A DNA stretch of 64,000 bases from Candidatus Saccharimonadota bacterium (GCA_027325485.1 DAIEFN010000003.1:1-64000); one strand, 5' to 3'. Positions 1 through 64,000 are shown, counted from the first letter of the stretch. The notes: generated by a model not told the origin, from the letters alone. Numbers and translations: made by a program.

Positions 1-287
1 TCTGCTGCCTGTTTGGCATTATTGCTCGCAATGGCGTTATTAATATCATTAATCTGAGCTTGGTAGGCATTAACTGCCTGCTGGTAGCTACTAGCTTGAA
101 TTTGAAGACTGTTAAGCTGCGTCTGGTTGAGGGCATTTTGGGCACTTAAGGCGTTAATCTGGGCCTGATAACTATCTGCCCGGACTAGCGGTATTGCGAC
201 TAACACAAGCGCCACAACGACTAAACCAAGCGCAACCAAGCGCGGGTGGATGCGCCTTATAGAAGAGTGAGGCAAACGTTTAAACAT
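1..287 (-). CDS. Exported coiled-coil protein, N-terminal part (EnvC-like candidate)
   Basis: The gene runs off the window start, so only its first 95 or so codons are visible. The translation from the ATG at 285-287 has a basic N-terminus, a hydrophobic segment at about residues 17-36 ending in a signal-peptidase-like VRAD site, and then a Gln/Asn/Ala-rich heptad region typical of an extended coiled coil. It lies directly downstream of ftsE-ftsX on the same strand. In many bacteria FtsEX drives a coiled-coil murein hydrolase or activator (EnvC, PcsB), so this is the likely role. That is inference from context: the catalytic or LytM/CHAP domain would lie outside the window. Confidence 0.6.
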   Translation of the reverse strand, partial: MFKRLPHSSIRRIHPRLVALGLVVVALVLVAIPLVRADSYQAQINALSAQNALNQTQLNSLQIQASSYQQAVNAYQAQINDINNAIASNNAKQAA

Positions 288-457
288 TGGGTGTTTTTTA
301 TTTTGTATTTGCCCCTTTACTATACCATGTTTTGTCAAAGAATTAACCTTTCTATCGTCACTTTTTAACCCTCAAAATAGAAAAATGCCCAAAGCAATGT
401 TGTACACTTTCAAGCCCCTGCTCAAACTAGACCAAGAAGCTGTTTATCTTATTTTGT

Positions 458-490
458 AACCCCTACTGATAAACGCACGCTAGAGGGGTT
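458..490. terminator. Hairpin downstream of ftsX
   Basis: AACCCCT (458-464) and AGGGGTT (484-490) form a 7-bp stem with a 19-nt loop just after the ftsX stop. The T-rich flank is better on the plus strand (TTGTTT follows) than on the minus strand, so it may terminate weakly in either direction or act as an mRNA 3'-end stabiliser. Confidence 0.4.
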
Positions 491-499
491 TTGTTTGAA

Positions 500-1447
500 T
501 TATCTAATTTTAAATTTTAGATACCGTCTGGTCGCAATCAAAGAAGAAACGGCTCCTATTACGATACCAAGCCCTAACTGGATAAGCAACAGCACGATAA
601 AGTGGTTATCGAAGAAACGGTTGGCGTAACCAATGTCTAGTAAACCGAGGCTACTGGCCTGAAGTGTGCTACTACTAGCCTGAAAAGCAGCATTAATAAT
701 TATGATCGAGATGATGGCCGCAAGAATGCCATAAGTAATACTCTCGACTATAAATGGCCCGCGGATATAGCCAGTACTAGCTCCGAGCAAGCGCATGATG
801 TGGATTTCATCGCGACGGTTAAAGATCGCCATCTGAATCGTATTAAAGATGATTAAGACGCTGACAACCGTAAAGATGATCACAGCAAATACACCAATGC
901 GCTGGAGCACATTAGTTGCGTGCGTAATTCTATCAATTGCTTCTTTTTCCTGTCCGCTATAGCTCGGTGGATCGGATTGTAAAGCGCTGACTTGGGGTTT
1001 GCTAAGGAAGGCCTTAATTTGGCTTAAATGATTTAAATCAACTGGTTTAATAATAATTGTGGCCGGCAATGGGTTACTGGTCTCACTTACCGCCTGAACC
1101 AGTTGCTGGTTAGAGGCATTTTGCTGCAAGTAGGCTTTGAGTACTTGGTCTTTTGATTCGTAGGTGACACTTGCTACGTCTGGTAGATGCCGCAGCTGAC
1201 TTAAAAGTTGCGTACTCTGCGACGTCGAAACGTTATCGTTAAGATAAACCGAGATATCGATCTTGCTTGTAATCTGATTAATCGTGTGCGAAAAGGTATC
1301 GTTAATAACCAAAGAAAAGAGCACGATCGTCAGGGTCACGACCATAATCGCCATTGCCGCCACAGCTAGAGAGAGGTTGCGGATAAAATTAACTAGACCA
1401 CTGTTAATAATCCGCCAAAGTGTCATTAATCGTCTTTTAATACGCAA
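500..1447 (-). CDS. ftsX: Cell-division ABC transporter permease FtsX
   Basis: 315 residues with FtsX topology: a transmembrane helix at about residues 20-49, a large extracellular loop of about 130 residues, then three further membrane helices near 185-207, 233-255 and 283-305. The helix-3 region contains the MRLLGAS sequence typical of FtsX/MacB-type permeases. It follows ftsE on the same strand with a gap of 27 bp, so the two form an operon. FtsEX is not a classical transporter; it couples ATP hydrolysis by FtsE to activation of cell-wall hydrolases at the septum. The exported coiled-coil gene at the window edge is the probable partner. Confidence 0.95.
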   Translation of the reverse strand: MRIKRRLMTLWRIINSGLVNFIRNLSLAVAAMAIMVVTLTIVLFSLVINDTFSHTINQITSKIDISVYLNDNVSTSQSTQLLSQLRHLPDVASVTYESKDQVLKAYLQQNASNQQLVQAVSETSNPLPATIIIKPVDLNHLSQIKAFLSKPQVSALQSDPPSYSGQEKEAIDRITHATNVLQRIGVFAVIIFTVVSVLIIFNTIQMAIFNRRDEIHIMRLLGASTGYIRGPFIVESITYGILAAIISIIIINAAFQASSSTLQASSLGLLDIGYANRFFDNHFIVLLLIQLGLGIVIGAVSSLIATRRYLKFKIR

Positions 1448-1474
1448 AGCTTTAGTCTGCCCTCCCGAGTGAAA

Positions 1475-2158
1475 TCATGATTTGTAGCCGGAATTAGCCC
1501 GGTCGCTAACTATCTTACCGTCTTTAATGGTTACCACTCGCCGCTTCAGGCGGTTAACAATCTCCTGGTTATGCGTTGTGAGCAGAACTGTTGTGCCAAA
1601 ACGATTCACTTTCTCAAGAATCTTAATGACATCCCAGGCATGCTTAGGGTCTAAATTACCGGTTGGCTCATCGGCAATTAATATTTTCGGCTGGCGCACG
1701 ATTGCCCGCGCAATTGCCACCCGCTGACGTTCACCACCAGACAATTCCACCGGCATACTGTTTTCCTTGCCACTAAGGTTGACGATCTCAAGCACTTTTG
1801 GAACGGTATTGCGTATCTCGTGGTTGCCCATGCCAACCATTTCAAGCGCAAAGGCCACATTTTCAAAAATAGTCTTGTTTGGCAAAAGCTTAAAATCCTG
1901 AAACACGACGCCAATTTTGCGTCGCAACTGAGGTATTTCTTTATCTTTTAACTTATCGAAGTCAATCCCGCCAATAATTATCTTGCCGGAGGTCTGGCGC
2001 TCTTCCCTCGTCAATAATCGCATTAAGGTCGTCTTGCCAGCTCCGCTCGCGCCAACGACAATTACGAACTCGTTTGGCTCAACGTGGAGGCTAATCCGGT
2101 CTAGTGATGGATGGCCACTTTTGGTATAAGTTTTGCTGACTCTATCGAGTAGTATCAT
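1475..2158 (-). CDS. ftsE: Cell-division ATP-binding protein FtsE
   Basis: 227-residue ABC ATPase of full family length. Visible motifs are the Walker A GASGAGKTTLMR near residue 37, the signature LSGGERQRVAIARAI near 139, the Walker B/D-loop LIADEPTGNLD near 160 and the switch His in LLTTHNQE. It is followed directly by ftsX, giving the standard ftsEX pair that transmits ATP hydrolysis to septal peptidoglycan hydrolysis. Start ATG at 2156-2158, 30 bp after the prfB stop. Confidence 0.95.
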   Translation of the reverse strand: MILLDRVSKTYTKSGHPSLDRISLHVEPNEFVIVVGASGAGKTTLMRLLTREERQTSGKIIIGGIDFDKLKDKEIPQLRRKIGVVFQDFKLLPNKTIFENVAFALEMVGMGNHEIRNTVPKVLEIVNLSGKENSMPVELSGGERQRVAIARAIVRQPKILIADEPTGNLDPKHAWDVIKILEKVNRFGTTVLLTTHNQEIVNRLKRRVVTIKDGKIVSDRANSGYKS

Positions 2159-2187
2159 TTGGCTAAATTATAGCATGAGACACGCTG

Positions 2188-3267
2188 TTAATTGACTGGC
2201 GTTTGGTTTAAATACGCTTCGACTAACTCTGTTAAATCACCGTTTAACACCGCATCAACAGCACTGGTTTCATAGTGCGTACGCAAGTCTTTAACCTGCT
2301 TATATGGATGCAGAACATAACTTCTAATTTGATTGCCCCACTCGGCCGACTGATTCGGTCCCTTTAGCTCGCTTAATGTCTTGGTGTGCTGTTCTAACTG
2401 AGCCTTAGCTAAACGGGAACGCAGGATAGTAAGAGCAGTATCTCGATTTTTAAGTTGACTACGTTCATTTTGGATGGCAACAGTCAGTCCGGTCGGCAAA
2501 TGTGTAATGCGTACCGCGGAATCAGTTGTATTAACACTTTGGCCACCGTGGCCACCACTGCGGTAAACGTCAATTTTTAAATCACGCTCATCGAGTTCAA
2601 CTTCATCTGGAGAGTCAATCCGGGGCGCAACTTCCACTTTTGCGAAGCTAGTTTGGCGTAAGTGATCGGCATTAAAGGGGCTCAAACGCACCAAGCGGTG
2701 GACGCCACCCTCTCCCTTAAGCAAGCCGTAAATAAAGTCGGCGCCACTAACTTCCATCACTACACTCTTTAGTCCAGCTTCTTCGCCGGGCGACTCTTCT
2801 ACAACCTTGTATTTAAAGCCCTGGTTATCAAAGAAACGGCAGTACATTCTGAATAACATTTGTGTCCAGTCCTGGGCATCCGTTCCACCTGCTCCAGCAT
2901 AGATACTAAGCAACGCGCCGTGATCGTCATACGGTCCGCTAAAGTGTAGTTGACGTTTTAGGCTTGCGAACTTTTTCTTATTTTCTTCGAGTCCGGCCTC
3001 AAGCTCAGGTTCAAGTTTGGGGTCATTTAGTTTCGCAAGTTCAATTAAATCTTTTAGCGCCTTAGTTAAACTTGACCATGGCTCCAGCCGACGCTGGAGG
3101 CGGGCAATATCCTGCATTGTCGCCTGTGCGGCGGTACTATCGTTCCAGAAATCACTTTTCTGAGCCTGTTCTTCCAACTGTGCTAAGTTAGTTTGCAATT
3201 TGTCGAGTCCGAGTTGAGCAATGGCTGCTAGGACCTCTGCTTCAAGCTCGCGCGCTTCAGGTTCCAT
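2188..3267 (-). CDS. prfB: Peptide chain release factor 2 (RF2)
   Basis: 359 residues. The catalytic GGQ lies in [20 protein letters not shown] at about residue 240, and the N-terminal half has the helical domain of class I release factors. RF2 recognises UAA and UGA stops in the ribosomal A site and triggers peptide release. The coding frame is continuous from MEPEARELEAEV, so the programmed +1 frameshift seen in many prfB genes is absent. Its presence agrees with UGA acting as stop in this genome. It sits between an M16 peptidase gene and ftsE in one minus-strand run. Confidence 0.95.
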   Translation of the reverse strand: MEPEARELEAEVLAAIAQLGLDKLQTNLAQLEEQAQKSDFWNDSTAAQATMQDIARLQRRLEPWSSLTKALKDLIELAKLNDPKLEPELEAGLEENKKKFASLKRQLHFSGPYDDHGALLSIYAGAGGTDAQDWTQMLFRMYCRFFDNQGFKYKVVEESPGEEAGLKSVVMEVSGADFIYGLLKGEGGVHRLVRLSPFNADHLRQTSFAKVEVAPRIDSPDEVELDERDLKIDVYRSGGHGGQSVNTTDSAVRITHLPTGLTVAIQNERSQLKNRDTALTILRSRLAKAQLEQHTKTLSELKGPNQSAEWGNQIRSYVLHPYKQVKDLRTHYETSAVDAVLNGDLTELVEAYLNQTPVN

Positions 3268-3271
3268 AACT

Positions 3272-4579
3272 CTATTTTACTTGTTTCGCAGTCGATTCCC
3301 AGAGAGATGCAACTTGTGCTCTAAGTTGTTCACTAAACGGCTGTCCACAGTTGCCAAGCACGCCAAAGCCCCAGAGATTATCGCTAAACATCTGCCTGAC
3401 AATATCTACGATCGTTTCTTTTGTAACAGCCTCAATGCGGGCTGGGATATTGTAATAATCATCAATCACGTCATCAAAGAAGTAACGACCGCTATACCCA
3501 GCAGCTGTGCCGCTGACAGTTTGAGCCGAACGTTGAAAACGACCAAGTGAGTACTGCTTAGCGGCGGCAATATCTTCCTCAGCAATTGCCCCGTCCATCA
3601 CTTTTGCTAGTTCGGCATAAATAATATTCATCAAGGCCGGCGCATTTTTGTCAGACACCTGAGCACCAAACCACCAATTGCTAACATCTCTGGTTTGAGA
3701 GACGCCAGAGCTCATGCCGTAAACTAAGCCACGCTCTCTAGCGGTACCGAGAATTTTCGAATAAAGCGTATCCGTCAGCATCGTATTAATTAAATTCAGT
3801 GAGTCGGTTTCGGAATCACTTAAGCGCCGTTTCATAAAAGTATCAATGTAAAAATAGAGGTTATCAACCGATTTGTTGCGGATATAGGTGGCCTGGTCGA
3901 GTCGTTTGGGTAGTTCGTGTGGGAGCATAAAACGTTGCCCACTCTTTGGTAGCTCAATTATGTTTAAAACGTTTTGCAGGTGATCGCGGCGGCGCGCCGA
4001 AATATCTCCTGCGATTACGAAGCGCATATTTTTGGCAGTATGCGTCCGCTTATAATGTTCACGAATGTCATCAATCGTTACGTTATGCATTAACTTCAAT
4101 CGCTCTGAGTCAGTCTTAACTAAAAGGCCAAGTTCTTTACGCATCGCTAGACTTAAACTGCGGAAGTGATTATTGGCCCGGGCAGCCATTTCTTCCTGCA
4201 CATTACCATATTCAGCCTTAAACTCTTCTTCTAAGAATAGCGGCCGAGTAATCGCGACACTCAATAAATCAAACACTCGATCCCACTCAAAGTCTGCACA
4301 TTCTGCCTCATAATTAATGTCGTATACGCTGGTACTGGCATTCGAATAGGCGCCATTCCGCTCAAGCTCAGCTTGAAAGTCCATAGCTTTAGGAATTAAT
4401 TCGTTAGCACCCAATACGACGTGCTCCATTAAATGTGGCACCTCCCACTTCTCCGGTTTAACTAAAAATTCGCCAGCACGAAAGTTTATATCAAAAGTCA
4501 TGACCGAAGCGTTCGGGACATGAATTAGCAAACCCTTCCCCCCATTACTGAGCGTAATTTCAGAAACGGTATGTCTCAT
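3272..4579 (-). CDS. M16 family zinc peptidase (pitrilysin/processing peptidase-like)
   Basis: 435 residues. The inverted zinc motif HxxEH is present as HLMEH (His49, Glu52, His53), with a candidate third ligand Glu in the EYGNVQEEM segment near residue 125. The C-terminal half has the inactive M16 repeat, as expected for a single-chain active subunit of the bacterial M16B group. The protein has no signal peptide. It lies between secA and prfB, 4 bp upstream of prfB, so it is probably co-transcribed with both. The substrate cannot be told from sequence. Confidence 0.85.
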   Translation of the reverse strand: MRHTVSEITLSNGGKGLLIHVPNASVMTFDINFRAGEFLVKPEKWEVPHLMEHVVLGANELIPKAMDFQAELERNGAYSNASTSVYDINYEAECADFEWDRVFDLLSVAITRPLFLEEEFKAEYGNVQEEMAARANNHFRSLSLAMRKELGLLVKTDSERLKLMHNVTIDDIREHYKRTHTAKNMRFVIAGDISARRRDHLQNVLNIIELPKSGQRFMLPHELPKRLDQATYIRNKSVDNLYFYIDTFMKRRLSDSETDSLNLINTMLTDTLYSKILGTARERGLVYGMSSGVSQTRDVSNWWFGAQVSDKNAPALMNIIYAELAKVMDGAIAEEDIAAAKQYSLGRFQRSAQTVSGTAAGYSGRYFFDDVIDDYYNIPARIEAVTKETIVDIVRQMFSDNLWGFGVLGNCGQPFSEQLRAQVASLWESTAKQVK

Positions 4580-4595
4580 GATTGGTTAGCGAACG

Positions 4596-7256
4596 CTAAT
4601 GCTTCCTTCTCTTAGCAACAGTTTTACGTTTACGTTCGCTCTTGTGCGCCTTGCGCCGCGCATTGGTAGTGGTCACTTTCTTTGAACCAGGCTTTGTGCC
4701 ATCTAAAAGCAAGTTGGCATCAACATTACTAGCTTGAGCTACATTGCCAGAAGAACTAAAGTCAGCTTCATGGAATTCATCCTGGTTGTGAATAATCGTA
4801 CCCGCGTTCTCAATTGAACTACGTGCCGCACGCGTCAGGTTAGTTTCTACTGGTCGATCCAATTGACCAACATCTACCGGATAGGTATTAAAGACGGTGC
4901 GCACCACGAGGTGCTGCAAAGTCTGCTGCATAACGTCAAACAAAATTTGGCCCTGACGCCGATACTCCACTAATGGATCCTGTTGACCAACGCCCATCCA
5001 ATGAATACCCTCTCTTAAATGGTCCATATCCTCAAGATGCTGCATCCATTGATCATCTAAAACCTGCAAGTAGACATCACGTTCTAAGCGACGCATAAAA
5101 TCGGCACCAAAAGCGCTTTCACGGCCAGCGTATAGTTCACGCACTTCACTTAGAAGAACACGTTCAAACTTGTCAGCTTCAGTATCAAACAAACGGTCAA
5201 GAGTTGGTTCATCAAATGGAAATACTTCTTTTACGACTTCGTCAAAATTGTCATCTAGGATATTGGGCGATGTAGCAATCGCTTTTACTTCATCTTCAAT
5301 CGATGCATTGATGCGTTTGCTAATATTTTCAGCCTTGAGTATCTCACGGCGCATTGAATAGACAGCTTTACGCTGGCGATTCATGACATCGTCATATTGA
5401 ACGACGTTTTTACGCTGATCAAAATTGTAGCCTTCGACTCGCTCCTGAGCCTTTTCTAAAGAACGCGAGATAATTCGGTTCTCAATTGGCGTATCGGCCC
5501 CAGAACCTAAACGACTCATAACTGAAGCAATGCGCTCGCCGCCAAAGATACGCATTAAATCATCTTCGGTACTAACAAAGAACTGCGTTACACCCGGGTC
5601 GCCCTGTCGTCCAGCGCGGCCACGTAGCTGATTGTCGATCCGGCGCGATTCATGGCGTTCCGAACCAAGCACGAATAGTCCGCCGAGCTCCTTAATCCCT
5701 TTGCCTAATACAATGTCCGTACCACGTCCAGCAATGTTAGTGGCTAGCGTTACGGCGCCTTTTTCGCCAGCTTTAGCTACAATCCCAGCTTCGCGCTCGT
5801 TATTCTTGGCGTTGAGCATTTGGTGTGGAATATTGGCTTTTCGCAAAAGTGTACTTAAGACTTCATTCTTCTCTATCGAAGCCGTGCCGAGTAAGACAGG
5901 TTGACCCTTGGTATGAAGCATTTCAACTTCACGCACAATCGCTTTAAATTTAGCCACTTCAGTCTGGTAAATCCGGTCAGTACGATCGTCACGCACCATT
6001 GGTTGGTTGGTTGGAATCGTAACTACCTCGAGTTTGTAAATCTGGTGGAATTCTTCAGCTTCGGTTAAAGCCGTACCAGTCATACCGGAAAGCTTGTCGT
6101 AAAGACGGAAGTAATTCTGGAAAGAAATGGTCGCAAGCGTTGAGGACTCTTCCTGAACTTCCACCCCTTCCTTAGCTTCAATCGCCTGGTGTAGGCCTTC
6201 GTTATAACGCCTACCATTTAGTAAACGACCAGTAAACTCGTCGACAATGACTACTTCGCCATCTTTAGTTACGACATAGTCTTTGTCGCGCTTAAACAGT
6301 GCGTGGGCTTTGAGAGCCTGCTGCAGGTGATAAATGGTGCGGATGTTTTCGCTTGCATAGAGGTTTGAAATGCCCAGTACTTTTTCAAGGCGATCCACTC
6401 CCTTATCGGTCAAGATTACTTGTTTGCGCTTTTCGTCAGTCTCAAAATCAACATCTATCTTTAGGGGGCGGACGATTTTAGCAAACTGTGCGTATGCCGT
6501 ACCGCTGGTTACGCTTGGGGCACTAATAATTAAAGGTGTTCTGGCTTCATCAATTAGGATTGAGTCAACCTCGTCAACGATGGCAAAATTAAGATCACGC
6601 TGGCGCAACTGATCTACCTCACGCACCATGTTGTCTCTTAGATAGTCAAATCCGTATTCATTATTGGTGCCATAGGTAATATCGGCAGCGTAAGCTTCCT
6701 GACGCGACGTTTCCAATAAATGACGCATCCGCGGGTCTTCATGGTCCTTATTCTCATACTTGGAATCATAGACATATGAATGGTCGGGCATAATAACACC
6801 AACTTTCATACCTAGAAAATCATAGATTTGACCCATCCAGCCGGCATCACGTTGCGCTAGATAGTCGTTAACGGTCACGACGTGCACACCTTTGCCACTC
6901 AGAGCATTTAGATACACTGGTAAGGTTGCAACTAAGGTTTTGCCTTCTCCGGTGCGCATTTCGGCCACCCGCCCTTCATGCAACACCATGCCACCAATTA
7001 ACTGAACATCGAAATGTCGCTGCTTTAGTGTGCGCGTTGATGCTTCCCTTACGACCGCAAAAGCATCCGGCAAGATATCATCTAGTGTTTCCTTGGCTAA
7101 GCGGGCTTTTAACTTAGTGGTTTGTTTACGTAAATCGGCATCACTTAACTTGGCATATTTATCGGCCAACGCATTAATTTCACCTACCCGCTTTTTTAAG
7201 CGTTTAAGTGTTTTATTCTGTGGATCCCCGAGTATTTTATTGAAAACAGCGTGCAT
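4596..7256 (-). CDS. secA: Preprotein translocase ATPase SecA
   Basis: 886 residues with DEAD-type motor motifs: Walker A MRTGEGKTLVATLP near residue 100, Walker B VDEVDSILIDEARTPL near 227, and NIAGRGTDI plus QLRGRAGRQGD in the second RecA fold. It powers export of unfolded preproteins through SecYEG. The C-terminus is a Lys/Arg-rich tail and lacks the Cys-rich zinc SEC-C motif used for SecB binding in proteobacteria, so it probably acts without SecB. The many signal-peptide proteins at 52-61 kb are its likely clients. Confidence 0.97.
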   Translation of the reverse strand: MHAVFNKILGDPQNKTLKRLKKRVGEINALADKYAKLSDADLRKQTTKLKARLAKETLDDILPDAFAVVREASTRTLKQRHFDVQLIGGMVLHEGRVAEMRTGEGKTLVATLPVYLNALSGKGVHVVTVNDYLAQRDAGWMGQIYDFLGMKVGVIMPDHSYVYDSKYENKDHEDPRMRHLLETSRQEAYAADITYGTNNEYGFDYLRDNMVREVDQLRQRDLNFAIVDEVDSILIDEARTPLIISAPSVTSGTAYAQFAKIVRPLKIDVDFETDEKRKQVILTDKGVDRLEKVLGISNLYASENIRTIYHLQQALKAHALFKRDKDYVVTKDGEVVIVDEFTGRLLNGRRYNEGLHQAIEAKEGVEVQEESSTLATISFQNYFRLYDKLSGMTGTALTEAEEFHQIYKLEVVTIPTNQPMVRDDRTDRIYQTEVAKFKAIVREVEMLHTKGQPVLLGTASIEKNEVLSTLLRKANIPHQMLNAKNNEREAGIVAKAGEKGAVTLATNIAGRGTDIVLGKGIKELGGLFVLGSERHESRRIDNQLRGRAGRQGDPGVTQFFVSTEDDLMRIFGGERIASVMSRLGSGADTPIENRIISRSLEKAQERVEGYNFDQRKNVVQYDDVMNRQRKAVYSMRREILKAENISKRINASIEDEVKAIATSPNILDDNFDEVVKEVFPFDEPTLDRLFDTEADKFERVLLSEVRELYAGRESAFGADFMRRLERDVYLQVLDDQWMQHLEDMDHLREGIHWMGVGQQDPLVEYRRQGQILFDVMQQTLQHLVVRTVFNTYPVDVGQLDRPVETNLTRAARSSIENAGTIIHNQDEFHEADFSSSGNVAQASNVDANLLLDGTKPGSKKVTTTNARRKAHKSERKRKTVAKRRKH

Positions 7257-7346
7257 TTAACTCCAGCACCTTAATCTGGTAAATTTCTCTTCACAATTAT
7301 ACCCTATCCAATCCCAAGTAATACCCTCTAAATATTTTGTCTCTTT

Positions 7347-7718
7347 TTATTCTTTGTTGCGATCTTGGCGGCGCGCCCGTTTTAACAAATGGCGCCAGCG
7401 CTTTGGGTTGGCGTGAGTATCCTTGTAGCGGATTAGGGCTTGCTTTAGCTTGGGCTCGACAATATCGACAGCTGCATGCATGTTAACGGTACTCTCACGG
7501 ATCCGGATTGTCTCTTTTGGTAAATGCGCAACGACTTCAAATTCAAACTGTTTCGGGGCGTGTTTCTTATTTTCTTTGGCGTACACCTCGAAATGCAGAC
7601 TGCGCCGGGCGGATGCTGGAACGTATTTATCAAGATTGCCAATCTTTTGCTTAATATAACTTTTTAAATCGGCATTAAGTTCGGTATGTACAGCGTGGAA
7701 TTCGAGATTCTGGATCAT
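7347..7718 (-). CDS. hpf: Ribosome hibernation promoting factor, short form
   Basis: 123 residues with the beta-alpha-beta-beta-beta-alpha fold of the HPF/YfiA family, including an ETIRIRESTVNMHAAVD stretch typical of the second half of the domain and a basic C-terminal tail. It binds the 30S decoding region and silences ribosomes in slow growth. It has only the N-terminal domain, lacking the dimerising C-terminal domain of long HPF. It lies upstream of secA, from which it is separated by 90 bp. Confidence 0.85.
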   Translation of the reverse strand: MIQNLEFHAVHTELNADLKSYIKQKIGNLDKYVPASARRSLHFEVYAKENKKHAPKQFEFEVVAHLPKETIRIRESTVNMHAAVDIVEPKLKQALIRYKDTHANPKRWRHLLKRARRQDRNKE

Positions 7719-7825
7719 TTACTTAGCTGCGCCTCCTCTTTGCTTTTTAATGCAGGTGCTACCCTTGCTACTCTCTATTTTACACGCCTCTAATAACTTA
7801 CGTGCAGCAACTATACCTTAACAAA

Positions 7826-9124
7826 CTAAATCTTGGTTTGACCGCCCATAAAAGGCACTAACGCCGTAGGAACTCTAAAATGTCCGTCGCTTTCCTGGTT
7901 ATTTTCAATAATCGCCGCTAGTATCCGGCCAAGCGCTAACGCCGTAGCGTCATTAGTGTGTACTAGCTCAGGTTTATCGGTTTTATCTTTAGTTCGAATT
8001 TTTAAATCACGCGCCTGATAATCTGTTAAATAGTCAGCTGTATGTGTTTCGCGGTAAGTCTGCTGTGATGGAAACCAAGTGTTAATATCCATGCCGTGCG
8101 CATTTGGCTTGCCAATATCCGCGGTGCATTTATTAATCAACTGGTATGGCAATCCTAAACTACTAACAAGGTGCTCCTGAATCGCCACTAAAAGCTTGTG
8201 CTCGTCTAAGCCGCTCTCTGCACTCGAAAATACTTCCATCTCCATCTTATCGAACTGATGCAAACGTAAAATACCCTCAATGTCCCGGCCATAACTTCCA
8301 GCTTCACGCCTAAAGCTGGTCGAATAACCGATATAACGCAGTGGCAGCTCTTCGGCAGGTAAGATTTCATCCATTAACATTGTGCACAGCGTATGCTCGG
8401 CACTGGCGTTAAGCCATAGATCATCCTGTGCGACTTTATACGTCATCTCTTCGGCATTTAAACGTGCACTAGCTTCATAGGGCGCTGTTTTAAGTAACGC
8501 TGGCGGCAAAACTGGTGTAAAAGGAGTGTCTGCTAGATTCAGCTGGTTCTCCTTAATAAGCTTAGCGATCACCTCTCTGTTACCTAGCTGACCTAAGACA
8601 AAAGTCACAATGGCAAATTGCAACCGGACTAAATCACCCTTTAAATAAACAAAGCGACTACCGGCAATTTTGGCGGCGCGCGCTTTATCGATTAAGCCTA
8701 AATTCTCACCAATTACATGGTGCGGTAAAGGTTCAAATGCAAATTTTGGTATCTCACCAACCGACTTAACGACCACGTTTTCATCTTCTGTAGCACCAAT
8801 CGGCACGTCTGCAAGTGGCATGTTCGGCACCAGCCTTAACAACTCCCAATAATCTTCATCAATCGCTTTTAGTTCAGACTCGAGTTGCCCAAGCTTGGTT
8901 TTAAGTTCCTGACCTTTAGCTAGCTGTTCAGCTGCTGGACGCTGACCGGCAGCTTTGTCCGCAATCTGGTTGCGTTCACCCCTAATGCCATCAATTTGTG
9001 CCTGTAATTCGCGCCTTTTTGTGTCTAATTCAAGCAGCTTATTAATATCTACTTTTGCACCCTTAGAGGCTGCTCTTTGAGCAACTAAATCTGGGTTAGT
9101 GCGGATAACATTAATGTCGATCAT
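7826..9124 (-). CDS. serS: Seryl-tRNA synthetase
   Basis: 432 residues. The N-terminal 110 residues are the long antiparallel coiled-coil tRNA-binding arm. The class II catalytic core follows, with motif 2 TSFRREAGSYGRDIEGILR and motif 3 ATALALGRILAAIIENNQ. It charges tRNA-Ser, and through that also feeds selenocysteine systems where present. Its start codon overlaps the stop of the upstream nuclease-like gene as ATGA, so the two are translationally coupled. No T-box-like leader is seen here. Confidence 0.96.
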   Translation of the reverse strand: MIDINVIRTNPDLVAQRAASKGAKVDINKLLELDTKRRELQAQIDGIRGERNQIADKAAGQRPAAEQLAKGQELKTKLGQLESELKAIDEDYWELLRLVPNMPLADVPIGATEDENVVVKSVGEIPKFAFEPLPHHVIGENLGLIDKARAAKIAGSRFVYLKGDLVRLQFAIVTFVLGQLGNREVIAKLIKENQLNLADTPFTPVLPPALLKTAPYEASARLNAEEMTYKVAQDDLWLNASAEHTLCTMLMDEILPAEELPLRYIGYSTSFRREAGSYGRDIEGILRLHQFDKMEMEVFSSAESGLDEHKLLVAIQEHLVSSLGLPYQLINKCTADIGKPNAHGMDINTWFPSQQTYRETHTADYLTDYQARDLKIRTKDKTDKPELVHTNDATALALGRILAAIIENNQESDGHFRVPTALVPFMGGQTKI

Positions 9125-9930
9125 ACCGGTTTTGACCTCTTCTTAGTTGGTGCTAATTTAGTTTTCGGTTCGATTGCCGAAAGCGTCAGTTCAGTGCGCG
9201 CCCGAGCATACGAGCAAAACTCGCAAATGCCACCCATGGCTGCCGTACCAACTGGAGGCATCTTAGCATCATCTAGCGTTGCTTTCATCCGGATTAAGGT
9301 CGGCTCAATCCAAGTATCGTCACCCTTATACGGGATAACCTTTGTCACAAAATCTACCTTATCAAAAAAGCCATCAGCCTTAACGACTGCATTGGTATAA
9401 ACAAAGTACCCGACGTCCGAGACTTTAAGATTATTACGTCGTAGTAACCACTGGTAAACTTCCAGCTGGCGCTTATAGCTAATCTGCCAATCGCTATCAA
9501 TTGAGACGCCCTGCTCTTTAGCGGTCGCCTTATAGTCGACTACAATAGCTTGACCGCTTGAATCAACCCACAGGTCATCAATTGCCCCAAAGACCCATAA
9601 ACTGGTCGGCTCATGTAGCGCAGTAACACCTGTGAAATTTTGGCGCCAAACATTAAGCATATCGTGCTGCATGGGTACAGCATCAATTGAGAATTCCTTC
9701 ATTAAGGGATGTGGTTCAGCTTTGGCGCGGTATGTATCAAATTCTCTTTTAAATAGCTCATCAATCGCCTTATTAATGTTAAAAGGTGGTGACGATGGTC
9801 GAGTAATTTTTAGTTTGGCGTCAAGCCAAAAGCAACGCGGGCACTGCATAAACAGCTCTATCTTGCTGCGTGATACCTTAAACGGTTCAGTTTGGCCCAC
9901 CTCGTAGGGTTTATTTCTATGTGACGCCAT
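9121..9930 (-). CDS. PD-(D/E)XK (RecB/Cas4-like) nuclease family protein
   Basis: 269 residues. The core has the DDLWVDSSGQAIVVDYKAT segment, matching the D...(D/E)xK active site of RecB-type nucleases. Cysteines occur as two CxxC pairs, CPRC at residues 30-33 and CEFC near residue 237. Flanking Cys of this kind often bind a 4Fe-4S cluster in Cas4, AddB and related proteins, though those usually have one N-terminal and three C-terminal Cys. No cas genes or CRISPR repeats are nearby, so Cas4 is unlikely. It overlaps serS by ATGA with a UGA stop. A role in DNA end processing is inferred only. Confidence 0.7.
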   Translation of the reverse strand: MASHRNKPYEVGQTEPFKVSRSKIELFMQCPRCFWLDAKLKITRPSSPPFNINKAIDELFKREFDTYRAKAEPHPLMKEFSIDAVPMQHDMLNVWRQNFTGVTALHEPTSLWVFGAIDDLWVDSSGQAIVVDYKATAKEQGVSIDSDWQISYKRQLEVYQWLLRRNNLKVSDVGYFVYTNAVVKADGFFDKVDFVTKVIPYKGDDTWIEPTLIRMKATLDDAKMPPVGTAAMGGICEFCSYARARTELTLSAIEPKTKLAPTKKRSKPV

Positions 9931-10132
9931 ATGTTGCTCTAATTGTAGCAGGTACAGCTCTTAGGTGAGGTTGTTTTCCGCTAACGCAGATTCAAGTTAA
10001 ACCTAGCAGGGCTTAACATTTGTTTGATTTAATTAATATTTGTCTAATGAATAGCTAGCAGCTAGACCATCTGACAACCTTAAAAAACACAATTCCATAC
10101 GACAGAATTCAAGTTATTTTTAATAATTATGC

Positions 10133-10138
10133 TAAAAT
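10133..10138 (+). promoter_or_regulatory. Candidate -10 box for the Fic-like gene
   Basis: TAAAAT lies 6 nt before the ATG at 10145, which would give a transcript starting at or next to the start codon. No clear -35 hexamer is seen 16-19 nt upstream. Confidence 0.35.
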
Positions 10139-10144
10139 TGTCGC

Positions 10145-11140
10145 ATGGATATAACTTTGAATAAGAATAGTTCCTATGTTTTGCTGCAACTTTTAAGGGG
10201 TAAACAAACTGCGACTGGCATTAAAGAACTCATTCCGAGCACCGATATTCGAACGATCCAACGTGGCTTAACACGACTTAGCGATTTAGGCGTTGCTATC
10301 AGAAGTGGCACTAATCATCCAACCTATACACTAAATTACGAAGCGCTGCTCCATACCAACATAGCAGATAAGCTACTTGAGAATCCCGAGCGACCAGAAA
10401 GCCTATTTAACGTCGGTTTTCTAAACTGGCTCGATTCTCTATCGAGCACGGATTTAGATCGGATATTTACTCCTGAAAAACTTGCCCAGAAACAAAAAAA
10501 TCAAAATAAATTAATGACAGCTAAAGATTTAGAGTACCTCACTGTTGAGTTGTCGTGGAAATCCTCTGCTCTAGAAGGAAACACCTACACCCTGCTCGAT
10601 ACGCAACTGCTGTTATTGGAGGGTGTAAAAGCTAAGAATAGAACTGAGTTCGAGACCCAGATGATATTCAACCACAAAAATGCAATTGCCTTCATTGTTA
10701 AGAATAAAGAATTATTTGAAGATAAAGTTGCGTTCAGTACTTTAGAGGAACTCCATAAAATCATTGGTTACAACCTGGGCATTAAGAAAGGTATACGAAA
10801 GAAACTTGTAAAGATCACGGCGAGTAACTATATTCCCGTAGCAAATCCACGCCAACTAAGGGAATATGCCGACTTAGTTTTGGCGGTCATTAGTCGAACC
10901 CATGCTCCATTTGCGCGCGTGCTGCTCGCACTAGCCCTCATACCCTATCTGCAAATCTTCGAGGATGGCAATAAACGCGCCGGTCGAATGATGGCTAACG
11001 CTTTAATGATCTCAGCCGTCGGTAGTGGTTTTAGTCTGCGCAGAGTAAGCCCCCGACAATTAGCACTTGCCTACCTGTCATTTTATGAATTTAACAGTAT
11101 GTCCGCTTTATCTAAAATTCTTCAAGCTGAACTCGTCTAG
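10145..11140 (+). CDS. Fic-domain protein with N-terminal winged-helix, altered catalytic motif
   Basis: 331 residues. Residues 1-75 look like a winged-helix DNA-binding domain. The Fic domain follows, with an N-terminal inhibitory-helix motif SSALEGN near residue 138 (consensus S/TxxxE-G/N) and the core loop QIFEDGNKRAGR near residue 272. In canonical Fic AMP-transferases the loop is HxFxD/EGNG/KRxxR; here the catalytic His is Gln (codon caa) while the anion-binding GNKRxxR is intact. It may therefore be inactive in AMP transfer or act by another chemistry, perhaps as a sensor-regulator. It is the only plus-strand gene between the window start and 24 kb and is probably accessory. Confidence 0.8.
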   Translation: MDITLNKNSSYVLLQLLRGKQTATGIKELIPSTDIRTIQRGLTRLSDLGVAIRSGTNHPTYTLNYEALLHTNIADKLLENPERPESLFNVGFLNWLDSLSSTDLDRIFTPEKLAQKQKNQNKLMTAKDLEYLTVELSWKSSALEGNTYTLLDTQLLLLEGVKAKNRTEFETQMIFNHKNAIAFIVKNKELFEDKVAFSTLEELHKIIGYNLGIKKGIRKKLVKITASNYIPVANPRQLREYADLVLAVISRTHAPFARVLLALALIPYLQIFEDGNKRAGRMMANALMISAVGSGFSLRRVSPRQLALAYLSFYEFNSMSALSKILQAELV

Positions 11141-11188
11141 ACTAGATTACTTATATATACTTTATCTACTTTTTAGTGGGTATATTTC

Positions 11189-11836
11189 TTAAGTGAGGTT
11201 GTTTTCGTCCCAACCAATAATAATGTCTGCGAGCTGCTGTGGCGTTCTTGCCAGCACAGTTGGCTGATGCTGCAAGAGCAACTGCTCCGTGTTGTACCCC
11301 CAAGACACAGCAATAACTGGCATCTCAACTAATCTTGCGGCTTCAATGTCACGAACTTCATCGCCTACATAAACTGTAGTGTCATGGCTCAGTCGATTGC
11401 TTTTTAGGACTTTCTTAATCAGACGGCTTTTCTTAAACAAACCGGCACCACCGTACACCTTTTTAAACTCCCCCACTAGGCCACGACTAGCTAGAAAGCG
11501 CTCAACATTACGAGTGCTGTTGCTTGTTACGATATACAGCTCGAACTTGGCTTGGTTCAGTCGGGCTAGCGCCTCCTCCATGCCCTCAAACAACGGCACG
11601 GCATGAATATCTTTAGCCATTATGTTACGGCCTTTTTTAATCAGCCATGCTCCTTGCCAGCGAGGAATATCGAGTAGTCTAATCGCTTCGCGTAAACCAA
11701 TGTGTTGATTGCGCATGGCGTGAATATTATTAATATCTGCCAGCTCCGCTTTCTTCGTCACCCGGTACGCAATATCCATTACCGCTGCGAAACTGTCAGC
11801 GATAGTGCCATCAAAATCGAATATAACCGCACGCAT
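11189..11836 (-). CDS. HAD-superfamily phosphatase (Gph-like)
   Basis: 215 residues. Motif I is DFDGTIADS at residues 7-15, motif II is the VTSNSTR segment near residue 104, and motif III/IV includes a Lys followed by YVGDEVRDIEAA near 156. An alpha-helical cap between motifs I and II places it with phosphoglycolate phosphatase-like subfamily I enzymes. It hydrolyses a small phosphate ester; the substrate is not predictable. It follows the ABC permease gene, with a gap of about 23 bp. Confidence 0.85.
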   Translation of the reverse strand: MRAVIFDFDGTIADSFAAVMDIAYRVTKKAELADINNIHAMRNQHIGLREAIRLLDIPRWQGAWLIKKGRNIMAKDIHAVPLFEGMEEALARLNQAKFELYIVTSNSTRNVERFLASRGLVGEFKKVYGGAGLFKKSRLIKKVLKSNRLSHDTTVYVGDEVRDIEAARLVEMPVIAVSWGYNTEQLLLQHQPTVLARTPQQLADIIIGWDENNLT

Positions 11837-11859
11837 ATTTATGTCAGCATAAGCTTATC

Positions 11860-13149
11860 TTATTCGGTACGCAAGGCTTCAATTGGATCTAGTTTAGCTG
11901 CTTTGCGGGCTGGTAGCAGACCAGCAACAGTAGCTATTAAGGTCAAAAACACGATTAAAGCGAGCATTTGCGTCGGGCGAAAAACAAGCAGATGACTACT
12001 GCCAAAATCAATTTGGCGGGCAATCCAGGGATTAAGTAGCATACCGGCAACTATTGCCACGCCACTCCCTAATAAAGCACCGATGACGCCAATCCAAGCC
12101 GCTTCAACAATAAACAAACGGCTGACCACGCGGCTACTCATGCCCAAGGCTTTCATGAGTCCAATCTCTCTGGTTCGTTCCAGCACGCTAATGTATTGAG
12201 TGTTTACGACTCCAAAGAACGATGCAATTAGAGCAATAAAGCCAAACACTAAGATAATAATTTGGAGTACGTTAACTATTTGCGTAATGGTAGCTTGTAA
12301 ATCCTTTGCACTCATCGCACCATATCCTGCCGCCTTAATAGCGTTTTCGACAGTACTTAATTTAGCCGGGTTGGTCCCGTCTTGAACGCGTACCGTAGCG
12401 CTTAGATAGCGGTTGAAGTTAACCGTTCCGTTGTTGACATATGAATAGATCGCCTGGGCATCATTAGGGTTCACTAGAAGCGTGGTATTAATGTTGCCCG
12501 GGTTAATGAGGGTCGAAGGACTTGTTAAGACTGCGGCTACATTAAACTGCTTAGCCTCAATGCCACCGAGCGTTTGTCTGACTACGACAGTTATTGTTTT
12601 GCCAATAGAAGCGTTGGCGTTCTTAAAACCGAGCAGACTAATATAATCATCTGGTAAAACGACTTCGCCGGCCGCTAGTTGCCCATTGACGCTACCTGCT
12701 GCAAATTGATGAGTCACATACGGATCATAGGCTGAAGTTGAGCCAGTATATTTGCCGCTATTCTGGGTCGAGATATAAAGTGCTGCTGTCGAGTAGTCCT
12801 CAAAGACCGAATCGACGCCTGGGATCTTAGCTAGACGGCTCAGATCAGACTGACTCAGTTCTTCAATTAAGAAATTACGTCCAACCGATGTGTAGTCGGT
12901 GTTATAGAGTTGCGGTTTGTCGCTACCGTTGCGGCTTAATAAGCTCGTGCTTTTCGTAACAACTAAAGAGCTGGGATCAAAATTAGTGTCAACTAATTTA
13001 GCGCCGTAGGCTCTGGCGCCATTCGCAGCAGCTAAGGTAGCCGTTAACGTAAAACCGCCTACCGCTAAGGCTAATGCGGTCAGCATTGTTCTAACTTTTG
13101 CCTGACGCAGCGAGCGGGCACTACGCAGTAAGATATCGCGCCAACTCAT
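11860..13149 (-). CDS. MacB/FtsX-type ABC transporter permease
   Basis: 429 residues. There is an N-terminal membrane helix (about residues 20-45), an extracellular MacB_PCD-like domain of about 230 residues rich in beta strands, and three C-terminal helices with the MKALGMSSRVV and LLPARKAAKLDPIEALR sequences typical of the FtsX/MacB C-terminal domain. It overlaps the stop of its ATPase gene as ATGA. Such pairs are mechanotransmitters or export peptides, lipoproteins or antibiotics; the cargo is not known here. Confidence 0.88.
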   Translation of the reverse strand: MSWRDILLRSARSLRQAKVRTMLTALALAVGGFTLTATLAAANGARAYGAKLVDTNFDPSSLVVTKSTSLLSRNGSDKPQLYNTDYTSVGRNFLIEELSQSDLSRLAKIPGVDSVFEDYSTAALYISTQNSGKYTGSTSAYDPYVTHQFAAGSVNGQLAAGEVVLPDDYISLLGFKNANASIGKTITVVVRQTLGGIEAKQFNVAAVLTSPSTLINPGNINTTLLVNPNDAQAIYSYVNNGTVNFNRYLSATVRVQDGTNPAKLSTVENAIKAAGYGAMSAKDLQATITQIVNVLQIIILVFGFIALIASFFGVVNTQYISVLERTREIGLMKALGMSSRVVSRLFIVEAAWIGVIGALLGSGVAIVAGMLLNPWIARQIDFGSSHLLVFRPTQMLALIVFLTLIATVAGLLPARKAAKLDPIEALRTE

Positions 13150-13832
13150 TCTTTAATAACTCCTTCAATCTTCTCGACGCTGCCATCTTTAATCATGACC
13201 CGGATATCACAGCGCTTCGCAATGTCTTGATCGTGCGTCACGATTACTAAAGCCGTACCGTGTTTACGGTGTAAATCAAACAGTAGGTTAATGACCTTAT
13301 CTCCTGTTGCGCTGTCTAAGTTACCGGTTGGTTCATCAGCTAATATAATTTTTGGATTACTGACAATTGCCCGCGCAATCGCTAGGCGTTGTTTCTCGCC
13401 ACCTGAGAGCGTAACAGCCTTACTTTTTATCTTGTCAAGCAAATCAACTTGCTTTAAAGCCTCTTCAATCTTCTGTCGTCGTTGCGCTACCGGTACCCGG
13501 TTAATTTCAAGTGGCAAAGCTACGTTTTGGTAACATGTCTGGTTTGGCTCCACGAAAAATGATTGAAAGACAAAGCCTAAATCTTGGCTGCGGTAATCAT
13601 CCATCTCGCGCTTACTTAATTGCGTTAAGTTTCGGCCGAGAATAATAACCTCACCGCTGGTTGGCCGATCTAGGCCACCAATTAAATGAAGCAATGTAGA
13701 TTTACCGGAACCACTCTTACCGATGATGGCAATGGTCTTAGTTTGTTCCAGCTTTAAATTTATATCCCGCACCGCTTGCATGGTGCTGTCTTTTTTGCCG
13801 TAAACTTTGCTTAAGTTGCGTGTCTCAATCAT
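13146..13832 (-). CDS. ABC transporter ATPase (LolD/MacB type)
   Basis: 228 residues with Walker A GKSGSGKSTLLH near 38, the family-typical FVFQSFF Q-loop near 90, signature LSGGEKQRLAIARAI near 143, Walker B ILADEPTGNLD near 164 and switch His VTHDQD. It terminates with UGA inside the ATGA overlap with the permease at 13146-13149, so the two subunits are coupled. Confidence 0.92.
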   Translation of the reverse strand: MIETRNLSKVYGKKDSTMQAVRDINLKLEQTKTIAIIGKSGSGKSTLLHLIGGLDRPTSGEVIILGRNLTQLSKREMDDYRSQDLGFVFQSFFVEPNQTCYQNVALPLEINRVPVAQRRQKIEEALKQVDLLDKIKSKAVTLSGGEKQRLAIARAIVSNPKIILADEPTGNLDSATGDKVINLLFDLHRKHGTALVIVTHDQDIAKRCDIRVMIKDGSVEKIEGVIKE

Positions 13833-13902
13833 GGTCGCGCTTTAACTATAGCGACACCTGAGAACTTAAGCTAGCTCTTACTTGGCAAGCCAAAGCTTAT
13901 TC

Positions 13903-14274
13903 TCAGTTTTCAAGTTCGCGGATTTTGTCGTGATTTAGGCCGTAGTAATGACCAATTTCGTGCCAAAGTGTGTGGCGGATATTTTCCTTAAGCTCAGCAA
14001 TGTTATTACTCGCCATCTCAAGGGGCAGTTTAAAGATTGTAATCTTATCGGGCAGAATTCGCGTCTGACCTTGCCGATAAGCTAATGGAACGCCCTCATA
14101 AAGACCAAACAACGTCTGGTCATGCCTTAGTTTTAAGCGCTCCCTTTGCTCAGCATCTGGCTCATAAGCATAGATAATTGCAACATTGGCAATGTTTTTA
14201 GCATGTTCACCAGGTAAACTCTCAAGCGCCTCAACGGTCAGTGACTGGAACAAATCATCATCAACATTAATCAT
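13903..14274 (-). CDS. Small zincin-like metallopeptidase
   Basis: 123 residues with HEIGHYYGLNHDKIRELE at the C-terminus, the HExxHxxGxxH-type zinc site of the short single-domain zincin family (PF06262-like). Members are cytoplasmic and widespread but of unsettled function. It follows lysS on the same strand with a gap of 9 bp and is likely in its operon. Confidence 0.75.
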   Translation of the reverse strand: MINVDDDLFQSLTVEALESLPGEHAKNIANVAIIYAYEPDAEQRERLKLRHDQTLFGLYEGVPLAYRQGQTRILPDKITIFKLPLEMASNNIAELKENIRHTLWHEIGHYYGLNHDKIRELEN

Positions 14275-14283
14275 CGTGACTAG

Positions 14284-15795
14284 CTAAAGATTAGCTTCCG
14301 GATAGAAAGCTTTGCTATTCGGGTCAACTTCACGGCGCAGTTGCGGGAAAGGCACACCTTCACGCGCGCTAACACCTTCCAAGAGCCAGAAGACACGTTC
14401 ACTAAAACCAAGTCCGCAAGCTGGTGGCATGCCGTACTCCAGCATTTCAATGAAATCAATATCCATCATCATTGCTTCTTTGTCGCCATTGGCGCGTAAC
14501 TTCTGTTGTTCTAAGAAGCGCTGGTATTGCTCAAGTGGGTCGTTAAGCTCTGAGAAACCATTGCTGACTTCACTGCCCGCAAAGACAGCCTGAAAACGCT
14601 GCGTGGTATTTGGCCGATCCGGATTGAGTTTAGCAAGTGGACTAATAAATAGCGGGACGTCAACCAACCAAATCGGGCCGGCAACTTTAGCACGGATGCT
14701 TTTCCACAACTTATCGATGCCACGCGCTAGATTATCGCTGTCGGCTACTTCAAGATGATGCTTTCTCAGTAAGTCTTTAACCTGCTCAATGCTACAGTTG
14801 AAGACATCTAGGCCATCATAGTGCTTCGCGATAGTTTCAGCGTAGTCCCACTCTTCCCATTCGGCGTCTAAGTTAACCTCAAAGTCACCAATCTTAAACT
14901 CCAGCTTACCAAAAGTTTGCCCAACGATTGTTTTAAACATTTCAGTTTGGAGTTTCATACCATCGCGCCAATCGGCAAAGGCCCAATACCATTCCATCGC
15001 AACGTGTTCAGGCAGATGTTCATCACTGTAGTTTTCGTTTCTAAAGCGCGGGCCAATATCGTAGACCTTTTCATAGCCGGCGCCAATTAAACGCTTTAGC
15101 GGTAGTTCATGACTAATCCTAAGATAAAAATCCTCATCAAGGGCATCCATATGTGTTACAAATGGGTTGGCATCAGCGCCACCGGTCGTATGCTCAAGTA
15201 CCGGCACGTTAATCTCTATGAAAGCGCGGGTATTTAAGAAGTCACGGGTTGCTTGCCAGAATTGGCTACGCCGGACAAAACGCTCTCTCACCTCCGGATT
15301 AACGTTCATATCAACGTAACGTCTTCTTAGGCGTTCTTCCTTATTAGTGAAGCCTTCTCTACCAATTGGTAGTGGACGCAAGCTTTTAGCGAGAAGCCGA
15401 AGTTTACTAACTTGAACTGAAAGCTCTCCAGTCTTACTCTTTAGCAATTCACCGCTGGCAGATACAAAGTCACCACTATCAAGGAGCGGTATTTCAGCAA
15501 AGCCAAGTTGTGAGCTGCTTGGCTCAAGTGCTTCTAAACCCTGTTCGCTCAAGATGAGCTGTAGTTGACCACTCTGATCACGAATGACAATAAAGGCAAT
15601 CTTACCTAGTTTACGCACACCAACAATGCGGCCTACTAGAGATACTTGTTGGTGTTCTAGCTCATCAAAACGCTCTGTAACCTCTTTTAGGCTATGGCTA
15701 CGTTCAACATGCGCTGGATAAGGATTAATCCCCAGTTTCTTTAGGTCTTCTAGTTTGCGTAGACGTTCTTTTCGCAGTTCGGCAATAGTTGCCAT
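14284..15795 (-). CDS. lysS: Lysyl-tRNA synthetase, class II
   Basis: 503 residues. The N-terminal OB-fold anticodon-binding domain (about 55-150) contains the VSLVGRIVGVRKLGKIAF segment. The class II core has motif 2 DIGPRFRNENYSDEHLPEH and the C-terminal motif 3 PACGLGFSERVFWLLEG. It attaches lysine to tRNA-Lys. A greA gene lies upstream on the same strand, about 95 bp away. Confidence 0.95.
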   Translation of the reverse strand: MATIAELRKERLRKLEDLKKLGINPYPAHVERSHSLKEVTERFDELEHQQVSLVGRIVGVRKLGKIAFIVIRDQSGQLQLILSEQGLEALEPSSSQLGFAEIPLLDSGDFVSASGELLKSKTGELSVQVSKLRLLAKSLRPLPIGREGFTNKEERLRRRYVDMNVNPEVRERFVRRSQFWQATRDFLNTRAFIEINVPVLEHTTGGADANPFVTHMDALDEDFYLRISHELPLKRLIGAGYEKVYDIGPRFRNENYSDEHLPEHVAMEWYWAFADWRDGMKLQTEMFKTIVGQTFGKLEFKIGDFEVNLDAEWEEWDYAETIAKHYDGLDVFNCSIEQVKDLLRKHHLEVADSDNLARGIDKLWKSIRAKVAGPIWLVDVPLFISPLAKLNPDRPNTTQRFQAVFAGSEVSNGFSELNDPLEQYQRFLEQQKLRANGDKEAMMMDIDFIEMLEYGMPPACGLGFSERVFWLLEGVSAREGVPFPQLRREVDPNSKAFYPEANL

Positions 15796-15889
15796 AGTGC
15801 CACACTCATATATCTATTAGTTTAGCTTAATCAAATTATAGTATACGTTAAGCTAACTGCCACAAACTAAACTTAATTTTTGATCTGCC

Positions 15890-16357
15890 TTAAACGATTT
15901 CAGCAATTTTATAGACAGTACTCTCAACCGGAGTGTTGATCTCAACTTCGTCTTTTTCGTGCTTGCCAAGTAGTGCTTTGCCAATTGGCGATTCGTCACT
16001 AATCTTGCCATTTAAAGGATCAGCTTCAACCGTACCCACAATTTGAAATTCTTTAGTAGTACCATCATCGCTCTTGAGCCTGACTTTTGATCCAAGTTGG
16101 ACTTTAGCGCTACCATGTGGCGTCTTAATTAGCTCGACGTTTTGGAGGATGTGTTCAATCTCGGAAATACGTGACTCGTTACGCTCTTGAGCGGCACGGG
16201 CAGATTGGTATTCACTATTCTCGGATAAGTCACCAAACTCTCTGGCAGTTCTAATGCTCTCGGCAATTTCAGCACGCTCAGCAATCAAGCTATCAAGCTC
16301 GAGTGTTAGCTCTTCAATGCCCTCTTTGGTCAGATGAAATGTTTTCTTAACTACCAT
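15890..16357 (-). CDS. greA: Transcription elongation factor GreA
   Basis: 155 residues, close to the usual 158. The N-terminal coiled coil has the acidic tip in AREFGDLSENSEYQSA, which reaches the RNA polymerase active site and promotes cleavage of backtracked RNA. The C-terminal FKBP-like domain ends in ESTVYKIAEIV. It lies 10 bp downstream of proS. Confidence 0.95.
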   Translation of the reverse strand: MVVKKTFHLTKEGIEELTLELDSLIAERAEIAESIRTAREFGDLSENSEYQSARAAQERNESRISEIEHILQNVELIKTPHGSAKVQLGSKVRLKSDDGTTKEFQIVGTVEADPLNGKISDESPIGKALLGKHEKDEVEINTPVESTVYKIAEIV

Positions 16358-16367
16358 ACTATTTAGG

Positions 16368-17654
16368 TTAATCCTTTCTCTTCTTCTGGGATGTACCCTT
16401 GTCTTTAGTGTCGCTTACTAGTTCAAGCAAAGCCGTCAAATTCAAATGCTTTAATGTGTCGCTGGTTCTAGCTTTGATTTCGTAGTGTCCGTTTTCGATA
16501 AACTGTTCGCTAACTACTACTCGCCATGGAATTCCCATCAGATCTGCATCAGCGAACTTTTCACCGGGACGAACATCTCGGTCATCATATATTACCGCAA
16601 CCCCGTTGCCTGTCAATATATTATACAACTCATCGGCAGCTGAAATAGTTTTCTCTTTACCAATAGCTAATAAATAGACGCTTGCCGGAGCAATGTTTGG
16701 GTGCCAAATAAGTCCCCGTTCGTCGTTAAAATGCTCAGCAATGACGCCCATTAAGCGGCTAACTCCAATCCCATAAGAGCTCAGATATACTGGCTGTTTT
16801 TTACCAAACTCATCGTTAAAGTAGACATCCATCTGCTCTCCCTTAATTGCCCCGAAATTAAAGATATTGCCGACTTCTGCAGCCTTAACTTGTTTAAGAT
16901 CCGACTTATTGAGCCCAAGCTGAGCTAATATTTCGTCGTTATACACCTCTTCGTTAACCGCTATGCGTTTCGACTCATCAACATATATCGTGTCCTCACC
17001 ACTCGCAGTCACCGTCTGAAACTCGTGGCTAAATTGCGTAAATGAACCACCTGAAGCGAACGTCACATAAGTACTTTCGCCGAGCCCAACGCGCTCAAAA
17101 ACGCGTAGATAAGCTTCTTTGGTGCGGTTATAGAACTCATCTAGCTCATCTTGATTGCGCGAGAAAGTGTACATGTCCTTCATGATGAACTCGCGTCCAC
17201 GCATGACACCACTTTTAGCCCTCAGTTCGTTCCTAAATTTTGTTTGGAATTGGTAGACACTAGCTGGTAAATCACGATAACTAGTAATTCGTGAGCGGGC
17301 CATCATCATGATTGGCTCTTCATGACTCCAGCCAAAACCAACATCAGCGCCGTTTTTAAGCTGGCTCTTAAACCAGATGTCCACTACCTTGTCATCCCAG
17401 CGACCAGTTGGCCTCCAGGTATCCTTAGATTGAAGTGAGGTCATCAAAAGCTCAAGCGATCCTAGAGCGTTCATCTCTTCTCTGATGATTGTTTTAATAT
17501 TCTCAATCACTCTCAATCCTAGTGGCAAATAAGAATAGGCCCCAGCCATTTCTTTATGAATATAGCCGGCTCGAATTAACAGTTTGGCATTAATCGCCTG
17601 CTCTTCAGCTGGGACATTTTTAAGTGTCTTCGTTATATTCTGACTTAGTCGCAT
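16368..17654 (-). CDS. proS: Prolyl-tRNA synthetase without editing insertion
   Basis: 428 residues. Class II motifs are visible: motif 1 around AGAYSYLPLGLRVIENI, motif 2 FRNELRAKSGVMRGREFIMKD, and motif 3 SSYGIGVSRLMGVIAEH. The roughly 180-residue INS editing domain that sits between motifs 2 and 3 in long bacterial ProRS is absent, giving a compact enzyme. Mischarged Ala-tRNA-Pro would then need a free-standing editing factor or go uncorrected. The C-terminal anticodon-binding domain is present. Confidence 0.94.
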   Translation of the reverse strand: MRLSQNITKTLKNVPAEEQAINAKLLIRAGYIHKEMAGAYSYLPLGLRVIENIKTIIREEMNALGSLELLMTSLQSKDTWRPTGRWDDKVVDIWFKSQLKNGADVGFGWSHEEPIMMMARSRITSYRDLPASVYQFQTKFRNELRAKSGVMRGREFIMKDMYTFSRNQDELDEFYNRTKEAYLRVFERVGLGESTYVTFASGGSFTQFSHEFQTVTASGEDTIYVDESKRIAVNEEVYNDEILAQLGLNKSDLKQVKAAEVGNIFNFGAIKGEQMDVYFNDEFGKKQPVYLSSYGIGVSRLMGVIAEHFNDERGLIWHPNIAPASVYLLAIGKEKTISAADELYNILTGNGVAVIYDDRDVRPGEKFADADLMGIPWRVVVSEQFIENGHYEIKARTSDTLKHLNLTALLELVSDTKDKGTSQKKRKD

Positions 17655-17698
17655 AACTTGCTACCTGTTAAAACTTCCCTAGTTTTACTTAGTTTAAC

Positions 17699-18493
17699 CT
17701 ATCGATTAGTTAACACAAACAGATAGACAAAAGCGACCGCATTTTTAATGGCATGGAGGAATATTCCCGGCCATAAAGTTTTAGTCTTCTGCTTTACATA
17801 AACTAATACTAAGCTCAGGACGAATACGTCTAAAGCACCAATCCAAAACAAGCCACTACTGCCCCCTTCCGGCAAGTGAGCTGCCGCAAACAATACGCTA
17901 GTCAATATACCAGCGTAAATTACTGGCATCGATTTTTTTAAGCCTTCAAAGACAAAACCTCGAAACAGAAGTTCTTCTGCTATTGGTGGCAAAATAACTA
18001 AGCTTATGAAGGTCAGGACCAGCTGAGAGCTACCATGTACTGAATTAAAACCAATATTTTGAGCCTGATTTAGATTGAGACCATGAATAAGGTGGGTTGC
18101 AATACCGATCACTACTAAATAAATCACAAGATAGACTGGGTAAGCTATTAGCGCAATTCCACCGTCTTTAAGTCTCAAACGCTTAAAACCAATGGCTGCT
18201 AATGTTTTGCCATAACGACGTAGTAGAGCCCAAAGCAGCGCAATGATTAAGCCTTCAAATAAAAGTACGAACAAGAATTGCCCGCTGACTGAATTGCTGA
18301 GCCAATTGTTAGCAAATGTCGCATTCCACCCTCTGATAGCCGCATACAAAGACAAAATTATACTGGTGGCGAACTGACTAATAAAAAAGACTGCCCCTGC
18401 AATTAAGATAATGACAATCGGTAGCAGCCATTTAGGAATATGCTCCCAAGGACGAGCGGAAGAGTGCCAGAATGAAGTTTCTTGCTTCGCCAT
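17699..18493 (-). CDS. CPBP-family intramembrane protease
   Basis: 264 residues, hydrophobic, with about seven membrane helices. The CPBP/Abi (CAAX protease and bacteriocin-processing) motifs are present: EELLFRGFVFEGL near residue 168, then FAAAHL near 202 and a late His-containing helix (FLHAIKNA). These Glu and His residues form the active site in the Rce1/CPBP group. It follows the RseP-like protease gene by 3 bp, so two intramembrane proteases are encoded together. Confidence 0.85.
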   Translation of the reverse strand: MAKQETSFWHSSARPWEHIPKWLLPIVIILIAGAVFFISQFATSIILSLYAAIRGWNATFANNWLSNSVSGQFLFVLLFEGLIIALLWALLRRYGKTLAAIGFKRLRLKDGGIALIAYPVYLVIYLVVIGIATHLIHGLNLNQAQNIGFNSVHGSSQLVLTFISLVILPPIAEELLFRGFVFEGLKKSMPVIYAGILTSVLFAAAHLPEGGSSGLFWIGALDVFVLSLVLVYVKQKTKTLWPGIFLHAIKNAVAFVYLFVLTNR

Positions 18494-18496
18494 GAC

Positions 18497-19666
18497 TTAG
18501 AAAAAACGGTGTACGTCCACTAAGGTAATCAGGACAATTAAAACTAGTAATATAGCCATGCCGGTAGCGTTGATTGTTTCTTCAACTTTAGCCGAAAGTT
18601 GCTTACCAAAACCACGCGTTATCAAAGTCAACCATAACCGCCCACCATCTAACGCCGGAAGCGGCAAAATATTCATAATGGCAAGGGTTAGTGAAATGAT
18701 TGCAATAATAAACAACATGTATTTGTAGCCGAGCAAGCTACCGTCTTTTAAGATCACAAAGATGCCAACTGGACCAGCAACTTGAGCTGAAGCTACAGCC
18801 TGCCCATGTTGCCGGGCGTGCGTATTGCCGGTCACTAAACCAGCAACAATTTGGCCTAGTCCAACTAGCGCATGCCCCAAGCCAACAAAAGTAAGTTTAG
18901 TTATCTGCAACGTTAAGCCAACGGCTTCAACCGGAGCGGCCCACCAACTGTATTGTCTTAAGGCGAGCGAAGTTAAGGTAACTCCAAAATAGCCTTTTGG
19001 GCTGCTCGTATTACTACTAGCCTTAACAACTGCCGCACTTAATAAACGAACTTCCTTCTGGTATTCTTGGCCACTATTTTTGTACTTAACAACGACTTGC
19101 TGACCAGCAAAGTGTTGAGTCAGTTTCTGCATGTCTGAAATCGTATTTATGGGCTTTAAGGCTCCGGCTAAACCAATAGCTTCAATCTGGTTCTCACTGG
19201 ATATGCCAATACTTGCTGCCGGGCTGTTTGGTAGAACAGATGTCACTAATACTTCCTGACGCGATATGTGACTGCCGTGTGTAACGTTAAATTGGCCACC
19301 AACCAATTGTGGCAAGCCGAGCCAAGCCAAAATTATAAACAAGACTAGAGCTGTAATTAAGTTAAAAAAAACGCCGGCGGCCATAATCTTAGACTTCACC
19401 CAGAGCGTAGCGGCGCCAAAACTACCTGGCTCAGTATCGCTGTCGTGCTCACCTTTGAGTTTTACAAAACCGCCAAGTGGCAAAAGATTTATCGAAAAGA
19501 TCCACCCTTTCTTGGTTTTGCGTTTATATAATGCTGGTGGGAAAAAGATGCCAAATTCTTCAGCCACCACGCCGTTTCTACGCGCAACCCAAAAATGCCC
19601 CAGCTCATGAATGATCACTAAAGAAATAAATAGTAATATCCCGATGATAAAAATGAAGATCGACAT
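18497..19666 (-). CDS. rseP: RseP/M50 site-2-type zinc metalloprotease
   Basis: 389 residues. The first membrane helix holds HELGHF (residues 20-25), the zinc site of M50 proteases, and a late helix has the third-ligand motif LDGGRLW near residue 340. One PDZ-like segment lies between, near residues 130-205. It cuts membrane-embedded substrates such as anti-sigma factors or signal-peptide remnants; no anti-sigma gene is seen in the window. It sits in the frr-rseP-CPBP-proS order also common in other bacteria. Confidence 0.9.
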   Translation of the reverse strand: MSIFIFIIGILLFISLVIIHELGHFWVARRNGVVAEEFGIFFPPALYKRKTKKGWIFSINLLPLGGFVKLKGEHDSDTEPGSFGAATLWVKSKIMAAGVFFNLITALVLFIILAWLGLPQLVGGQFNVTHGSHISRQEVLVTSVLPNSPAASIGISSENQIEAIGLAGALKPINTISDMQKLTQHFAGQQVVVKYKNSGQEYQKEVRLLSAAVVKASSNTSSPKGYFGVTLTSLALRQYSWWAAPVEAVGLTLQITKLTFVGLGHALVGLGQIVAGLVTGNTHARQHGQAVASAQVAGPVGIFVILKDGSLLGYKYMLFIIAIISLTLAIMNILPLPALDGGRLWLTLITRGFGKQLSAKVEETINATGMAILLVLIVLITLVDVHRFF

Positions 19667-19728
19667 ATCTAGATTATTTACCCTCCGATTATAGCTTAAC
19701 TACCCACTGCTCTTCTTAGATGCGTCTA

Positions 19729-20292
19729 CTAAAGCGAGAGCAATTCACCCTCTTTTGCCTTAGCGGCAGCATCCATCTGGACGCGCACAGCGTTCATCCG
19801 TTCGTCAATCACCTTCTCGGCTCGGCGCACATCATCCTCGCTGATTTGCTTTTCCTTTTTGGCATTGTCCAATTGTCGAAATAGGTCATGTCTGGCAGTA
19901 CGCATGCGAATTACTGCCTCTTCAACTTTTTCGCCAATCTGCTTGGCTAGCTCGCGTCGTCTTTCTTCGGTCAAAGGTGGAATTTGCACCCGCACCACCC
20001 GACCATCGTCACTTGGATTAAGCCCTAGGTTTTGGTTATTTCTAATCGCCGCCGCAACAGCCTGTAAATTAGCTGGGTCAAAAGGTGTAATTTGCAATAG
20101 TTGGGCCTCAGGCACGGTAATATTACCGACCTGGTTGAGCGGCATTTGGGTACCGTAAACTTCAACTGTAACACCGTCAAGCATACCTGAGTGCGCTCTA
20201 CCGGTACGTAGTCGAGACAACTCATTGCTTAGATGTTCAAGTGCTGCACTAAATGCAGTCTCAGCTTTACTAATAACGCTTGCTGTATCCAT
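19729..20292 (-). CDS. frr: Ribosome recycling factor
   Basis: 187 residues, full length. The three-helix bundle is evident, with RTGRAHSGMLDGVTVEVYG near the N-terminus and the conserved helix LTEERRRELAKQIGEKVEEA. With EF-G it splits post-termination ribosomes. It lies 20 bp downstream of tsf, giving the classic rpsB-tsf-frr order (pyrH, often between tsf and frr, is missing here). Confidence 0.97.
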   Translation of the reverse strand: MDTASVISKAETAFSAALEHLSNELSRLRTGRAHSGMLDGVTVEVYGTQMPLNQVGNITVPEAQLLQITPFDPANLQAVAAAIRNNQNLGLNPSDDGRVVRVQIPPLTEERRRELAKQIGEKVEEAVIRMRTARHDLFRQLDNAKKEKQISEDDVRRAEKVIDERMNAVRVQMDAAAKAKEGELLSL

Positions 20293-20312
20293 AGCTGTTT
20301 TAACCGCCTCCT

Positions 20313-20909
20313 CTAGTTAGCTTCGCCCAACGCTAAGCGGCTAAAACGCCGCACAACAATGTTTTCACCTAAACGAGCATTATGCTCTTTAACATAATCA
20401 CCAACCGTCATGTCTGGGTTTTTAACAAATGGCTGCTCTAGTAAGCAGTGTTCAGCGAAATATTTGTCGAGTTGACCGGCTACGATCTTATTGATCATGT
20501 CTTTTGGCTTACCTTCGGCGGTCGCCTTTTGAGTTAATTCAGCTTCCACTTGTTTAACGTCAGCCTCTGGTACCGCTTCACGACTTAGGTACTGTGGGTT
20601 GCTGGCTGCAATGTGCATTGCTAAATCTTTAACGAGGTTAGTGAAGATTTCGTTTCTGGCCACAAAATCAGTTTCGCAATTTACTTCAACTAGTACGCCA
20701 ATCCGGTTGTCGTGGTTGTAGGTCCCAATCACCCCAGAAGAAGCCATCCGTTCACTACGTTTTTCGGCTTTGGTTAAGCCTTTGGCACGCATTTCTTTTA
20801 GCGCGGCATCAAAGTCCCCTTTTGCCGCTTCCAAGGCCGCTTTTGCGTCACTCAGTCCGACACCAGTTAAATCTTTCAGTCTTTTAACTAAAGCAATATC
20901 TACTGCCAT
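20313..20909 (-). CDS. tsf: Elongation factor Ts
   Basis: 199 residues from the chosen ATG at 20907-20909, which matches the family N-terminus (MAVDIALVKRLKDLTGVG). A longer in-frame reading to 20990 exists but overlaps rpsB and has no family resemblance. Visible are the UBA-like N-terminal domain, the NCETDFVARNE core that contacts EF-Tu, and a single dimerisation-type domain, as in short Ts proteins. It catalyses GDP-GTP exchange on EF-Tu. Confidence 0.95.
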   Translation of the reverse strand: MAVDIALVKRLKDLTGVGLSDAKAALEAAKGDFDAALKEMRAKGLTKAEKRSERMASSGVIGTYNHDNRIGVLVEVNCETDFVARNEIFTNLVKDLAMHIAASNPQYLSREAVPEADVKQVEAELTQKATAEGKPKDMINKIVAGQLDKYFAEHCLLEQPFVKNPDMTVGDYVKEHNARLGENIVVRRFSRLALGEAN

Positions 20910-20913
20910 CCAA

Positions 20914-21642
20914 TTAGCCTTCCTTCGTCGCAGCAGCTGGAGTGGCTGCAGTTCTGCTCGCGATCCCCTCTTCGATTGCCTTCTGAACATAACCGGTAAT
21001 TAATGACAGGGTCTTAATAGCATCGTCATTGGCTGGAATTGGATAAGTGATTAGTGTTGGGTCAGCGTTGCTGTCAACAATGGCGACGATTGGAACTTTA
21101 ATCTGGTTGGCTTCACGCACAGCGTTAGCTTCACTGATTACGTCAACCACAAAAATTGCACCGGGCTTACCATTTAAGTCCTTGATACCACCATAGATCC
21201 GGTTTAACTCATCGATTTCTTCCTGGAAACGTTGGACTTCCAGCTTACTGTAGCGATTTGCAATTTCACCTGAATCCATCCGAGACTCAAGATCCTTAAG
21301 ATGCTTAACGCGGGCACCGATGGTATTCCAGTTTGTTAACATACCGCCGAGCCAACGCTCTGTGACATAAGGTTGCTTAGTAGCAAGTGCAGCATCTTTA
21401 ACAATAGCTTGGGCTTGGCGCTTTGTACCGACTAATAGAATTTGTTTGCCAGCGGCTGCTGTCGTGCTTATAAAATGCGTGGCCGCCTCAATACCTTCAA
21501 CAGTCTTTGCGAGATCAATAATGTGAATCCCGCCACGCTTAGAGTGAATGTACTGCGCCATTTTTGGGTGCCAGCGACTAGTTTTGTGTCCGAAGTGCGC
21601 TCCCGCCTCCAGCAAGTCCTTCATGTTTATATCGTTAGCCAT
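20914..21642 (-). CDS. rpsB: Ribosomal protein S2
   Basis: 242 residues. It starts MANDINMKDLLEAGAHFGHKT, the diagnostic S2 N-terminus, and contains VDVISEANAVREANQIKVPIVAIVDSNADP near residues 155-185. It is followed by tsf after 4 bp. A strong promoter and a structured 5' leader lie upstream and are listed separately. Confidence 0.97.
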   Translation of the reverse strand: MANDINMKDLLEAGAHFGHKTSRWHPKMAQYIHSKRGGIHIIDLAKTVEGIEAATHFISTTAAAGKQILLVGTKRQAQAIVKDAALATKQPYVTERWLGGMLTNWNTIGARVKHLKDLESRMDSGEIANRYSKLEVQRFQEEIDELNRIYGGIKDLNGKPGAIFVVDVISEANAVREANQIKVPIVAIVDSNADPTLITYPIPANDDAIKTLSLITGYVQKAIEEGIASRTAATPAAATKEG

Positions 21643-21661
21643 TAGTTATAGATTCCCTTCC

Positions 21662-21745
21662 GCGTTCCTTTGTATCAAATACCTTCGACTAGTTAGCGCT
21701 CTTTTTTAGGATGTTAGAGATATCCTTCTAAAAAGAGAGGAACGC
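21662..21745 (-). promoter_or_regulatory. Structured 5' leader of rpsB
   Basis: In transcript orientation an outer stem GCGUUCC (21745-21739) pairs perfectly with GGAACGC (21668-21662). It encloses a long hairpin with arms at 21737-21722 and 21712-21699 (CUCUUUUUAG...CUAAAAAAGAG plus GGAU/AUCC). The 3' arm of the outer stem abuts the purine-rich GGAAGGGA stretch that probably serves as the ribosome-binding site. This arrangement suits feedback control by S2, known for other r-protein operons, but no match to a described S2 leader is claimed. Confidence 0.6.
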
Positions 21746-21779
21746 TTTTCTCTAGTCTGCTTCGTTAATATTGGTTTTA

Positions 21780-21808
21780 ATTATAGCAAGGTGTTTCACT
21801 TCTATCAA
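21780..21808 (-). promoter_or_regulatory. rpsB-tsf promoter
   Basis: -35 TTGATA (21808-21803), 17-bp spacer, -10 TATAAT (21785-21780). This is a near-consensus housekeeping promoter and would give a leader of about 130 nt before rpsB. Confidence 0.8.
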
Positions 21809-22003
21809 TAAGATTGCGCTTACTCAATACATCATTGACACTGCGGCTCTAGTAATAACAATGCTTAATGATGCGCTTAGCCATCGTTATTAGTAAATTG
21901 CCTACCAAGAAATATAGTCTAACGTTTTAGTGATTACCTTAAGGTAATAATTGGGGGTCATTCAATTGTTCTAACCCTAGACAGCTTGTTTATGGCAAAT
22001 TTT
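21809..22003. other. Non-coding gap upstream of rpsB
   Basis: AT-rich intergenic sequence between the rpsB promoter and the stop of the J-domain gene. No ORF, tRNA or convincing terminator was seen. Confidence 0.4.
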
Positions 22004-23149
22004 TTAAAATATATCCACAATTTTGTTATAAACAAAGGCGTCCGGCCCACTGGCAATTAGTAGAAGTCGCTCTTTTTTGAGTTTTAGATCAAAGTATCTT
22101 TCTAAGCTAGGGTACTGTTTCTTGGGTATTGAAACACCGTAATACGAGAGAGTTTTTTTACCTACCTTACTAACAAATGAGATACTACCTGTTGAACCAT
22201 ACATATCTCTATTACCTTCTTGATACACAAAATTTTTAGCCTTTGAATCTAGAGTACCGATTAGCCTGGCATCTAATTCTTCTTCTCTGCTAAGTTTTGC
22301 ATAAAAACTACGGTTAAAATCACCATCTTTAATTACTGATAGACCGTCAGCATTAGTATTTGACTCGAAGCTAAAACTATATATCCCAGGGGATTCTAAT
22401 AAGCCTGCTGCTTCAAACTCCTTAAGTTCTATCGGTAGTACATCCCCATTAGAGTTAATTAGCGCCATACTGCCATCTTCTTTCATCTCGAGTTTCAACT
22501 TATGAGTAATCGTCTCCTGTTGAGGGCGAGTACCTAAGTTTACCGATTTCTCTACTACTGAAAGTGTCTTCAAGGCTGTAAAAGCATCATCTAACGGTAA
22601 AAGGCTAGAAACGTCGCTAGTACTAATGGTTGTTGACTTAAGGTCATAGTGGGATACAAGTAATGTATTGTCAGCGGATTTTCGAACCGCACTATGATGA
22701 CCATCATCGTCTTTATGACGCTCTCTTCGTTGTACGAAAATACGACGGTCTAAGCTAAAGGAGGGAGCTAGGTCTTTTGGATTACTCTCAATAATTTCGC
22801 TTAAAATTGAATGGCTACTAGGAGTATCGCTACTAATCTCAGTGCTCCTTCGCCTACCTTTTCTCGGATATGCATAGCCACGCGCAAGACTCATAACATC
22901 GTTTGGATCCATGCTTTCTAATTTATCAAAGGAGGATTGGACAGCTATAAAAGCAGCTTCTGTATCGGGCCGATTAAGGCCAGAGTAGGCATCAGGATGC
23001 AAGACTCTGCTCATAATTCTATGGAAACCTTTAATAGCTTCAATTACTATTTCCGGATCGCCGGGTTTCGTAATGGCTTGAACAATATCTGGCGACAGAC
23101 CAAGCTTTTCAAAGGGATTCTCAAGATTAGGCAATTCGTAACTGGGCAT
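22004..23149 (-). CDS. J-domain-like protein of unknown function
   Basis: 381 residues. The N-terminal 85 residues resemble a J-domain: NPFEKLGLS helix I, a helix carrying MSRVLHPDAYSG with the HPD tripeptide at residues 51-53, and a final helix FIAVQSSFDKLE. HPD is the DnaK-stimulating motif. The remaining 300 residues are not recognised; they are beta-rich with charged stretches and no membrane segment or Cys/Gly-rich zinc region, so this is not DnaJ. Probably a lineage-specific DnaK co-chaperone or a J-fold adaptor. It stands next to another unrecognised gene and the pair looks accessory. Confidence 0.6.
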   Translation of the reverse strand: MPSYELPNLENPFEKLGLSPDIVQAITKPGDPEIVIEAIKGFHRIMSRVLHPDAYSGLNRPDTEAAFIAVQSSFDKLESMDPNDVMSLARGYAYPRKGRRRSTEISSDTPSSHSILSEIIESNPKDLAPSFSLDRRIFVQRRERHKDDDGHHSAVRKSADNTLLVSHYDLKSTTISTSDVSSLLPLDDAFTALKTLSVVEKSVNLGTRPQQETITHKLKLEMKEDGSMALINSNGDVLPIELKEFEAAGLLESPGIYSFSFESNTNADGLSVIKDGDFNRSFYAKLSREEELDARLIGTLDSKAKNFVYQEGNRDMYGSTGSISFVSKVGKKTLSYYGVSIPKKQYPSLERYFDLKLKKERLLLIASGPDAFVYNKIVDIF

Positions 23150-23198
23150 TCTATAGTCTCTCTATGAAGTTACACCAAGACTTATTTGCTAGCTTAGT

Positions 23199-23987
23199 CT
23201 AAATGAATAGTCCTAGATCAATTGGAAGATTTTCGTCTGGATGCTCAAAAGCCCACTGCATTTCTTTGTCAGGCCCTACATCGTCCGGGCTTGCTAGTGC
23301 AAAGCCAACCACGGTTTTGCCTACTGATAAAGCATGTATCCGATGAACACTATTATACGTATCACCATATTCGTCAGAACGGGTAATTGTTTTCTTGAAA
23401 TCGAATGGCGAGATTCCAGAAGAAATTGCATATAGAGAGTCAGCGTCTATTATTGGATCATTCAAATTAATTCCGAGGGATTCTGCAGATAAAATTACTT
23501 GGGCTAAAGATGGCTCCGTGTCTTCTGATAAGCAAGCATCAATAATATCTGTATGCAAATCAATTGCATTGATTAAAGCTCTTGGGGGAATTGGTTCGCT
23601 AATAGCGGACTGTTTTTTGGTTCCTCGTAAATACGAAATTGTTCCTCCGGGACTTTTTTGATAGTTCATTAACACCGTAGCTAGATCTCTAGCGTCGCTA
23701 TGAGTCTTAATTAGGCCTTCGTTTATAGCCTTATGCAAAACGCCGAAAACTTTAAATGCTTTTGAAACAATTTCGCGTCGCTCCGCGGCTTCGGGCTCAA
23801 GTCCTATTTCTTGTCCTATTTTAGCTTCTTGGTACAAAACGCTTACTCTTTCGTCAGGTATCTCTTCTTGAAGGATAAACTCTAATTCACCAACGAGACT
23901 TTCCAGCACATCTCTCCTAAGTTCAAGCTGTGAAGCTTGTGCTTTCATTTCTCGCCCACCAAGTTGTTCAAATTCACGCTCAGCCAT
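23199..23987 (-). CDS. Uncharacterised cytoplasmic protein
   Basis: 263 residues from the ATG at 23985-23987, chosen because GGAAGTG lies about 8 nt upstream; an upstream in-frame ATG at 24038 has no such site. The protein is soluble, acidic and mostly helical at the N-terminus (a coiled-coil-like stretch at about residues 1-80). It has no motif that I recognise and no Cys clusters. It is adjacent to and on the same strand as the J-domain gene. Confidence 0.6.
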   Translation of the reverse strand: MAEREFEQLGGREMKAQASQLELRRDVLESLVGELEFILQEEIPDERVSVLYQEAKIGQEIGLEPEAAERREIVSKAFKVFGVLHKAINEGLIKTHSDARDLATVLMNYQKSPGGTISYLRGTKKQSAISEPIPPRALINAIDLHTDIIDACLSEDTEPSLAQVILSAESLGINLNDPIIDADSLYAISSGISPFDFKKTITRSDEYGDTYNSVHRIHALSVGKTVVGFALASPDDVGPDKEMQWAFEHPDENLPIDLGLFI

Positions 23988-24114
23988 AATAATCACTTCC
24001 TTTATCACTTTCTTTAAACAAAAACTAAAATAACACAAAATACCATATGAGTCAAATCCATAGATGAACTAGAGCTACCTTAAAGCAATATTCTGAGCCC
24101 TGGCTAACCAAGTC

Positions 24115-24143
24115 TTGCTAATCTGTGCATAAAAAGATATATT
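24115..24143 (+). promoter_or_regulatory. rpmE2 promoter deciding the start codon
   Basis: -35 TTGCTA (24115-24120), 17-bp spacer, -10 TATATT (24138-24143). Transcription would begin near 24150, after the upstream ATG at 24146 but just before the ATG at 24155. This favours 24155 as the true start with a leader of about 5 nt. Confidence 0.65.
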
Positions 24144-24154
24144 AGATGCCTGTT

Positions 24155-24490
24155 ATGAAGAAAGACTTACACCCAGACAACTACCACCTAGTCGTGTTTG
24201 AAGATTTGAACAACGGCTGGCGTTTGCTAACCCGTTCAACTGCTGCTAGCGAAGAAGTTACAAAGTGGGACGACGGCAATGAATACCCGCTCATTAAAGT
24301 TCATGTCAGTTCAGCATCACACCCATTCTTTACGGGTGAGGAGAAGATTCTTGACATTGAAGGTCGTGTCGATAAATTCCGAGCACGTACGGCTGCTGCT
24401 TCTAAAGCTCGTGACCAACGTACTAATGCGGCTAAGAAACAAGCTCGACGTAAAGCCGCTAAAGTCGAAGCCAGCACTGAACAAGCTTAA
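24155..24490 (+). CDS. rpmE2: Ribosomal protein L31 type B with basic C-terminal extension
   Basis: 111 residues starting MKKDLHPDNYHLVVFED. The L31 type B signature continues with LLTRSTAASEEVTKWDDG and VSSASHPFFTGEEKI, then GRVDKFRAR. Type B lacks the CxxC zinc ribbon of type A, and none is present. After residue 80 there is an Ala/Lys/Arg-rich tail of about 30 residues not seen in short L31 proteins, probably disordered and rRNA-binding. The start is chosen from the promoter position. Confidence 0.9.
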   Translation: MKKDLHPDNYHLVVFEDLNNGWRLLTRSTAASEEVTKWDDGNEYPLIKVHVSSASHPFFTGEEKILDIEGRVDKFRARTAAASKARDQRTNAAKKQARRKAAKVEASTEQA

Positions 24491-24552
24491 CTAACAGAAT
24501 CTTTATTGGAATTCAGCCAACGATTGGCTGTCTACTGCCAATATAGTCATAG

Positions 24553-24558
24553 TAGAAT
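24553..24558 (+). promoter_or_regulatory. Candidate -10 box of prfA
   Basis: TAGAAT lies 7 nt before the ATG at 24566, so the mRNA would be leaderless. No good -35 hexamer is seen at normal spacing. Confidence 0.35.
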
Positions 24559-24565
24559 AAGAAAC

Positions 24566-25624
24566 ATGGATCAACGCGAGGAGACACTTAGGCAAGAGCT
24601 TACAGTTCTTGAGCAGAGACTGGCCGACCCAGCTATTTTTAGTGACAGTTCTTATCCAGTACTTGCCAAACGGCGTAGCGAAATCGCTTCCATCATTGAT
24701 TTATTTGATCAACACACTGCCCTGACTAATGCGATCCGTGAAGCCAACTCCCTCCTCAGCAATCCAGATAAAGATCTCGCGACTATGGCCAGCGAGGAGA
24801 TTAATGAATTAACGCCTAAGCTGGTTAGTGTAGAGGCGCAGATTGCAGATGCAACTCTGCCTAAAGATCCAAACGACAGTAAAAACGTTATTTTTGAAAT
24901 TAGGGCAGCCGCTGGCGGTGACGAATCAGCCTTGTTTGCGGCTGATTTGTTTCGAATGTACAGCCGCTGGGCTGAAACGCATGGTTATAAAGTTGAGCTC
25001 CTTAATGAAAACCCAGGCATTGCAGGTGGCTTTAAAGAAATTACGTTCGCGGTACAAGGCCCAGACGCCTACCACAATTTGAAATATGAAGCTGGTGTGC
25101 ACCGCGTGCAACGCGTACCGCTCACTGAGAGTCAAGGCCGAATCCATACCTCAACTACCACTGTTGCAGTACTACCTGAGGCCGAGGAGACAGATATCGA
25201 AATAAATCCAGCAGATTTAAGGGTTGATGTTTACCGTAGTGGCGGCCACGGTGGCCAAAGCGTAAACACGACTGACTCAGCAGTTAGAATAACCCACCTG
25301 CCAACTGGTTTAGTCGTCTCAAACCAGGATGAGAAGTCGCAGATTAAAAACAAAGCTAAGGCGATGAGCGTTCTAAGAAGTCGCTTGCTTCAGCACAAAA
25401 TCGACGAAGAGCAAAAACAGCTGTCTGATGCACGGCGCAAACTTATTGGTAGTGGCGACCGAAGTGAAAAAATCCGAACCTATAATTTTCCGCAGGATCG
25501 AATTACAGATCACCGCATTAACTACTCACGCAGCAATATTAGTGGCGCCCTAAACGGCAACATCGATGACCTGATCGATGCACTTAGCACTGCAGAGCAC
25601 GAGTTAATAAGCCAAGGCTCTTAA
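24566..25624 (+). CDS. prfA: Peptide chain release factor 1 (RF1)
   Basis: 352 residues from ATG 24566 ([12 protein letters not shown]), preferred over an in-frame ATG at 24506 because of the -10 box between them and because RF1 proteins begin near here. It has the GGQ motif in [20 protein letters not shown], identical over this stretch to RF2 at 2-3 kb, and the RF1 core [16 protein letters not shown]1 acts on UAA and UAG. prmC, which methylates the GGQ Gln, follows after 7 bp. Confidence 0.95.
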
Positions 25625-25631
25625 ACTCGTC

Positions 25632-26474
25632 ATGGAACGTCACATGGGCTTCGCTCTAAACTGGGCCGAGCGGAAGCTACATTTAGCTAATGTTGCCACC
25701 GCTCACTTAGATGCGTTAGTGCTACTAGAAGATACAACTAAGATTGACCGCGCCCGATTACTTAGCGAGCCGAATAAAAGCTTAAGCGAAAGTACGCTTC
25801 GGCAATACAAACGCAAAGTTTTAGCACGCGCTAAACATTTGCCACTCGCCTATATTCGCTCTAAGAGCGAGTTCTATGGTCGAGAGTTTTACATTAATCA
25901 AAGTGTTTTAGAGCCACGACCGGAAAGTGAAACTCTGATTGACGAGTTCTTAGCAATTACTAAACACGAGCCAGCAATCAAAACTGTCATAGATATTGGC
26001 ACAGGCTCCGGAGCTTTGATTATTTCCGCTAAGCTTGAAAAACCAGATATTGTCGCACTCGGCGTAGATATCGATCCAAAATGTCTCGTCGTGGCGCGCA
26101 AGAATGCAGCTAAACACAACCAGAAGATTGACTTTTACGGTGGCCATCTGACGAGCAAAATCCCAAAGACGGTCTGGAATAATGGCAAAACATTAGTTTT
26201 AGCCAACCTGCCCTATGTACCTGACGATTGGCAGATTAACCAAGCGGCAACACACGAACCAGCCATCGCCATTTTCGGCGGACCGGACGGATTAAAACTT
26301 TACCGTCAACTATTTAAACAATTGGCACAACTAGAGAAACCGCCGGACTGGGTCTTAACGGAAGCAATGCCACCACAACACATAAACCTAAGCCAAATTG
26401 CAGCCAATGCTGGCTATCTTACGCTAACAACTAACGACTTTATTCAAGTCTATAAGCATCACGTCAAGATCTAG
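25632..26474 (+). CDS. prmC: Release-factor glutamine methyltransferase PrmC/HemK
   Basis: 280 residues. An N-terminal helical domain binds the release factor. The Rossmann methyltransferase has VIDIGTGSGALIIS near residue 118 and a late catalytic motif that is NLPY (ANLPYVPDDW near residue 195) in place of the usual NPPY. It methylates the Gln of GGQ in RF1 and RF2. Its gene ends in CTAG, a palindrome also forming the stop of the convergent htrA gene. Confidence 0.92.
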   Translation: MERHMGFALNWAERKLHLANVATAHLDALVLLEDTTKIDRARLLSEPNKSLSESTLRQYKRKVLARAKHLPLAYIRSKSEFYGREFYINQSVLEPRPESETLIDEFLAITKHEPAIKTVIDIGTGSGALIISAKLEKPDIVALGVDIDPKCLVVARKNAAKHNQKIDFYGGHLTSKIPKTVWNNGKTLVLANLPYVPDDWQINQAATHEPAIAIFGGPDGLKLYRQLFKQLAQLEKPPDWVLTEAMPPQHINLSQIAANAGYLTLTTNDFIQVYKHHVKI

Positions 26475-27751
26475 GAAGGTAGCGTACCTAGAGTAGCGTG
26501 CAGTGTAAGTACGTGGTTACCGCGCATAACGCTCAGCGTAACTTTACTTCCTGGCTGATACTGGTCAATTAACATCGTTAAATCATCCTGCTGATTAATG
26601 GCTACACCATTAACTTTCATAATGACATCGCCTGGTTTAAGACCAGCTTTAGCGGCAGCACTACCAGCCACTACGGAGGCTGATGTACTAGTAGACTTTG
26701 GTATATATGCGCCTTGAGTAACAGCTAACTTATTGGTCTTTGCGAGCGCTGGCGTCAGTAGAATGAAGTGCACGCCGAGAAATGGGCGTTCAAATTTTCC
26801 AGTCGTAATGACTGATTTAACTAAGCCCTTAACTTCATTTATGGGTATCGCAAAGCCGATGTTTTGAGAGTTGCTCGCAATTGCTGTATTAATGCCGATC
26901 ACTTGGCCGTTTAAATTAACTAATGGTCCGCCAGAGTTACCTTCGTTAATTGCAGCATCAGTCTGGAAGAGGTCGCTTAAATTTTCGCTTGTACTAGTGC
27001 TACCACTTGAAAATCCAAAGACATTGCTACCGCCGCTTGTACTAGCAGATATGTTTCTACCAAAACCAGATATGATACCGCTCGTTACGGTGTTTTGGAA
27101 CTGTCCGAGAGCATTGCCAATTGCAATGACGCCATCACCAACTTGGACTTGAGAAGAATCACCAAGTACTAATGGCGTAAGAGTCTGACCCTCAAGATTA
27201 TTGATCTTCAAAATTGCGATATCTAAGCTGTCACTAGCTGCTGTGCGCCCAACGACACTGACATTACTTAATTGGGTACCGTTAGCGAGCGTAATACTAA
27301 CTGATGTTGTACCAGCGGGGACTACGTGCCGATTAGTCAGTACTAAGCCGTTGCTCGAAATGATTATGCCCGTACCAGCAGACTGTTGCTGCACGGGTTG
27401 TGAGAAGCCAAAAAAGTTTGACGTCTGAGTTGTAGTAACGGCACTAATACTAACTACACCCGGGCTAAGTGACTTTGCGATACTGGACACTAATTTAGCA
27501 CTGTTCGTGACTAGATGTTGGCTACTGTATGTTGAAGAAGTTAATAGTTGGCCCTTAAACCCAGCTGACTCAATCAAACCACCTATAAAACCACCTATAA
27601 TTCCGAAAATTAGTACAAATACCATAAACCAAACCTGGCCACTACTAATTAGATGCCTAACTCGCACCTTTGGGAGTTTGGGTATGGTTATAGTAATGGT
27701 CTTCGCAGAACGCGTGTTTTGCGCTTTGTTATTATTTGGTTGATCGTCCAT
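26471..27751 (-). CDS. htrA: HtrA/DegP-type serine protease with PDZ domain
   Basis: 426 residues. A short cytoplasmic N-terminus precedes a membrane helix near residues 37-58. The trypsin-like domain has the catalytic triad His (LTNRHVVPAG), Asp (SDSLDIAILK) and Ser (INEGNSGGPLVN). One C-terminal PDZ domain follows (KAGLKPGDVIMKVNG). It is a membrane-anchored extracytoplasmic quality-control protease. The linker between membrane and protease is Ser/Thr-rich. The stop overlaps prmC by 4 bp. Confidence 0.95.
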   Translation of the reverse strand: MDDQPNNNKAQNTRSAKTITITIPKLPKVRVRHLISSGQVWFMVFVLIFGIIGGFIGGLIESAGFKGQLLTSSTYSSQHLVTNSAKLVSSIAKSLSPGVVSISAVTTTQTSNFFGFSQPVQQQSAGTGIIISSNGLVLTNRHVVPAGTTSVSITLANGTQLSNVSVVGRTAASDSLDIAILKINNLEGQTLTPLVLGDSSQVQVGDGVIAIGNALGQFQNTVTSGIISGFGRNISASTSGGSNVFGFSSGSTSTSENLSDLFQTDAAINEGNSGGPLVNLNGQVIGINTAIASNSQNIGFAIPINEVKGLVKSVITTGKFERPFLGVHFILLTPALAKTNKLAVTQGAYIPKSTSTSASVVAGSAAAKAGLKPGDVIMKVNGVAINQQDDLTMLIDQYQPGSKVTLSVMRGNHVLTLHATLGTLPS

Positions 27752-27782
27752 ATTTGCAGTAGTTCCTACTAACCTTAACTAG

Positions 27783-28541
27783 TTAGACCACTTTACTGCC
27801 CCAATCTGAGAAAATGATGACAACTAAAACAATTAAAAGCATCGCGACGACTATCTGCTGTTTTAGGGCCCGGTTTAGCTTGCCGTTATGATCAAGATAA
27901 TAAAGCGCTGCTATACCATAGCCAATAGACAATAAGATAATGGTTGGTTGCGACAAGACGCCGTAATACAGCAGCCAATGGCTCAGCACCCAAGCCATAG
28001 CGGCTGCAAAATAACCCCAAAGATAGCTCAGTAGCCGCGAATAACTCTCTTCGTAGGCGTCAAAGAAATGCCGGGCTGCTAAGAAGCAGATAAGACCAGT
28101 TATAAAAGTAAGTCCATATATTGGCGCAGATGAGAAAGCAAGATAGAGAGCACTTAGGCCGGCCAATTGTCCGACACCAGCTTGAATCGATATATTTAGG
28201 CCACCATTTGCTGGTTTTAAATAAATCAGCCAGGCACCGTAAGCTACAGCCCAGATTAGCTGCATCCAAGCAGTCGAGCTGTGCAGCATGAAAATAACTA
28301 CCGATATACCAACAATTAAATCGATTGCATTGGCTCTAATATTAGCCAGCCAGAAGCGTGGGCGAACCGCGAACATGCGCCATTTGCTTAAGACCACAAG
28401 GGCAACTGCTAACTGCGTAAACTGATTTTGATTCAGTCTCACTAGAGCAAATATAATCAAGGGCAAAGCCACTAGTAGTGAATTATGGGCAACTGATGAA
28501 AAGCCTTTTGTCGGCTTCAGTCGCCTCAACACGTCATCCAT
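27783..28541 (-). CDS. Polytopic membrane protein of unknown function
   Basis: 252 residues with about seven hydrophobic helices and short loops. No transporter or enzyme motif is evident. It lies divergent to lepB and upstream of htrA. I see no clue to function beyond its membrane location. Confidence 0.6.
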   Translation of the reverse strand: MDDVLRRLKPTKGFSSVAHNSLLVALPLIIFALVRLNQNQFTQLAVALVVLSKWRMFAVRPRFWLANIRANAIDLIVGISVVIFMLHSSTAWMQLIWAVAYGAWLIYLKPANGGLNISIQAGVGQLAGLSALYLAFSSAPIYGLTFITGLICFLAARHFFDAYEESYSRLLSYLWGYFAAAMAWVLSHWLLYYGVLSQPTIILLSIGYGIAALYYLDHNGKLNRALKQQIVVAMLLIVLVVIIFSDWGSKVV

Positions 28542-28631
28542 TTGCTTCTTATAGTACTACATAATACTTAAGCTGATTGCTTTAGAATTCGTTTGCTGGA
28601 AAGACGCATGCTATAGTTGAACAACATAAGC

Positions 28632-29264
28632 ATGACCTTCAAACGCCACAAACAAGCATCATCCTTCGATAGTCCGAAAGCCCCTTCACGCTGGCGTGAC
28701 GCACTGAGCTTTGTGGGCATCATTTTAATGGCTTTTGTCTTCGCACTAGCCATTACGAGTTTTGTTTTCCGCTCATATGCAGTAGATGGGCCAAGCATGG
28801 AACCAACTCTTCAGAATCAGGACAAGTTAATTATCTGGAAAGTGCCTCGCACCTGGTCTATGATTACCGGCCATCAATACGTTCCTAAGCGTGGTGATGT
28901 CATAGTCTTTAACGAAAACAATTTATCGCAATGCGATCAAACTGGAACACGTCAATTAATTAAGCGCGTTATCGGACTACCGGGAGATAAAGTAGTCATT
29001 AAAAACGGTGTCGTTACTATCTATAATCATGCTCATCCAAATGGTCTTCAGCCAGACAACACCCTAGCTTATAACAAAACACGCTTTATTCCCTACACTA
29101 ATCGTAGCGAGACCGTACAGCTAAATTCGCATCAGCTATTTGTAATGGGTGACAACCGCCAGGTTTCCTGTGATTCACGCATTTTCGGTCCAATTAACAC
29201 CTCTCAAGTCGTCGGACAGTTGGTGATTCGGATCCTGCCAATATCCAAAACTAAACTGTTCTAG
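28632..29264 (+). CDS. lepB: Signal peptidase I
   Basis: 210 residues from ATG 28632; a TTG at 28617 in frame is an alternative start. A membrane helix at about residues 22-48 precedes the catalytic Ser in VDGPSMEPTLQ and the catalytic Lys in LIKRVIGLPGDKVV. The conserved GDNRQVSCDSRIFGPI box follows. It cleaves signal peptides after Sec export, and the secreted proteins at 52-61 kb with A-x-A sites are plausible substrates. Its stop shares a CTAG palindrome with parB. Confidence 0.95.
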   Translation: MTFKRHKQASSFDSPKAPSRWRDALSFVGIILMAFVFALAITSFVFRSYAVDGPSMEPTLQNQDKLIIWKVPRTWSMITGHQYVPKRGDVIVFNENNLSQCDQTGTRQLIKRVIGLPGDKVVIKNGVVTIYNHAHPNGLQPDNTLAYNKTRFIPYTNRSETVQLNSHQLFVMGDNRQVSCDSRIFGPINTSQVVGQLVIRILPISKTKLF

Positions 29265-30130
29265 TTTCGAATAATCCGCTCAATCAAACGCTGTAGTTCA
29301 GCATCACTACTAAAGATTATTTCAAGACGTCCACCTTTTGCCATCCGTCTAATATGGACTTGGGTGTCTAATTGCTTACCTAACGCTTTTGTCTCGGCAG
29401 TTTCTAAGGAAACCCGGGCTTTAGCTTCGCGCTCATCGCGCACGCCAGCTTTAATTGATGTAACATAACGCTCGGCCTGTCGGACACTCCACCCACCAAT
29501 ACAATTCTTAAGTAATTGCCTTTGCTGCTCTGGATAATCTTTAAGTGACAATATAGAACGGGCATGACCTTCAGTGATAATTTTTTTATTCAATGCTTCA
29601 ATGGCTTCTTTTGGCAGCTGTAATAGCCTCGCCAAATTGTTCACTGTCGAAATTGCCTTACCGAGCTTTTTAGCGATTGCATCATAAGTCAAACTAAACT
29701 GCTGGTGCAGATGCTCAATACCCATAGCCTGTTCGATGGGCGTTAGATCAACTCTTTGCACGTTCTCAATCATAGCCATCTCTAGCCGTTCCAGTTCTTT
29801 AACTGTTTTAACAACAGCTGGGATAGTCTTTAGACCGGCTAGCTTAGAAGCTCTTAGTCTTCTCTCGCCGGCAATTAACAGATAGCGACCGTCTTTTATT
29901 GGCGCAACGACAATCGGCTGGATTATACCGTGCTCTTTAATGGAAGCAGCCAGTTCAGCTAGACCACTCTCATCAAAGTGCTTTCGCGGTTGATCCTTAG
30001 CCGATTCAATGACCTCAAGCGCTAATTTATGTATTTTCTCTAGGGTCTCACCTAGCATGCTGGCATCAATATCCTGCGGAATTAACGCCGCTAAACCGCT
30101 CCCTAACCCGTGTTTCTGTTTGTTAGCCAT
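29261..30130 (-). CDS. parB: Chromosome partitioning protein ParB (Spo0J)
   Basis: 289 residues. The N-terminal CTP-binding domain has IVVAPIKDGRYLLIAGERRLRASK and MIENVQRVDLTPIEQA. The helix-turn-helix is QFSLTYDAIAKKLGKAISTV, followed by a C-terminal dimerisation segment. It binds parS sites and loads SMC. No consensus parS site was found in the window. It is 50 bp downstream of parA. Confidence 0.95.
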   Translation of the reverse strand: MANKQKHGLGSGLAALIPQDIDASMLGETLEKIHKLALEVIESAKDQPRKHFDESGLAELAASIKEHGIIQPIVVAPIKDGRYLLIAGERRLRASKLAGLKTIPAVVKTVKELERLEMAMIENVQRVDLTPIEQAMGIEHLHQQFSLTYDAIAKKLGKAISTVNNLARLLQLPKEAIEALNKKIITEGHARSILSLKDYPEQQRQLLKNCIGGWSVRQAERYVTSIKAGVRDEREAKARVSLETAETKALGKQLDTQVHIRRMAKGGRLEIIFSSDAELQRLIERIIRN

Positions 30131-30182
30131 AATCTTCTATACTTCTAGATTAACTATAGCATAACCAAAATACTAGCTTTCT

Positions 30183-30947
30183 CTAGATGCCTGTGGCACG
30201 TTTATGGACTTCTTTAGCTAGTGATTGATATGCCCGCGCGCCTTTACTGTGTTTATCGTAGCCATGAATTGACTTGCCGTAACTTGGTGCTTCAGCCAGG
30301 CGAACATTGCGTGGCACAACTGTTGTAAAAACTTTTGCTCCGAAGTGATTTTCTACCTCAGACCTTACTTGTTCAGCTAGCGTATTGCGCCGATCGAACA
30401 TTGTAAGTAATACACCAAGTAATTCAATGTCTGGATTTAAGCCACTTTTTACTAGTTGCACCACTTCTAAAAGCTGACTTAGACCCTCTAAGGCGTAATA
30501 TTCGGCCTGAACTGGGATTAAAATACTGTCGGCTGCAGCTAAGGCATTGACCGTAAGCAAACTTAGGGACGGTGGACAGTCAATAATGATGTAGTCATAA
30601 TTGCTACGTTCTAAAGCTCTTCTTAAACGGTATTCTCTGTTTGCGCCATTTACTAACTCAACCTCTAAGGCAGCTAAATCCTGCCCCGTCGGCACGAGGT
30701 GAACTCCTGCCTCAACATGCAGCACAATCTGCTCAATTGGCATTGCACCAAGCATTAACTCTTTGGTTGAGGCCGTGATTAACGTCTTATTGATGCCTAA
30801 GCCACTTGTAGCATTACCCTGAGGATCAATATCTACCACTAGTACAGACTTATTTAGCTTCCGCAAATAAACAGCTAAATTAACTACTGTTGTCGTTTTA
30901 CCAACGCCACCTTTTTGATTTAAGACTGCTATTATGTGTTTTGCCAT
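30183..30947 (-). CDS. parA: Chromosome partitioning ATPase ParA (Soj)
   Basis: 254 residues. It has the deviant Walker A KGGVGKTTTVVNLA near residue 11, a DIDPQGNAT switch near 40, and Walker B-type IIIDCPPSLSLLTVNAL near 117. It forms ATP-dependent DNA-bound gradients that move ParB-parS. In operon with parB. Confidence 0.96.
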   Translation of the reverse strand: MAKHIIAVLNQKGGVGKTTTVVNLAVYLRKLNKSVLVVDIDPQGNATSGLGINKTLITASTKELMLGAMPIEQIVLHVEAGVHLVPTGQDLAALEVELVNGANREYRLRRALERSNYDYIIIDCPPSLSLLTVNALAAADSILIPVQAEYYALEGLSQLLEVVQLVKSGLNPDIELLGVLLTMFDRRNTLAEQVRSEVENHFGAKVFTTVVPRNVRLAEAPSYGKSIHGYDKHSKGARAYQSLAKEVHKRATGI

Positions 30948-31458
30948 TTGCTAATGATTAATTTTGCACTTCTCTCTAATAGTATAACCTAAAAATGTAC
31001 CTCTAAACGTTTAAGGGACGCTCTATCTTCGCTTGTAGCTCGGATCTAGCGCCCCTGTAATCGTTTTGCGCCATTACTGACGCTTTAGTTGAGTTTTTGC
31101 CTTTGGTTTTATTTATAAGGCTTGTTTTGTTGTTTTAACCAATTTTTGTTGGTACAGGACCGGTGCGAGTCTCCCAAGGCCAGGGACCATCCAATCCTAG
31201 TTAGTAGTATCTACCCTGCCTAAAGAGTAATCAAGCATTTTTTGAGTAATTTTTGCATGCGTATTGTGGTATAAAAAATGCAATGTTTTGACCCTTTGCC
31301 CGTTGACTTTTTTGCATTAAAGTCACTTTTGACGACTCGTTAACCCCTTAAGCGGTTTTGGGCTTTAGTTCAACGTTCTCAGCCCTTAGTTGAGTTTTTG
31401 ACTACAGCAAAACATGTCCCCCAAAGTTATCCACAGACAGTTTTAGAAATGCTTTCTG
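30948..31458. other. 511-bp non-coding region between parA and rplU, with a DnaA box
   Basis: No ORF of note on either strand. A perfect DnaA box TTATCCACA is at 31427-31435. AGTTGAGTTTTTG occurs twice (about 31088 and 31389), and other short A/T-rich repeats are scattered. A GC-richer patch at 31140-31200 could fold but matches no RNA family that I recognise. parA must have its promoter here. A replication-linked or small-RNA function is possible; dnaA, dnaN and gyrB are absent, so an origin is not supported. Confidence 0.4.
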
Positions 31459-31773
31459 TTATTTAGCTGAAATGATTTTTACGATTTTGATGGTCGATAA
31501 GTGCTGGCGGTGACCATGCACTTTATGAACGCGCTTTTTGGCCTTATAGCGAATCGAGGTTACTTTGTCAGCCAGCTTGTCGGCGTCGATGATATCTGCG
31601 CTAACTTTTGCGCCTTTAACGAACGGTGCACCAATGCTCGCCTCTTCACCATCTATAATTAACAGAGGCTCAAAGTCGATGCTCTTAGCGTCCTTAAGTT
31701 TTTCAACATCAAGTACGTCGCCTTCAGCAACGAGATACTGTTTTGATCCGGTAGAGATAACTGCTTTTTTCAT
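31459..31773 (-). CDS. rplU: Ribosomal protein L21
   Basis: 104 residues, full length, starting MKKAVISTGSKQYLVAEGD and ending with the KRVHKVHGHRQHLSTIKI basic region. It binds 23S rRNA domain I. Usually rpmA (L27) follows rplU, but here the downstream 500 bp is non-coding. AAGGA lies 8 nt before the ATG. Confidence 0.95.
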   Translation of the reverse strand: MKKAVISTGSKQYLVAEGDVLDVEKLKDAKSIDFEPLLIIDGEEASIGAPFVKGAKVSADIIDADKLADKVTSIRYKAKKRVHKVHGHRQHLSTIKIVKIISAK

Positions 31774-31809
31774 AATATTAGTCCTTGATGTCTTCGAAGT
31801 TACCGATAG

Positions 31810-31839
31810 ATTCTAACAGATATAAGGTGTTAGTGTCAA
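31810..31839 (-). promoter_or_regulatory. rplU promoter
   Basis: -35 TTGACA (31839-31834), 18-bp spacer, -10 TAGAAT (31815-31810). It lies between the ileS stop and the rplU start, making rplU an independent unit. Confidence 0.75.
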
Positions 31840-31862
31840 AAAGAAAGCCACGTTGCTATCTA

Positions 31863-34763
31863 TTAAGCTGCTCTCTTTAATTTAATACCTAGCTCAGCGC
31901 CTTCAATATTAACTGCTTCAGCGTAAGCCTCAGTCAATTCTTTGGCGTTTATTGTTAAGGCTAGGGTCTCTTTTTTAATTAACTCAGTCAAAGCTTCACC
32001 CTCAAAAGCCGCCATTAATTCTTGATCCTTGGTGCCAAGCTGGAGTTCAATCCGATCATCAACTTGCAGTTTTGCGTTCTTGCGAGCATTTTGGACATTA
32101 CGGATTATTTCTCGTGTTAAACCCTCGCGTTTGAGCTCGGCTGTAATGCGAAGATCCATAGCAGCTACAACCTGACCCGATCCGCTATCTAATCTAACTT
32201 TAACTTCTTTAACATTGAGCTCTTCGGCAATAATTGAGACTAGATCATCACTCATCGCAGCTTTGTTATGCACAATACTAACTGAACTTAAGGGTTGGCG
32301 AACTTTTATGCCCGCTTCAGCACGCTGCCTGAGACCTTCGTTAATGATGGCTCGAGCAGCCGACATCTCGTCTATAAGGTCTTGATCAATAGCTTGTGCT
32401 TCAGGCCATCTCAGAAGATGCACGCTCTCCCCTCCAGTCAATAAACGATAGAGCTCCTCACTTAAGAAAGGTACGAAAGGTGCTAACAGTAGCGCCAACT
32501 GAACTAATACGTAATGCAGAGTAACGTAGGCTTGGTTTTTATCCTGATCGTTTTCGGTTTTCCAGAAGCGTTTACGAGATCGACGGACATACCAGTTTGA
32601 GGCATCATCGATAAATGGCAGCACTTCCTTTAATGCGCCCGGCAAATTGTAGGCCTGCATCGAGTCGTCAATAGAACGGTTCAACTGATGCACTCTTGAA
32701 ATAATCCAACGATCAAGGATATGTGATGAGTTTGGCTGTTCAAGGTTAGTCTTAGCATCCCACTCCCACTTATCAACATCAGCATAGAGGCTAAAAAAAT
32801 CGTAGATGTTCCAAATCATGCTGAGTTTCCGGCTAATATCTGCTATATCTTTGTCAATTAGGGAGTAATCTTCGGCATTTAAGACTGGAGAGCTCAGTAA
32901 CAAAAAGCGTAGTGCGTCGGCACTATAGCGGTCCATTAGTTCGTTCGGATCCGTGAAATTGCCGTAACTCTTGCTCATTTTACGACCGTCGTTACCAGCT
33001 AAAGTACCGGTTACAATGACGTTATTAAAAGCGTTGCTATTAAATAATCCAGTCGAGATAGTGTGCAAGTAATAGAACCAGGCCCTAACTTGACCGACAT
33101 ACTCGGCGATAAAGTTGCCCGGAAAATTATGCTCAAACTTTTCGCTATTCTCGAATGGATAATGGAACTGTGCAAACGGCATGCTGCCACTCTCAAACCA
33201 ACAGTCGAGAACTTTGTCGATGCGCTCGTATTTAACACCGTCAATTGTAAAACTAATATCATCCACCCACGGGCGGTGGTAATCTTCCAGCTCAACTCCA
33301 GACAACTCTTTTAGCTCGGCGTAACTACCAACAACCTTGATCTGCTCTTTCCCGGCACCGTCTACGCCCTTCCAGACTGGCATAGCAGTAGCCCAGAAAC
33401 GATCGCGACTAATATTCCAATCTGGTGCACTTTCAACGGTTTTAGCAAAACGACCAGATTTAATATGCTCCGGAAACCAGTACACATTTTGGTTTAATTC
33501 CAGCATCTGCTCTTTTTGCGATTTAACATCTAGAAACCAGCTCGGGTGAGCGCGGTAAATTAGCTTGGTAGCACAGCGGTGACAATGCGGGTAGGCGTGC
33601 GTTATGAAATCTATTTTCCAAACCACACCACGTTTATGTAACTCTTTAGCAATTGGCCGATTAGCTTCCCAGACCTGGATGCCTTCCCATTCGCCGCTCA
33701 TATAGATTCCGTAATCATCCAAGTTAGAGACGATTGGTATATTATTTGCCTGCGCTAGCTCAAAGTCTTCCTCACCGTAAGCGGGGGCTAAATGCACTAC
33801 TCCGGTACCCTCATCAACGCTGACATAATCAGCAGCCCAAACTTGATGTGCATTTTTACCGTAATCCTCAAACAGCGGCTCGTAACTTTTGCCAATTAGC
33901 TCACTGCCCTTCAGCTGCCTAATTAATTTATACGGGAGCGTTTGGTGCTTCTCATTAGTGAGCACTCTATCTAGTAACTGTTCGGCCAAAATAAAACGTT
34001 CACCCTCTAGCTCGACTTCGGCATAGTCTAAGTTAGGATTAACAGCAGCGGCAGTATTGGCGGGTAACGTCCAGGGTGTAGTAGTCCAAGCCAAAAGATA
34101 GGTCGATTTAGTACCACTCAACTTTAACTTCACATAAACCGACGGGTCGGTGTCATCCTGGTAGGAATTATCTTGCGCGACTTCAGCCTTAGATATCGGT
34201 GTGGCATCGCGGATACAGTACAGCAGTACCTTCTCGCCTTCATATATTTTGCCTAAATCATATAGCTTCTTAAATGCCCACCAAACTGACTCCATGTAGT
34301 CTTTATCCATAGTGCGATAGGCACCCTTAAAGTCAACCCAACGCCCAATCCGCTCAATCGTAGACTCCCACTCGTTGCCAGTTACGACCATGTTTTCGCG
34401 GCAGGTTAAGATGTAGTCCTCTAGACTAATCTTAGTGCCAATATCCCGTTTGTCTTTAATGCCCAGTTTTTGTTCTGTGAAGACTTCTGCTGGTAGACCA
34501 TGACAATCCCAACCCCATACGCGCTCAACGCGTTTACCCTTCATCGTCCAATACCTAGGTACCGCATCCTTAACGATGCTGGAGAGCAAAGTGCCGTGAT
34601 GTGGAATGCCGGTTATAAAGGGCGGGCCATCATAAAAGACATAGGCATTGTCTTTAGGGCGTTCTTCTACCGAGCGTTCGAACACCTTATTTTCCTGCCA
34701 ATAGTTAACCAAGTCCTTTTCGTACTCGATTGGCTGTCTTCGACTATGCTGCTTAAACTTCAT
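31863..34763 (-). CDS. ileS: Isoleucyl-tRNA synthetase
   Basis: 966 residues from ATG 34761-34763 (MKFKQHSRRQPIEYEKD), which matches the family N-terminus. An in-frame ATG at 34808 would add 15 residues and overlaps the leader hairpin. Class I motifs are HIGH as PHHGTLLSS near residue 60 and KMSKS in GRKMSKSYGNFTDP near 588. The editing CP1 domain is present (TTTPWTLPANTAAAVNP). Long eukaryote-like architecture with a C-terminal anticodon and tail domain. It charges tRNA-Ile. Confidence 0.95.
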   Translation of the reverse strand: MKFKQHSRRQPIEYEKDLVNYWQENKVFERSVEERPKDNAYVFYDGPPFITGIPHHGTLLSSIVKDAVPRYWTMKGKRVERVWGWDCHGLPAEVFTEQKLGIKDKRDIGTKISLEDYILTCRENMVVTGNEWESTIERIGRWVDFKGAYRTMDKDYMESVWWAFKKLYDLGKIYEGEKVLLYCIRDATPISKAEVAQDNSYQDDTDPSVYVKLKLSGTKSTYLLAWTTTPWTLPANTAAAVNPNLDYAEVELEGERFILAEQLLDRVLTNEKHQTLPYKLIRQLKGSELIGKSYEPLFEDYGKNAHQVWAADYVSVDEGTGVVHLAPAYGEEDFELAQANNIPIVSNLDDYGIYMSGEWEGIQVWEANRPIAKELHKRGVVWKIDFITHAYPHCHRCATKLIYRAHPSWFLDVKSQKEQMLELNQNVYWFPEHIKSGRFAKTVESAPDWNISRDRFWATAMPVWKGVDGAGKEQIKVVGSYAELKELSGVELEDYHRPWVDDISFTIDGVKYERIDKVLDCWFESGSMPFAQFHYPFENSEKFEHNFPGNFIAEYVGQVRAWFYYLHTISTGLFNSNAFNNVIVTGTLAGNDGRKMSKSYGNFTDPNELMDRYSADALRFLLLSSPVLNAEDYSLIDKDIADISRKLSMIWNIYDFFSLYADVDKWEWDAKTNLEQPNSSHILDRWIISRVHQLNRSIDDSMQAYNLPGALKEVLPFIDDASNWYVRRSRKRFWKTENDQDKNQAYVTLHYVLVQLALLLAPFVPFLSEELYRLLTGGESVHLLRWPEAQAIDQDLIDEMSAARAIINEGLRQRAEAGIKVRQPLSSVSIVHNKAAMSDDLVSIIAEELNVKEVKVRLDSGSGQVVAAMDLRITAELKREGLTREIIRNVQNARKNAKLQVDDRIELQLGTKDQELMAAFEGEALTELIKKETLALTINAKELTEAYAEAVNIEGAELGIKLKRAA

Positions 34764-34806
34764 TTTGAAAACATGATTCCTTATAAAATAAATAAACCTC
34801 AAGGGC

Positions 34807-34995
34807 ATCGGAATCCCAAATATTTACTTTATGGGACGGTACCATCCGATTTCCTTTGAGGTCTTACTCAAAAGCGCTTAATTCATAAGGTATTTAGCCT
34901 TACTGCCGCGGGTTCTAATTCATCTAACCTTCAGTTATGATGTTTCTTCCCGATCCATTGCAGCTGATAACTGCTCAAACGGACTTTTCAAATTT
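34807..34995 (-). promoter_or_regulatory. T-box-like leader of ileS
   Basis: In transcript orientation the leader carries CGGAUGGUACCGUC (34848-34835), agreeing with the T-box consensus AGGGUGGNACCGCG at about 10 of 14 positions, including the UGGNACC core (34844-34838). AUCGGA (34850-34845) pairs with UCCGAU (34812-34807) and UCCCA with UGGGA, enclosing that core. A stem CUUUUGAG/CUCAAAGG (34874-34867, 34860-34853) precedes it. Further upstream, GCAGUU-AUC-AGCUGC is a hairpin exposing AUC, an isoleucine codon, as a possible specifier. There is no U-run after the hairpin, so translational control is more likely than termination. Uncharged tRNA-Ile would be the ligand. Confidence 0.65.
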
Positions 34996-35008
34996 ATTTT
35001 AACATCTG

Positions 35009-35284
35009 CTATAGATTTGAGCTAGCGTAGTAGTTAATTTCGTCAAGCCGAGGCAAGGCATCGTCGCCTTCCCAATGCTGAATTAAGCTCCCGTCTTCAC
35101 TCAAAACTAATAGGCTAGGATAACGCATTACACCGTAAAGTTTCGCCATTGCGATGCCATCCGGCTGATCCACGTCTAAGACTTCTAGCGTTGAGCCAGG
35201 ATACAGTCTTTTATACTCGTGAATCAGTTCTTCAATGACAATACGATGTTCCGAGCGTGGCTGATACAACACAAGCACTTTCAT
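35009..35284 (-). CDS. Thioredoxin-fold protein lacking the CxxC site
   Basis: 91 residues, beta-alpha-beta start MKVLVLYQPRSEHRIVIEEL, then LEVLDVDQPDGIAMAKLYGV and the cis-proline loop MRYPSLLVLSEDG. This is the thioredoxin/glutaredoxin fold, but the CxxC position is PRSEH and the protein has no Cys. Redox activity is therefore unlikely. It is 27 bp downstream of nrdJ on the same strand, which suggests a linked role, perhaps as a binding partner. Confidence 0.6.
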   Translation of the reverse strand: MKVLVLYQPRSEHRIVIEELIHEYKRLYPGSTLEVLDVDQPDGIAMAKLYGVMRYPSLLVLSEDGSLIQHWEGDDALPRLDEINYYASSNL

Positions 35285-35311
35285 GCTCTTAGTCTAGCAC
35301 GCTACCTCTAT

Positions 35312-38068
35312 CTAGCTACAGCCGGTTGTGCTGCCGCAAGAAGTACAGACATAGCAACTACCTGAACGTTGAGTAACGTTGCCGCAGTTATAGCAGAGTG
35401 GCGCAGAGTGATCGACAATTGGGACACTACTACTGACTTCGGACTTAGGAATTTCGCTTTGCGTCACAATAGGTGCTTTAACCTTAGCCACTTCTTTTGG
35501 AGCTTCAGCGACAACGGCAACATTTAAGGATGTTTGCGCATCTGGCGCCATCAGTTCACTGAGATCGGCAAGACCTAGCTCTAAGCGGTCATCGAGGCTC
35601 AGATAGTCTGCAGCAAGCCGCCGGACAATGTAATCCGTTACTGAACTGGCCGTTCGAATTTCTAGATCGTCTGTTACGCCAGCTGGCGCAAATGAAGTGC
35701 CACGCAAAATTCGGACATAGTGCTTTAGTGGTACACCGTACTGCAAACCAAGACTGACTGATATTGCGAAGGAGTCCAGCAATCCTCTGAGTGTACTCCC
35801 CTGTTTACTGACGTTAACAAATAGTTCTCCTGGCTTACCGTCTTCATATTCACCAACTGTGAAATAGCCGTCTAAATCTGCTATTTGGAATTTGTAGGTT
35901 CGGCTGGTGCGGACTTTTGGTAGTTTGCGGCGCGCTGGTCCGTTAACAATTATCTTGTTATCGGCTTTGCTGTCTTCTTTCGCACCGTCTTTTTTAGCCA
36001 TCGATAATGGTTGGGCAACTTTACAGTTATCGCGGTAAATAGCGATTGCTTTAAGGCCCATTTTCCAGGCATCTAAGTGGAGCTGTTCAATGTCTTCAAC
36101 GCTAGCTTCTTCAGGCATGTTAACCGTCTTTGAAATCGCACCAGATATAAAGGGTTGTGCAGCTGCCATCATTTTAACGTGACCGAGGTAGTGAATTGAA
36201 TTGTCTCCCATTGAACAAGCAAATACCGGTAGATGTTCGCTCTTAAGCTCCGGCGCACCTACGATCGTCTTTTCGACATCAATGTATTTAATGATGTCGT
36301 CCACCTGCTGTTTGCTGTAGCCGAGCGATTTCAGGGCGCGTGGCACGGTTTGGTTAACAATACTCATCGAACCACCGCCGACTAGTTTCTTAACCTTTAC
36401 TAGACCGAGGTCTGGCTCAATGCCAGTAGTGTCGCAGTCCATCATTAAGCCAATGGTGCCAGTCGGAGCAAGCACGCTGGCTTGAGAGTTACGGACACCG
36501 TAACGCTCGCCTAACTCAACTGCTTCATCCCAAGCGTTAGCGGCAGCATTAAGCAAATCCTCACTAACTAGGCTTGCATCAATCTTAGAAACTTCAGCTC
36601 GGTGTTGTTTTAGCACTCGGATCATTGCTTCGCGGTCTTTGTTAAAGCCGGCAAAAGGTCCAACTTTAGAGGCCATCTTAGCCGAAGTGGCATAGGCATG
36701 ACCAGTTAGAAGAGCAGTAATAGCAGATGCCTGAGCGCGACCTTCGTCACTGTCGTAAGGCAATCCTTGGGCCATTAGGAGCGCACCAAGGTTAGCGTAA
36801 CCAATGCCAAGCTCACGGTAAGCGCGCGCGTTCTTAGTAATACTCTCAGTTGGATATGAGCTGTAGCCAACTAAGATTTCCTGAGCTGTAAAAATTAACT
36901 CAACTGTATGTTTAAATTCGTCAATTAAAAATGTTCCGTCATCTCTTAGGAACTTTAAGAGGTTGAGGCTGGCAAGATTACAAGCTGAGTTATCGAGGTG
37001 CATGTATTCACTGCACGGATTCGATCCATTAATCCGCCCGGCATTCGGTGCAGTGTGCCAATGGTTAATGATAGTATCAAATTGCATTCCCGGATCGGCA
37101 CATTCCCAAGCTGCTTCAGCGAATTGGCGGAAGAGGTCGTTCGCCTTTACGGTCCGGACCGTTTCGCCGGTAGTGACTGCCTTAAGATCCCAATCAGCCT
37201 TATTCTCTACTGCCTGCATGAAATCATCAGTAACCCGAACTGAAATGTTGGCGTTTTGGTACTGAACTGAAAAACTGTCCTTGCCATCTAAGGTCATGTC
37301 CCAGCCCATACTCTCGAGGTCGCGTGCTTTGCGTTCCTCAATTGCTTTGCTCCAGATAAAGTCATAAACATCCGGGTGATCCACATTTAAGATCACCATT
37401 TTTGCGGCCCGGCGGGTTTTACCGCCGCTCTTAATGGCGCCAGCACTAGCATCGGCGCCGCGCATAAAGCTTAATGGACCACTTGCGGTGCCGGCACTTT
37501 TACTAAGTTGCTCAAGACTACTGCGCAATGGGCTGAGGTTAATACCAGCGCCTGATCCACCTTTGAAGATCATGCCTTCTTCAACATACCAATTCAAAAT
37601 AGACTGCATGGTGTCTTCAATACCTAAGATAAAGCAAGCGCTAGCTTGCTGTGAGCGCGTCGGTACACCAATGTTAAACCAGACTGGTGAGTTAAAGGCA
37701 GCTCGTTGTGTTGCTAGGATATATTTAAGCTCTTCTTTAAAATCTTCAGCTACAGTTTGGGACTCAAAGTAGCCGACTTCCATACCATGAGTAGTGATTG
37801 TATCGACTACCCGATCAATTAAATGCTTAAGGGAGTGTTCACGTTCTTTAGTGCCGGGTGTGCCGCTGAAATATTTTTGCGCCACAATATTAATCGCGTT
37901 TTGTGACCATCCGAGCGGAAATTCAATATCTTTCTGCTCAAAAACCACTTCATTGGTCTGCGGATTAGTTAGCAGTGAGTGTCGTTTTTCCCACTTTAGT
38001 TGATCATAAGCTTTACTTTTGGCAGGAGTAAATACTCTGCCTGCACCTAAATCGGTTGCTTGTCCCAT
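35312..38068 (-). CDS. nrdJ: Adenosylcobalamin-dependent ribonucleotide reductase, class II
   Basis: 918 residues. Visible are the N-terminal WFNIGVPTRSQQASACFILG, GGSGAGINLSPLRSS, the substrate-binding NPCSEYMHLDNSACNLASLN near residue 352, and PTGTIGLMMDCDTTGIEPD near 520. The C-terminus ends with two CxxC pairs (CYNCG, CTSCG) and a final Cys region used for re-reduction. It makes deoxynucleotides without oxygen or a separate radical subunit, but needs vitamin B12, which a CPR cell would have to import. Regulated by NrdR, encoded upstream. Confidence 0.94.
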   Translation of the reverse strand: MGQATDLGAGRVFTPAKSKAYDQLKWEKRHSLLTNPQTNEVVFEQKDIEFPLGWSQNAINIVAQKYFSGTPGTKEREHSLKHLIDRVVDTITTHGMEVGYFESQTVAEDFKEELKYILATQRAAFNSPVWFNIGVPTRSQQASACFILGIEDTMQSILNWYVEEGMIFKGGSGAGINLSPLRSSLEQLSKSAGTASGPLSFMRGADASAGAIKSGGKTRRAAKMVILNVDHPDVYDFIWSKAIEERKARDLESMGWDMTLDGKDSFSVQYQNANISVRVTDDFMQAVENKADWDLKAVTTGETVRTVKANDLFRQFAEAAWECADPGMQFDTIINHWHTAPNAGRINGSNPCSEYMHLDNSACNLASLNLLKFLRDDGTFLIDEFKHTVELIFTAQEILVGYSSYPTESITKNARAYRELGIGYANLGALLMAQGLPYDSDEGRAQASAITALLTGHAYATSAKMASKVGPFAGFNKDREAMIRVLKQHRAEVSKIDASLVSEDLLNAAANAWDEAVELGERYGVRNSQASVLAPTGTIGLMMDCDTTGIEPDLGLVKVKKLVGGGSMSIVNQTVPRALKSLGYSKQQVDDIIKYIDVEKTIVGAPELKSEHLPVFACSMGDNSIHYLGHVKMMAAAQPFISGAISKTVNMPEEASVEDIEQLHLDAWKMGLKAIAIYRDNCKVAQPLSMAKKDGAKEDSKADNKIIVNGPARRKLPKVRTSRTYKFQIADLDGYFTVGEYEDGKPGELFVNVSKQGSTLRGLLDSFAISVSLGLQYGVPLKHYVRILRGTSFAPAGVTDDLEIRTASSVTDYIVRRLAADYLSLDDRLELGLADLSELMAPDAQTSLNVAVVAEAPKEVAKVKAPIVTQSEIPKSEVSSSVPIVDHSAPLCYNCGNVTQRSGSCYVCTSCGSTTGCS

Positions 38069-38093
38069 ATTAATATCTCCCTCTATTTAGCTA

Positions 38094-38148
38094 GAGCTAG
38101 TCATAGGGCTCCTCACACTTTATAGCCCTTGCCCACTCTATGAAGCTC
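38094..38148 (-). promoter_or_regulatory. Stem-loop in the nrdR-nrdJ gap
   Basis: Nested pairings GAGCU/AGCUC, UCAUAG/CUAUGA and AGGGCU/AGCCCU form a 55-nt imperfect stem-loop about 25 nt before the nrdJ start. No B12-box or cobalamin-riboswitch core is visible. Confidence 0.45.
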
Positions 38149-38225
38149 TTTTTAGTTTTTAATTATTTTAGGGTTTTTGTTAGAGTTGTCAAAAAGCGTA
38201 TCTTATCTAACGCTTCCTGAAAGCT

Positions 38226-38262
38226 CTCCTTGGTTCATAATCTCGTTTTATAAAACAAGGAG
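38226..38262 (-). promoter_or_regulatory. Hairpin directly after nrdR
   Basis: CTCCTTG (38262-38256 as read on the minus strand) pairs with CAAGGAG (38232-38226), with an inner palindrome GTTTTATAAAAC in the loop. No U-tract follows, so it may be an mRNA processing or stability element between nrdR and nrdJ. Confidence 0.35.
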
Positions 38263-38267
38263 AACGT

Positions 38268-38756
38268 TCAATCCGATACAGTTTGAGTTGGCTTATGCAA
38301 GCGATTTTGCCGGCGAATGTGTGACAGCTCTTGTTCAAAGCCTGCAATATCCTTAAAGCGACGGTAAACACTAGCGAAGCGTACGTAGGCGACTTCGTTA
38401 AGTAAACTCAAGCGCTCCATAACGAGATCACCAATTGAGGCCGAGCTGACTTCTTGGTCACCACAGGCATAAAGGTTGTCCTCGATGTCGGTTACCATGT
38501 GCTCGAGCTGCACGCTGGTCACTGGAGTTTTCTCGCAAGCCTTATACAGCCCACTGAGCAACTTTTCCCGGCTAAACAGCTGACGCGTCCCGTCATGTTT
38601 AATCACAATTAGCTGTGGCCGCTCGATTCGCTCGTATGTCGTAAATCTTTGGCCGCATGCATTGCACATTCGACGGCGCCTGATTGCTTGCCCGTCTGCC
38701 ACATCGCGCGATTCAATCACTCGGATGTCATCGCTTTGGCATTTATTACAGTTCAT
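38268..38756 (-). CDS. nrdR: Transcriptional repressor NrdR
   Basis: 162 residues from ATG 38754-38756. The family N-terminus MNCNKCQSDDIRVIESRDV sets this start; an upstream TTG at 38783 is in frame but adds non-conserved residues. The zinc ribbon is Cys3/Cys6 with CNACGQRFTTYE, followed by the ATP-cone domain (IVIKHDGTRQLFSREKLLSG). NrdR represses ribonucleotide reductase genes when dATP is high. It is upstream of nrdJ on the same strand. Confidence 0.94.
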   Translation of the reverse strand: MNCNKCQSDDIRVIESRDVADGQAIRRRRMCNACGQRFTTYERIERPQLIVIKHDGTRQLFSREKLLSGLYKACEKTPVTSVQLEHMVTDIEDNLYACGDQEVSSASIGDLVMERLSLLNEVAYVRFASVYRRFKDIAGFEQELSHIRRQNRLHKPTQTVSD

Positions 38757-38869
38757 TCCTTCAGGCACCTCCTTCTCGCCCAAAAAAGCGTTGCCCGTTT
38801 TGCCTAAATTCTAATATTTTTTCGCTCTTTTGGTAAGATATTTGTTTTTTAAAAGTACACCAGCGCCTT

Positions 38870-38925
38870 ATGCCATTTTCCCATATATAGCGCCTGGTAA
38901 CACCAATATACCTCTAGCTATAGCG
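38870..38925 (-). promoter_or_regulatory. Candidate NrdR operator repeats
   Basis: GCGCTATA occurs twice in direct orientation, in AAGCGCTATAGC and AGGCGCTATATATG, 33 bp apart. NrdR boxes have a CwATAT-like core and come as pairs about three helical turns apart. The match to the consensus is partial. Confidence 0.35.
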
Positions 38926-38953
38926 CTTTGCAATAGATTTGACGCTGTATTAT

Positions 38954-40270
38954 TTACTTTTTTTCGTCGACTTCTTCGTCTTTATGTTTGCGGCTTAGGC
39001 GGCGCAAGAAAGATGGTTTCTCAAGGTCCTCATCTAGCTTGCTACTAACATAAGTCTCGTGCATTATCTCTTCGTCTTTATGATGATCTAAGGTCTCATG
39101 TTCGCTTGAATCGAGCTTATGCTCTTCTTCGTCCTCATCATTAATAGTCCAGATGTTTGGCACGTCATGCGTTTCGGTGACGAAATCACTCTCGACTTCA
39201 TCTAAGTCAGTATCGATTCCACTCATCGCCACGTCTTCGTCGGCCGGCACAAGTGAATCTTTGCTATGCTTTTCTTCCTTAAAGCTGAGTTGCTTTGGAC
39301 GCTCAGCGTAATAGCTGGCGTCAAAACCAGTTGCGACTACGGTAATAATAATTTCACCGGACAACTCGGAGTTAATTGTTGCACCAAAAATAATATTGGC
39401 TTCTGGATCAGCAGCCGAAGTAATCACTTCGGCGGCAGTGTTAATCTCGTGCATTGACAGATCGTCGCCACCAATAACGTTAAAGAGAATGCCCCGGGCA
39501 CCATCAATCGAAACCTCGAGTAAGGGCGACTCAATGGCTTGTTTAGCGGCCTTAACGGCGCGTTCATCGCCACCAGCGCGACCAATACCCATTAACGCCG
39601 TGCCAGCATTAACCATCACGGTTTTAACGTCAGCAAAGTCAAGATTAATGAGACCGTGGACGGTAATAAGATCGGAAATGCCTTGGACTCCCTGGCGCAG
39701 TACGTCATCAGCGACCTTAAAAGCTTCAACTAATGGAGTCTGGCGGTCAATCGTCTGCAATAAGCGGTCGTTTGGCACAATAATCAGGGTGTCGACTGAT
39801 TGACGTAATTTATCAATTGCCTCCTCGGCATTACGGCGTCTTTTGTCACCTTCAAACGCAAATGGCTTAGTCGCAAAGCCAACCACTAAAGCACCATCTT
39901 CTTTAGCTAATTTGGCAACAATATGCCCCGCACCACTTCCGGTACCACCGCCGGCACCAATGGTAACAAAGACCATGTCGGCTCCGTGCAGGACTTTCTT
40001 GATTTCGTCAGCCGATTCTTCCGCTGCTTTCTGACCGACTTTAGGGTCAGAACCTGATCCCAAACCCTTTGTCGTATCTTTACCGATATGAACCTTTTTA
40101 CTTGCCTTAGAGTGATGCAAAGCCTGAGCATCAGTGTTAATGGCAATGAATTCAACATTCTCGACACCGGCATCTACCATGCGATTAACTGCTGCACCGC
40201 CGGCACCGCCGACTCCGACTACCTTAATCTGAGCGAACGTTTCAATCTCGGGCTCGACGACCTGGGCCAT
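38954..40270 (-). CDS. ftsZ: Cell division protein FtsZ
   Basis: 438 residues. The tubulin-like GTPase has [13 protein letters not shown] near residue 15, the signature [11 protein letters not shown] near 103, and the T7 loop [12 protein letters not shown] near 205. After residue 315 comes a long acidic linker with many Asp/Glu/His residues, then a basic C-terminal peptide [10 protein letters not shown] that would bind FtsA or another anchor. It polymerises into the division ring. ftsA is upstream, 180 bp away. Confidence 0.97.
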
Positions 40271-40451
40271 ATATATAATCTCCCTGACTCTAATTTCTAC
40301 TCCCAGTATACCTTGGAAACAACGAAGGTCAACAAAAATTGTATACGTTACAAAAGTTGCTAAATTAAGCGCGCAACTAAATCGTCTGGCGTTTGTTCAC
40401 GACATCTAATACATCAACGAGGCGGACAATTTTTTTGTTCGTTAGCTAGTT

Positions 40452-41687
40452 TTACTTCTTAATAAAGCGTTTAATAAACTTGTCTGCAAACGCAAATGAC
40501 TGAACTAGACCACCATTTTGGGGTAGTAAAGCGTTTGGCAAAAGTAGCATATCAAGCATCATTAGCCCAACAACCGTGCAATAAGCAGTACCCTCAACAG
40601 TGTCCACTAAACCGCCAACATTTTGTATTTTGCCGACGCGGGCGGGCAGTTGCAATTTCTCTCTAGTAAATTCGGATAGTCCTGGTAAAGCGGCTGTGCC
40701 ACCAGTCAGAACAACTCCGCCGGGTAGTTTACGTGAGCGTTTAATGCGTATTAGTTCTTTATCTACTAGCTCAAGTAGCTCTTCAACACGAGCTTCCGTA
40801 ATCATGGCAATGTCGCCAAATTCAAAACTATAGGACTGCTTATTAACTCTAACAGTTGCTGTTTTCTTGTCCTGATGCTCAGGCAAAAGCGAGGCGTGCT
40901 CAAGTTTAACCTTTTCGGCCACATCTAAATCGGTCTTAAGGCCAATTGCTAAATCATTCGTTAAGTTAGTGCCGCCTGCTGGAATAACTGCGACGTGCTG
41001 AATTTCTCCGTCCTCGACCACAATAAGATTAGTGGTGCCGGCGCCAATATCTAATACCAGGGTGCCTGCCTCTTTTTGTTGCCGGCTCAAAACTGCTTCG
41101 GCAGCGGCTAGACTTGAGACAGAGTAATTGGCGGGGCTGACTTCGGCTTTATCTAAAGCTTGAGCTAGATTGCGCAAGTTAGGTGTGGCACCGGTTACGA
41201 TATGCGCATCTACCTCTAAACGAATACCCTGCATACCAACTGGATCTTTGATGTTGGTCTGTCCATCAAGTGAATAACTTTTCGCAAAAAATTGAATGAT
41301 CTCACGATTAGCTGGTAATGAGACTACAGTTGCCGCTTCTTCAACCCTTATCCGGTCTTCTATTGCGATTTCACGGTTAGCCGCACTGATTGCAATAACT
41401 CCCTTGGAATTGAAGCCAAGTACATGCGAGCCGTTTACGTTTACTGTGGCCCGACGAATTTGTTGACCACTAATCCGTTCAGCTTCGTTAACTGCTTGAA
41501 TAATAGCCTCAGCAACGTCATCAACATGAACCACCATACCTTTACGCATACCGCTATTTTTAGCTGAGCCATGCCCAATAATAGATAGCTTACCAGGAGA
41601 GTTTTGATCAATCATGCCGACGACACACCGGACTTGACTGGTTCCGATATCTAGTCCGACGAAACAATTAGTTGGCGAATCACGCAT
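40452..41687 (-). CDS. ftsA: Cell division protein FtsA
   Basis: 411 residues, actin-like. Phosphate 1 is FVGLDIGTSQVRCVVG near residue 9, the SHS2 (1C) domain is near 80-165, and phosphate 2 is VLDIGAGTTNLIVVEDG near 205. An amphipathic basic C-terminus (ADKFIKRFIKK) is the expected membrane-targeting helix. It tethers FtsZ to the membrane. The start is supported by a -10 box 7 nt upstream. Confidence 0.95.
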   Translation of the reverse strand: MRDSPTNCFVGLDIGTSQVRCVVGMIDQNSPGKLSIIGHGSAKNSGMRKGMVVHVDDVAEAIIQAVNEAERISGQQIRRATVNVNGSHVLGFNSKGVIAISAANREIAIEDRIRVEEAATVVSLPANREIIQFFAKSYSLDGQTNIKDPVGMQGIRLEVDAHIVTGATPNLRNLAQALDKAEVSPANYSVSSLAAAEAVLSRQQKEAGTLVLDIGAGTTNLIVVEDGEIQHVAVIPAGGTNLTNDLAIGLKTDLDVAEKVKLEHASLLPEHQDKKTATVRVNKQSYSFEFGDIAMITEARVEELLELVDKELIRIKRSRKLPGGVVLTGGTAALPGLSEFTREKLQLPARVGKIQNVGGLVDTVEGTAYCTVVGLMMLDMLLLPNALLPQNGGLVQSFAFADKFIKRFIKK

Positions 41688-41694
41688 TGTCGTA

Positions 41695-41724
41695 AGTATA
41701 ACGCTAACACTTTATGTTGAGCAA
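41695..41724 (-). promoter_or_regulatory. ftsA promoter, leaderless layout
   Basis: -35 TTGCTC (41724-41719), 18-bp spacer, -10 TATACT (41700-41695), then 7 nt to the ATG at 41687. The transcript would start at about the A of the start codon. Confidence 0.65.
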
Positions 41725-41783
41725 GGTAATCCCTGTGTTTGACTGCTTATAAATAGTGCCTGTTACGAACAAATCAGGCTAAT

Positions 41784-42173
41784 CTAAATCTGAATGACTT
41801 TTAGATTATTAATTTTAGAGAAGTCATTATCGGTAGTTAGAACTGACATATCGTATTCAAGCGCCAGTGCGGCTATCCATAAATCATTTGTTCCAATGGG
41901 CGTACCGGACTTACGCAGTTGCGAATAAATGTTTGCAAACATGGTTGTTGTTGCGTCACTGATAGTTATGGCTATAACATTCGGGGCATCAAGGAATCTA
42001 AGCAACAACTGTTCGTTTTCAGTTTTTTTAGTACCGCCAGCAAATCCAGCTCTAAGTTCGCCGACCACAATCAGGGGCACTAATATTGCGTTTTCGGGTT
42101 TAAAATAAGCTCGCAATTTTTGATTCCCACGGTTAAAACCCGAATACGCTGAGGTATCTAAGACAAATTTCAT
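41784..42173 (-). CDS. vapC: VapC-type PIN-domain toxin
   Basis: 129 residues. The PIN domain acidic residues are visible: Asp6 in VLDTSAY, Glu near 40 in VVGELRAGF, Asp near 97 in GTNDLWIAALA and Asp near 115 in TTDNDF. VapC proteins are Mg-dependent RNases that cut tRNA or rRNA. The start overlaps the antitoxin stop by 4 bp (ATGA), the normal VapBC coupling. Confidence 0.88.
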   Translation of the reverse strand: MKFVLDTSAYSGFNRGNQKLRAYFKPENAILVPLIVVGELRAGFAGGTKKTENEQLLLRFLDAPNVIAITISDATTTMFANIYSQLRKSGTPIGTNDLWIAALALEYDMSVLTTDNDFSKINNLKVIQI

Positions 42174-42421
42174 TGCCAGAGCTTCTCTTCTACTTGAGAA
42201 AGACTTTCTATGGCCTCATCAAACGAGCTGTCGAGGCTATCTTTATTAAAAAGCCAATCGAAACTAGGATCAGCTTCAGGTGTTAAGCTCCCTAAGGTTT
42301 GTAAAGATAGCAGCTCAACTACCGTCTGGTTAAACGACTTGCCTGTCTGCTTGGATCGTTTCCGTATAACCTGATCAACGACAGGGGGAATATTGCGTAT
42401 AGTATATTGAATTGTAGGCAT
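42170..42421 (-). CDS. vapB: VapB-type antitoxin
   Basis: 83 residues from ATG 42419-42421. Starting MPTIQYTIRNIPPVVDQVIR, this is a ribbon-helix-helix N-terminus followed by KRSKQTGKSFNQTVVELL; the C-terminal acidic tail (FDWLFNKDSLDSSFDEAIE) would neutralise VapC. An upstream in-frame ATG at 42484 exists, but the promoter lies between the two, so it is rejected as start. The antitoxin probably autoregulates. Confidence 0.8.
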   Translation of the reverse strand: MPTIQYTIRNIPPVVDQVIRKRSKQTGKSFNQTVVELLSLQTLGSLTPEADPSFDWLFNKDSLDSSFDEAIESLSQVEEKLWQ

Positions 42422-42456
42422 GTATACATTGTATTCAATATATGCAAAATTGTCAA
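42419..42456 (-). promoter_or_regulatory. vapBC promoter and palindromic operator
   Basis: -35 is perfect TTGACA (42456-42451), the spacer is 17 bp and -10 is TACAAT (42433-42428). Six nt later comes the vapB ATG, so the mRNA starts at the ATG. ATGTATACAT (42419-42428) is a perfect 10-bp palindrome covering the start site and touching the -10 box, a fitting operator for VapB. Confidence 0.8.
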
Positions 42457-42546
42457 CTACTCTTACTGTTTCCATTCGATCCATAGATAACTAATTCGTG
42501 GCAATTCGGCAGTTTGGAATCAAGTTTCGACCAACTACGGGCATAA

Positions 42547-42803
42547 CTATTTCTGGTTAACACTATTTTCGAAATGATTGTTAATTTCTGAATCAGAACC
42601 AATAAGGTTTTCGTCTACGTATGCATTATGTTTCTTCTTATGTGCCCAGATACCAATTTTTATAGTTCTCTTTATGGGTGCTGGAGCCGGAATCGCTTGG
42701 GGTCGCTTATAGGCACCAATATATATAACTTCACTGGCTTGAGTTTTTTAATCAGCTTTGAGAATTGAGTTTTTCCCTCGTAAATAGATATTACTTTTGG
42801 CAT
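42547..42803 (-). pseudogene. Frameshifted Phd/YefM-type antitoxin
   Basis: The reading from ATG 42801-42803 begins MPKVISIYEGKTQFSKLIKK, typical of Phd/YefM antitoxins. Within the A6 tract at 42744-42749 the frame breaks. Adding one A continues as TQASEVIYIGAYKRPQAI and then RTIKIGIWAHKKKHNAY, the expected second half of a Phd protein, down to TAG at 42547-42549. The restored protein would be 85 residues. No cognate toxin remains; vapB follows directly. Either a dead remnant or a gene rescued by slippage on the A-tract. Confidence 0.75.
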
Positions 42804-42914
42804 ATCTAAAGCTTAGCTTGCCTTATTTAATCTAGCTAGAGTTTGATTAAATAAATTAAGATTAATTTAATACTTTGCTTATTTTGTACGGTCTATGCAA
42901 TCAGAGAAAATTTT

Positions 42915-43670
42915 CTACCTTAGTGTCAGTATTTCCGCACCATCCTTAGTGATCAGAACTGTGTGCTCAAAGTGCGCACTTAGTGAACGGTCTCTGCTGC
43001 GTACTGTCCAGCCGTCTGGTTCTAGAATTACTTGATCGCTACCTAAAGTTGCCATAGGTTCTATTGCAATTGTCATGCCGGCTTTTAACCAAGGACCAGT
43101 ATTGGCGCGTCCATAGTTTGGAATGTTCGGATCCTCATGTAGTTCGTGTCCGACTCCGTGTCCGACTAGATCACGCACAATGCCGAAATTATGACGTTTT
43201 AGTACAGCTTCCACTGCGGCGGCTATATCTCCGGTTCGAATATTATCCTTCACTACGGCTATACCCTCATTAAGAGCGGCGGCAGTATATTTAACTAAAT
43301 CCACTACTCGGGAGTTCTTCGGCTTACCAGCAATTAGGGTTAAGGCGCTGTCGGTTATCATGCCGCGGTAGTTAACGCCAAAGTCTAAACTAACTAAATC
43401 ACCATCCATAATAATCCGATCAATCTTTGGTATACCATGAACGACTTCGTCATTTAGGGAGATGCAAATAACGTCGGGAAATCCTTGATAGCCCAGAAAG
43501 GGCGCAGCGACACCTAAGGCTTTTAGTTCCCGCTGGGCTATTACGGCTATATCTTTAGTTGAAACTCCTGGCTCAACCATTGCCTCAAGCTTTGTTAGGA
43601 TCATTGCCAGCATGCGACCACTCTCGCGCATGGCTAAGATTTCAGTGGCGGTTTTAACACGGGTAGTCAT
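42915..43670 (-). CDS. map: Methionine aminopeptidase type I
   Basis: 251 residues with the five metal ligands of the pita-bread fold: Asp in SLDFGVNYRGMITDSA (two Asp), His in GHGVGHELHEDPNIPNYG, Glu in IAIEPMA and Glu near the end in FEHTVLITKDG. It removes N-terminal Met after deformylation by Def (encoded at 47.6 kb). It lies downstream of adk, as in many ribosomal protein operons, though no secY is here. Confidence 0.95.
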   Translation of the reverse strand: MTTRVKTATEILAMRESGRMLAMILTKLEAMVEPGVSTKDIAVIAQRELKALGVAAPFLGYQGFPDVICISLNDEVVHGIPKIDRIIMDGDLVSLDFGVNYRGMITDSALTLIAGKPKNSRVVDLVKYTAAALNEGIAVVKDNIRTGDIAAAVEAVLKRHNFGIVRDLVGHGVGHELHEDPNIPNYGRANTGPWLKAGMTIAIEPMATLGSDQVILEPDGWTVRSRDRSLSAHFEHTVLITKDGAEILTLR

Positions 43671-43707
43671 TTTATTAAAATCTGCTTAGGCCTTAGGAAT
43701 TAAATAG

Positions 43708-44241
43708 TTATAGATGTAGCGAACGAGTTACGTCGTCATTAACGGCGTCGACCGAACGCTCGGCATTAATATCGAAAACAGCAATATCGTGCTCCTTAAA
43801 CCAAGCCAGTAATGGCCTAGTAAGTTGATTGTACTCACGGAAACGCTCATCGATAACATCTTCTCGATCATCCAGTCGGCCACGTGTGCGTAATCGTGTT
43901 TTCACCGTTGCTTCATCAGCGGCTAAATGAATAACGCCACTAATTTTAAAGTTCTCTTTTTTTGCTTTATTTAGCAACCATTCAGCCTGAGGAATTGTCC
44001 TTGGAAAGCCATCTAATACACAAAGTTCTTTATTGACGATACCGCCCAGCACTTGATCCAACAAGGCAATGACTTCTTGATCATCAAGTAACTCTCCGGA
44101 AAGCATGCCAACCCGACGCTCTCCCGTAACGTACATACGGATGATTTCACCCATCGATACTAAGTGCATGCCGTGCCGGTCGGCCATAATTTTCCCTTGT
44201 GTTCCCTTGCCGGCGCCAGGTAGCCCCATAAGTAGGATCAT
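43708..44241 (-). CDS. adk: Adenylate kinase, short form
   Basis: 177 residues, shorter than the usual 210-220. P-loop GLPGAGKGTQGKI is at residues 6-18, the NMP region includes VSMGEIIRMYV, and CVLDGFPRT is near 95. The LID region is a short RTRGRLDDREDVIDERF without the zinc or beta-hairpin insert. It interconverts AMP+ATP and 2 ADP. Adjacent to yqeY without a gap. Confidence 0.9.
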   Translation of the reverse strand: MILLMGLPGAGKGTQGKIMADRHGMHLVSMGEIIRMYVTGERRVGMLSGELLDDQEVIALLDQVLGGIVNKELCVLDGFPRTIPQAEWLLNKAKKENFKISGVIHLAADEATVKTRLRTRGRLDDREDVIDERFREYNQLTRPLLAWFKEHDIAVFDINAERSVDAVNDDVTRSLHL

Positions 44242-44691
44242 TTACTTGAGCCTCTCTTTAACTAAGCCCGCAATCAAGGATCCGTCGGCGCCACCTGCTG
44301 TGAGCTCTTTAATCTTAGCGATTACTTGACCCATACAAGACATATCGCTCGCTTTAAGTTCACTAATAGTTCTGTCTACAATAACAATTAGTTCGGCTTC
44401 ACTTAACTGTTTTGGGAGATAGGTCTCGATAATCGCCTTCTCCTCCAGCTCTTTAGCTGCTCGTTCTTTAGCTGCTCCCTGGAGATATAGTTCAGCGCTT
44501 TCATTTCTTTTCTTAACCTCGCTAGAAAGCACCGCAATCTCTTCGACCTCGCTTAAGCCCGTTTCCTTTTTACCTTTAGCAACTTTTGCATAGAGCAAAG
44601 CACTCTTTAATCCACGCAAAGTATTGGCTTTTAGACTATCACCGGCTAGGAGCGCGGTTTTTATATCCTGCTCGAGTCGCTCTTCCAGCAT
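44242..44691 (-). CDS. YqeY/GatB-C-terminal-like protein
   Basis: 149 residues, all helical. It starts MLEERLEQDIKTALLAGDS and ends with TAGGADGSLIAGLVKERL, the GatB_Yqey tail domain related to the tRNA-binding end of GatB. Free-standing YqeY proteins are linked to tRNA-dependent amidation or translation quality, with the exact role unsettled. It sits between rpsU and adk. Confidence 0.85.
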   Translation of the reverse strand: MLEERLEQDIKTALLAGDSLKANTLRGLKSALLYAKVAKGKKETGLSEVEEIAVLSSEVKKRNESAELYLQGAAKERAAKELEEKAIIETYLPKQLSEAELIVIVDRTISELKASDMSCMGQVIAKIKELTAGGADGSLIAGLVKERLK

Positions 44692-44696
44692 AGAAC

Positions 44697-44912
44697 CTAT
44701 TTCAGTCCTAACTTAGCCCGTTTGATCTTTAAAGCTTTGCGTTCCTGGCGGATTATAGCTTTTGCTCTGCGGTCGCGTTTGCTAATTGGTTTCTCAAAGT
44801 ACTGACCTTGTTTGACATTAGCTAAAGCTCCAGATTGCTGGACTTTCCGGTTAAACCGTCGAAGCATGTTTTCTAAAGACTCTTTGGAATCTTTTCTTGA
44901 TACTTGAATCAT
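44697..44912 (-). CDS. rpsU: Ribosomal protein S21
   Basis: 71 residues from ATG 44910-44912; a TTG two codons upstream is also in frame. It has the S21 sequence KDSKESLENMLRRFNRKVQQSG and a basic C-terminal helix (KRDRRAKAIIRQERKALKIKRAK). It sits near the anti-Shine-Dalgarno end of 16S rRNA. Confidence 0.92.
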   Translation of the reverse strand: MIQVSRKDSKESLENMLRRFNRKVQQSGALANVKQGQYFEKPISKRDRRAKAIIRQERKALKIKRAKLGLK

Positions 44913-44920
44913 ATGCAACT

Positions 44921-44950
44921 ATTTTACCTTATTTAACCGAGACAGCGCAA
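44921..44950 (-). promoter_or_regulatory. rpsU promoter
   Basis: -35 TTGCGC and -10 TAAAAT (44926-44921), spaced about 18 bp. The -10 ends 8 nt before the ATG, giving a near-leaderless mRNA. Confidence 0.5.
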
Positions 44951-45236
44951 ACCAGTGTGAAGGTTTACTACATTAGCATCGCTTCTTCTGTGCATATTTT
45001 GGCACAGTATTCGTACGGTGTGCCAAATCTCCCAGGGATTGATGAGTTCGATAGTGATATGGTACTTCTTATGTAAACCTGATTAATAATTTCTCTTCAG
45101 TCAGTGAGGTCAATAGCTACGCCGCCCCGCTGTAACCTTCAATATAAACTGGACTAGCTAGAATTATTCCAGAAGTAATCTTTATCTGCGCAAACCTAGG
45201 TAGTTAAAAATATGTTTGTTTAGGCAGTGAATATTT
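44951..45236. other. Non-coding gap with a perfect inverted repeat
   Basis: No gene was found. TTTGGCACA (44998-45006) and TGTGCCAAA (45019-45027) are exact inverted copies around a 12-nt loop. There is no U-run on either side, so this is more likely an operator or a structured RNA than a terminator. Confidence 0.4.
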
Positions 45237-45518
45237 TTAGGTACGTTTTTGATTAGTGCGCTGACTCTTAAGCACGATGCTCTGCAGCTCTTTAAAGATT
45301 GGGTACTGCTTATTGGTTGAGTAAACTTTTGTGTTACCCTGCTTTTCACTAGTAAGGAAACCGGCCTTCTCTAAACGCTTTAGTTCGCGCTGAATGTTTC
45401 CAGCGTCTTCTTTGATCAACTTAGCAAGACCACGCACATGTGTCTTAAAGTCAGGATACTTTGCGTAGATAACGATTATTTTACGTCGTACACGCGAAGT
45501 AATAAAAACGTCTAGCAT
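45237..45518 (-). CDS. Winged-helix transcriptional regulator
   Basis: 93 residues. A winged-helix domain fills the protein: HVRGLAKLIKEDAGNIQREL as helix-turn-helix and LEKAGFLTSEKQGNTKVYST as the wing. It resembles ArsR/MarR-type small regulators without metal-binding Cys. AAGGAGA lies 5 nt before the ATG, an unusually good Shine-Dalgarno for this window. It is divergent to priA; the target is unknown. Confidence 0.75.
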   Translation of the reverse strand: MLDVFITSRVRRKIIVIYAKYPDFKTHVRGLAKLIKEDAGNIQRELKRLEKAGFLTSEKQGNTKVYSTNKQYPIFKELQSIVLKSQRTNQKRT

Positions 45519-45629
45519 CCGATCTCCTTATTGTTATTCAAACAACTTAGTGTAAGTATAGCCTACTCTTTCAGTTTACTTCAAGGAGTTTTTTGCACCT
45601 TCATATAAGCAATATTGATCTAAAACCAA

Positions 45630-45635
45630 TATAAT
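45630..45635 (+). promoter_or_regulatory. -10 box of priA
   Basis: Perfect TATAAT, 7 nt before the ATG at 45643, predicting a leaderless transcript. The -35 region is poor. Confidence 0.5.
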
Positions 45636-45642
45636 TACGGAT

Positions 45643-47565
45643 ATGTACTTTTATGAGGTCTGGGTGCGCAGTAATCACTACCGCGGTAATGCAGGGTTAA
45701 CCTATAGCTCAAATAACACGATTGCTATTGGTAAAATTGTTAGCGTACCCCTTAGGGATGAATTGGTCAGCGCCGTCGTGATGGCTAAGGCGTCACGGCC
45801 AAAAATGAAGACTAAGCTCATCTCAAGTGTAAGCGACCTGCCAGCATTACCTAACAGTACTCTGAAATTAATGCGCTGGCTCCATGAATACTACCCTTCC
45901 CCGATTGGTGTAATTACGCAGCAGTTTGTGCCTCCGGGACTCATGAACCTTAAGGAGGTTCTTCCCGAAGCGTCAGCTGCTCAAACCTCAACCACTCATT
46001 TGCCAAAACTAACCTCTGAGCAACTTGAGTCAATCGCTAAAATGCAGACTAGTGATACCTACCTTTTGCACGGACGCACCGGAAGTGGCAAAACCAGAAT
46101 CTATATGGAATTAGCGCTTTTAGAGCTAGCCCGAGGTCGCTCAGTTATTATCCTGACCCCTGAAATTAGCTTAACGACGCAACTGGAAGGTGAGTTTCGA
46201 GCGGTTTTTGCGCAACAAGTTATCTTAATGCATTCCACTCTTTCCCCTAAGATTAGAGCCGAGCGTTGGGCTGCTATTTTAACTCAAACTAATCCGGTTG
46301 TCGTGATTGGCCCAAGATCAGTTATCTTCTCACCAATCAAGAAACTTGGCCTAATCATCATTGATGAAGAGCACGAGCCAGCTTACAAGCAACAACAAGC
46401 ACCATATTATGTTACTTCCAGAGTGGCAGCACATCTGCGTGAAATCCAAGACGCTAAACTAGTGCTTGGCTCAGCCACCCCACTTGTTAGTGATTACTTC
46501 TTAGCTCAAGCTAGAAATAAGCCAGTTATTAGATTGACCAAGCTAGCAAAACAGGATTCGACGGCACAACTAGAGGTAATCGTTGTGGACTGTCGGGATA
46601 GAAGCACTTTTGCGCGCTCCCCCTACTTTTCTAACTCCTTAATTGAAGCCGTTAACGTAGCGCAAGCGGCGGGTGAACAAAGCCTGCTCTATCTTAACCG
46701 GCGTGGCACAGCTCGAGCGGTAGTCTGCGGCAACTGCGGCTGGCAAGCCCGCTGTCCACGCTGCGACCTTCCCCTGACTTATCACGGGGATAGCCATAGC
46801 ATGCGCTGTCACGTTTGCGGCTATAGTAGCGCCGCGCCCACCACCTGCCCGGATTGTAAACTACCAGAGGTTAAATACTTAAGTATTGGCACGAAGGCGG
46901 TCGTCACAGAAGCTGAACGCTTGTTTCCTGGAGCTAAAATCGTGCGTTTCGATAGCGATCAGGCTAGATCGGAACGGCTCGAACAACGCTACAAAGAAAT
47001 TCGAGACGGGGGCGCAGACATTATCGTTGGTACGCAGTTATTAGCGAAAGGCTTAGACTTGCCCCGTTTAAGTGTCGTTGGTGTGATGCTCGCCGATACC
47101 TCTCTGCAAATACCGGACTTCAGCGCTAGCGAACGGACATACCAGTTGCTTAGCCAGGTCATTGGACGCGTTGGACGTGGCCACCGCAAAGGCACGGCTA
47201 TTATTCAAACTTACCAGCCTGAAGCTGGTGCCATATTAGCTGCCACTACAGATAGCTGGAAGCAGTTTTATGAGTCTGAACTTGAGGAACGTAAAGCCTT
47301 TGGTTACCCTCCATATAAGCATTTATTAAAACTGACGCTCTCCCGCAGTAGTCCTCAAAGTGCCGAGAAGGCAGCGCAGATTCTGGCTAGTGGTTTAGCT
47401 GGAGTTAAAGTAGATGGACCGGCACCTGCTTTTCATGAAAAACAAGCTAGTAAATACCGCTGGCAAATAGTAGTCCGAGCAGATAAACGCAGTAAATTAA
47501 TTGAGATTATTCATCATCTGCCAAGTGGTTGGAGTTGGGATATTGACCCTAATGATCTCATCTAA
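45643..47565 (+). CDS. priA: Primosomal replication helicase PriA
   Basis: 640 residues. The N-terminal 3'-DNA-binding domain is shortened. Helicase motifs are LHGRTGSGKTRIYMELAL near residue 142, IIDEEHEPAYKQQ near 245, and QLLAKGLDLPRLSVVGVM near 465. Between them is the Cys-rich zinc module CGNCGWQARCPRCDLPLTYH, continuing with CHVCG and CPDC. It restarts stalled replication forks. The helicase motifs and zinc ligands look intact. Confidence 0.94.
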   Translation: MYFYEVWVRSNHYRGNAGLTYSSNNTIAIGKIVSVPLRDELVSAVVMAKASRPKMKTKLISSVSDLPALPNSTLKLMRWLHEYYPSPIGVITQQFVPPGLMNLKEVLPEASAAQTSTTHLPKLTSEQLESIAKMQTSDTYLLHGRTGSGKTRIYMELALLELARGRSVIILTPEISLTTQLEGEFRAVFAQQVILMHSTLSPKIRAERWAAILTQTNPVVVIGPRSVIFSPIKKLGLIIIDEEHEPAYKQQQAPYYVTSRVAAHLREIQDAKLVLGSATPLVSDYFLAQARNKPVIRLTKLAKQDSTAQLEVIVVDCRDRSTFARSPYFSNSLIEAVNVAQAAGEQSLLYLNRRGTARAVVCGNCGWQARCPRCDLPLTYHGDSHSMRCHVCGYSSAAPTTCPDCKLPEVKYLSIGTKAVVTEAERLFPGAKIVRFDSDQARSERLEQRYKEIRDGGADIIVGTQLLAKGLDLPRLSVVGVMLADTSLQIPDFSASERTYQLLSQVIGRVGRGHRKGTAIIQTYQPEAGAILAATTDSWKQFYESELEERKAFGYPPYKHLLKLTLSRSSPQSAEKAAQILASGLAGVKVDGPAPAFHEKQASKYRWQIVVRADKRSKLIEIIHHLPSGWSWDIDPNDLI

Positions 47566-47614
47566 AGCTGTTTAACTTTAGAGATATAGCTGTACAATAA
47601 CCTACATTAAAACT

Positions 47615-48193
47615 ATGGCCCTAACTAAAGAAGACATTATAACTCTACCGAACGTACACTTGCGTCAACGCTCAATGCGGGTCGGTTTAATCAGTTCTGA
47701 GATTAGACAGGTAGTCGAGGATATGGAAAGCGCCACCCTTAGTTGGGATGCTTCACGCAAACACGAAGTAGGGGTGGCCCTGGCGGCAATTCAAATTGAT
47801 CGCCCCTACCGAATAATCGTGGTTAGGAACGACTTTGAAAATAAGGAAGATCAGACCTTCCAGGTCTTTATTAACCCCGAAATTACTAAGGCAGAAGGCC
47901 AGCTAACAGAAGACTACGAAGGCTGCTTAAGCGTGCCTGACATATACGGCAAAGTGAAACGCTACTCTAAGGTGCGCATTAAAGCGTTGTCGCTTGATGG
48001 GGAGCCATTTCGAATTACCGCAGAGGGTTTTTTAGCGCGCATTTTCCAGCACGAAATTGATCACTTAAACGGATTGGTTTTTATTGATCACATTAAAAAC
48101 AATCCGGAGGCCTTCTATCTACTAGAGGCTGACGGTAAATTAAAGGCGATTCATTATGACACCATCAAAGACGATCCTGTTCTTTGGCAATGA
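47615..48193 (+). CDS. def: Peptide deformylase
   Basis: 192 residues. Motif 1 is GVALAAIQ (family GxGLAAxQ), motif 2 EGCLSVPD and motif 3 QHEIDHLNG, with Cys and two His as metal ligands. It removes the formyl group from nascent proteins. It ends in TGA at 48191-48193 and overlaps the start of fmt by 38 bp. A TACAAT -10-like box lies about 16 nt before the ATG. Confidence 0.93.
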   Translation: MALTKEDIITLPNVHLRQRSMRVGLISSEIRQVVEDMESATLSWDASRKHEVGVALAAIQIDRPYRIIVVRNDFENKEDQTFQVFINPEITKAEGQLTEDYEGCLSVPDIYGKVKRYSKVRIKALSLDGEPFRITAEGFLARIFQHEIDHLNGLVFIDHIKNNPEAFYLLEADGKLKAIHYDTIKDDPVLWQ

Positions 48194-49079
48194 GCGCTTA
48201 GCCACAGGAGTAACAACAGATACTCCTATCATTAAAGCGCTAGTATCAAATGGCTATAAGGTAGTAGCAGTTGTTAATCCGTCCTTGCGCTCTAATAACC
48301 CTTCACGCAAAGTACGCAAGTCAGAGATTGCAGAGCAGGCTACTAAATTTAATATTCCCTTGCTTGAGTTTGAACAATTAAGCTCTGCTCTGCCGCAACT
48401 AAAGTCGCTGAACGCTCAAGCTGGCATACTCGCAGCTTATGGCAAGATTGTACCGCAAGCTGTAATTGATCTGTTTGAGTTTGGCATTATTAATGTCCAC
48501 CCTTCCCTTCTGCCTTTGCACCGTGGTCCAACACCTATCGAATCCGTTATGCTAGCTGGCGAGAGTCAAACTGGTGTCAGCTTGATGCAATTAGTTAGTA
48601 CAATGGATGCCGGCCCAATCTACGATCAAGTTAGTCTAAAACTTACGGGTAAAGAGGAGAAACAACAGTTAGCCGACCGCTTAGGTAAGCTTGGCGCCGA
48701 ACGTCTTATAACCGTCTTACCGCAAATATTCGCTGGGACACTTAAACCATTAGCACAAAGTGGTTCTGTAAGCTACGATAAGCGCCTAGAAGCGGCTCTT
48801 GGCCATCTAGACCTAAATATGCCCGCAATTGCCTTAGAGCGAGCGATACGCGCTTTTAAGGGCTGGCCACGCAGTCGGATTACTATTAACTCTCAGCCAG
48901 TGATAATTACTGCAGCACACGTAATAAGTGGTGAGCAAGAAGTCCCGGGACAAATTAAACTAGTTGCTGGTTCCCTCGCCTTTACTACGGCTCAAGATTT
49001 GCTGGTGATCGACCGTCTAATTCCAGCAGGTGGCAAAGAAATGAGTAGCAAGGCTTATCTACAGGGTCGACCGCTTTAA
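48156..49079 (+). CDS. fmt: Methionyl-tRNA formyltransferase
   Basis: 307 residues. It starts MTPSKTILFFGNERLATGV in a different frame within the end of def. The N10-formyl-THF site is AYGKIVPQAVIDLFEFGIINVHPSLLP, with the catalytic Asn/His region and later SLMQLVSTMDAGPIYDQ. A C-terminal OB domain follows. It formylates initiator Met-tRNA, and def reverses this on proteins. Confidence 0.93.
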   Translation: MTPSKTILFFGNERLATGVTTDTPIIKALVSNGYKVVAVVNPSLRSNNPSRKVRKSEIAEQATKFNIPLLEFEQLSSALPQLKSLNAQAGILAAYGKIVPQAVIDLFEFGIINVHPSLLPLHRGPTPIESVMLAGESQTGVSLMQLVSTMDAGPIYDQVSLKLTGKEEKQQLADRLGKLGAERLITVLPQIFAGTLKPLAQSGSVSYDKRLEAALGHLDLNMPAIALERAIRAFKGWPRSRITINSQPVIITAAHVISGEQEVPGQIKLVAGSLAFTTAQDLLVIDRLIPAGGKEMSSKAYLQGRPL

Positions 49080-49089
49080 GGAAAACTGC

Positions 49090-49473
49090 TTAAAGTGCCG
49101 TAGGCGGGGTTATAGGGCTCTGATTAGCTGGTGGATTACTAGGCAAAGAGTTGTTTCCTGAATTTGCCATTTGCAGGATTTGCGGAGCGGATAGCCTAAT
49201 CTCTTCTTTTAGTTTGGTGTATTCTTCTTCAACGATTTGTTTATAATTTGGAAAATTTGTTTCTAACCACTGAAAGGCGCCGGCATCATCTTTGGCTTCG
49301 AAATACTTTTCGAATTCATCAAGTTGCTCATTACTCATCTGATCCGCTAAACGCATACCAACCCGCATTTCTAAGGTCTCATAGATGTGGCTTAGCAGGG
49401 CACGTTTTTCTTCATCAGGCAAAGCACCTAGTCCGAGTTCAATTAATAAGTTATGGTCTAGTTTGATGGCCAT
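49090..49473 (-). CDS. Small helical protein resembling DUF5663
   Basis: 127 residues, mostly helical, with LGLGALPDEEKRALLSHIYE and RLADQMSNEQLDEFEKYFE stretches. This layout is familiar from uncharacterised CPR proteins (DUF5663-like). The C-terminus is Pro/Asn/Ser-rich and disordered. Located between convergent fmt and infB. The function is unknown. Confidence 0.65.
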   Translation of the reverse strand: MAIKLDHNLLIELGLGALPDEEKRALLSHIYETLEMRVGMRLADQMSNEQLDEFEKYFEAKDDAGAFQWLETNFPNYKQIVEEEYTKLKEEIRLSAPQILQMANSGNNSLPSNPPANQSPITPPTAL

Positions 49474-49526
49474 TTGGCTTACTCCGACTTTAATTCTTAA
49501 ATTGTAGCAGAAGTGGCAATGCGCCC

Positions 49527-51284
49527 CTATAAGTGACGCTGTTTGACTTCTCGTCTGAAAACTTCGAGCCGATCACCCAACTCTAAATCTAAGCGCGAGG
49601 CAGTCTTAAGGCTCAGGCCGCACATTTCGCCTGCATTAATTTCTTTAACATCCGTCGGGCCACGCTTTAAGTTGGTTAGCTCAGCCTCCATTATTAACTC
49701 TTTGCCCCGTTTTACTCTAGCTAGCGCGGGCAAGCTAAGCTTACCGGTTGTTACTTCGCCACCACAGATAACATTAGCCTTGGTGGTATTAAATATGCCC
49801 CGAATAATTAAGGTGCCCAAATCCGTCTCAACTACCTGAGGTAGCAACAGTTTTTCAAGCTCTGCCTTAACATCGTCAATCAGTTCGTAAATTACGTTAT
49901 AGAGGTGCAGTTCAATCCGATCGCGTACGGCCTGTTGTCGAATGGTACTTGGCGCAATCACATTAAAGCCGTAAATTTTGGCACCGGTGGTCATTGATAG
50001 TCTAAGGTTATTGTCCGTAATAGCGCCAATCCCAGAGCTAACAATGCGCACGGCAACTTCTTCGGTATTCAGCGCGCTGAGGCTGTCTATAACGGAGGTT
50101 AGTGAGCCTTGCACGTCAGCTTTAACGATTAGATTTAATTCGCTCAATTCGTGCGAGCGATTTATTAGCTTTAGTAGCTCACCACTAGTTATCTCCCGAT
50201 TCGATGTCGTATGGCGTTCACTAGCAGCAGTTTCGGCTTGCGTGCGGGCTAAGCGTTCGCTACTTACCGCTATAAATTCATCACCAAACTCTGGCAGGGT
50301 CTTAAAGCCAGTAATGCTGACAGGGGTCGAAGGACCAGCTTGCTTTAGTGGCTTACCCTCTGGCGTCTCGAGATTACGTACTTTTGCGTATGTCGCACCT
50401 GCAACTACAAATTGTCCTGGTTTTAGAATTCCAGATTCAACTAGAGCCGTCGCTACCGGACCGCGGCCTACCTCAACATGTGCCTCAATGACTAAACCGC
50501 GAGCCGGAACATCGACATCAGCTTTCAGATCTTCAACATCGGCTACTAATAGCACCATGTCGAGCAGTTCATTTACTCCCTGCCCAGTCTTAGCGGACAG
50601 AGTTAGCACAACTGTATCGCCACCCCACTCTTCTACTAGTAGATTGTGTTCGGATAGCTGTTGTTTAATGCGGTTCGGATCGGCGCCTTCTTTATCGATC
50701 TTGTTGATAGCAACTATGATTTTCACACCAGCATTGATGGCATAGCGAATGGCTTCAATGGTTTGCGGTTTAACACCGTCATCAGCCGCCACAACTAGAA
50801 TGACAATATCTGTTAGTTGTGCACCGTGCTCACGAATTGACGCAAAAGCCTCATGTCCGGGCGTATCTAAAAAAGTAATGGGACGGCCGTTATGTTCAAT
50901 TTGGTAGGCGGAAATATGCTGAGTGATGCCACCAGCTTCTTTGGCTGCTACGCTTGAACCCCTAATTGCATCAAGCAATGAGGTTTTGCCATGATCGACG
51001 TGCCCCATCACCGCCACCACTGGTGGGCGAATTGTTGCTTTAGCGCTGGCCTTTGGTTTCTCGCGGCGCAGGGGTAGTGTTTTGTCGGCGCCAGCTTTAA
51101 GCTCAACATCTAGACCCAACTCTTGCGTAATTATCTGAGCCGTGTCGAAATCGATCCGCTCATTAACCGTCGCCATGACACCGTTCTTCATCAGCTCGGC
51201 AATTAACTTAGTGACAGGGATCATTAACCGTTCGGCGAGAGCGCCGACGGTGATTGTATCTTCAACTTCTATCGTGGTGACCAC
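49527..51284 (-). CDS. infB: Translation initiation factor IF-2, short form
   Basis: 585 residues. One N-terminal IF2_N-like module precedes the GTPase: G1 [16 protein letters not shown] near residue 90, G3 [10 protein letters not shown] near 137, G4 [13 protein letters not shown] near 191. Domains II-IV follow. The long charged N-terminal region of E. coli IF2 is absent. It brings fMet-tRNA to the 30S subunit. rpsA is upstream by about 50 bp. Confidence 0.95.
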
Positions 51285-51336
51285 TTTAGTGACGCTCCTT
51301 TCCGCCTTACGGCTAAAACATCTACATTAAGCTTTA

Positions 51337-52425
51337 CTACTTGGTTGCTTTAGATTTCTTAGCAACAGTTTGCTTGAGAGACAATGCAATCTTACGGTTC
51401 TCGGTGTCAACATCAAGCACCTTAAACTGCTTCTTTTCATTGAGCACAAACAGTTTTTCGGGATCGACACTGTCGTCATTACTCATTTCAGAAACATGCA
51501 CCAAGGCTTCAACGCTTGGGCTCAACTGCACAAAAGCGCCAAAAGGTGTAATGCGCGTAATTTTACCTTCTACGACATCGCCCTTTTTAATCTGCTTAAC
51601 TTCACTCAGCCATGGATCTTCGCTCATTTGCTTTAGGCTTAGGCTGAGACGGTCTTTATCGACTGAAATAATCTTCGCTTTTATCTTATCGCCAACTTTC
51701 ACGTAGTTGCGGGGATTGTCGACCCGCTCCCAAGAAATTTCAGAAATATGGATTAGCCCTTCGATACCATCGACGTTTACAAAGGCGCCAAAGTCAATCA
51801 CACCTGTCACGACACCATCGACTACATCATCGACTTTAAGACCAGCTAAACGGGCCGCCATATCATCTTTAATTGCTTCCTTCTCAGAGAAGATAAGCTT
51901 ATTTTCTTTACGGCTGACATCTAAAATGCGGACTCTTAGCGCCACGGTGGTTAGGGCGTTAAGTTTCTGCAGAATTTCATCCTTGTCGGCTCCATTAACA
52001 CGCGGATAATGACCCGCCGCTAATTGACTGACTGGCAAGAAACCCCGGATACCTTCTAGTTCAACTAGTAGTCCGCCCCGGTTAGCATCGTAAGGCATGA
52101 CTTCTACAATCTCTTGCTCTGCAAAAATCCGCTCCAGTTCTTCCCAACCGCGGTCTTTTACAGCGCGACGCATACTCAGTAAGGCGTGCCCTTCATCGAG
52201 TTCGGGATCAATAATACTGACTGTCACAGTCTGGCCTTCTTCTAGTTGCTGGCCATGGCCGATCTCCCGTCTCATCACGACACCGACGCCTTTGGCGCCT
52301 AGGTCGATCCAGACTTCGTGTTTTTTGATAGAGTTAACTGTGCCCTCTATAACGTCACCAGCCTTAAGGGCTGAAACGTCATTCGCGGCGAGTAACTCGT
52401 CCATCGTTAATGCTGTTTTTGGCAT
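51337..52425 (-). CDS. rpsA: Ribosomal protein S1, four S1 repeats
   Basis: 362 residues with four S1 domains at about residues 20-87, 105-175, 193-262 and 278-350; the third contains GVIDFGAFVNVDGIEGLIHISE and the fourth ITPFGAFVQLSPSVEALVHVSE. E. coli S1 has six. Short S1 versions typically occur in Gram-positive bacteria and CPR. It binds mRNA leaders, though leaderless mRNAs need it little. Confidence 0.9.
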   Translation of the reverse strand: MPKTALTMDELLAANDVSALKAGDVIEGTVNSIKKHEVWIDLGAKGVGVVMRREIGHGQQLEEGQTVTVSIIDPELDEGHALLSMRRAVKDRGWEELERIFAEQEIVEVMPYDANRGGLLVELEGIRGFLPVSQLAAGHYPRVNGADKDEILQKLNALTTVALRVRILDVSRKENKLIFSEKEAIKDDMAARLAGLKVDDVVDGVVTGVIDFGAFVNVDGIEGLIHISEISWERVDNPRNYVKVGDKIKAKIISVDKDRLSLSLKQMSEDPWLSEVKQIKKGDVVEGKITRITPFGAFVQLSPSVEALVHVSEMSNDDSVDPEKLFVLNEKKQFKVLDVDTENRKIALSLKQTVAKKSKATK

Positions 52426-52454
52426 ATTCCTTTATGCCTCCTATCGTAAGTATT

Positions 52455-52558
52455 TCTTCCTGGGAGCATCTTATAGCCGCCTGCGTCGGTGTCATTGTCA
52501 GCTAAGCTAACAGTGGTACGACGTAGCTGCCAAACAGCTACCAAGAAAGATTAAATCT
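52455..52558 (-). promoter_or_regulatory. Structured leader of rpsA
   Basis: A 120-nt leader includes a perfect 7-bp hairpin GUAGCUG-UUUGG-CAGCUAC (near 52535-52517), with a smaller stem UUAGC...GCUGA after it. TAGGAGG and AAAGGA lie before the ATG. S1 autoregulation is known in other bacteria; here it is an inference. Confidence 0.4.
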
Positions 52559-52559
52559 T

Positions 52560-52588
52560 ATTATAGCGTATAACACCTTAAGCGCCAA
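52560..52588 (-). promoter_or_regulatory. rpsA promoter
   Basis: -35 TTGGCG (52588-52583), 17-bp spacer, -10 TATAAT (52565-52560). Confidence 0.75.
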
Positions 52589-52618
52589 TAATAACAACGC
52601 TGCAACTAATAGCTAAAA

Positions 52619-53500
52619 TTACTCTAACTTGCGTGCTAATACTGAACGCCCGTGGCGAGAACCAAGCCAAAAGGTTGGCAGCAATGCGACGGCTATTAAT
52701 AGAAATGTCCACCAAGATATAGTAGTCGAGCTGTTCTTACTTTGTGGCGCAGTGGTGTTAGTAGTGTGACTAGGGGCCAGCTGACCATTAGCCACCGCAA
52801 CCAAAGGCAAGAAAGTAGTTGAACCATTATTGTCGGTAGTTGTTACATCAACAAAGTAAATCCCAGCTGTAGAGTAGGTATGGCTAATATTAATCGTGCC
52901 ACTAAACGCACTACTTTTTAGGCTTGGCGATGAGCCATCGCCCCAAGTGGTACTGATTGCATAGGGTGGTGTACCGCCGCCAATCTTAATTGGCCAGACC
53001 AGCTGCTGACCTGGATTGGCTCCCTGCTCTGCATAGCTACTAGAAACTATTACCTGGCTACCAGGCGCTGAATACTGGCCACTATTAAAGGTGGCACTTA
53101 TTGTGTTTGACTGTGGCCCACTCTGACCTAGAGCATCAAAATCCTGAGCGTAAATACTATTAGTGGCATTGAATAAGCTGATCTTAAGGCTGTAGCTGCC
53201 ACCGGAGCAGACTGTTGAGCCTACGAAAACATTGTTATCAAAGATTTTTATTAGAAGATTGCTGGGACAGAGTCCGCCAACCGTAATCGGGATAGTGCTA
53301 AAAGTCTGCCCGCTAGATGGAACGGTGATGGTTGCCGGCATCGTTGGCGGTGCAGTCGGTATTGTCGCCTCAAGTCCCAAAGAACCAGATTGCGGGTTCT
53401 GTGAAGATCCGATTGCAGAGACGCTCGAGCTCAAACCCAACAACGAGACCGCCGCCAGCACAAAAATGGTGAACTTGCGACTACCTATACGGCGTTTCAT
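52619..53500 (-). CDS. Membrane-anchored surface protein with PKD-like domain
   Basis: 293 residues. A signal peptide (about residues 1-29, ending SVSAIG) leads to two beta-sandwich regions; the second (WPIKIGGGTPPYAISTTWGD, then ISHTYSTAGIYFVDVTTTD) has the PKD-type signature of a WGDG strand and a HTY strand. A Ser/Thr-rich stretch precedes a C-terminal membrane helix (STTISWWTFLLIAVALLPTF) and a basic tail. It is coupled to the DUF916-like gene by ATGA and is the third membrane anchor of the surface locus. Confidence 0.75.
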   Translation of the reverse strand: MKRRIGSRKFTIFVLAAVSLLGLSSSVSAIGSSQNPQSGSLGLEATIPTAPPTMPATITVPSSGQTFSTIPITVGGLCPSNLLIKIFDNNVFVGSTVCSGGSYSLKISLFNATNSIYAQDFDALGQSGPQSNTISATFNSGQYSAPGSQVIVSSSYAEQGANPGQQLVWPIKIGGGTPPYAISTTWGDGSSPSLKSSAFSGTINISHTYSTAGIYFVDVTTTDNNGSTTFLPLVAVANGQLAPSHTTNTTAPQSKNSSTTISWWTFLLIAVALLPTFWLGSRHGRSVLARKLE

Positions 53501-54504
53501 GGTCTTAATGTTGTCCTGTTGTCGCTGATTAATGAAGCAGTCTGAGCATTATGATATTTATGGAGTTTTCTGCGTACAAGCAACCATATAATAACGCCGA
53601 TTAAGACTAAGGCCGAAACAACTGCAACTATGAACCAGCCCTCAATGACATATATGGTAACCGATGCGCTCAATAAGCGCCCTGAGTTGCCATAACCAAA
53701 GTACCCAGAAACCTTATATTCGCCAAACCAATTAAGATGGCTGACTGGAACACTAAAATAGCGTGAGCTATCTGGCAAAACACTACCCGGAGATGCAGAA
53801 TTATTAATTGCCTGGGTCAGAATCGTCTTACTTCCGGACTGGACGACTATTTTACCAAAAGGTTGCTCTTGAACGTTGCCGCTATTAGTAAATTTAACGA
53901 CTGCTTTTAAGCCGTTTCTACTAAAGAATAGGCGGCTGAATCCCCCTTTATTCCCCTCTACTTTAAAACTAGCGATATTGAGCTGCTCATTTAGACCAGG
54001 TCCGGGCACGCTAACTAGTATTAGCGATGCAATATTCGCAGTTAAGGTTAGGCTTTGAGAACTAGTACTACTTACTGGCGCAAAGCGGACGGCTGCATAG
54101 TACCCGCCTCCGGAAGTATCTTGCGGGATGGTGATTAAGACATTTACAGTTGCTGTCTGATAAGGTAGCAAAGAAACATTCTTAATGGGCGCAACGAAAC
54201 TCGATAAACCATGCGGGTAGTTGCTGGGGGTGTTGAGAATTAATTGGGGTGAGCCATTATCCCCTTTAGCCGTAAAGTCATTAATGAAGACTTGGAGCTG
54301 GATTGGGTTCTTGGTTGGATTTGTAATGTAAATCGGTACGGTTTTGCTCTGCCCAGGCGCAATGCTGAGCTCAGTTCTAACCGGTGAAATTTTTAAGCCG
54401 TTAGCTTGAGCTGGTGAGCTAGAGGTTGCTGCCAACGTCGATGGCGCAATCAGAGCCATAGCTAAACTAAGGACTGCTGAAATCTTTATTGCCCGTCGAA
54501 GCAT
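53497..54504 (-). CDS. DUF916-like membrane-anchored surface protein, copy 2
   Basis: 335 residues. A signal peptide is followed by an immunoglobulin-like domain (KISPVRTELSIAPGQSKTVP and IYITNPTKNPIQLQVFIND) and a GGYYAAVRFAP strand, as in DUF916. A second beta domain (GSKTILTQAIN, VPVSHLNWFGEYKVSGYF) resembles DUF3324. A membrane helix near residues 292-314 and the basic tail RRKLHKYH end it. This is the CscA-like layout of Firmicutes WxL loci. It is paralogous to the gene at 55911. Confidence 0.7.
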   Translation of the reverse strand: MLRRAIKISAVLSLAMALIAPSTLAATSSSPAQANGLKISPVRTELSIAPGQSKTVPIYITNPTKNPIQLQVFINDFTAKGDNGSPQLILNTPSNYPHGLSSFVAPIKNVSLLPYQTATVNVLITIPQDTSGGGYYAAVRFAPVSSTSSQSLTLTANIASLILVSVPGPGLNEQLNIASFKVEGNKGGFSRLFFSRNGLKAVVKFTNSGNVQEQPFGKIVVQSGSKTILTQAINNSASPGSVLPDSSRYFSVPVSHLNWFGEYKVSGYFGYGNSGRLLSASVTIYVIEGWFIVAVVSALVLIGVIIWLLVRRKLHKYHNAQTASLISDNRTTLRP

Positions 54505-54561
54505 CTGGCGCTTACCCCTCTTAGTTTTTGTCTACCTGTTAGAAAAATAATAGCACGGGCT

Positions 54562-55626
54562 TTAGAAATTGCCCATGCCAATATAGGTTAAAGTTGTTGC
54601 GTAATAGCCGGGTGGCTGGCTACTGTTGATGTCGATAATGTAGCTAATGGTATACTCACGCAGATCAGAGGCCTGACTCGACGCAGCTACTAAATCACCG
54701 CTGGTATATTTAAAGGTGTTCGGTTGAGCGTAAGGTAGGAGTGGCGAGCCAGTACCGGGCCCTTGCGCATTACCGCCAATTGCCGGTTGGCTATTTGCTA
54801 CCAGGTTCAAACCAAACTGATCAATACCAGGTCTTGCGACACTAGCTGAAGATAATGGCGGAATGACATTGTTGCCAGAAGTCATGGAGCTACCATTAAC
54901 TTGAATCGAGTAGCCATTAAGGGCATTAGTTGCGACTAACATTTGGCTGGCTGAACTACTGGTAGCTAGGGGTGTTAAATTTCCAAAAGTAACATAGTTG
55001 CCACTGGCATTATTACAGTCCATGCCAGCAATACTGACCCCGATACAGAAGTAGAGGTAGGGCGGGACATAGGTGCTTACGGCTACAGAAGAGTTAATAT
55101 CTAAAGCAATTCCACCGTAATCAGTCGGTGAGCCGCTCGCATCCGTAGTCGGAAAGGTCTGGATGCGAGCATAAAAAGTCCCTTCCGGCGTCGGATTCGT
55201 AATATTGGCAAAATTAAAACTCAACGTTCCGGCCGCAACTATAGAAGGAGTCCTCGTAAGGATTAGGGTGTTAGCATTAGTTAAATTAGAAATAGTGAAA
55301 TCGCCTGGCGCTGACTGGCTGGCGATAGTACTAGCGGCAACATTTTGACCAACTGGAACAACACAACTGTCAGTTAGGAGGGGTGAGTTAGAGCAAAATT
55401 GCACCTCAATCGAGCCTAAAAGCTCACTACTGGTTGTCGAAAAGTTTAGATCATAACTAGTTACTAAGCCAGATGAGTCATTGGCAATATAAATACTTCG
55501 TGCACCCAGTTCCGTCGAGCCGTAAGCTACCGATACGCCAAGTAGCAGTATGGCAGCCAGGGGCATAATCTCAGCTGCCCATAAAGATAAACGGTGTAAG
55601 GCCGGAGTGGTTGTTAGGCGATGCAT
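54562..55626 (-). CDS. Secreted surface protein C (WxL-like C-terminal domain)
   Basis: 354 residues. A signal peptide cut near VAYGSTE is predicted. The N-terminal domain has LGARSIYI, EVQFCSNSP and ITNPTPEGTFYARIQTF, shared with protein B. The C-terminal domain has NGYSIQVNGS, DQFGLNLVAN and ends YTISYIIDINSSQPPGYYAT then TLTYIGMGNF, with a terminal Phe. This end resembles the last strands of WxL domains (GtYsatLtW...). There is no membrane anchor, so the protein would be released or bound by another surface protein. Confidence 0.65.
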   Translation of the reverse strand: MHRLTTTPALHRLSLWAAEIMPLAAILLLGVSVAYGSTELGARSIYIANDSSGLVTSYDLNFSTTSSELLGSIEVQFCSNSPLLTDSCVVPVGQNVAASTIASQSAPGDFTISNLTNANTLILTRTPSIVAAGTLSFNFANITNPTPEGTFYARIQTFPTTDASGSPTDYGGIALDINSSVAVSTYVPPYLYFCIGVSIAGMDCNNASGNYVTFGNLTPLATSSSASQMLVATNALNGYSIQVNGSSMTSGNNVIPPLSSASVARPGIDQFGLNLVANSQPAIGGNAQGPGTGSPLLPYAQPNTFKYTSGDLVAASSQASDLREYTISYIIDINSSQPPGYYATTLTYIGMGNF

Positions 55627-55647
55627 ACCATGCGCACCTTCAGCGGG

Positions 55648-55761
55648 TTAAAGCCAACGGCCTAGGATTGTTAATCGACTATTGGCGGTATCTGTCGTCA
55701 AGATTAATGTGCGCTGTAAGCAAATATTCCAGTTTGGATAAGATTTGTCTAGCTTCTTCAT
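55648..55761 (-). CDS. Possible 37-residue upstream ORF
   Basis: Starts MKKLDKSYPNWN in the leader of surface protein C, ending just before its ATG. No Shine-Dalgarno, no signal peptide, no resemblance. It may be fortuitous. Confidence 0.15.
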   Translation of the reverse strand: MKKLDKSYPNWNICLQRTLILTTDTANSRLTILGRWL

Positions 55762-55779
55762 TTTGTTAAATTATTTGTT

Positions 55780-55830
55780 TTTGCCTTTAGCATATCTTAT
55801 ACGTTTATGCTTAAAATAGCAAGCTACGCA
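55780..55830 (-). promoter_or_regulatory. Candidate promoter for surface protein C
   Basis: TTGCTA, 17 bp, TAAGAT on the minus strand, giving a leader of about 160 nt. Confidence 0.4.
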
Positions 55831-55910
55831 CACCTATCTTAAACTTGATGCTGGGCGTAATTTAACTTAAACGATTTTATACTAAAGCGCTAAACAAAAG
55901 CAGATAAGCC

Positions 55911-56855
55911 TTATTTTTGCGAACGGTGGTAATACCTGAGATAGAAAATGGAAATTAAGACTAGAAGTGCAACTAAACTTAAAAAGGTCCACAGCATCCA
56001 GAGCGGAATGACGTAAAAAGTGGCGGATGCGGCCAATAGTTGACCTCGCGACCCATAGCCAAAGTTGCCATAAACGGTGTATTTCCCAAACGAACCAATA
56101 CCGTTCAGTTTTGCAGTGTAGAATCTTTCGCTACTAGGTAGAATATAGCGGTTTTCCCTATTCACTGCGGTGTTGCTAAGATCTTTCTTGCCAGCACGCA
56201 GTACGAAGTTACCAAAGGGCTGAAGTTGCACATTGCCCGTATTTTTAAAGTACACAATGCCGTAGATATCTTTATTACTAGTAAACAAGCGGTGGATATG
56301 CCCCTTACTGTCGCCTGCTCCTAAGCTTGCGATGTTTAGGACTTGATGCAAGTTACCCGGTACAGTTACGAATATTAAGCTTGCAACGCTACCGGAAAGA
56401 TTAACATTACTGCCCGAAGCTAGAGATTTAGGAGCAAACCGGACAGCAGCAAAGTAGCCACCAGAGGCAGTATTACGAGGGATCGTAATATTAACTTGAA
56501 CGCTCTCTTCTTGGCCGGGGGTTAACGTAAAACTGTTACTCGGTATCGTTATAAACTGCTTTAAGCTGTAGTTAGAGCTAGCGCCGTTTAGCAACAATTC
56601 TGGGGTGCCATCATTTGATGGAGCTTCAATAAAATCGTTAACAATGGCGCTGACCTGCTCAACATCATGCGAAATATTCTGAATGTATAGGGTGATAGTT
56701 GTTGTGGAACCTTCGTTAACTACCAGTGAATTAATTAAAGGTGCGACGTTATAACCGTTAGCTCCAGGGTTAGAAGGTGCGGTAGTGGCTAAAGCACGAA
56801 CTGAGGACACTAAGATCAAGGCAGCACTAGCAATAAATAGGATATTTCTTTTCAA
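55911..56855 (-). CDS. DUF916-like membrane-anchored surface protein, copy 1
   Basis: 314 residues, a paralogue of the gene at 53497. Signal peptide at residues 1-23. The first domain has YNVAPLINSLVVNEGSTTTI, NISHDVEQVSAIVNDFIEAP and GGYFAAVRFAP. The second has GKKDLSNTAVNREN and LNGIGSFGKYTVYGNFGYG. A C-terminal helix (VIPLWMLWTFLSLVALLVLI) and a basic tail follow. It lies between secreted proteins B and C. By analogy with CscA it could anchor these proteins; this is inference. Confidence 0.7.
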   Translation of the reverse strand: MKRNILFIASAALILVSSVRALATTAPSNPGANGYNVAPLINSLVVNEGSTTTITLYIQNISHDVEQVSAIVNDFIEAPSNDGTPELLLNGASSNYSLKQFITIPSNSFTLTPGQEESVQVNITIPRNTASGGYFAAVRFAPKSLASGSNVNLSGSVASLIFVTVPGNLHQVLNIASLGAGDSKGHIHRLFTSNKDIYGIVYFKNTGNVQLQPFGNFVLRAGKKDLSNTAVNRENRYILPSSERFYTAKLNGIGSFGKYTVYGNFGYGSRGQLLAASATFYVIPLWMLWTFLSLVALLVLISIFYLRYYHRSQK

Positions 56856-56914
56856 GCTCTTTGTTCCCCTTAGTCCTTACGTTTGAGAAAATTATACTAT
56901 CTGGCAGTCTATTT

Positions 56915-56946
56915 AACAAAACTAGCAGGCTTATTTAGCCTGCTAG
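56915..56946 (-). terminator. Strong terminator after surface protein B
   Basis: Perfect 10-bp stem CTAGCAGGCT/AGCCTGCTAG (56946-56937, 56931-56922) with a 5-nt loop and TTTTGTT tail on the minus strand. It makes gene B monocistronic. Confidence 0.88.
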
Positions 56947-56978
56947 ATGATATAACCTTAACTTGCTTAAAGGTTGGT

Positions 56979-58229
56979 CTAGAAGTTGGCGGTTGCGACC
57001 AGGTTGAGGTTGGCATTATAGATGCCGCTTGGGGTTGTACTGTTGATGTTAGCAATGAAAGTTAGGTAGCCCGTATTGGTAGCTACTGGTCCGGTTGAGG
57101 ACACCACCGTACTACCGCCAGCGAAGTTGGTGCCACCGGCTGAGTTTGCATCGTTAAAGCCAAACTGACTTGTAGCAAGTAGTGGCGAGGTACCTGGAGT
57201 GTACGCTGTACCTTCAGTCAAGGAAGCGCAAGCGTTAGAGGCAGAGTCGCCCTTATAGGTTGTTGCAGGTGTAACTGAGCCGGCAAAGCTTGCGACGCCA
57301 GCACACATACCAAATTGAGGAGTGTTCAATGCTGCTGCGACGGCAGTTGATCCGAGAGCAGCAATAGTCGGAGCCGGAGAGGCACCTTCGCAGTTTGCAT
57401 AGGTAAGGGTTAGGGCTGAACAGAGGGTTGTACCCGTCATAGTTACTGTGACTCCGTTTTGGGCATTGGTACCAAGTTGGTACTGTACAGCCGAGCTTCC
57501 ATAAGTATTAGCTGTGCTCAAAGCTTCGTTCGTAGCTGTACCTAGGTGAGCAGCAGGAGCTGTGCCACAAGCAGTTGTGTAGACACAGAAATCGAGCGTT
57601 TCAAAAACTTTGGCTTGAACATTAATGGTCTGAGCTGTACTTAAGGCATCACCACCTTGGTCAACTACTGCAGCACCGGCACTTGGGTTAGTGGAGGTGT
57701 AACCAGTAGCGCCTGCAGCGGATGCGAAAGTAAAGATACGTGCGTAAAATGAACCTGGGTAGCTAGCTGGTGTTGGGTTAGTGATACCGGTCATTGTGAT
57801 TGTAATGACCGTAGATCCGGCAGTCACAGAAGGACAGGTAGCGCTACAGGTCAATACGGCTCGTGTGGCAGTACTGCTTGTTGCAGCCCATGTTCCGGTA
57901 AGTGATGTGGTGTCACTAGTGGTAATAGTTAGTCCAGTTAATGATCCTGACCCTGTCGTACAGGTGTCTCCAGGAATTGGGTCGTTGGCACAAAAATCGA
58001 CGACCATACCGGAAACAGTTCCCGTAGTGGCCGCTTTAAAGCTGGCCGTATAGGTTACGCCAGTTGCGCCTGGAGCTGAACTGCTCATCGTAATTGAGCG
58101 CGGTTCGAGTTCCCCAGTTGCACCTGCAGTTCCGCCAAATATAAATACAAAAGGCGCTGCAAATCCTACAGTGAAAACTGTAGCTATAAAGCCTGTACCG
58201 ACACGTCTAATAATATTATTTTTTTTCAT
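56979..58229 (-). CDS. Secreted surface protein B, candidate major surface protein
   Basis: 416 residues, very rich in Thr/Ala/Ser/Gly. A signal peptide ends near AGATGELEP. The N-terminal domain (EPRSITM, VVDFCANDP, GITNPTPASYPGSFYARIFT) matches that of protein C. The C-terminal domain ends LTFIANINSTTPSGIYNANL then NLVATANF, the shared signature. Six to eight Cys are positioned as probable disulfide pairs. Own promoter, A-rich leader and strong terminator suggest high expression, so it may be the main surface or S-layer-like protein. The start region is a 17-bp tandem duplication. Confidence 0.7.
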   Translation of the reverse strand: MKKNNIIRRVGTGFIATVFTVGFAAPFVFIFGGTAGATGELEPRSITMSSSAPGATGVTYTASFKAATTGTVSGMVVDFCANDPIPGDTCTTGSGSLTGLTITTSDTTSLTGTWAATSSTATRAVLTCSATCPSVTAGSTVITITMTGITNPTPASYPGSFYARIFTFASAAGATGYTSTNPSAGAAVVDQGGDALSTAQTINVQAKVFETLDFCVYTTACGTAPAAHLGTATNEALSTANTYGSSAVQYQLGTNAQNGVTVTMTGTTLCSALTLTYANCEGASPAPTIAALGSTAVAAALNTPQFGMCAGVASFAGSVTPATTYKGDSASNACASLTEGTAYTPGTSPLLATSQFGFNDANSAGGTNFAGGSTVVSSTGPVATNTGYLTFIANINSTTPSGIYNANLNLVATANF

Positions 58230-58252
58230 TTTTTATTTTTTTTCATTTTTTA
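58219..58252 (-). repeat. 17-bp tandem duplication at the start of surface protein B
   Basis: Two exact 17-bp copies (58219-58235 and 58236-58252), each with an ATG followed by eight A. The upstream ATG opens a six-codon ORF (MKKNKK) whose TGA overlaps the true start as ATGA. Confidence 0.85.
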
Positions 58253-58264
58253 ATTTATGCTCGC

Positions 58265-58320
58265 ATCATAAGTCCTTATGCTTGTCTTGGCAAGACTAAG
58301 ACAAATAAGGCTGTGGATAA
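58265..58320 (-). promoter_or_regulatory. Promoter of surface protein B with operator-like palindrome and DnaA box
   Basis: -35 TTGCCA (58293-58288), 17-bp spacer, -10 TATGAT (58270-58265). GTCTTGGCAAGAC (58284-58296) is a perfect palindrome around the -35 box. TGTGGATAA (58312-58320), a consensus DnaA box, lies just upstream. Confidence 0.7.
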
Positions 58321-58345
58321 CTGGTTGGCGAGATGGGTACTTTTC

Positions 58346-59116
58346 CTAGAATGTAGGTAGCGCAACCAATACTTGGTTCATATTGTAGACGCCAGCTGGG
58401 GTGACACTGCTAATATTAGCGATATATGAAATTGTGTAGTCTGTTTCGCCTGAACTTGTAGCTGAGCTAGCGATAGTGTCTCCATTATTATATAAGAATT
58501 CACCGCAATGAGAATAATTAGTAGCAGCAACACCATTACTGTAGCTCGAGCTCGGCACCTGAGCTGGATTTGCACCAAAATTGGCTGGAGCGGCCGGCGA
58601 ACAACTAGTTAAGTTACTAACTAAGTTAATACCAAACTGCTCCGTGCCAACGGCCGAGGCAGTTGGGGTGCTTGGTGACGCCAATGTATGGACGCCATTG
58701 CTAGGCGGAGGCGAAATGGTTTCAATAACGTAACCACTAGACAAGTAAGACTCTACTGAAAAAGTTGCCGTTTGGGTAGCTGTAGCGACTGTACTCAATA
58801 CGCCTAGGTTGACGCTCGTGGTATTGACTAATAATTGCAGGGACGGATCACGGTTGACCTCAAAACCCGGATAAGCCTGATAGTCGGTACTACTGGTCAG
58901 GCCGGCGCTGGTTTCGCCAAGTGTCTGAGCGGCGCAGTAGGAAGTTGAACAAGTAGTGTCTAGTGACCCCCCGCTACCAAATATATAATTGCCGACGCCA
59001 TAAGTCGTTGAGCATGATTGTTGATCCAATGAACAAGCGTACGCATTCTTTACACCAAGCCCACTTAATAGCATTAGTAGCGCAAAGACTAATAGCAGCT
59101 TACTGACTTTCCTCAT
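58346..59116 (-). CDS. Secreted surface protein A (WxL-like C-terminal domain)
   Basis: 256 residues from ATG 59114-59116 (MRKVSKLLLVFALLML), preferred over the ATG at 59146 because a TATATA box lies 6 nt upstream of it. A signal peptide ending NAYA then Cys-rich mature N-terminus (CSLDQQSCSTTYG). The C-terminal part has EQFGINLVSN and ends DYTISYIANISSVTPAGVYN then MNQVLVALPTF, the same signature as proteins B and C. It lacks the N-terminal domain of B and C. Confidence 0.65.
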   Translation of the reverse strand: MRKVSKLLLVFALLMLLSGLGVKNAYACSLDQQSCSTTYGVGNYIFGSGGSLDTTCSTSYCAAQTLGETSAGLTSSTDYQAYPGFEVNRDPSLQLLVNTTSVNLGVLSTVATATQTATFSVESYLSSGYVIETISPPPSNGVHTLASPSTPTASAVGTEQFGINLVSNLTSCSPAAPANFGANPAQVPSSSYSNGVAATNYSHCGEFLYNNGDTIASSATSSGETDYTISYIANISSVTPAGVYNMNQVLVALPTF

Positions 59117-59222
59117 ATAAGCTATATATTGCGAAAAATTACACAAAAACGCAAACCGTTAGCGCTTTTTGGGCAATTTTTAGTATAGTCATTATTATAT
59201 AAATTAATTAGATAAGTGTTGT

Positions 59223-60149
59223 ATGCAAGACGAGCAAAAAGGTTTAGAAGCTAAGGAAAGCACCGAATCATCACTTGAGTACCGCCCCAGTGATAATCAA
59301 GACAGTCAACCACCCGTATCCCCTCCGCAAGCCGCAACTCCACCTAAAGGTAAAAAAATAGACGAAGTCCGGCGTCGCCTATCTGCGCACTGGTCAATTT
59401 ATGTACCCGTCTTTCTAATTTTAGTAATCATCCTAATTTTGGGTGCAATTTTGCTTTACCATAATCAAAACGGCAACAAAGTCAGCTTAAAAGAGCAGAA
59501 CCTTTCAGCTTCCCAGCTCAATAGTTTAGCGAGCACTAATGACACGATTGGTAGCTCTAACCAAGTTCTAACTGTCCAAAGCAGCGCCATTTTTAGCTCT
59601 CAGGTGCTTATCCGAGGTCAGCTGCAAGTAGCAGGACAACTGCAACTCTCACAGCTGGCAGTCAGCAAAGATCTATCGATTGCCGGCAATGCCTCAATTC
59701 AAGGTAGTTTAACAATCCAAAACGGCATAAATGTGAGTGGCAACGGCACTTTCTCTGGAGCACTGTCCACGCCCCAGCTAACGACCGCTGCACTGCAATT
59801 AAACGGCAATCTAACTCTCTCACATCATTTATTAATTAGCGGTTCAATTCCTAGCCGTACTACTGGATCGGCTACTGGTAATGGCGGTACAACATCGGTC
59901 AATGGATCAGATACGGCTGGCACACTTACGATTAATACTGGCAGCAGTCCTTTTGCTGGCTGCTACGAAACAGTGACGTTTACAACCCCCTTTAGCGGCA
60001 CACCACACATGTTGTTAACGCCAATTGGCGCAAGCTCTGCTACTCTAACGTATTACGTTAACCGAACCAGTACTGCATTTAGCATTTGTTCAGACAACGC
60101 TCCGCAAGCAGGCCAGACCTATGTCTTTGATTACTTCGTTATTGACTAG
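59223..60149 (+). CDS. Single-pass membrane protein with beta-repeat stalk
   Basis: 308 residues. A polar, Pro-rich cytoplasmic segment of about 60 residues, a membrane helix (IYVPVFLILVIILILGAILL), then extracellular repeats of the form LQVAGQLQLSQLAVSKDLSI with short hydrophobic strands and Gly/Asn turns. This suggests a beta-helix or bactofilin-like stalk. A Gly/Thr/Ser linker leads to a C-terminal beta domain (YETVTFTTPFSGTPHMLLT...QTYVFDYFVID) like phage-tail-tip or adhesin knobs. Possibly a host or cell contact protein. It converges with the next gene. Confidence 0.6.
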   Translation: MQDEQKGLEAKESTESSLEYRPSDNQDSQPPVSPPQAATPPKGKKIDEVRRRLSAHWSIYVPVFLILVIILILGAILLYHNQNGNKVSLKEQNLSASQLNSLASTNDTIGSSNQVLTVQSSAIFSSQVLIRGQLQVAGQLQLSQLAVSKDLSIAGNASIQGSLTIQNGINVSGNGTFSGALSTPQLTTAALQLNGNLTLSHHLLISGSIPSRTTGSATGNGGTTSVNGSDTAGTLTINTGSSPFAGCYETVTFTTPFSGTPHMLLTPIGASSATLTYYVNRTSTAFSICSDNAPQAGQTYVFDYFVID

Positions 60150-60993
60150 AGATTATTGCGTAAGCAGCACCTAGGCTAATTGCAAAGATAACTACTGCAA
60201 TTGCTACCACTCGCACCAAGTTAACAACAATCGCCCGTTTAGCTAACGGATTGCGGCCGATTGAAATGAAGCCGTTCTTAATACCTGAATAAATTATGGT
60301 GATCGTAATTACTAAACCAGCCACAACACACAGCATGCCGAGATAGATACGGCTAGCGCTGACTGTCTTATTGGTCGCAAACTTAGTTAACTTGTTTAGG
60401 AAGGCTGGGACGCCTTTTGATCCTTGCGCCAGTGGGTTGTTGGCAATATTGATATCGACTGGAATAGCGCCAATATTAACCGTTGTCTTTTGACCAGTCG
60501 AGCTAGTTAGGCTACTGCTACTTAGAACATTATGGACGCCATCAAATGCCGAAGCGGCCTGTCCTAGAACGAGTGACTCGTTACTATCCGCCTTCATGCC
60601 AAGACCGCTTAAAGCCGAAACAGTAATATAGTCACCGACATTAATTGGACCGTTCTGGTTGGTGACTAATACTGAGTGTTGGCCAAAATTAGATACATAT
60701 ACTTGCTGCGCAGTTGGGGCCACTTGACTCAGAGTTAGGGCTGCCTCATTCGCAGATATGACGACACCAAGCATTTGATTAATATGAGTCAAATCTAGTG
60801 CTGTCACCTGGCCACTGTTGCTGGCATCAAGGCGCACAATCATGCCGGGCTGAAGATTAGACGAACTAGTGTAGGCTTGAGCCACCAGTTGAGCCACAGC
60901 CCCTACTCCATTAGACATCGTAGAGAAGCTCAGCGCAAAGATGGCGAAGGCTAACCACGCGGCTGACTTAAAACGGATATGCTTAATAACCAT
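60139..60993 (-). CDS. Exported membrane protein with G2/chaperone-like segment
   Basis: 284 residues. A signal or anchor helix is at about residues 10-33. The extracellular part has VLVTNQNGPINVGDYITVSA and GLGMKADSNESLVLGQAAS, reminiscent of the autoproteolytic intramolecular chaperone (peptidase G2-like) of trimeric fibres. Two membrane helices close the C-terminus. Its 3' end overlaps the convergent gene by 11 bp. The two may act together at the surface, by inference. Confidence 0.5.
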   Translation of the reverse strand: MVIKHIRFKSAAWLAFAIFALSFSTMSNGVGAVAQLVAQAYTSSSNLQPGMIVRLDASNSGQVTALDLTHINQMLGVVISANEAALTLSQVAPTAQQVYVSNFGQHSVLVTNQNGPINVGDYITVSALSGLGMKADSNESLVLGQAASAFDGVHNVLSSSSLTSSTGQKTTVNIGAIPVDINIANNPLAQGSKGVPAFLNKLTKFATNKTVSASRIYLGMLCVVAGLVITITIIYSGIKNGFISIGRNPLAKRAIVVNLVRVVAIAVVIFAISLGAAYAIISSQ

Positions 60994-61066
60994 AACGTTA
61001 GTATAGCTAATTGCCCTGTGTCGGCAATAATCTATCGATACGCATAGGTTATGCTAGACTAAAATA

Positions 61067-61882
61067 ATGTATCTGGGCATCGACGTAGGAGGGACTAAAA
61101 CCATAGTAGCCGTACTGGATGATAGCGGCGTTATTGCTCAAAGTCAAAGGTTCCCCACCCCCCAAGATTATCAATTATTCCTCAGTAAATTGGCTGAAGT
61201 TGTTGACACTTTTACTACTAAAGACTTTAGGGCCGTTGGGGTTGGTATTCCCGCAACCAGCATCGATCGTAAAACCGGTATTGCTGTTTCGTTTTCTAAT
61301 CTCGCCTGGCATCGTGAGCCGGTACAGGCAGATATAGAACGCTTAATTGGCAGTCCAGTAGCTGTCGAAAATGATGCAAAATTAGCAGGACTATCTGAAG
61401 CAATGCTAAGAGAACCCACCCGACTACTCTATTTAACAATCAGCACCGGTATTGGCTATAGCTTGGTTGTTGACCGCATAATTGATCAAAACATTGGCGA
61501 TAGTGGTGGCAGATTGCTCCTGTTTGAGCACGCTGGAAAATTAACACCCTGGGAACGTTATGCCTCAGGTAAGGCAATCGTTGAAACTTTTGGTAGTGAA
61601 GCCAAGGATATTCAAGATCCCGAGATTTGGGACAAGATTGCTCGCAACATCACCCAAGGACTAATTGAGCTTATTGCTGTAACAGAACCTCAGGTTGTGG
61701 TGATAGGAGGCAGTGTTGGAGTTTACCTCGATCGCTTTATCGAGCCTCTTAATGAATACCTTAAAGAGCTCGAAACCCCACTTCTTCAAGTGCCACCAGT
61801 TGAAGCCGCCAAACGACCTGAAGACGCCGTCATCTATGGGTGCTATGATTATGCTAAAGAAGTATTTGCGCCAATAAAATGA
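61067..61882 (+). CDS. ROK-family sugar kinase (glucokinase-like)
   Basis: 271 residues. It begins MYLGIDVGGTKTIVAVLDD with the phosphate-1 motif; GVGIPATSID and NDAKLAGLSEA (catalytic Asp region) follow, then ISTGIGYSLVV and a late VVIGGSVG. The zinc motif CxCGxxGCxE of typical ROK kinases is absent, as is its Cys set. It probably phosphorylates glucose or N-acetyl-hexosamines. Ends in TGA overlapping the next ATG. Confidence 0.85.
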   Translation: MYLGIDVGGTKTIVAVLDDSGVIAQSQRFPTPQDYQLFLSKLAEVVDTFTTKDFRAVGVGIPATSIDRKTGIAVSFSNLAWHREPVQADIERLIGSPVAVENDAKLAGLSEAMLREPTRLLYLTISTGIGYSLVVDRIIDQNIGDSGGRLLLFEHAGKLTPWERYASGKAIVETFGSEAKDIQDPEIWDKIARNITQGLIELIAVTEPQVVVIGGSVGVYLDRFIEPLNEYLKELETPLLQVPPVEAAKRPEDAVIYGCYDYAKEVFAPIK

Positions 61883-62349
61883 TTAACGAACTAACAAAAA
61901 TCATGCCGGACATCCATTTTATGCCTGGAGAGCGTTTTGCCTGGTCGCCAGCTGAACGCAAGATTACTTACACCGAGAATCAGATTGAAGCCGACGGTAG
62001 ATGGGCTCTGTTACATGAAACCGGCCATGCCTTACTCGGTCATTTAAGCTATAAGTCCGACATTGAGCTACTTAAGATGGAGGTAGCAGCTTGGGAGAAA
62101 GCCAAAGAGTTGGCAAAACGTTTAGGGCTTGAGATCAGTGAGGAGCATATCCAAACCTGTCTCGACAGTTACCGCGACTGGCTACACCAACGGAGCTCTT
62201 GTCCTGCCTGTGGCACTAATACACTCCAAAATGATCTAAGTAGTACTTACGGTTGCTTCAATTGCCATGCCCGCTGGCAAGTATCCCCTTCCCGCTTCTG
62301 CCGTTCATACCGCACTCGTAAAGCTGAAACAGAATTTATAATGCTCTAA
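61879..62349 (+). CDS. Zinc protease-like protein with C-terminal zinc ribbon
   Basis: 156 residues. An HExxH site occurs as LLHETGHALLGH near residue 46, with an Glu-rich helix after it, as in the ImmA/IrrE (M78-like) and minimal gluzincin proteins. The C-terminus has CPAC and CFNC pairs (residues 112-130) that would form a zinc ribbon. Translationally coupled to the ROK kinase through ATGA. The substrate is unknown. Confidence 0.6.
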   Translation: MINELTKIMPDIHFMPGERFAWSPAERKITYTENQIEADGRWALLHETGHALLGHLSYKSDIELLKMEVAAWEKAKELAKRLGLEISEEHIQTCLDSYRDWLHQRSSCPACGTNTLQNDLSSTYGCFNCHARWQVSPSRFCRSYRTRKAETEFIML

Positions 62350-62351
62350 AA

Positions 62352-62390
62352 ACCGCCCGTCTCTATAGTGAGACGAGCGGTCTTAGATTT
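62352..62390 (+). terminator. Terminator after the zinc protease gene
   Basis: Stem ACCGC..GTCTC / GAGAC..GCGGT (62352-62381) followed by CTTAGATTT. It could work in both directions, since A-rich sequence precedes it. Confidence 0.6.
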
Positions 62391-62416
62391 AAAAACGCTA
62401 TATTAAAGTAAACTTT

Positions 62417-62614
62417 TTAGGCGTTTTTCTTGCTGCGACGACTAATGCGGCCACCGCGAGCACCGGCAATACGGGCTAGTTCACGGTTCTTGAAGAAACC
62501 GCCAGTGTGCCCTTTCTTGCCGCCTGCAGCGCCAATCCGAGCGTAGAAATCTGCGCCGTACTTAGTCTTGTTAGTCTTAGCGGCAGCTTTGCCGCCATTT
62601 TTAGTTCCAGCCAT
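62417..62614 (-). CDS. KGG-motif stress-type protein
   Basis: 65 residues, highly basic, with GKAAAKTNKTKYGADFYARIG, GGKKGHTGGFFKNRELA and GARGGRISRR. The KGG repeats match the stress-induced small proteins (YciG-like). Such proteins are probably nucleic-acid binding or protective. AAGGAGT lies 11 nt before the ATG. An intrinsic-terminator-like hairpin is in the leader. Confidence 0.75.
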   Translation of the reverse strand: MAGTKNGGKAAAKTNKTKYGADFYARIGAAGGKKGHTGGFFKNRELARIAGARGGRISRRSKKNA

Positions 62615-62646
62615 AACGTTTGTTACTCCTTATAATTTGCGAAAAT

Positions 62647-62683
62647 AAAAGAGCTATTGCGTATTGTTTGCTTTAGCTCTTTT
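62647..62683 (-). terminator. Hairpin with U-run in the KGG leader
   Basis: Perfect 10-bp stem AAAAGAGCTA/TAGCTCTTTT with a 17-nt loop, then ATTTTCG on the minus strand. Located 33 nt before the KGG start, so it would be an attenuator if the promoter is upstream. Confidence 0.6.
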
Positions 62684-62970
62684 GCTTTTCGTTTCATATG
62701 TTAATATATCACGCTATTGCTTCTTAGTCAACTAGATATTTTAAACTACCTAGTCTGAAAATGATGTTCTTATTTAGCTTTAGCGTTAGCAGTTTTTACT
62801 GCTAAAACATAATATACCATCTAAATGCTTATGGCTAGCTGTAAGATTTTCAACCATTAGAGCTTTAATTGAGCTAAACCCCTGATACTATGTTTAAGAT
62901 AGGCTAAGGGGTTAAACGCCTAATACTATGCTCTATATTGTATATATTACATTATTAAAGTGTCTGAGAT
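62684..62970. other. AT-rich non-coding stretch between KGG gene and 5S rRNA
   Basis: No gene was seen. CCTgATACTATG (62881) and CCTaATACTATG (62920) are direct repeats, and TAAACCCCT/AGGGGTTA form an inverted repeat. The KGG promoter must lie here. Confidence 0.35.
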
Positions 62971-63000
62971 GAAAAAGACCCCCGCATTCACGGAGGTCTT
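62971..63000 (-). terminator. rRNA operon terminator
   Basis: AAGACCTCCG pairs with CGGGGGTCTT and is followed by TTTC, 10 nt after the end of 5S rRNA. Confidence 0.85.
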
Positions 63001-63009
63001 AATCAAAAT

Positions 63010-63122
63010 TTGGCACCGTGCTATTTTCCCAGGGGTGAACCCCAAGTATTGTAACCGCTGCGAGGCTTAACTGCTGTGTTCGGCATGGGAACAGGTGTTT
63101 CCCTCGCGCTATGGGCACCAAC
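63010..63122 (-). rRNA. rrf: 5S rRNA
   Basis: Read on the minus strand from UUGGUGCCC to GGUGCCAA, whose ends pair with two wobbles. The loop B-C region ACACCUGUUCCCAUGCCGAAC and the loop E/helix IV part (CUUGGGGUUC) are typical. About 113 nt. Confidence 0.93.
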
Positions 63123-63287
63123 CAATCTCTTCCTAAAGCTTTAAGCCGAGCTGGTCAATGTCCAAGCATCACGGTTCACGGTGTTAAAGAAATGTAGCAA
63201 ATACAAACGGATTTGTAAACACTAAAAACTAGTCAATTGCTGCCCCTAAAGAAATGACCATGAATGGACCACTTCTTTAGAGACCGT
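63123..63287 (-). other. 23S-5S spacer
   Basis: CTAAAGAA (63246-63253) is complementary to TTCTTTAG (about 63273-63280), a probable processing stem near the 23S 3' end. No tRNA gene is present. Confidence 0.5.
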
Positions 63288-63517
63288 AAAAAGTCAATGC
63301 CTCTATTAGTATGCTTCGGCTGAATACGTCACCGTACTTACACCTTGCACCTATCAACCTGATCGTCTTTCAGGGAGGTCATAGGGAAACCTAATCTTGA
63401 GGTCAGTTTCGCGCTTAATATGCTTTCAGCGCTTATCTGTTCCGTACATAGCTACCCAGCAATGCCCTTGGTAGAACAACTGGTACACCAGAGGTGCGTT
63501 CAACTCGGTCCTCTCGT
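63288..63517 (-). rRNA. rrl: 23S rRNA, 3' exon
   Basis: Continuous with ACGAGAGGACCGAGUUGAA (second half of the sarcin-ricin loop) through the 3' end, near GAGGCAUUGACUUUUU. Preceded by the intron. The 3' boundary is approximate. Confidence 0.92.
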
Positions 63518-63976
63518 CACTTTTTTCATCATTTCTGATGGAGCAGACTATATCTTTACCCTTCTTGCAAGACACAAGTTAGGGTAGCGGCGTATTATAA
63601 AAGACTTCGATTTTTTGAATTGTCTTCTATCTGATCCAGGAAGGATCAAGTCGTTACGGGGTCAAATTAAGTACTTGCAAAAGCTCTTCCCTAGTCCGTT
63701 TACGCTTCGTAACGTAATTCTCATTTTGAATGCTCAAAATAAGATCAACTAGTTTAAGCAGTTGTTTTTTGAAAGCTTATTCATATTGTTATTTGTAAGC
63801 TTTCTCAGTACCTGATCGACTTCCCACGGTATTGCCTTTTTAGAGGTTAGTGGTCCTTAAGTGAATATTACTACAGATGAACCGATCTGTAACTATTCTA
63901 GACCAAAACATATGAAGGTTTCACCGTTATTAGCCGCATTGTCATGGCACATTACTGTGCCAAGTAGCAATTTCTT
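63518..63976 (-). ncRNA. Group I intron in the 23S sarcin-ricin loop
   Basis: 459 nt. 5' splice P1: exon UAGU plus AA pairs with UUGCUA over a GAAA loop (63980-63965), with the U.G wobble at the splice site. P2 GGCACA-GUAA-UGUGCC. P3 GCGGC (63937-63933)/GCCGC (63591-63587). P4 ACGGU/ACCGU (63927, 63830). P5 CCUU/AAGG. P7 GACU (63652-63649)/AGUC (63549-63546) in AAGAUAUAGUCUGCUC. P7.1 UGAUCC/GGAUCA. P8 UACCCU/AGGGUA. P9 CAUCA-GAAA-UGAUG. The last intron base is G (63518). Extra P7.1 points to subgroup IA, like T4 td. No homing endonuclease ORF. Confidence 0.92.
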
Positions 63977-64000
63977 ACTAGAGTTAAATCCTCTCAAGTT
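63977..64000 (-). rRNA. rrl: 23S rRNA, end of 5' exon (partial)
   Basis: AACUUGAGAGGAUUUAACUC then UAGU, the 5' half leading into the sarcin-ricin loop. It continues outside the window. Confidence 0.9.

Follow-up and report, generated by a model that had tools for sequence, protein, structure and literature searches.

Gene content of the locus

The window analysed here is a stretch of 64,000 nucleotides from a Candidatus Saccharimonadota bacterium (GCA_027325485.1, DAIEFN010000003.1:1-64000). It carries a run of six open reading frames, all of them present on the minus strand from 59146 down to 52619, in which, as a preliminary description of the sequence had set out, secreted proteins of pilin type alternate with two DUF916-like proteins and a PKD protein closes the series (Table 1); rpsA and infB come after this last gene in the window. 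The first gene, encoding PamT, probably starts at the ATG at 59116, in agreement with the end coordinate that had been proposed for the region. The Pam gene names are those of NCBIfam 20.0 models, used with their curated cut-offs, and by their match to these sequence models PamT, the two Pam pilins and PamR are assigned to a Pam pilus locus, a kind of locus already named in NCBIfam. The word 'pilus' is the choice of the curators of that collection, and the filament is here a prediction from the genes. What had been called a PKD-type anchor is indeed a PKD protein with a C-terminal transmembrane segment (TM), and its identity can now be given as PamR. No NCBIfam 20.0 model matches the W proteins, the product of the gene at 59223 ('BacF') or that of 60139-60993 ('N60') above its cut-off.

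The families found here are those of the Pam system of CPR bacteria (NF058578, NF058579 and NF058581), and the same gene set recurs in 80 other loci, and the locus in the window is a well-conserved further member of a recently named system. To the NCBIfam account of Pam we add the predicted WxLIP/chaperone fold of the W proteins and a block of F1-ATPase genes.

Table 1. Features of the Pam locus and of the two genes that flank it, in window coordinates.
Feature	Position	Strand	Product or context	Basis
PamT	58346..59146	-	secreted, 266 aa	NF058579, E 1.3e-82, 276.9 bits (cut-off 240)
Diverged two-domain Pam pilin	56979..58229	-	secreted, 416 aa	NF058581, E 5e-10, 39.6 bits (cut-off 55)
Terminator-like hairpin	56922..56946	-	between pilin 56979 and the W1 gene	10 pairs, 6 GC
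W1	55911..56855	-	WxLIP/DUF916-like; two Ig-like domains and C-terminal TM helix	PF06030, 22.8 bits; alignment
Pam pilin	54562..55626	-	two Ig-like domains; secreted, 354 aa	NF058581, E 9.5e-46, 155.5 bits (cut-off 55)
W2	53497..54504	-	WxLIP-like, with C-terminal TM helix	PF06030, 27.8 bits (cut-off 27.3); AlphaFold fold
PamR	52619..53500	-	secreted PKD/RbmA-like protein, C-terminal TM	NF058578, E 2.6e-104, 348.2 bits (cut-off 300)
BacF	59223..60149	+	N-terminal TM, bactofilin-like beta-repeat, conserved C-domain	weak PF04519; homologue beside PamT in relatives
N60	60139..60993	-	signal peptide and ectodomain, then a hairpin of two TM helices at the C-terminus, its loop G-R-N-P; candidate membrane partner of the second F1-ATPase of relatives	operon position

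The secreted proteins and the membrane-tethered W proteins

A C-terminal signature common to the three secreted proteins had been noticed beforehand, and it is real. Their last 30 residues are identical at 10-15 of 30 positions in each pairwise comparison, all three chains end in Phe, and the common C-terminal unit extends beyond this end motif to about 130-150 residues. Chance falls far short of explaining the likeness, since a single curated model, that of the Pam pilin C-domain (NF058581), recognises each of the three proteins: in addition to pilin 54562, which exceeds the cut-off, and pilin 56979, which falls below it (Table 1), the model matches PamT with an E-value of 6e-46 and 156.1 bits against a cut-off of 55, and these are exactly the three places that it finds in the whole genome assembly. 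Alignment of the proteins identifies an N-terminal domain that is common to the two pilins and absent from PamT. PamT is a candidate tip or terminal subunit, and pilin 56979 a candidate major subunit.

The terminator-like hairpin sits just 3' of the gene for pilin 56979, and folding of a locus from the same genus (L086) places at the equivalent point of its P2-W1 gap a strong hairpin of other sequence, accompanied by a T-run. A hairpin behind this pilin gene, present also in the sister genome, fits with a high output of the pilin, greater than that of the W protein encoded next, and it is possible that the element acts as a partial terminator that sets the ratio of pilin to chaperone.

Searches of the PDB by sequence, whether with single proteins of the locus or with a pilin profile, gave no match. 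An AlphaFold model of pilin 54562 (mean pLDDT 87.5) has as its best 50 of 1676 PDB folds mostly integrins, MSCRAMM and Als proteins, antigen I/II and fimbrial adhesins, and its likenesses include CfaE, PapG and BslA; whole-chain TM-scores are low in these fold comparisons, in which the models are multi-domain.

The preliminary description took the two intervening proteins, W1 and W2, for DUF916-like anchors. At the level of sequence the matches to PF06030 lie around the cut-off of 27.3 bits, which W2 exceeds in one scan and misses in another (25.2 bits) and which W1 does not reach, and a W profile retrieves EfmWxLIP1 from the PDB at an E-value of about 0.3 only. Structure prediction bears the description out. 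The AlphaFold model of W2, built with 15 homologues (mean pLDDT 84.2), consists of two Ig-like domains followed by a C-terminal TM helix (residues 289-327), and its three best PDB folds are WxLIP chains from E. faecium (9i1y and 9i25, E 8e-12 to 6e-11), with a match that spans most of both domains. Among the folds that come next, many belong to periplasmic chaperones of pilus assembly (CfaA, YadV, CsuC, DraB and CupB2). The modelled fold of W is that of WxLIP and of the pilus chaperones.

Within the W2 model, residues 147-154 have pLDDT values below 50 and lie in a flexible hairpin. An alignment of W1, W2 and 14 relatives (16 sequences) has hydrophobic residues at positions 152, 154, 156 and 158 in 75-100% of the sequences, as against at most 25% at positions 153, 155 and 157, and this alternation is the pattern that would be expected of a donor strand. 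A hairpin of WxLIP has been predicted with AlphaFold to insert a strand into WxL and so complete its sandwich (Hassan et al., 2023, PMC10599100). In its fold, its donor-strand-like alternation of hydrophobic residues and its flexible hairpin, W resembles the chaperones of chaperone-usher pili (FimC, CfaA, CsuC-type); it differs from them in that its C-terminal helix holds it in the cytoplasmic membrane, and an outer-membrane usher is not expected in a monoderm lineage.

These features could be accommodated by arrangements other than a pilus. The preliminary description proposed a divergent or convergent system of WxL/Csc type, perhaps for host-cell attachment. In such a cluster, WxL-like secreted proteins would bind peptidoglycan and W would retain them at the wall, no filament being formed. 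Such loci of the Firmicutes are alike in having a membrane-anchored partner of two Ig-like domains, the first of them PF06030-like, together with secreted beta-sandwich partners, and they share both a cluster plan in which one WxLIP accompanies two secreted proteins and the strand insertion predicted for WxLIP (PMC10599100). Of that proposal the WxLIP-like anchors and the conserved neighbourhood stand, but the secreted proteins fall in the Pam pilin and PamT families. None of the three matches the WxL domain (PF13731) at E<=5, W-x-L motifs number zero in all of them, as had been remarked at the outset, and their Trp content is 0-1 each; nor is there a WxL chain among the best 50 of the 1676 folds compared with the pilin 54562 model. 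WxL identity was rejected on these grounds as a claim of family membership, although a remote kinship of fold between the pilin C-domain and WxL is possible. The anchors, too, depart from those of the Firmicutes: a DUF3324 (PF11797) second domain has no sequence match at E<=5 in W1 or W2, and the NQIDKxxxYFDLK motif is absent from both. A tblastn search of W against plasmids, aimed at Firmicutes WxL sequences for profile comparison, gave no useful match. The combination of secreted proteins of the Pam pilin families with WxLIP-like anchors therefore indicates a pilus locus that shares an anchor/chaperone fold with WxL loci, rather than a Csc locus. It would work somewhat like a WxL/WxLIP pair, yet it is not a WxL cluster, and we regard a wall-bound complex of that type as quite improbable.

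Staphylococcal and Als adhesins are numerous among the best folds of the pilin, and in several relatives giant surface proteins of beta-helix, CBM or LVIVD type are encoded after PamR, as might be the case if the Ig-like proteins formed a non-filamentous adhesin coat, each displayed individually in the manner of MSCRAMMs and held by W and PamR. However, paralogous repeated subunits, a one-domain PamT and a partner with a chaperone fold are together the anatomy of a polymer, and it is a pilus that the NCBIfam curators name; such a coat is, in our view, improbable.

Conservation of the neighbourhood and a second F1-ATPase

Recurrence of the neighbourhood in other Saccharibacteria had been put forward as a check, and it is found. 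A PamR profile search of genome contigs identified 80 loci, most of them titled Saccharibacteria or Saccharimonadia and many simply 'bacterium', in which W stands beside PamR without exception (80/80) and pilins (75/80), PamT (55/80) and BacF (54/80) are also found; many of the loci that miss a gene are short or truncated by the end of a contig. In relatives with a good PamR the order, as far as contig limits allow, is a divergent BacF followed by PamT, pilins, W and PamR. A Pam pilin is present in 91 of 158 genomes of the order, and the Pam locus is found in the complete genome of the cultured isolate TM7i (CP075337.1). Matches to PamR outside the class (E 1e-5 to 1e-11) look like cross-matches between PKD/Ig domains and were left uncounted. 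One contig titled Chlamydiae bacterium (L138, CAJCIR010000032.1) has PamR and W and is probably a mis-binned Saccharibacterial contig. Directly 3' of PamR, very large surface proteins are encoded in L036, L040, L041, L043, L044 and L045 and are absent from the window; they are variable, LVIVD, NosD beta-helix and CBM_4_9 being found in the three that were scanned, and are possibly host-specific adhesins.

The block of which Pam forms part extends to BacF and N60, and in several relatives an F1-ATPase gene set lies between these two. Type IV pilus genes were considered for this interval and rejected, Pfam identifying the products as F1-ATPase subunits. The order in TM7i (L196) is N60, a b-like coiled coil, delta, alpha, gamma, beta, epsilon, BacF and PamT. 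Among the 38 loci with at least 1.2 kb of sequence beyond BacF, the next gene is F1 beta in 24 and N60, the arrangement of the window, in 8; in one genome (G031) PamT, BacF, the second F1 (F1'), N60 and a nifS-like gene are contiguous. In sister genomes of the window the F1 set is found elsewhere, beside genes that, from their sequence, we take to be mnmA/alaS-like and nifS-like. No F1 gamma is found in the window's own assembly, which is 83% complete, and its own F1' is therefore either missing from the assembly or absent. In L129, L134, L147 and L156 (about 1000-2550) a protein of about 506 aa with an N-terminal XRE-like helix-turn-helix follows BacF and replaces the F1 genes.

Most of the genomes with this F1 set also carry a canonical F1Fo elsewhere, the gamma subunit of which scores about 255-315 bits, compared with about 80-120 for that of the second F1. 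Like F1Fo ATP synthase, the second F1 of the relatives comprises alpha, beta, gamma, delta and epsilon subunits with a b-like coiled coil, and nearly all the beta copies examined keep the P-loop GGAGVGKTV (Walker A) and the catalytic Glu of GER. Unlike F1Fo, it has neither an a nor a canonical c subunit of its own: in all 23 genomes compared (23/23) a single a passes the cut-off, located in a canonical operon, and in 22 of the 23 a single c does so, with no second one. The place in the operon where a and c would be expected is occupied by N60, with its ectodomain. The G-R-N-P loop of the N60 hairpin is invariant, as it is in the c subunits of the same genomes, and none of 17 N60 hairpins (0/17) has an Asp or Glu at the ion-binding position (R+19 to R+21). 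Comparison of N60 and c profiles gave a probability of 34% and a score of 23.4, as against at most 13.3 for 30 column-shuffled controls, which is suggestive of kinship between the hairpin sequence and F0 c. An F1-like ATPase with an unknown membrane sector is also known in the mycoplasma type. N60 homologues occur in an operon with the second F1 in L037-L044, L086-L098 and L196; at G382:C1 (L098), positions 3999-19001, the second F1 set is followed by N60 and an ORF of more than 3000 aa, with no Pam locus adjoining, and in other genomes segments like the N60 ectodomain are found within ORFs of about 550-3100 aa.

Of 157 genomes compared, 84 have both Pam and F1', 6 have Pam alone, 25 F1' alone and 42 neither (odds ratio 23.5), and the corresponding figures for N60 and F1' are 102, 3, 7 and 45 (odds ratio 219); both ratios are inflated by relatedness, the statistics being uncorrected for phylogeny. 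The Pam-F1' table for one family (f2) reads 13/2/2/29. In another (f1) almost every genome has F1', N60 alone follows the distribution of Pam, and since the Pam-F1' association there is weak (Fisher p 0.09) and phylogeny is uncorrected, we do not call F1' a required part of Pam. For the ATPase block alone, a rival reading is that F1' and N60 have no functional tie to Pam and are a spare F1 left near the locus by common descent. The 25 genomes with F1' and no Pam agree with this, as does the family in which F1' occurs almost irrespective of Pam; nevertheless F1' is found in 84 of the 90 Pam-positive genomes, the genomes of three genera (g15, g325 and g329) have either both Pam and F1' or neither, and N60 or F1 beta adjoins BacF in 32 of the 38 loci with room for it, and on balance we consider the absence of any functional relation to be a serious but somewhat doubtful explanation.

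A model for Pam fibre assembly

We think it likely that the locus specifies a Pam-type pilus of a Saccharibacterium, in which W acts as a strand-donating chaperone of Ig-like pilins and PamR serves as the anchor of the fibre. According to this model, the pilins would be exported via Sec and each would be bound by W, tethered to the membrane by its C-terminal helix. W would stabilise the pilin by inserting a strand beside its flexible hairpin (approximately residues 147-158), a step modelled on the predicted WxLIP-WxL pairing and on the pairing of fimbrial chaperones with pilins, and subunits would then be passed to the fibre. PamT, without the pilin N-domain, would be placed at one end of the fibre, and PamR would form its base at the membrane. 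The role of the fibre is probably attachment to the host bacterium. More speculatively, the F1-type ATPase of the block in relatives may energise the assembly or movement of a surface structure; the window's own genome has no F1 gamma, and this part of the explanation therefore rests on the relatives.

A rotary surface machine is possible. In its full form, which we hold to be unlikely, the Pam block would include a dedicated F1 rotary ATPase, N60 would replace the ion-conducting F0, and ATP hydrolysis in the cytoplasm would rotate or push ectodomains arranged as a ring on the cell exterior. N60 would here supply a c-ring-like hairpin, with G-R-N-P for the central stalk, a carboxylate that has been lost and an extracellular domain, and the ectodomain ring would power the surface fibre's assembly, anchoring or movement with no pumping of ions. 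If it is coupled to the surface, the F1-ATPase that lacks a and c would act as a rotary motor directed outwards and not at ions, and its genomic tie to Pam is the part of this work most worth following.

The Pam system bears on the question of how the ultrasmall Patescibacteria seize a host. Within the literature that we found, type IV pili are the only structure shown to act in this process (PMC12206443, PMC13293708). Pam offers a second candidate fibre that is not a type IV pilus, and more than half of the order's sampled genomes carry it. The isolate TM7i is known to attach by means of pili (PMC13293708, PMC12206443), and as Pam is present in this cultured organism it can now be tested in a living system. 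The predicted fold of W would also tie the WxL loci of Gram-positive bacteria to chaperone-usher pili through one possible mechanism, strand donation. A literature search, with preprints and most subscription papers outside its range, found no prior account of Pam, of the second F1 or of a link between them.

Elsewhere in the window, this reduced genome encodes a ribonucleotide reductase of the vitamin B12-dependent class (NF005122) at 35312-38068 and, next to ftsA/ftsZ at 41784-42173, a VapC-like toxin from a type II toxin-antitoxin pair, under its model cut-off.
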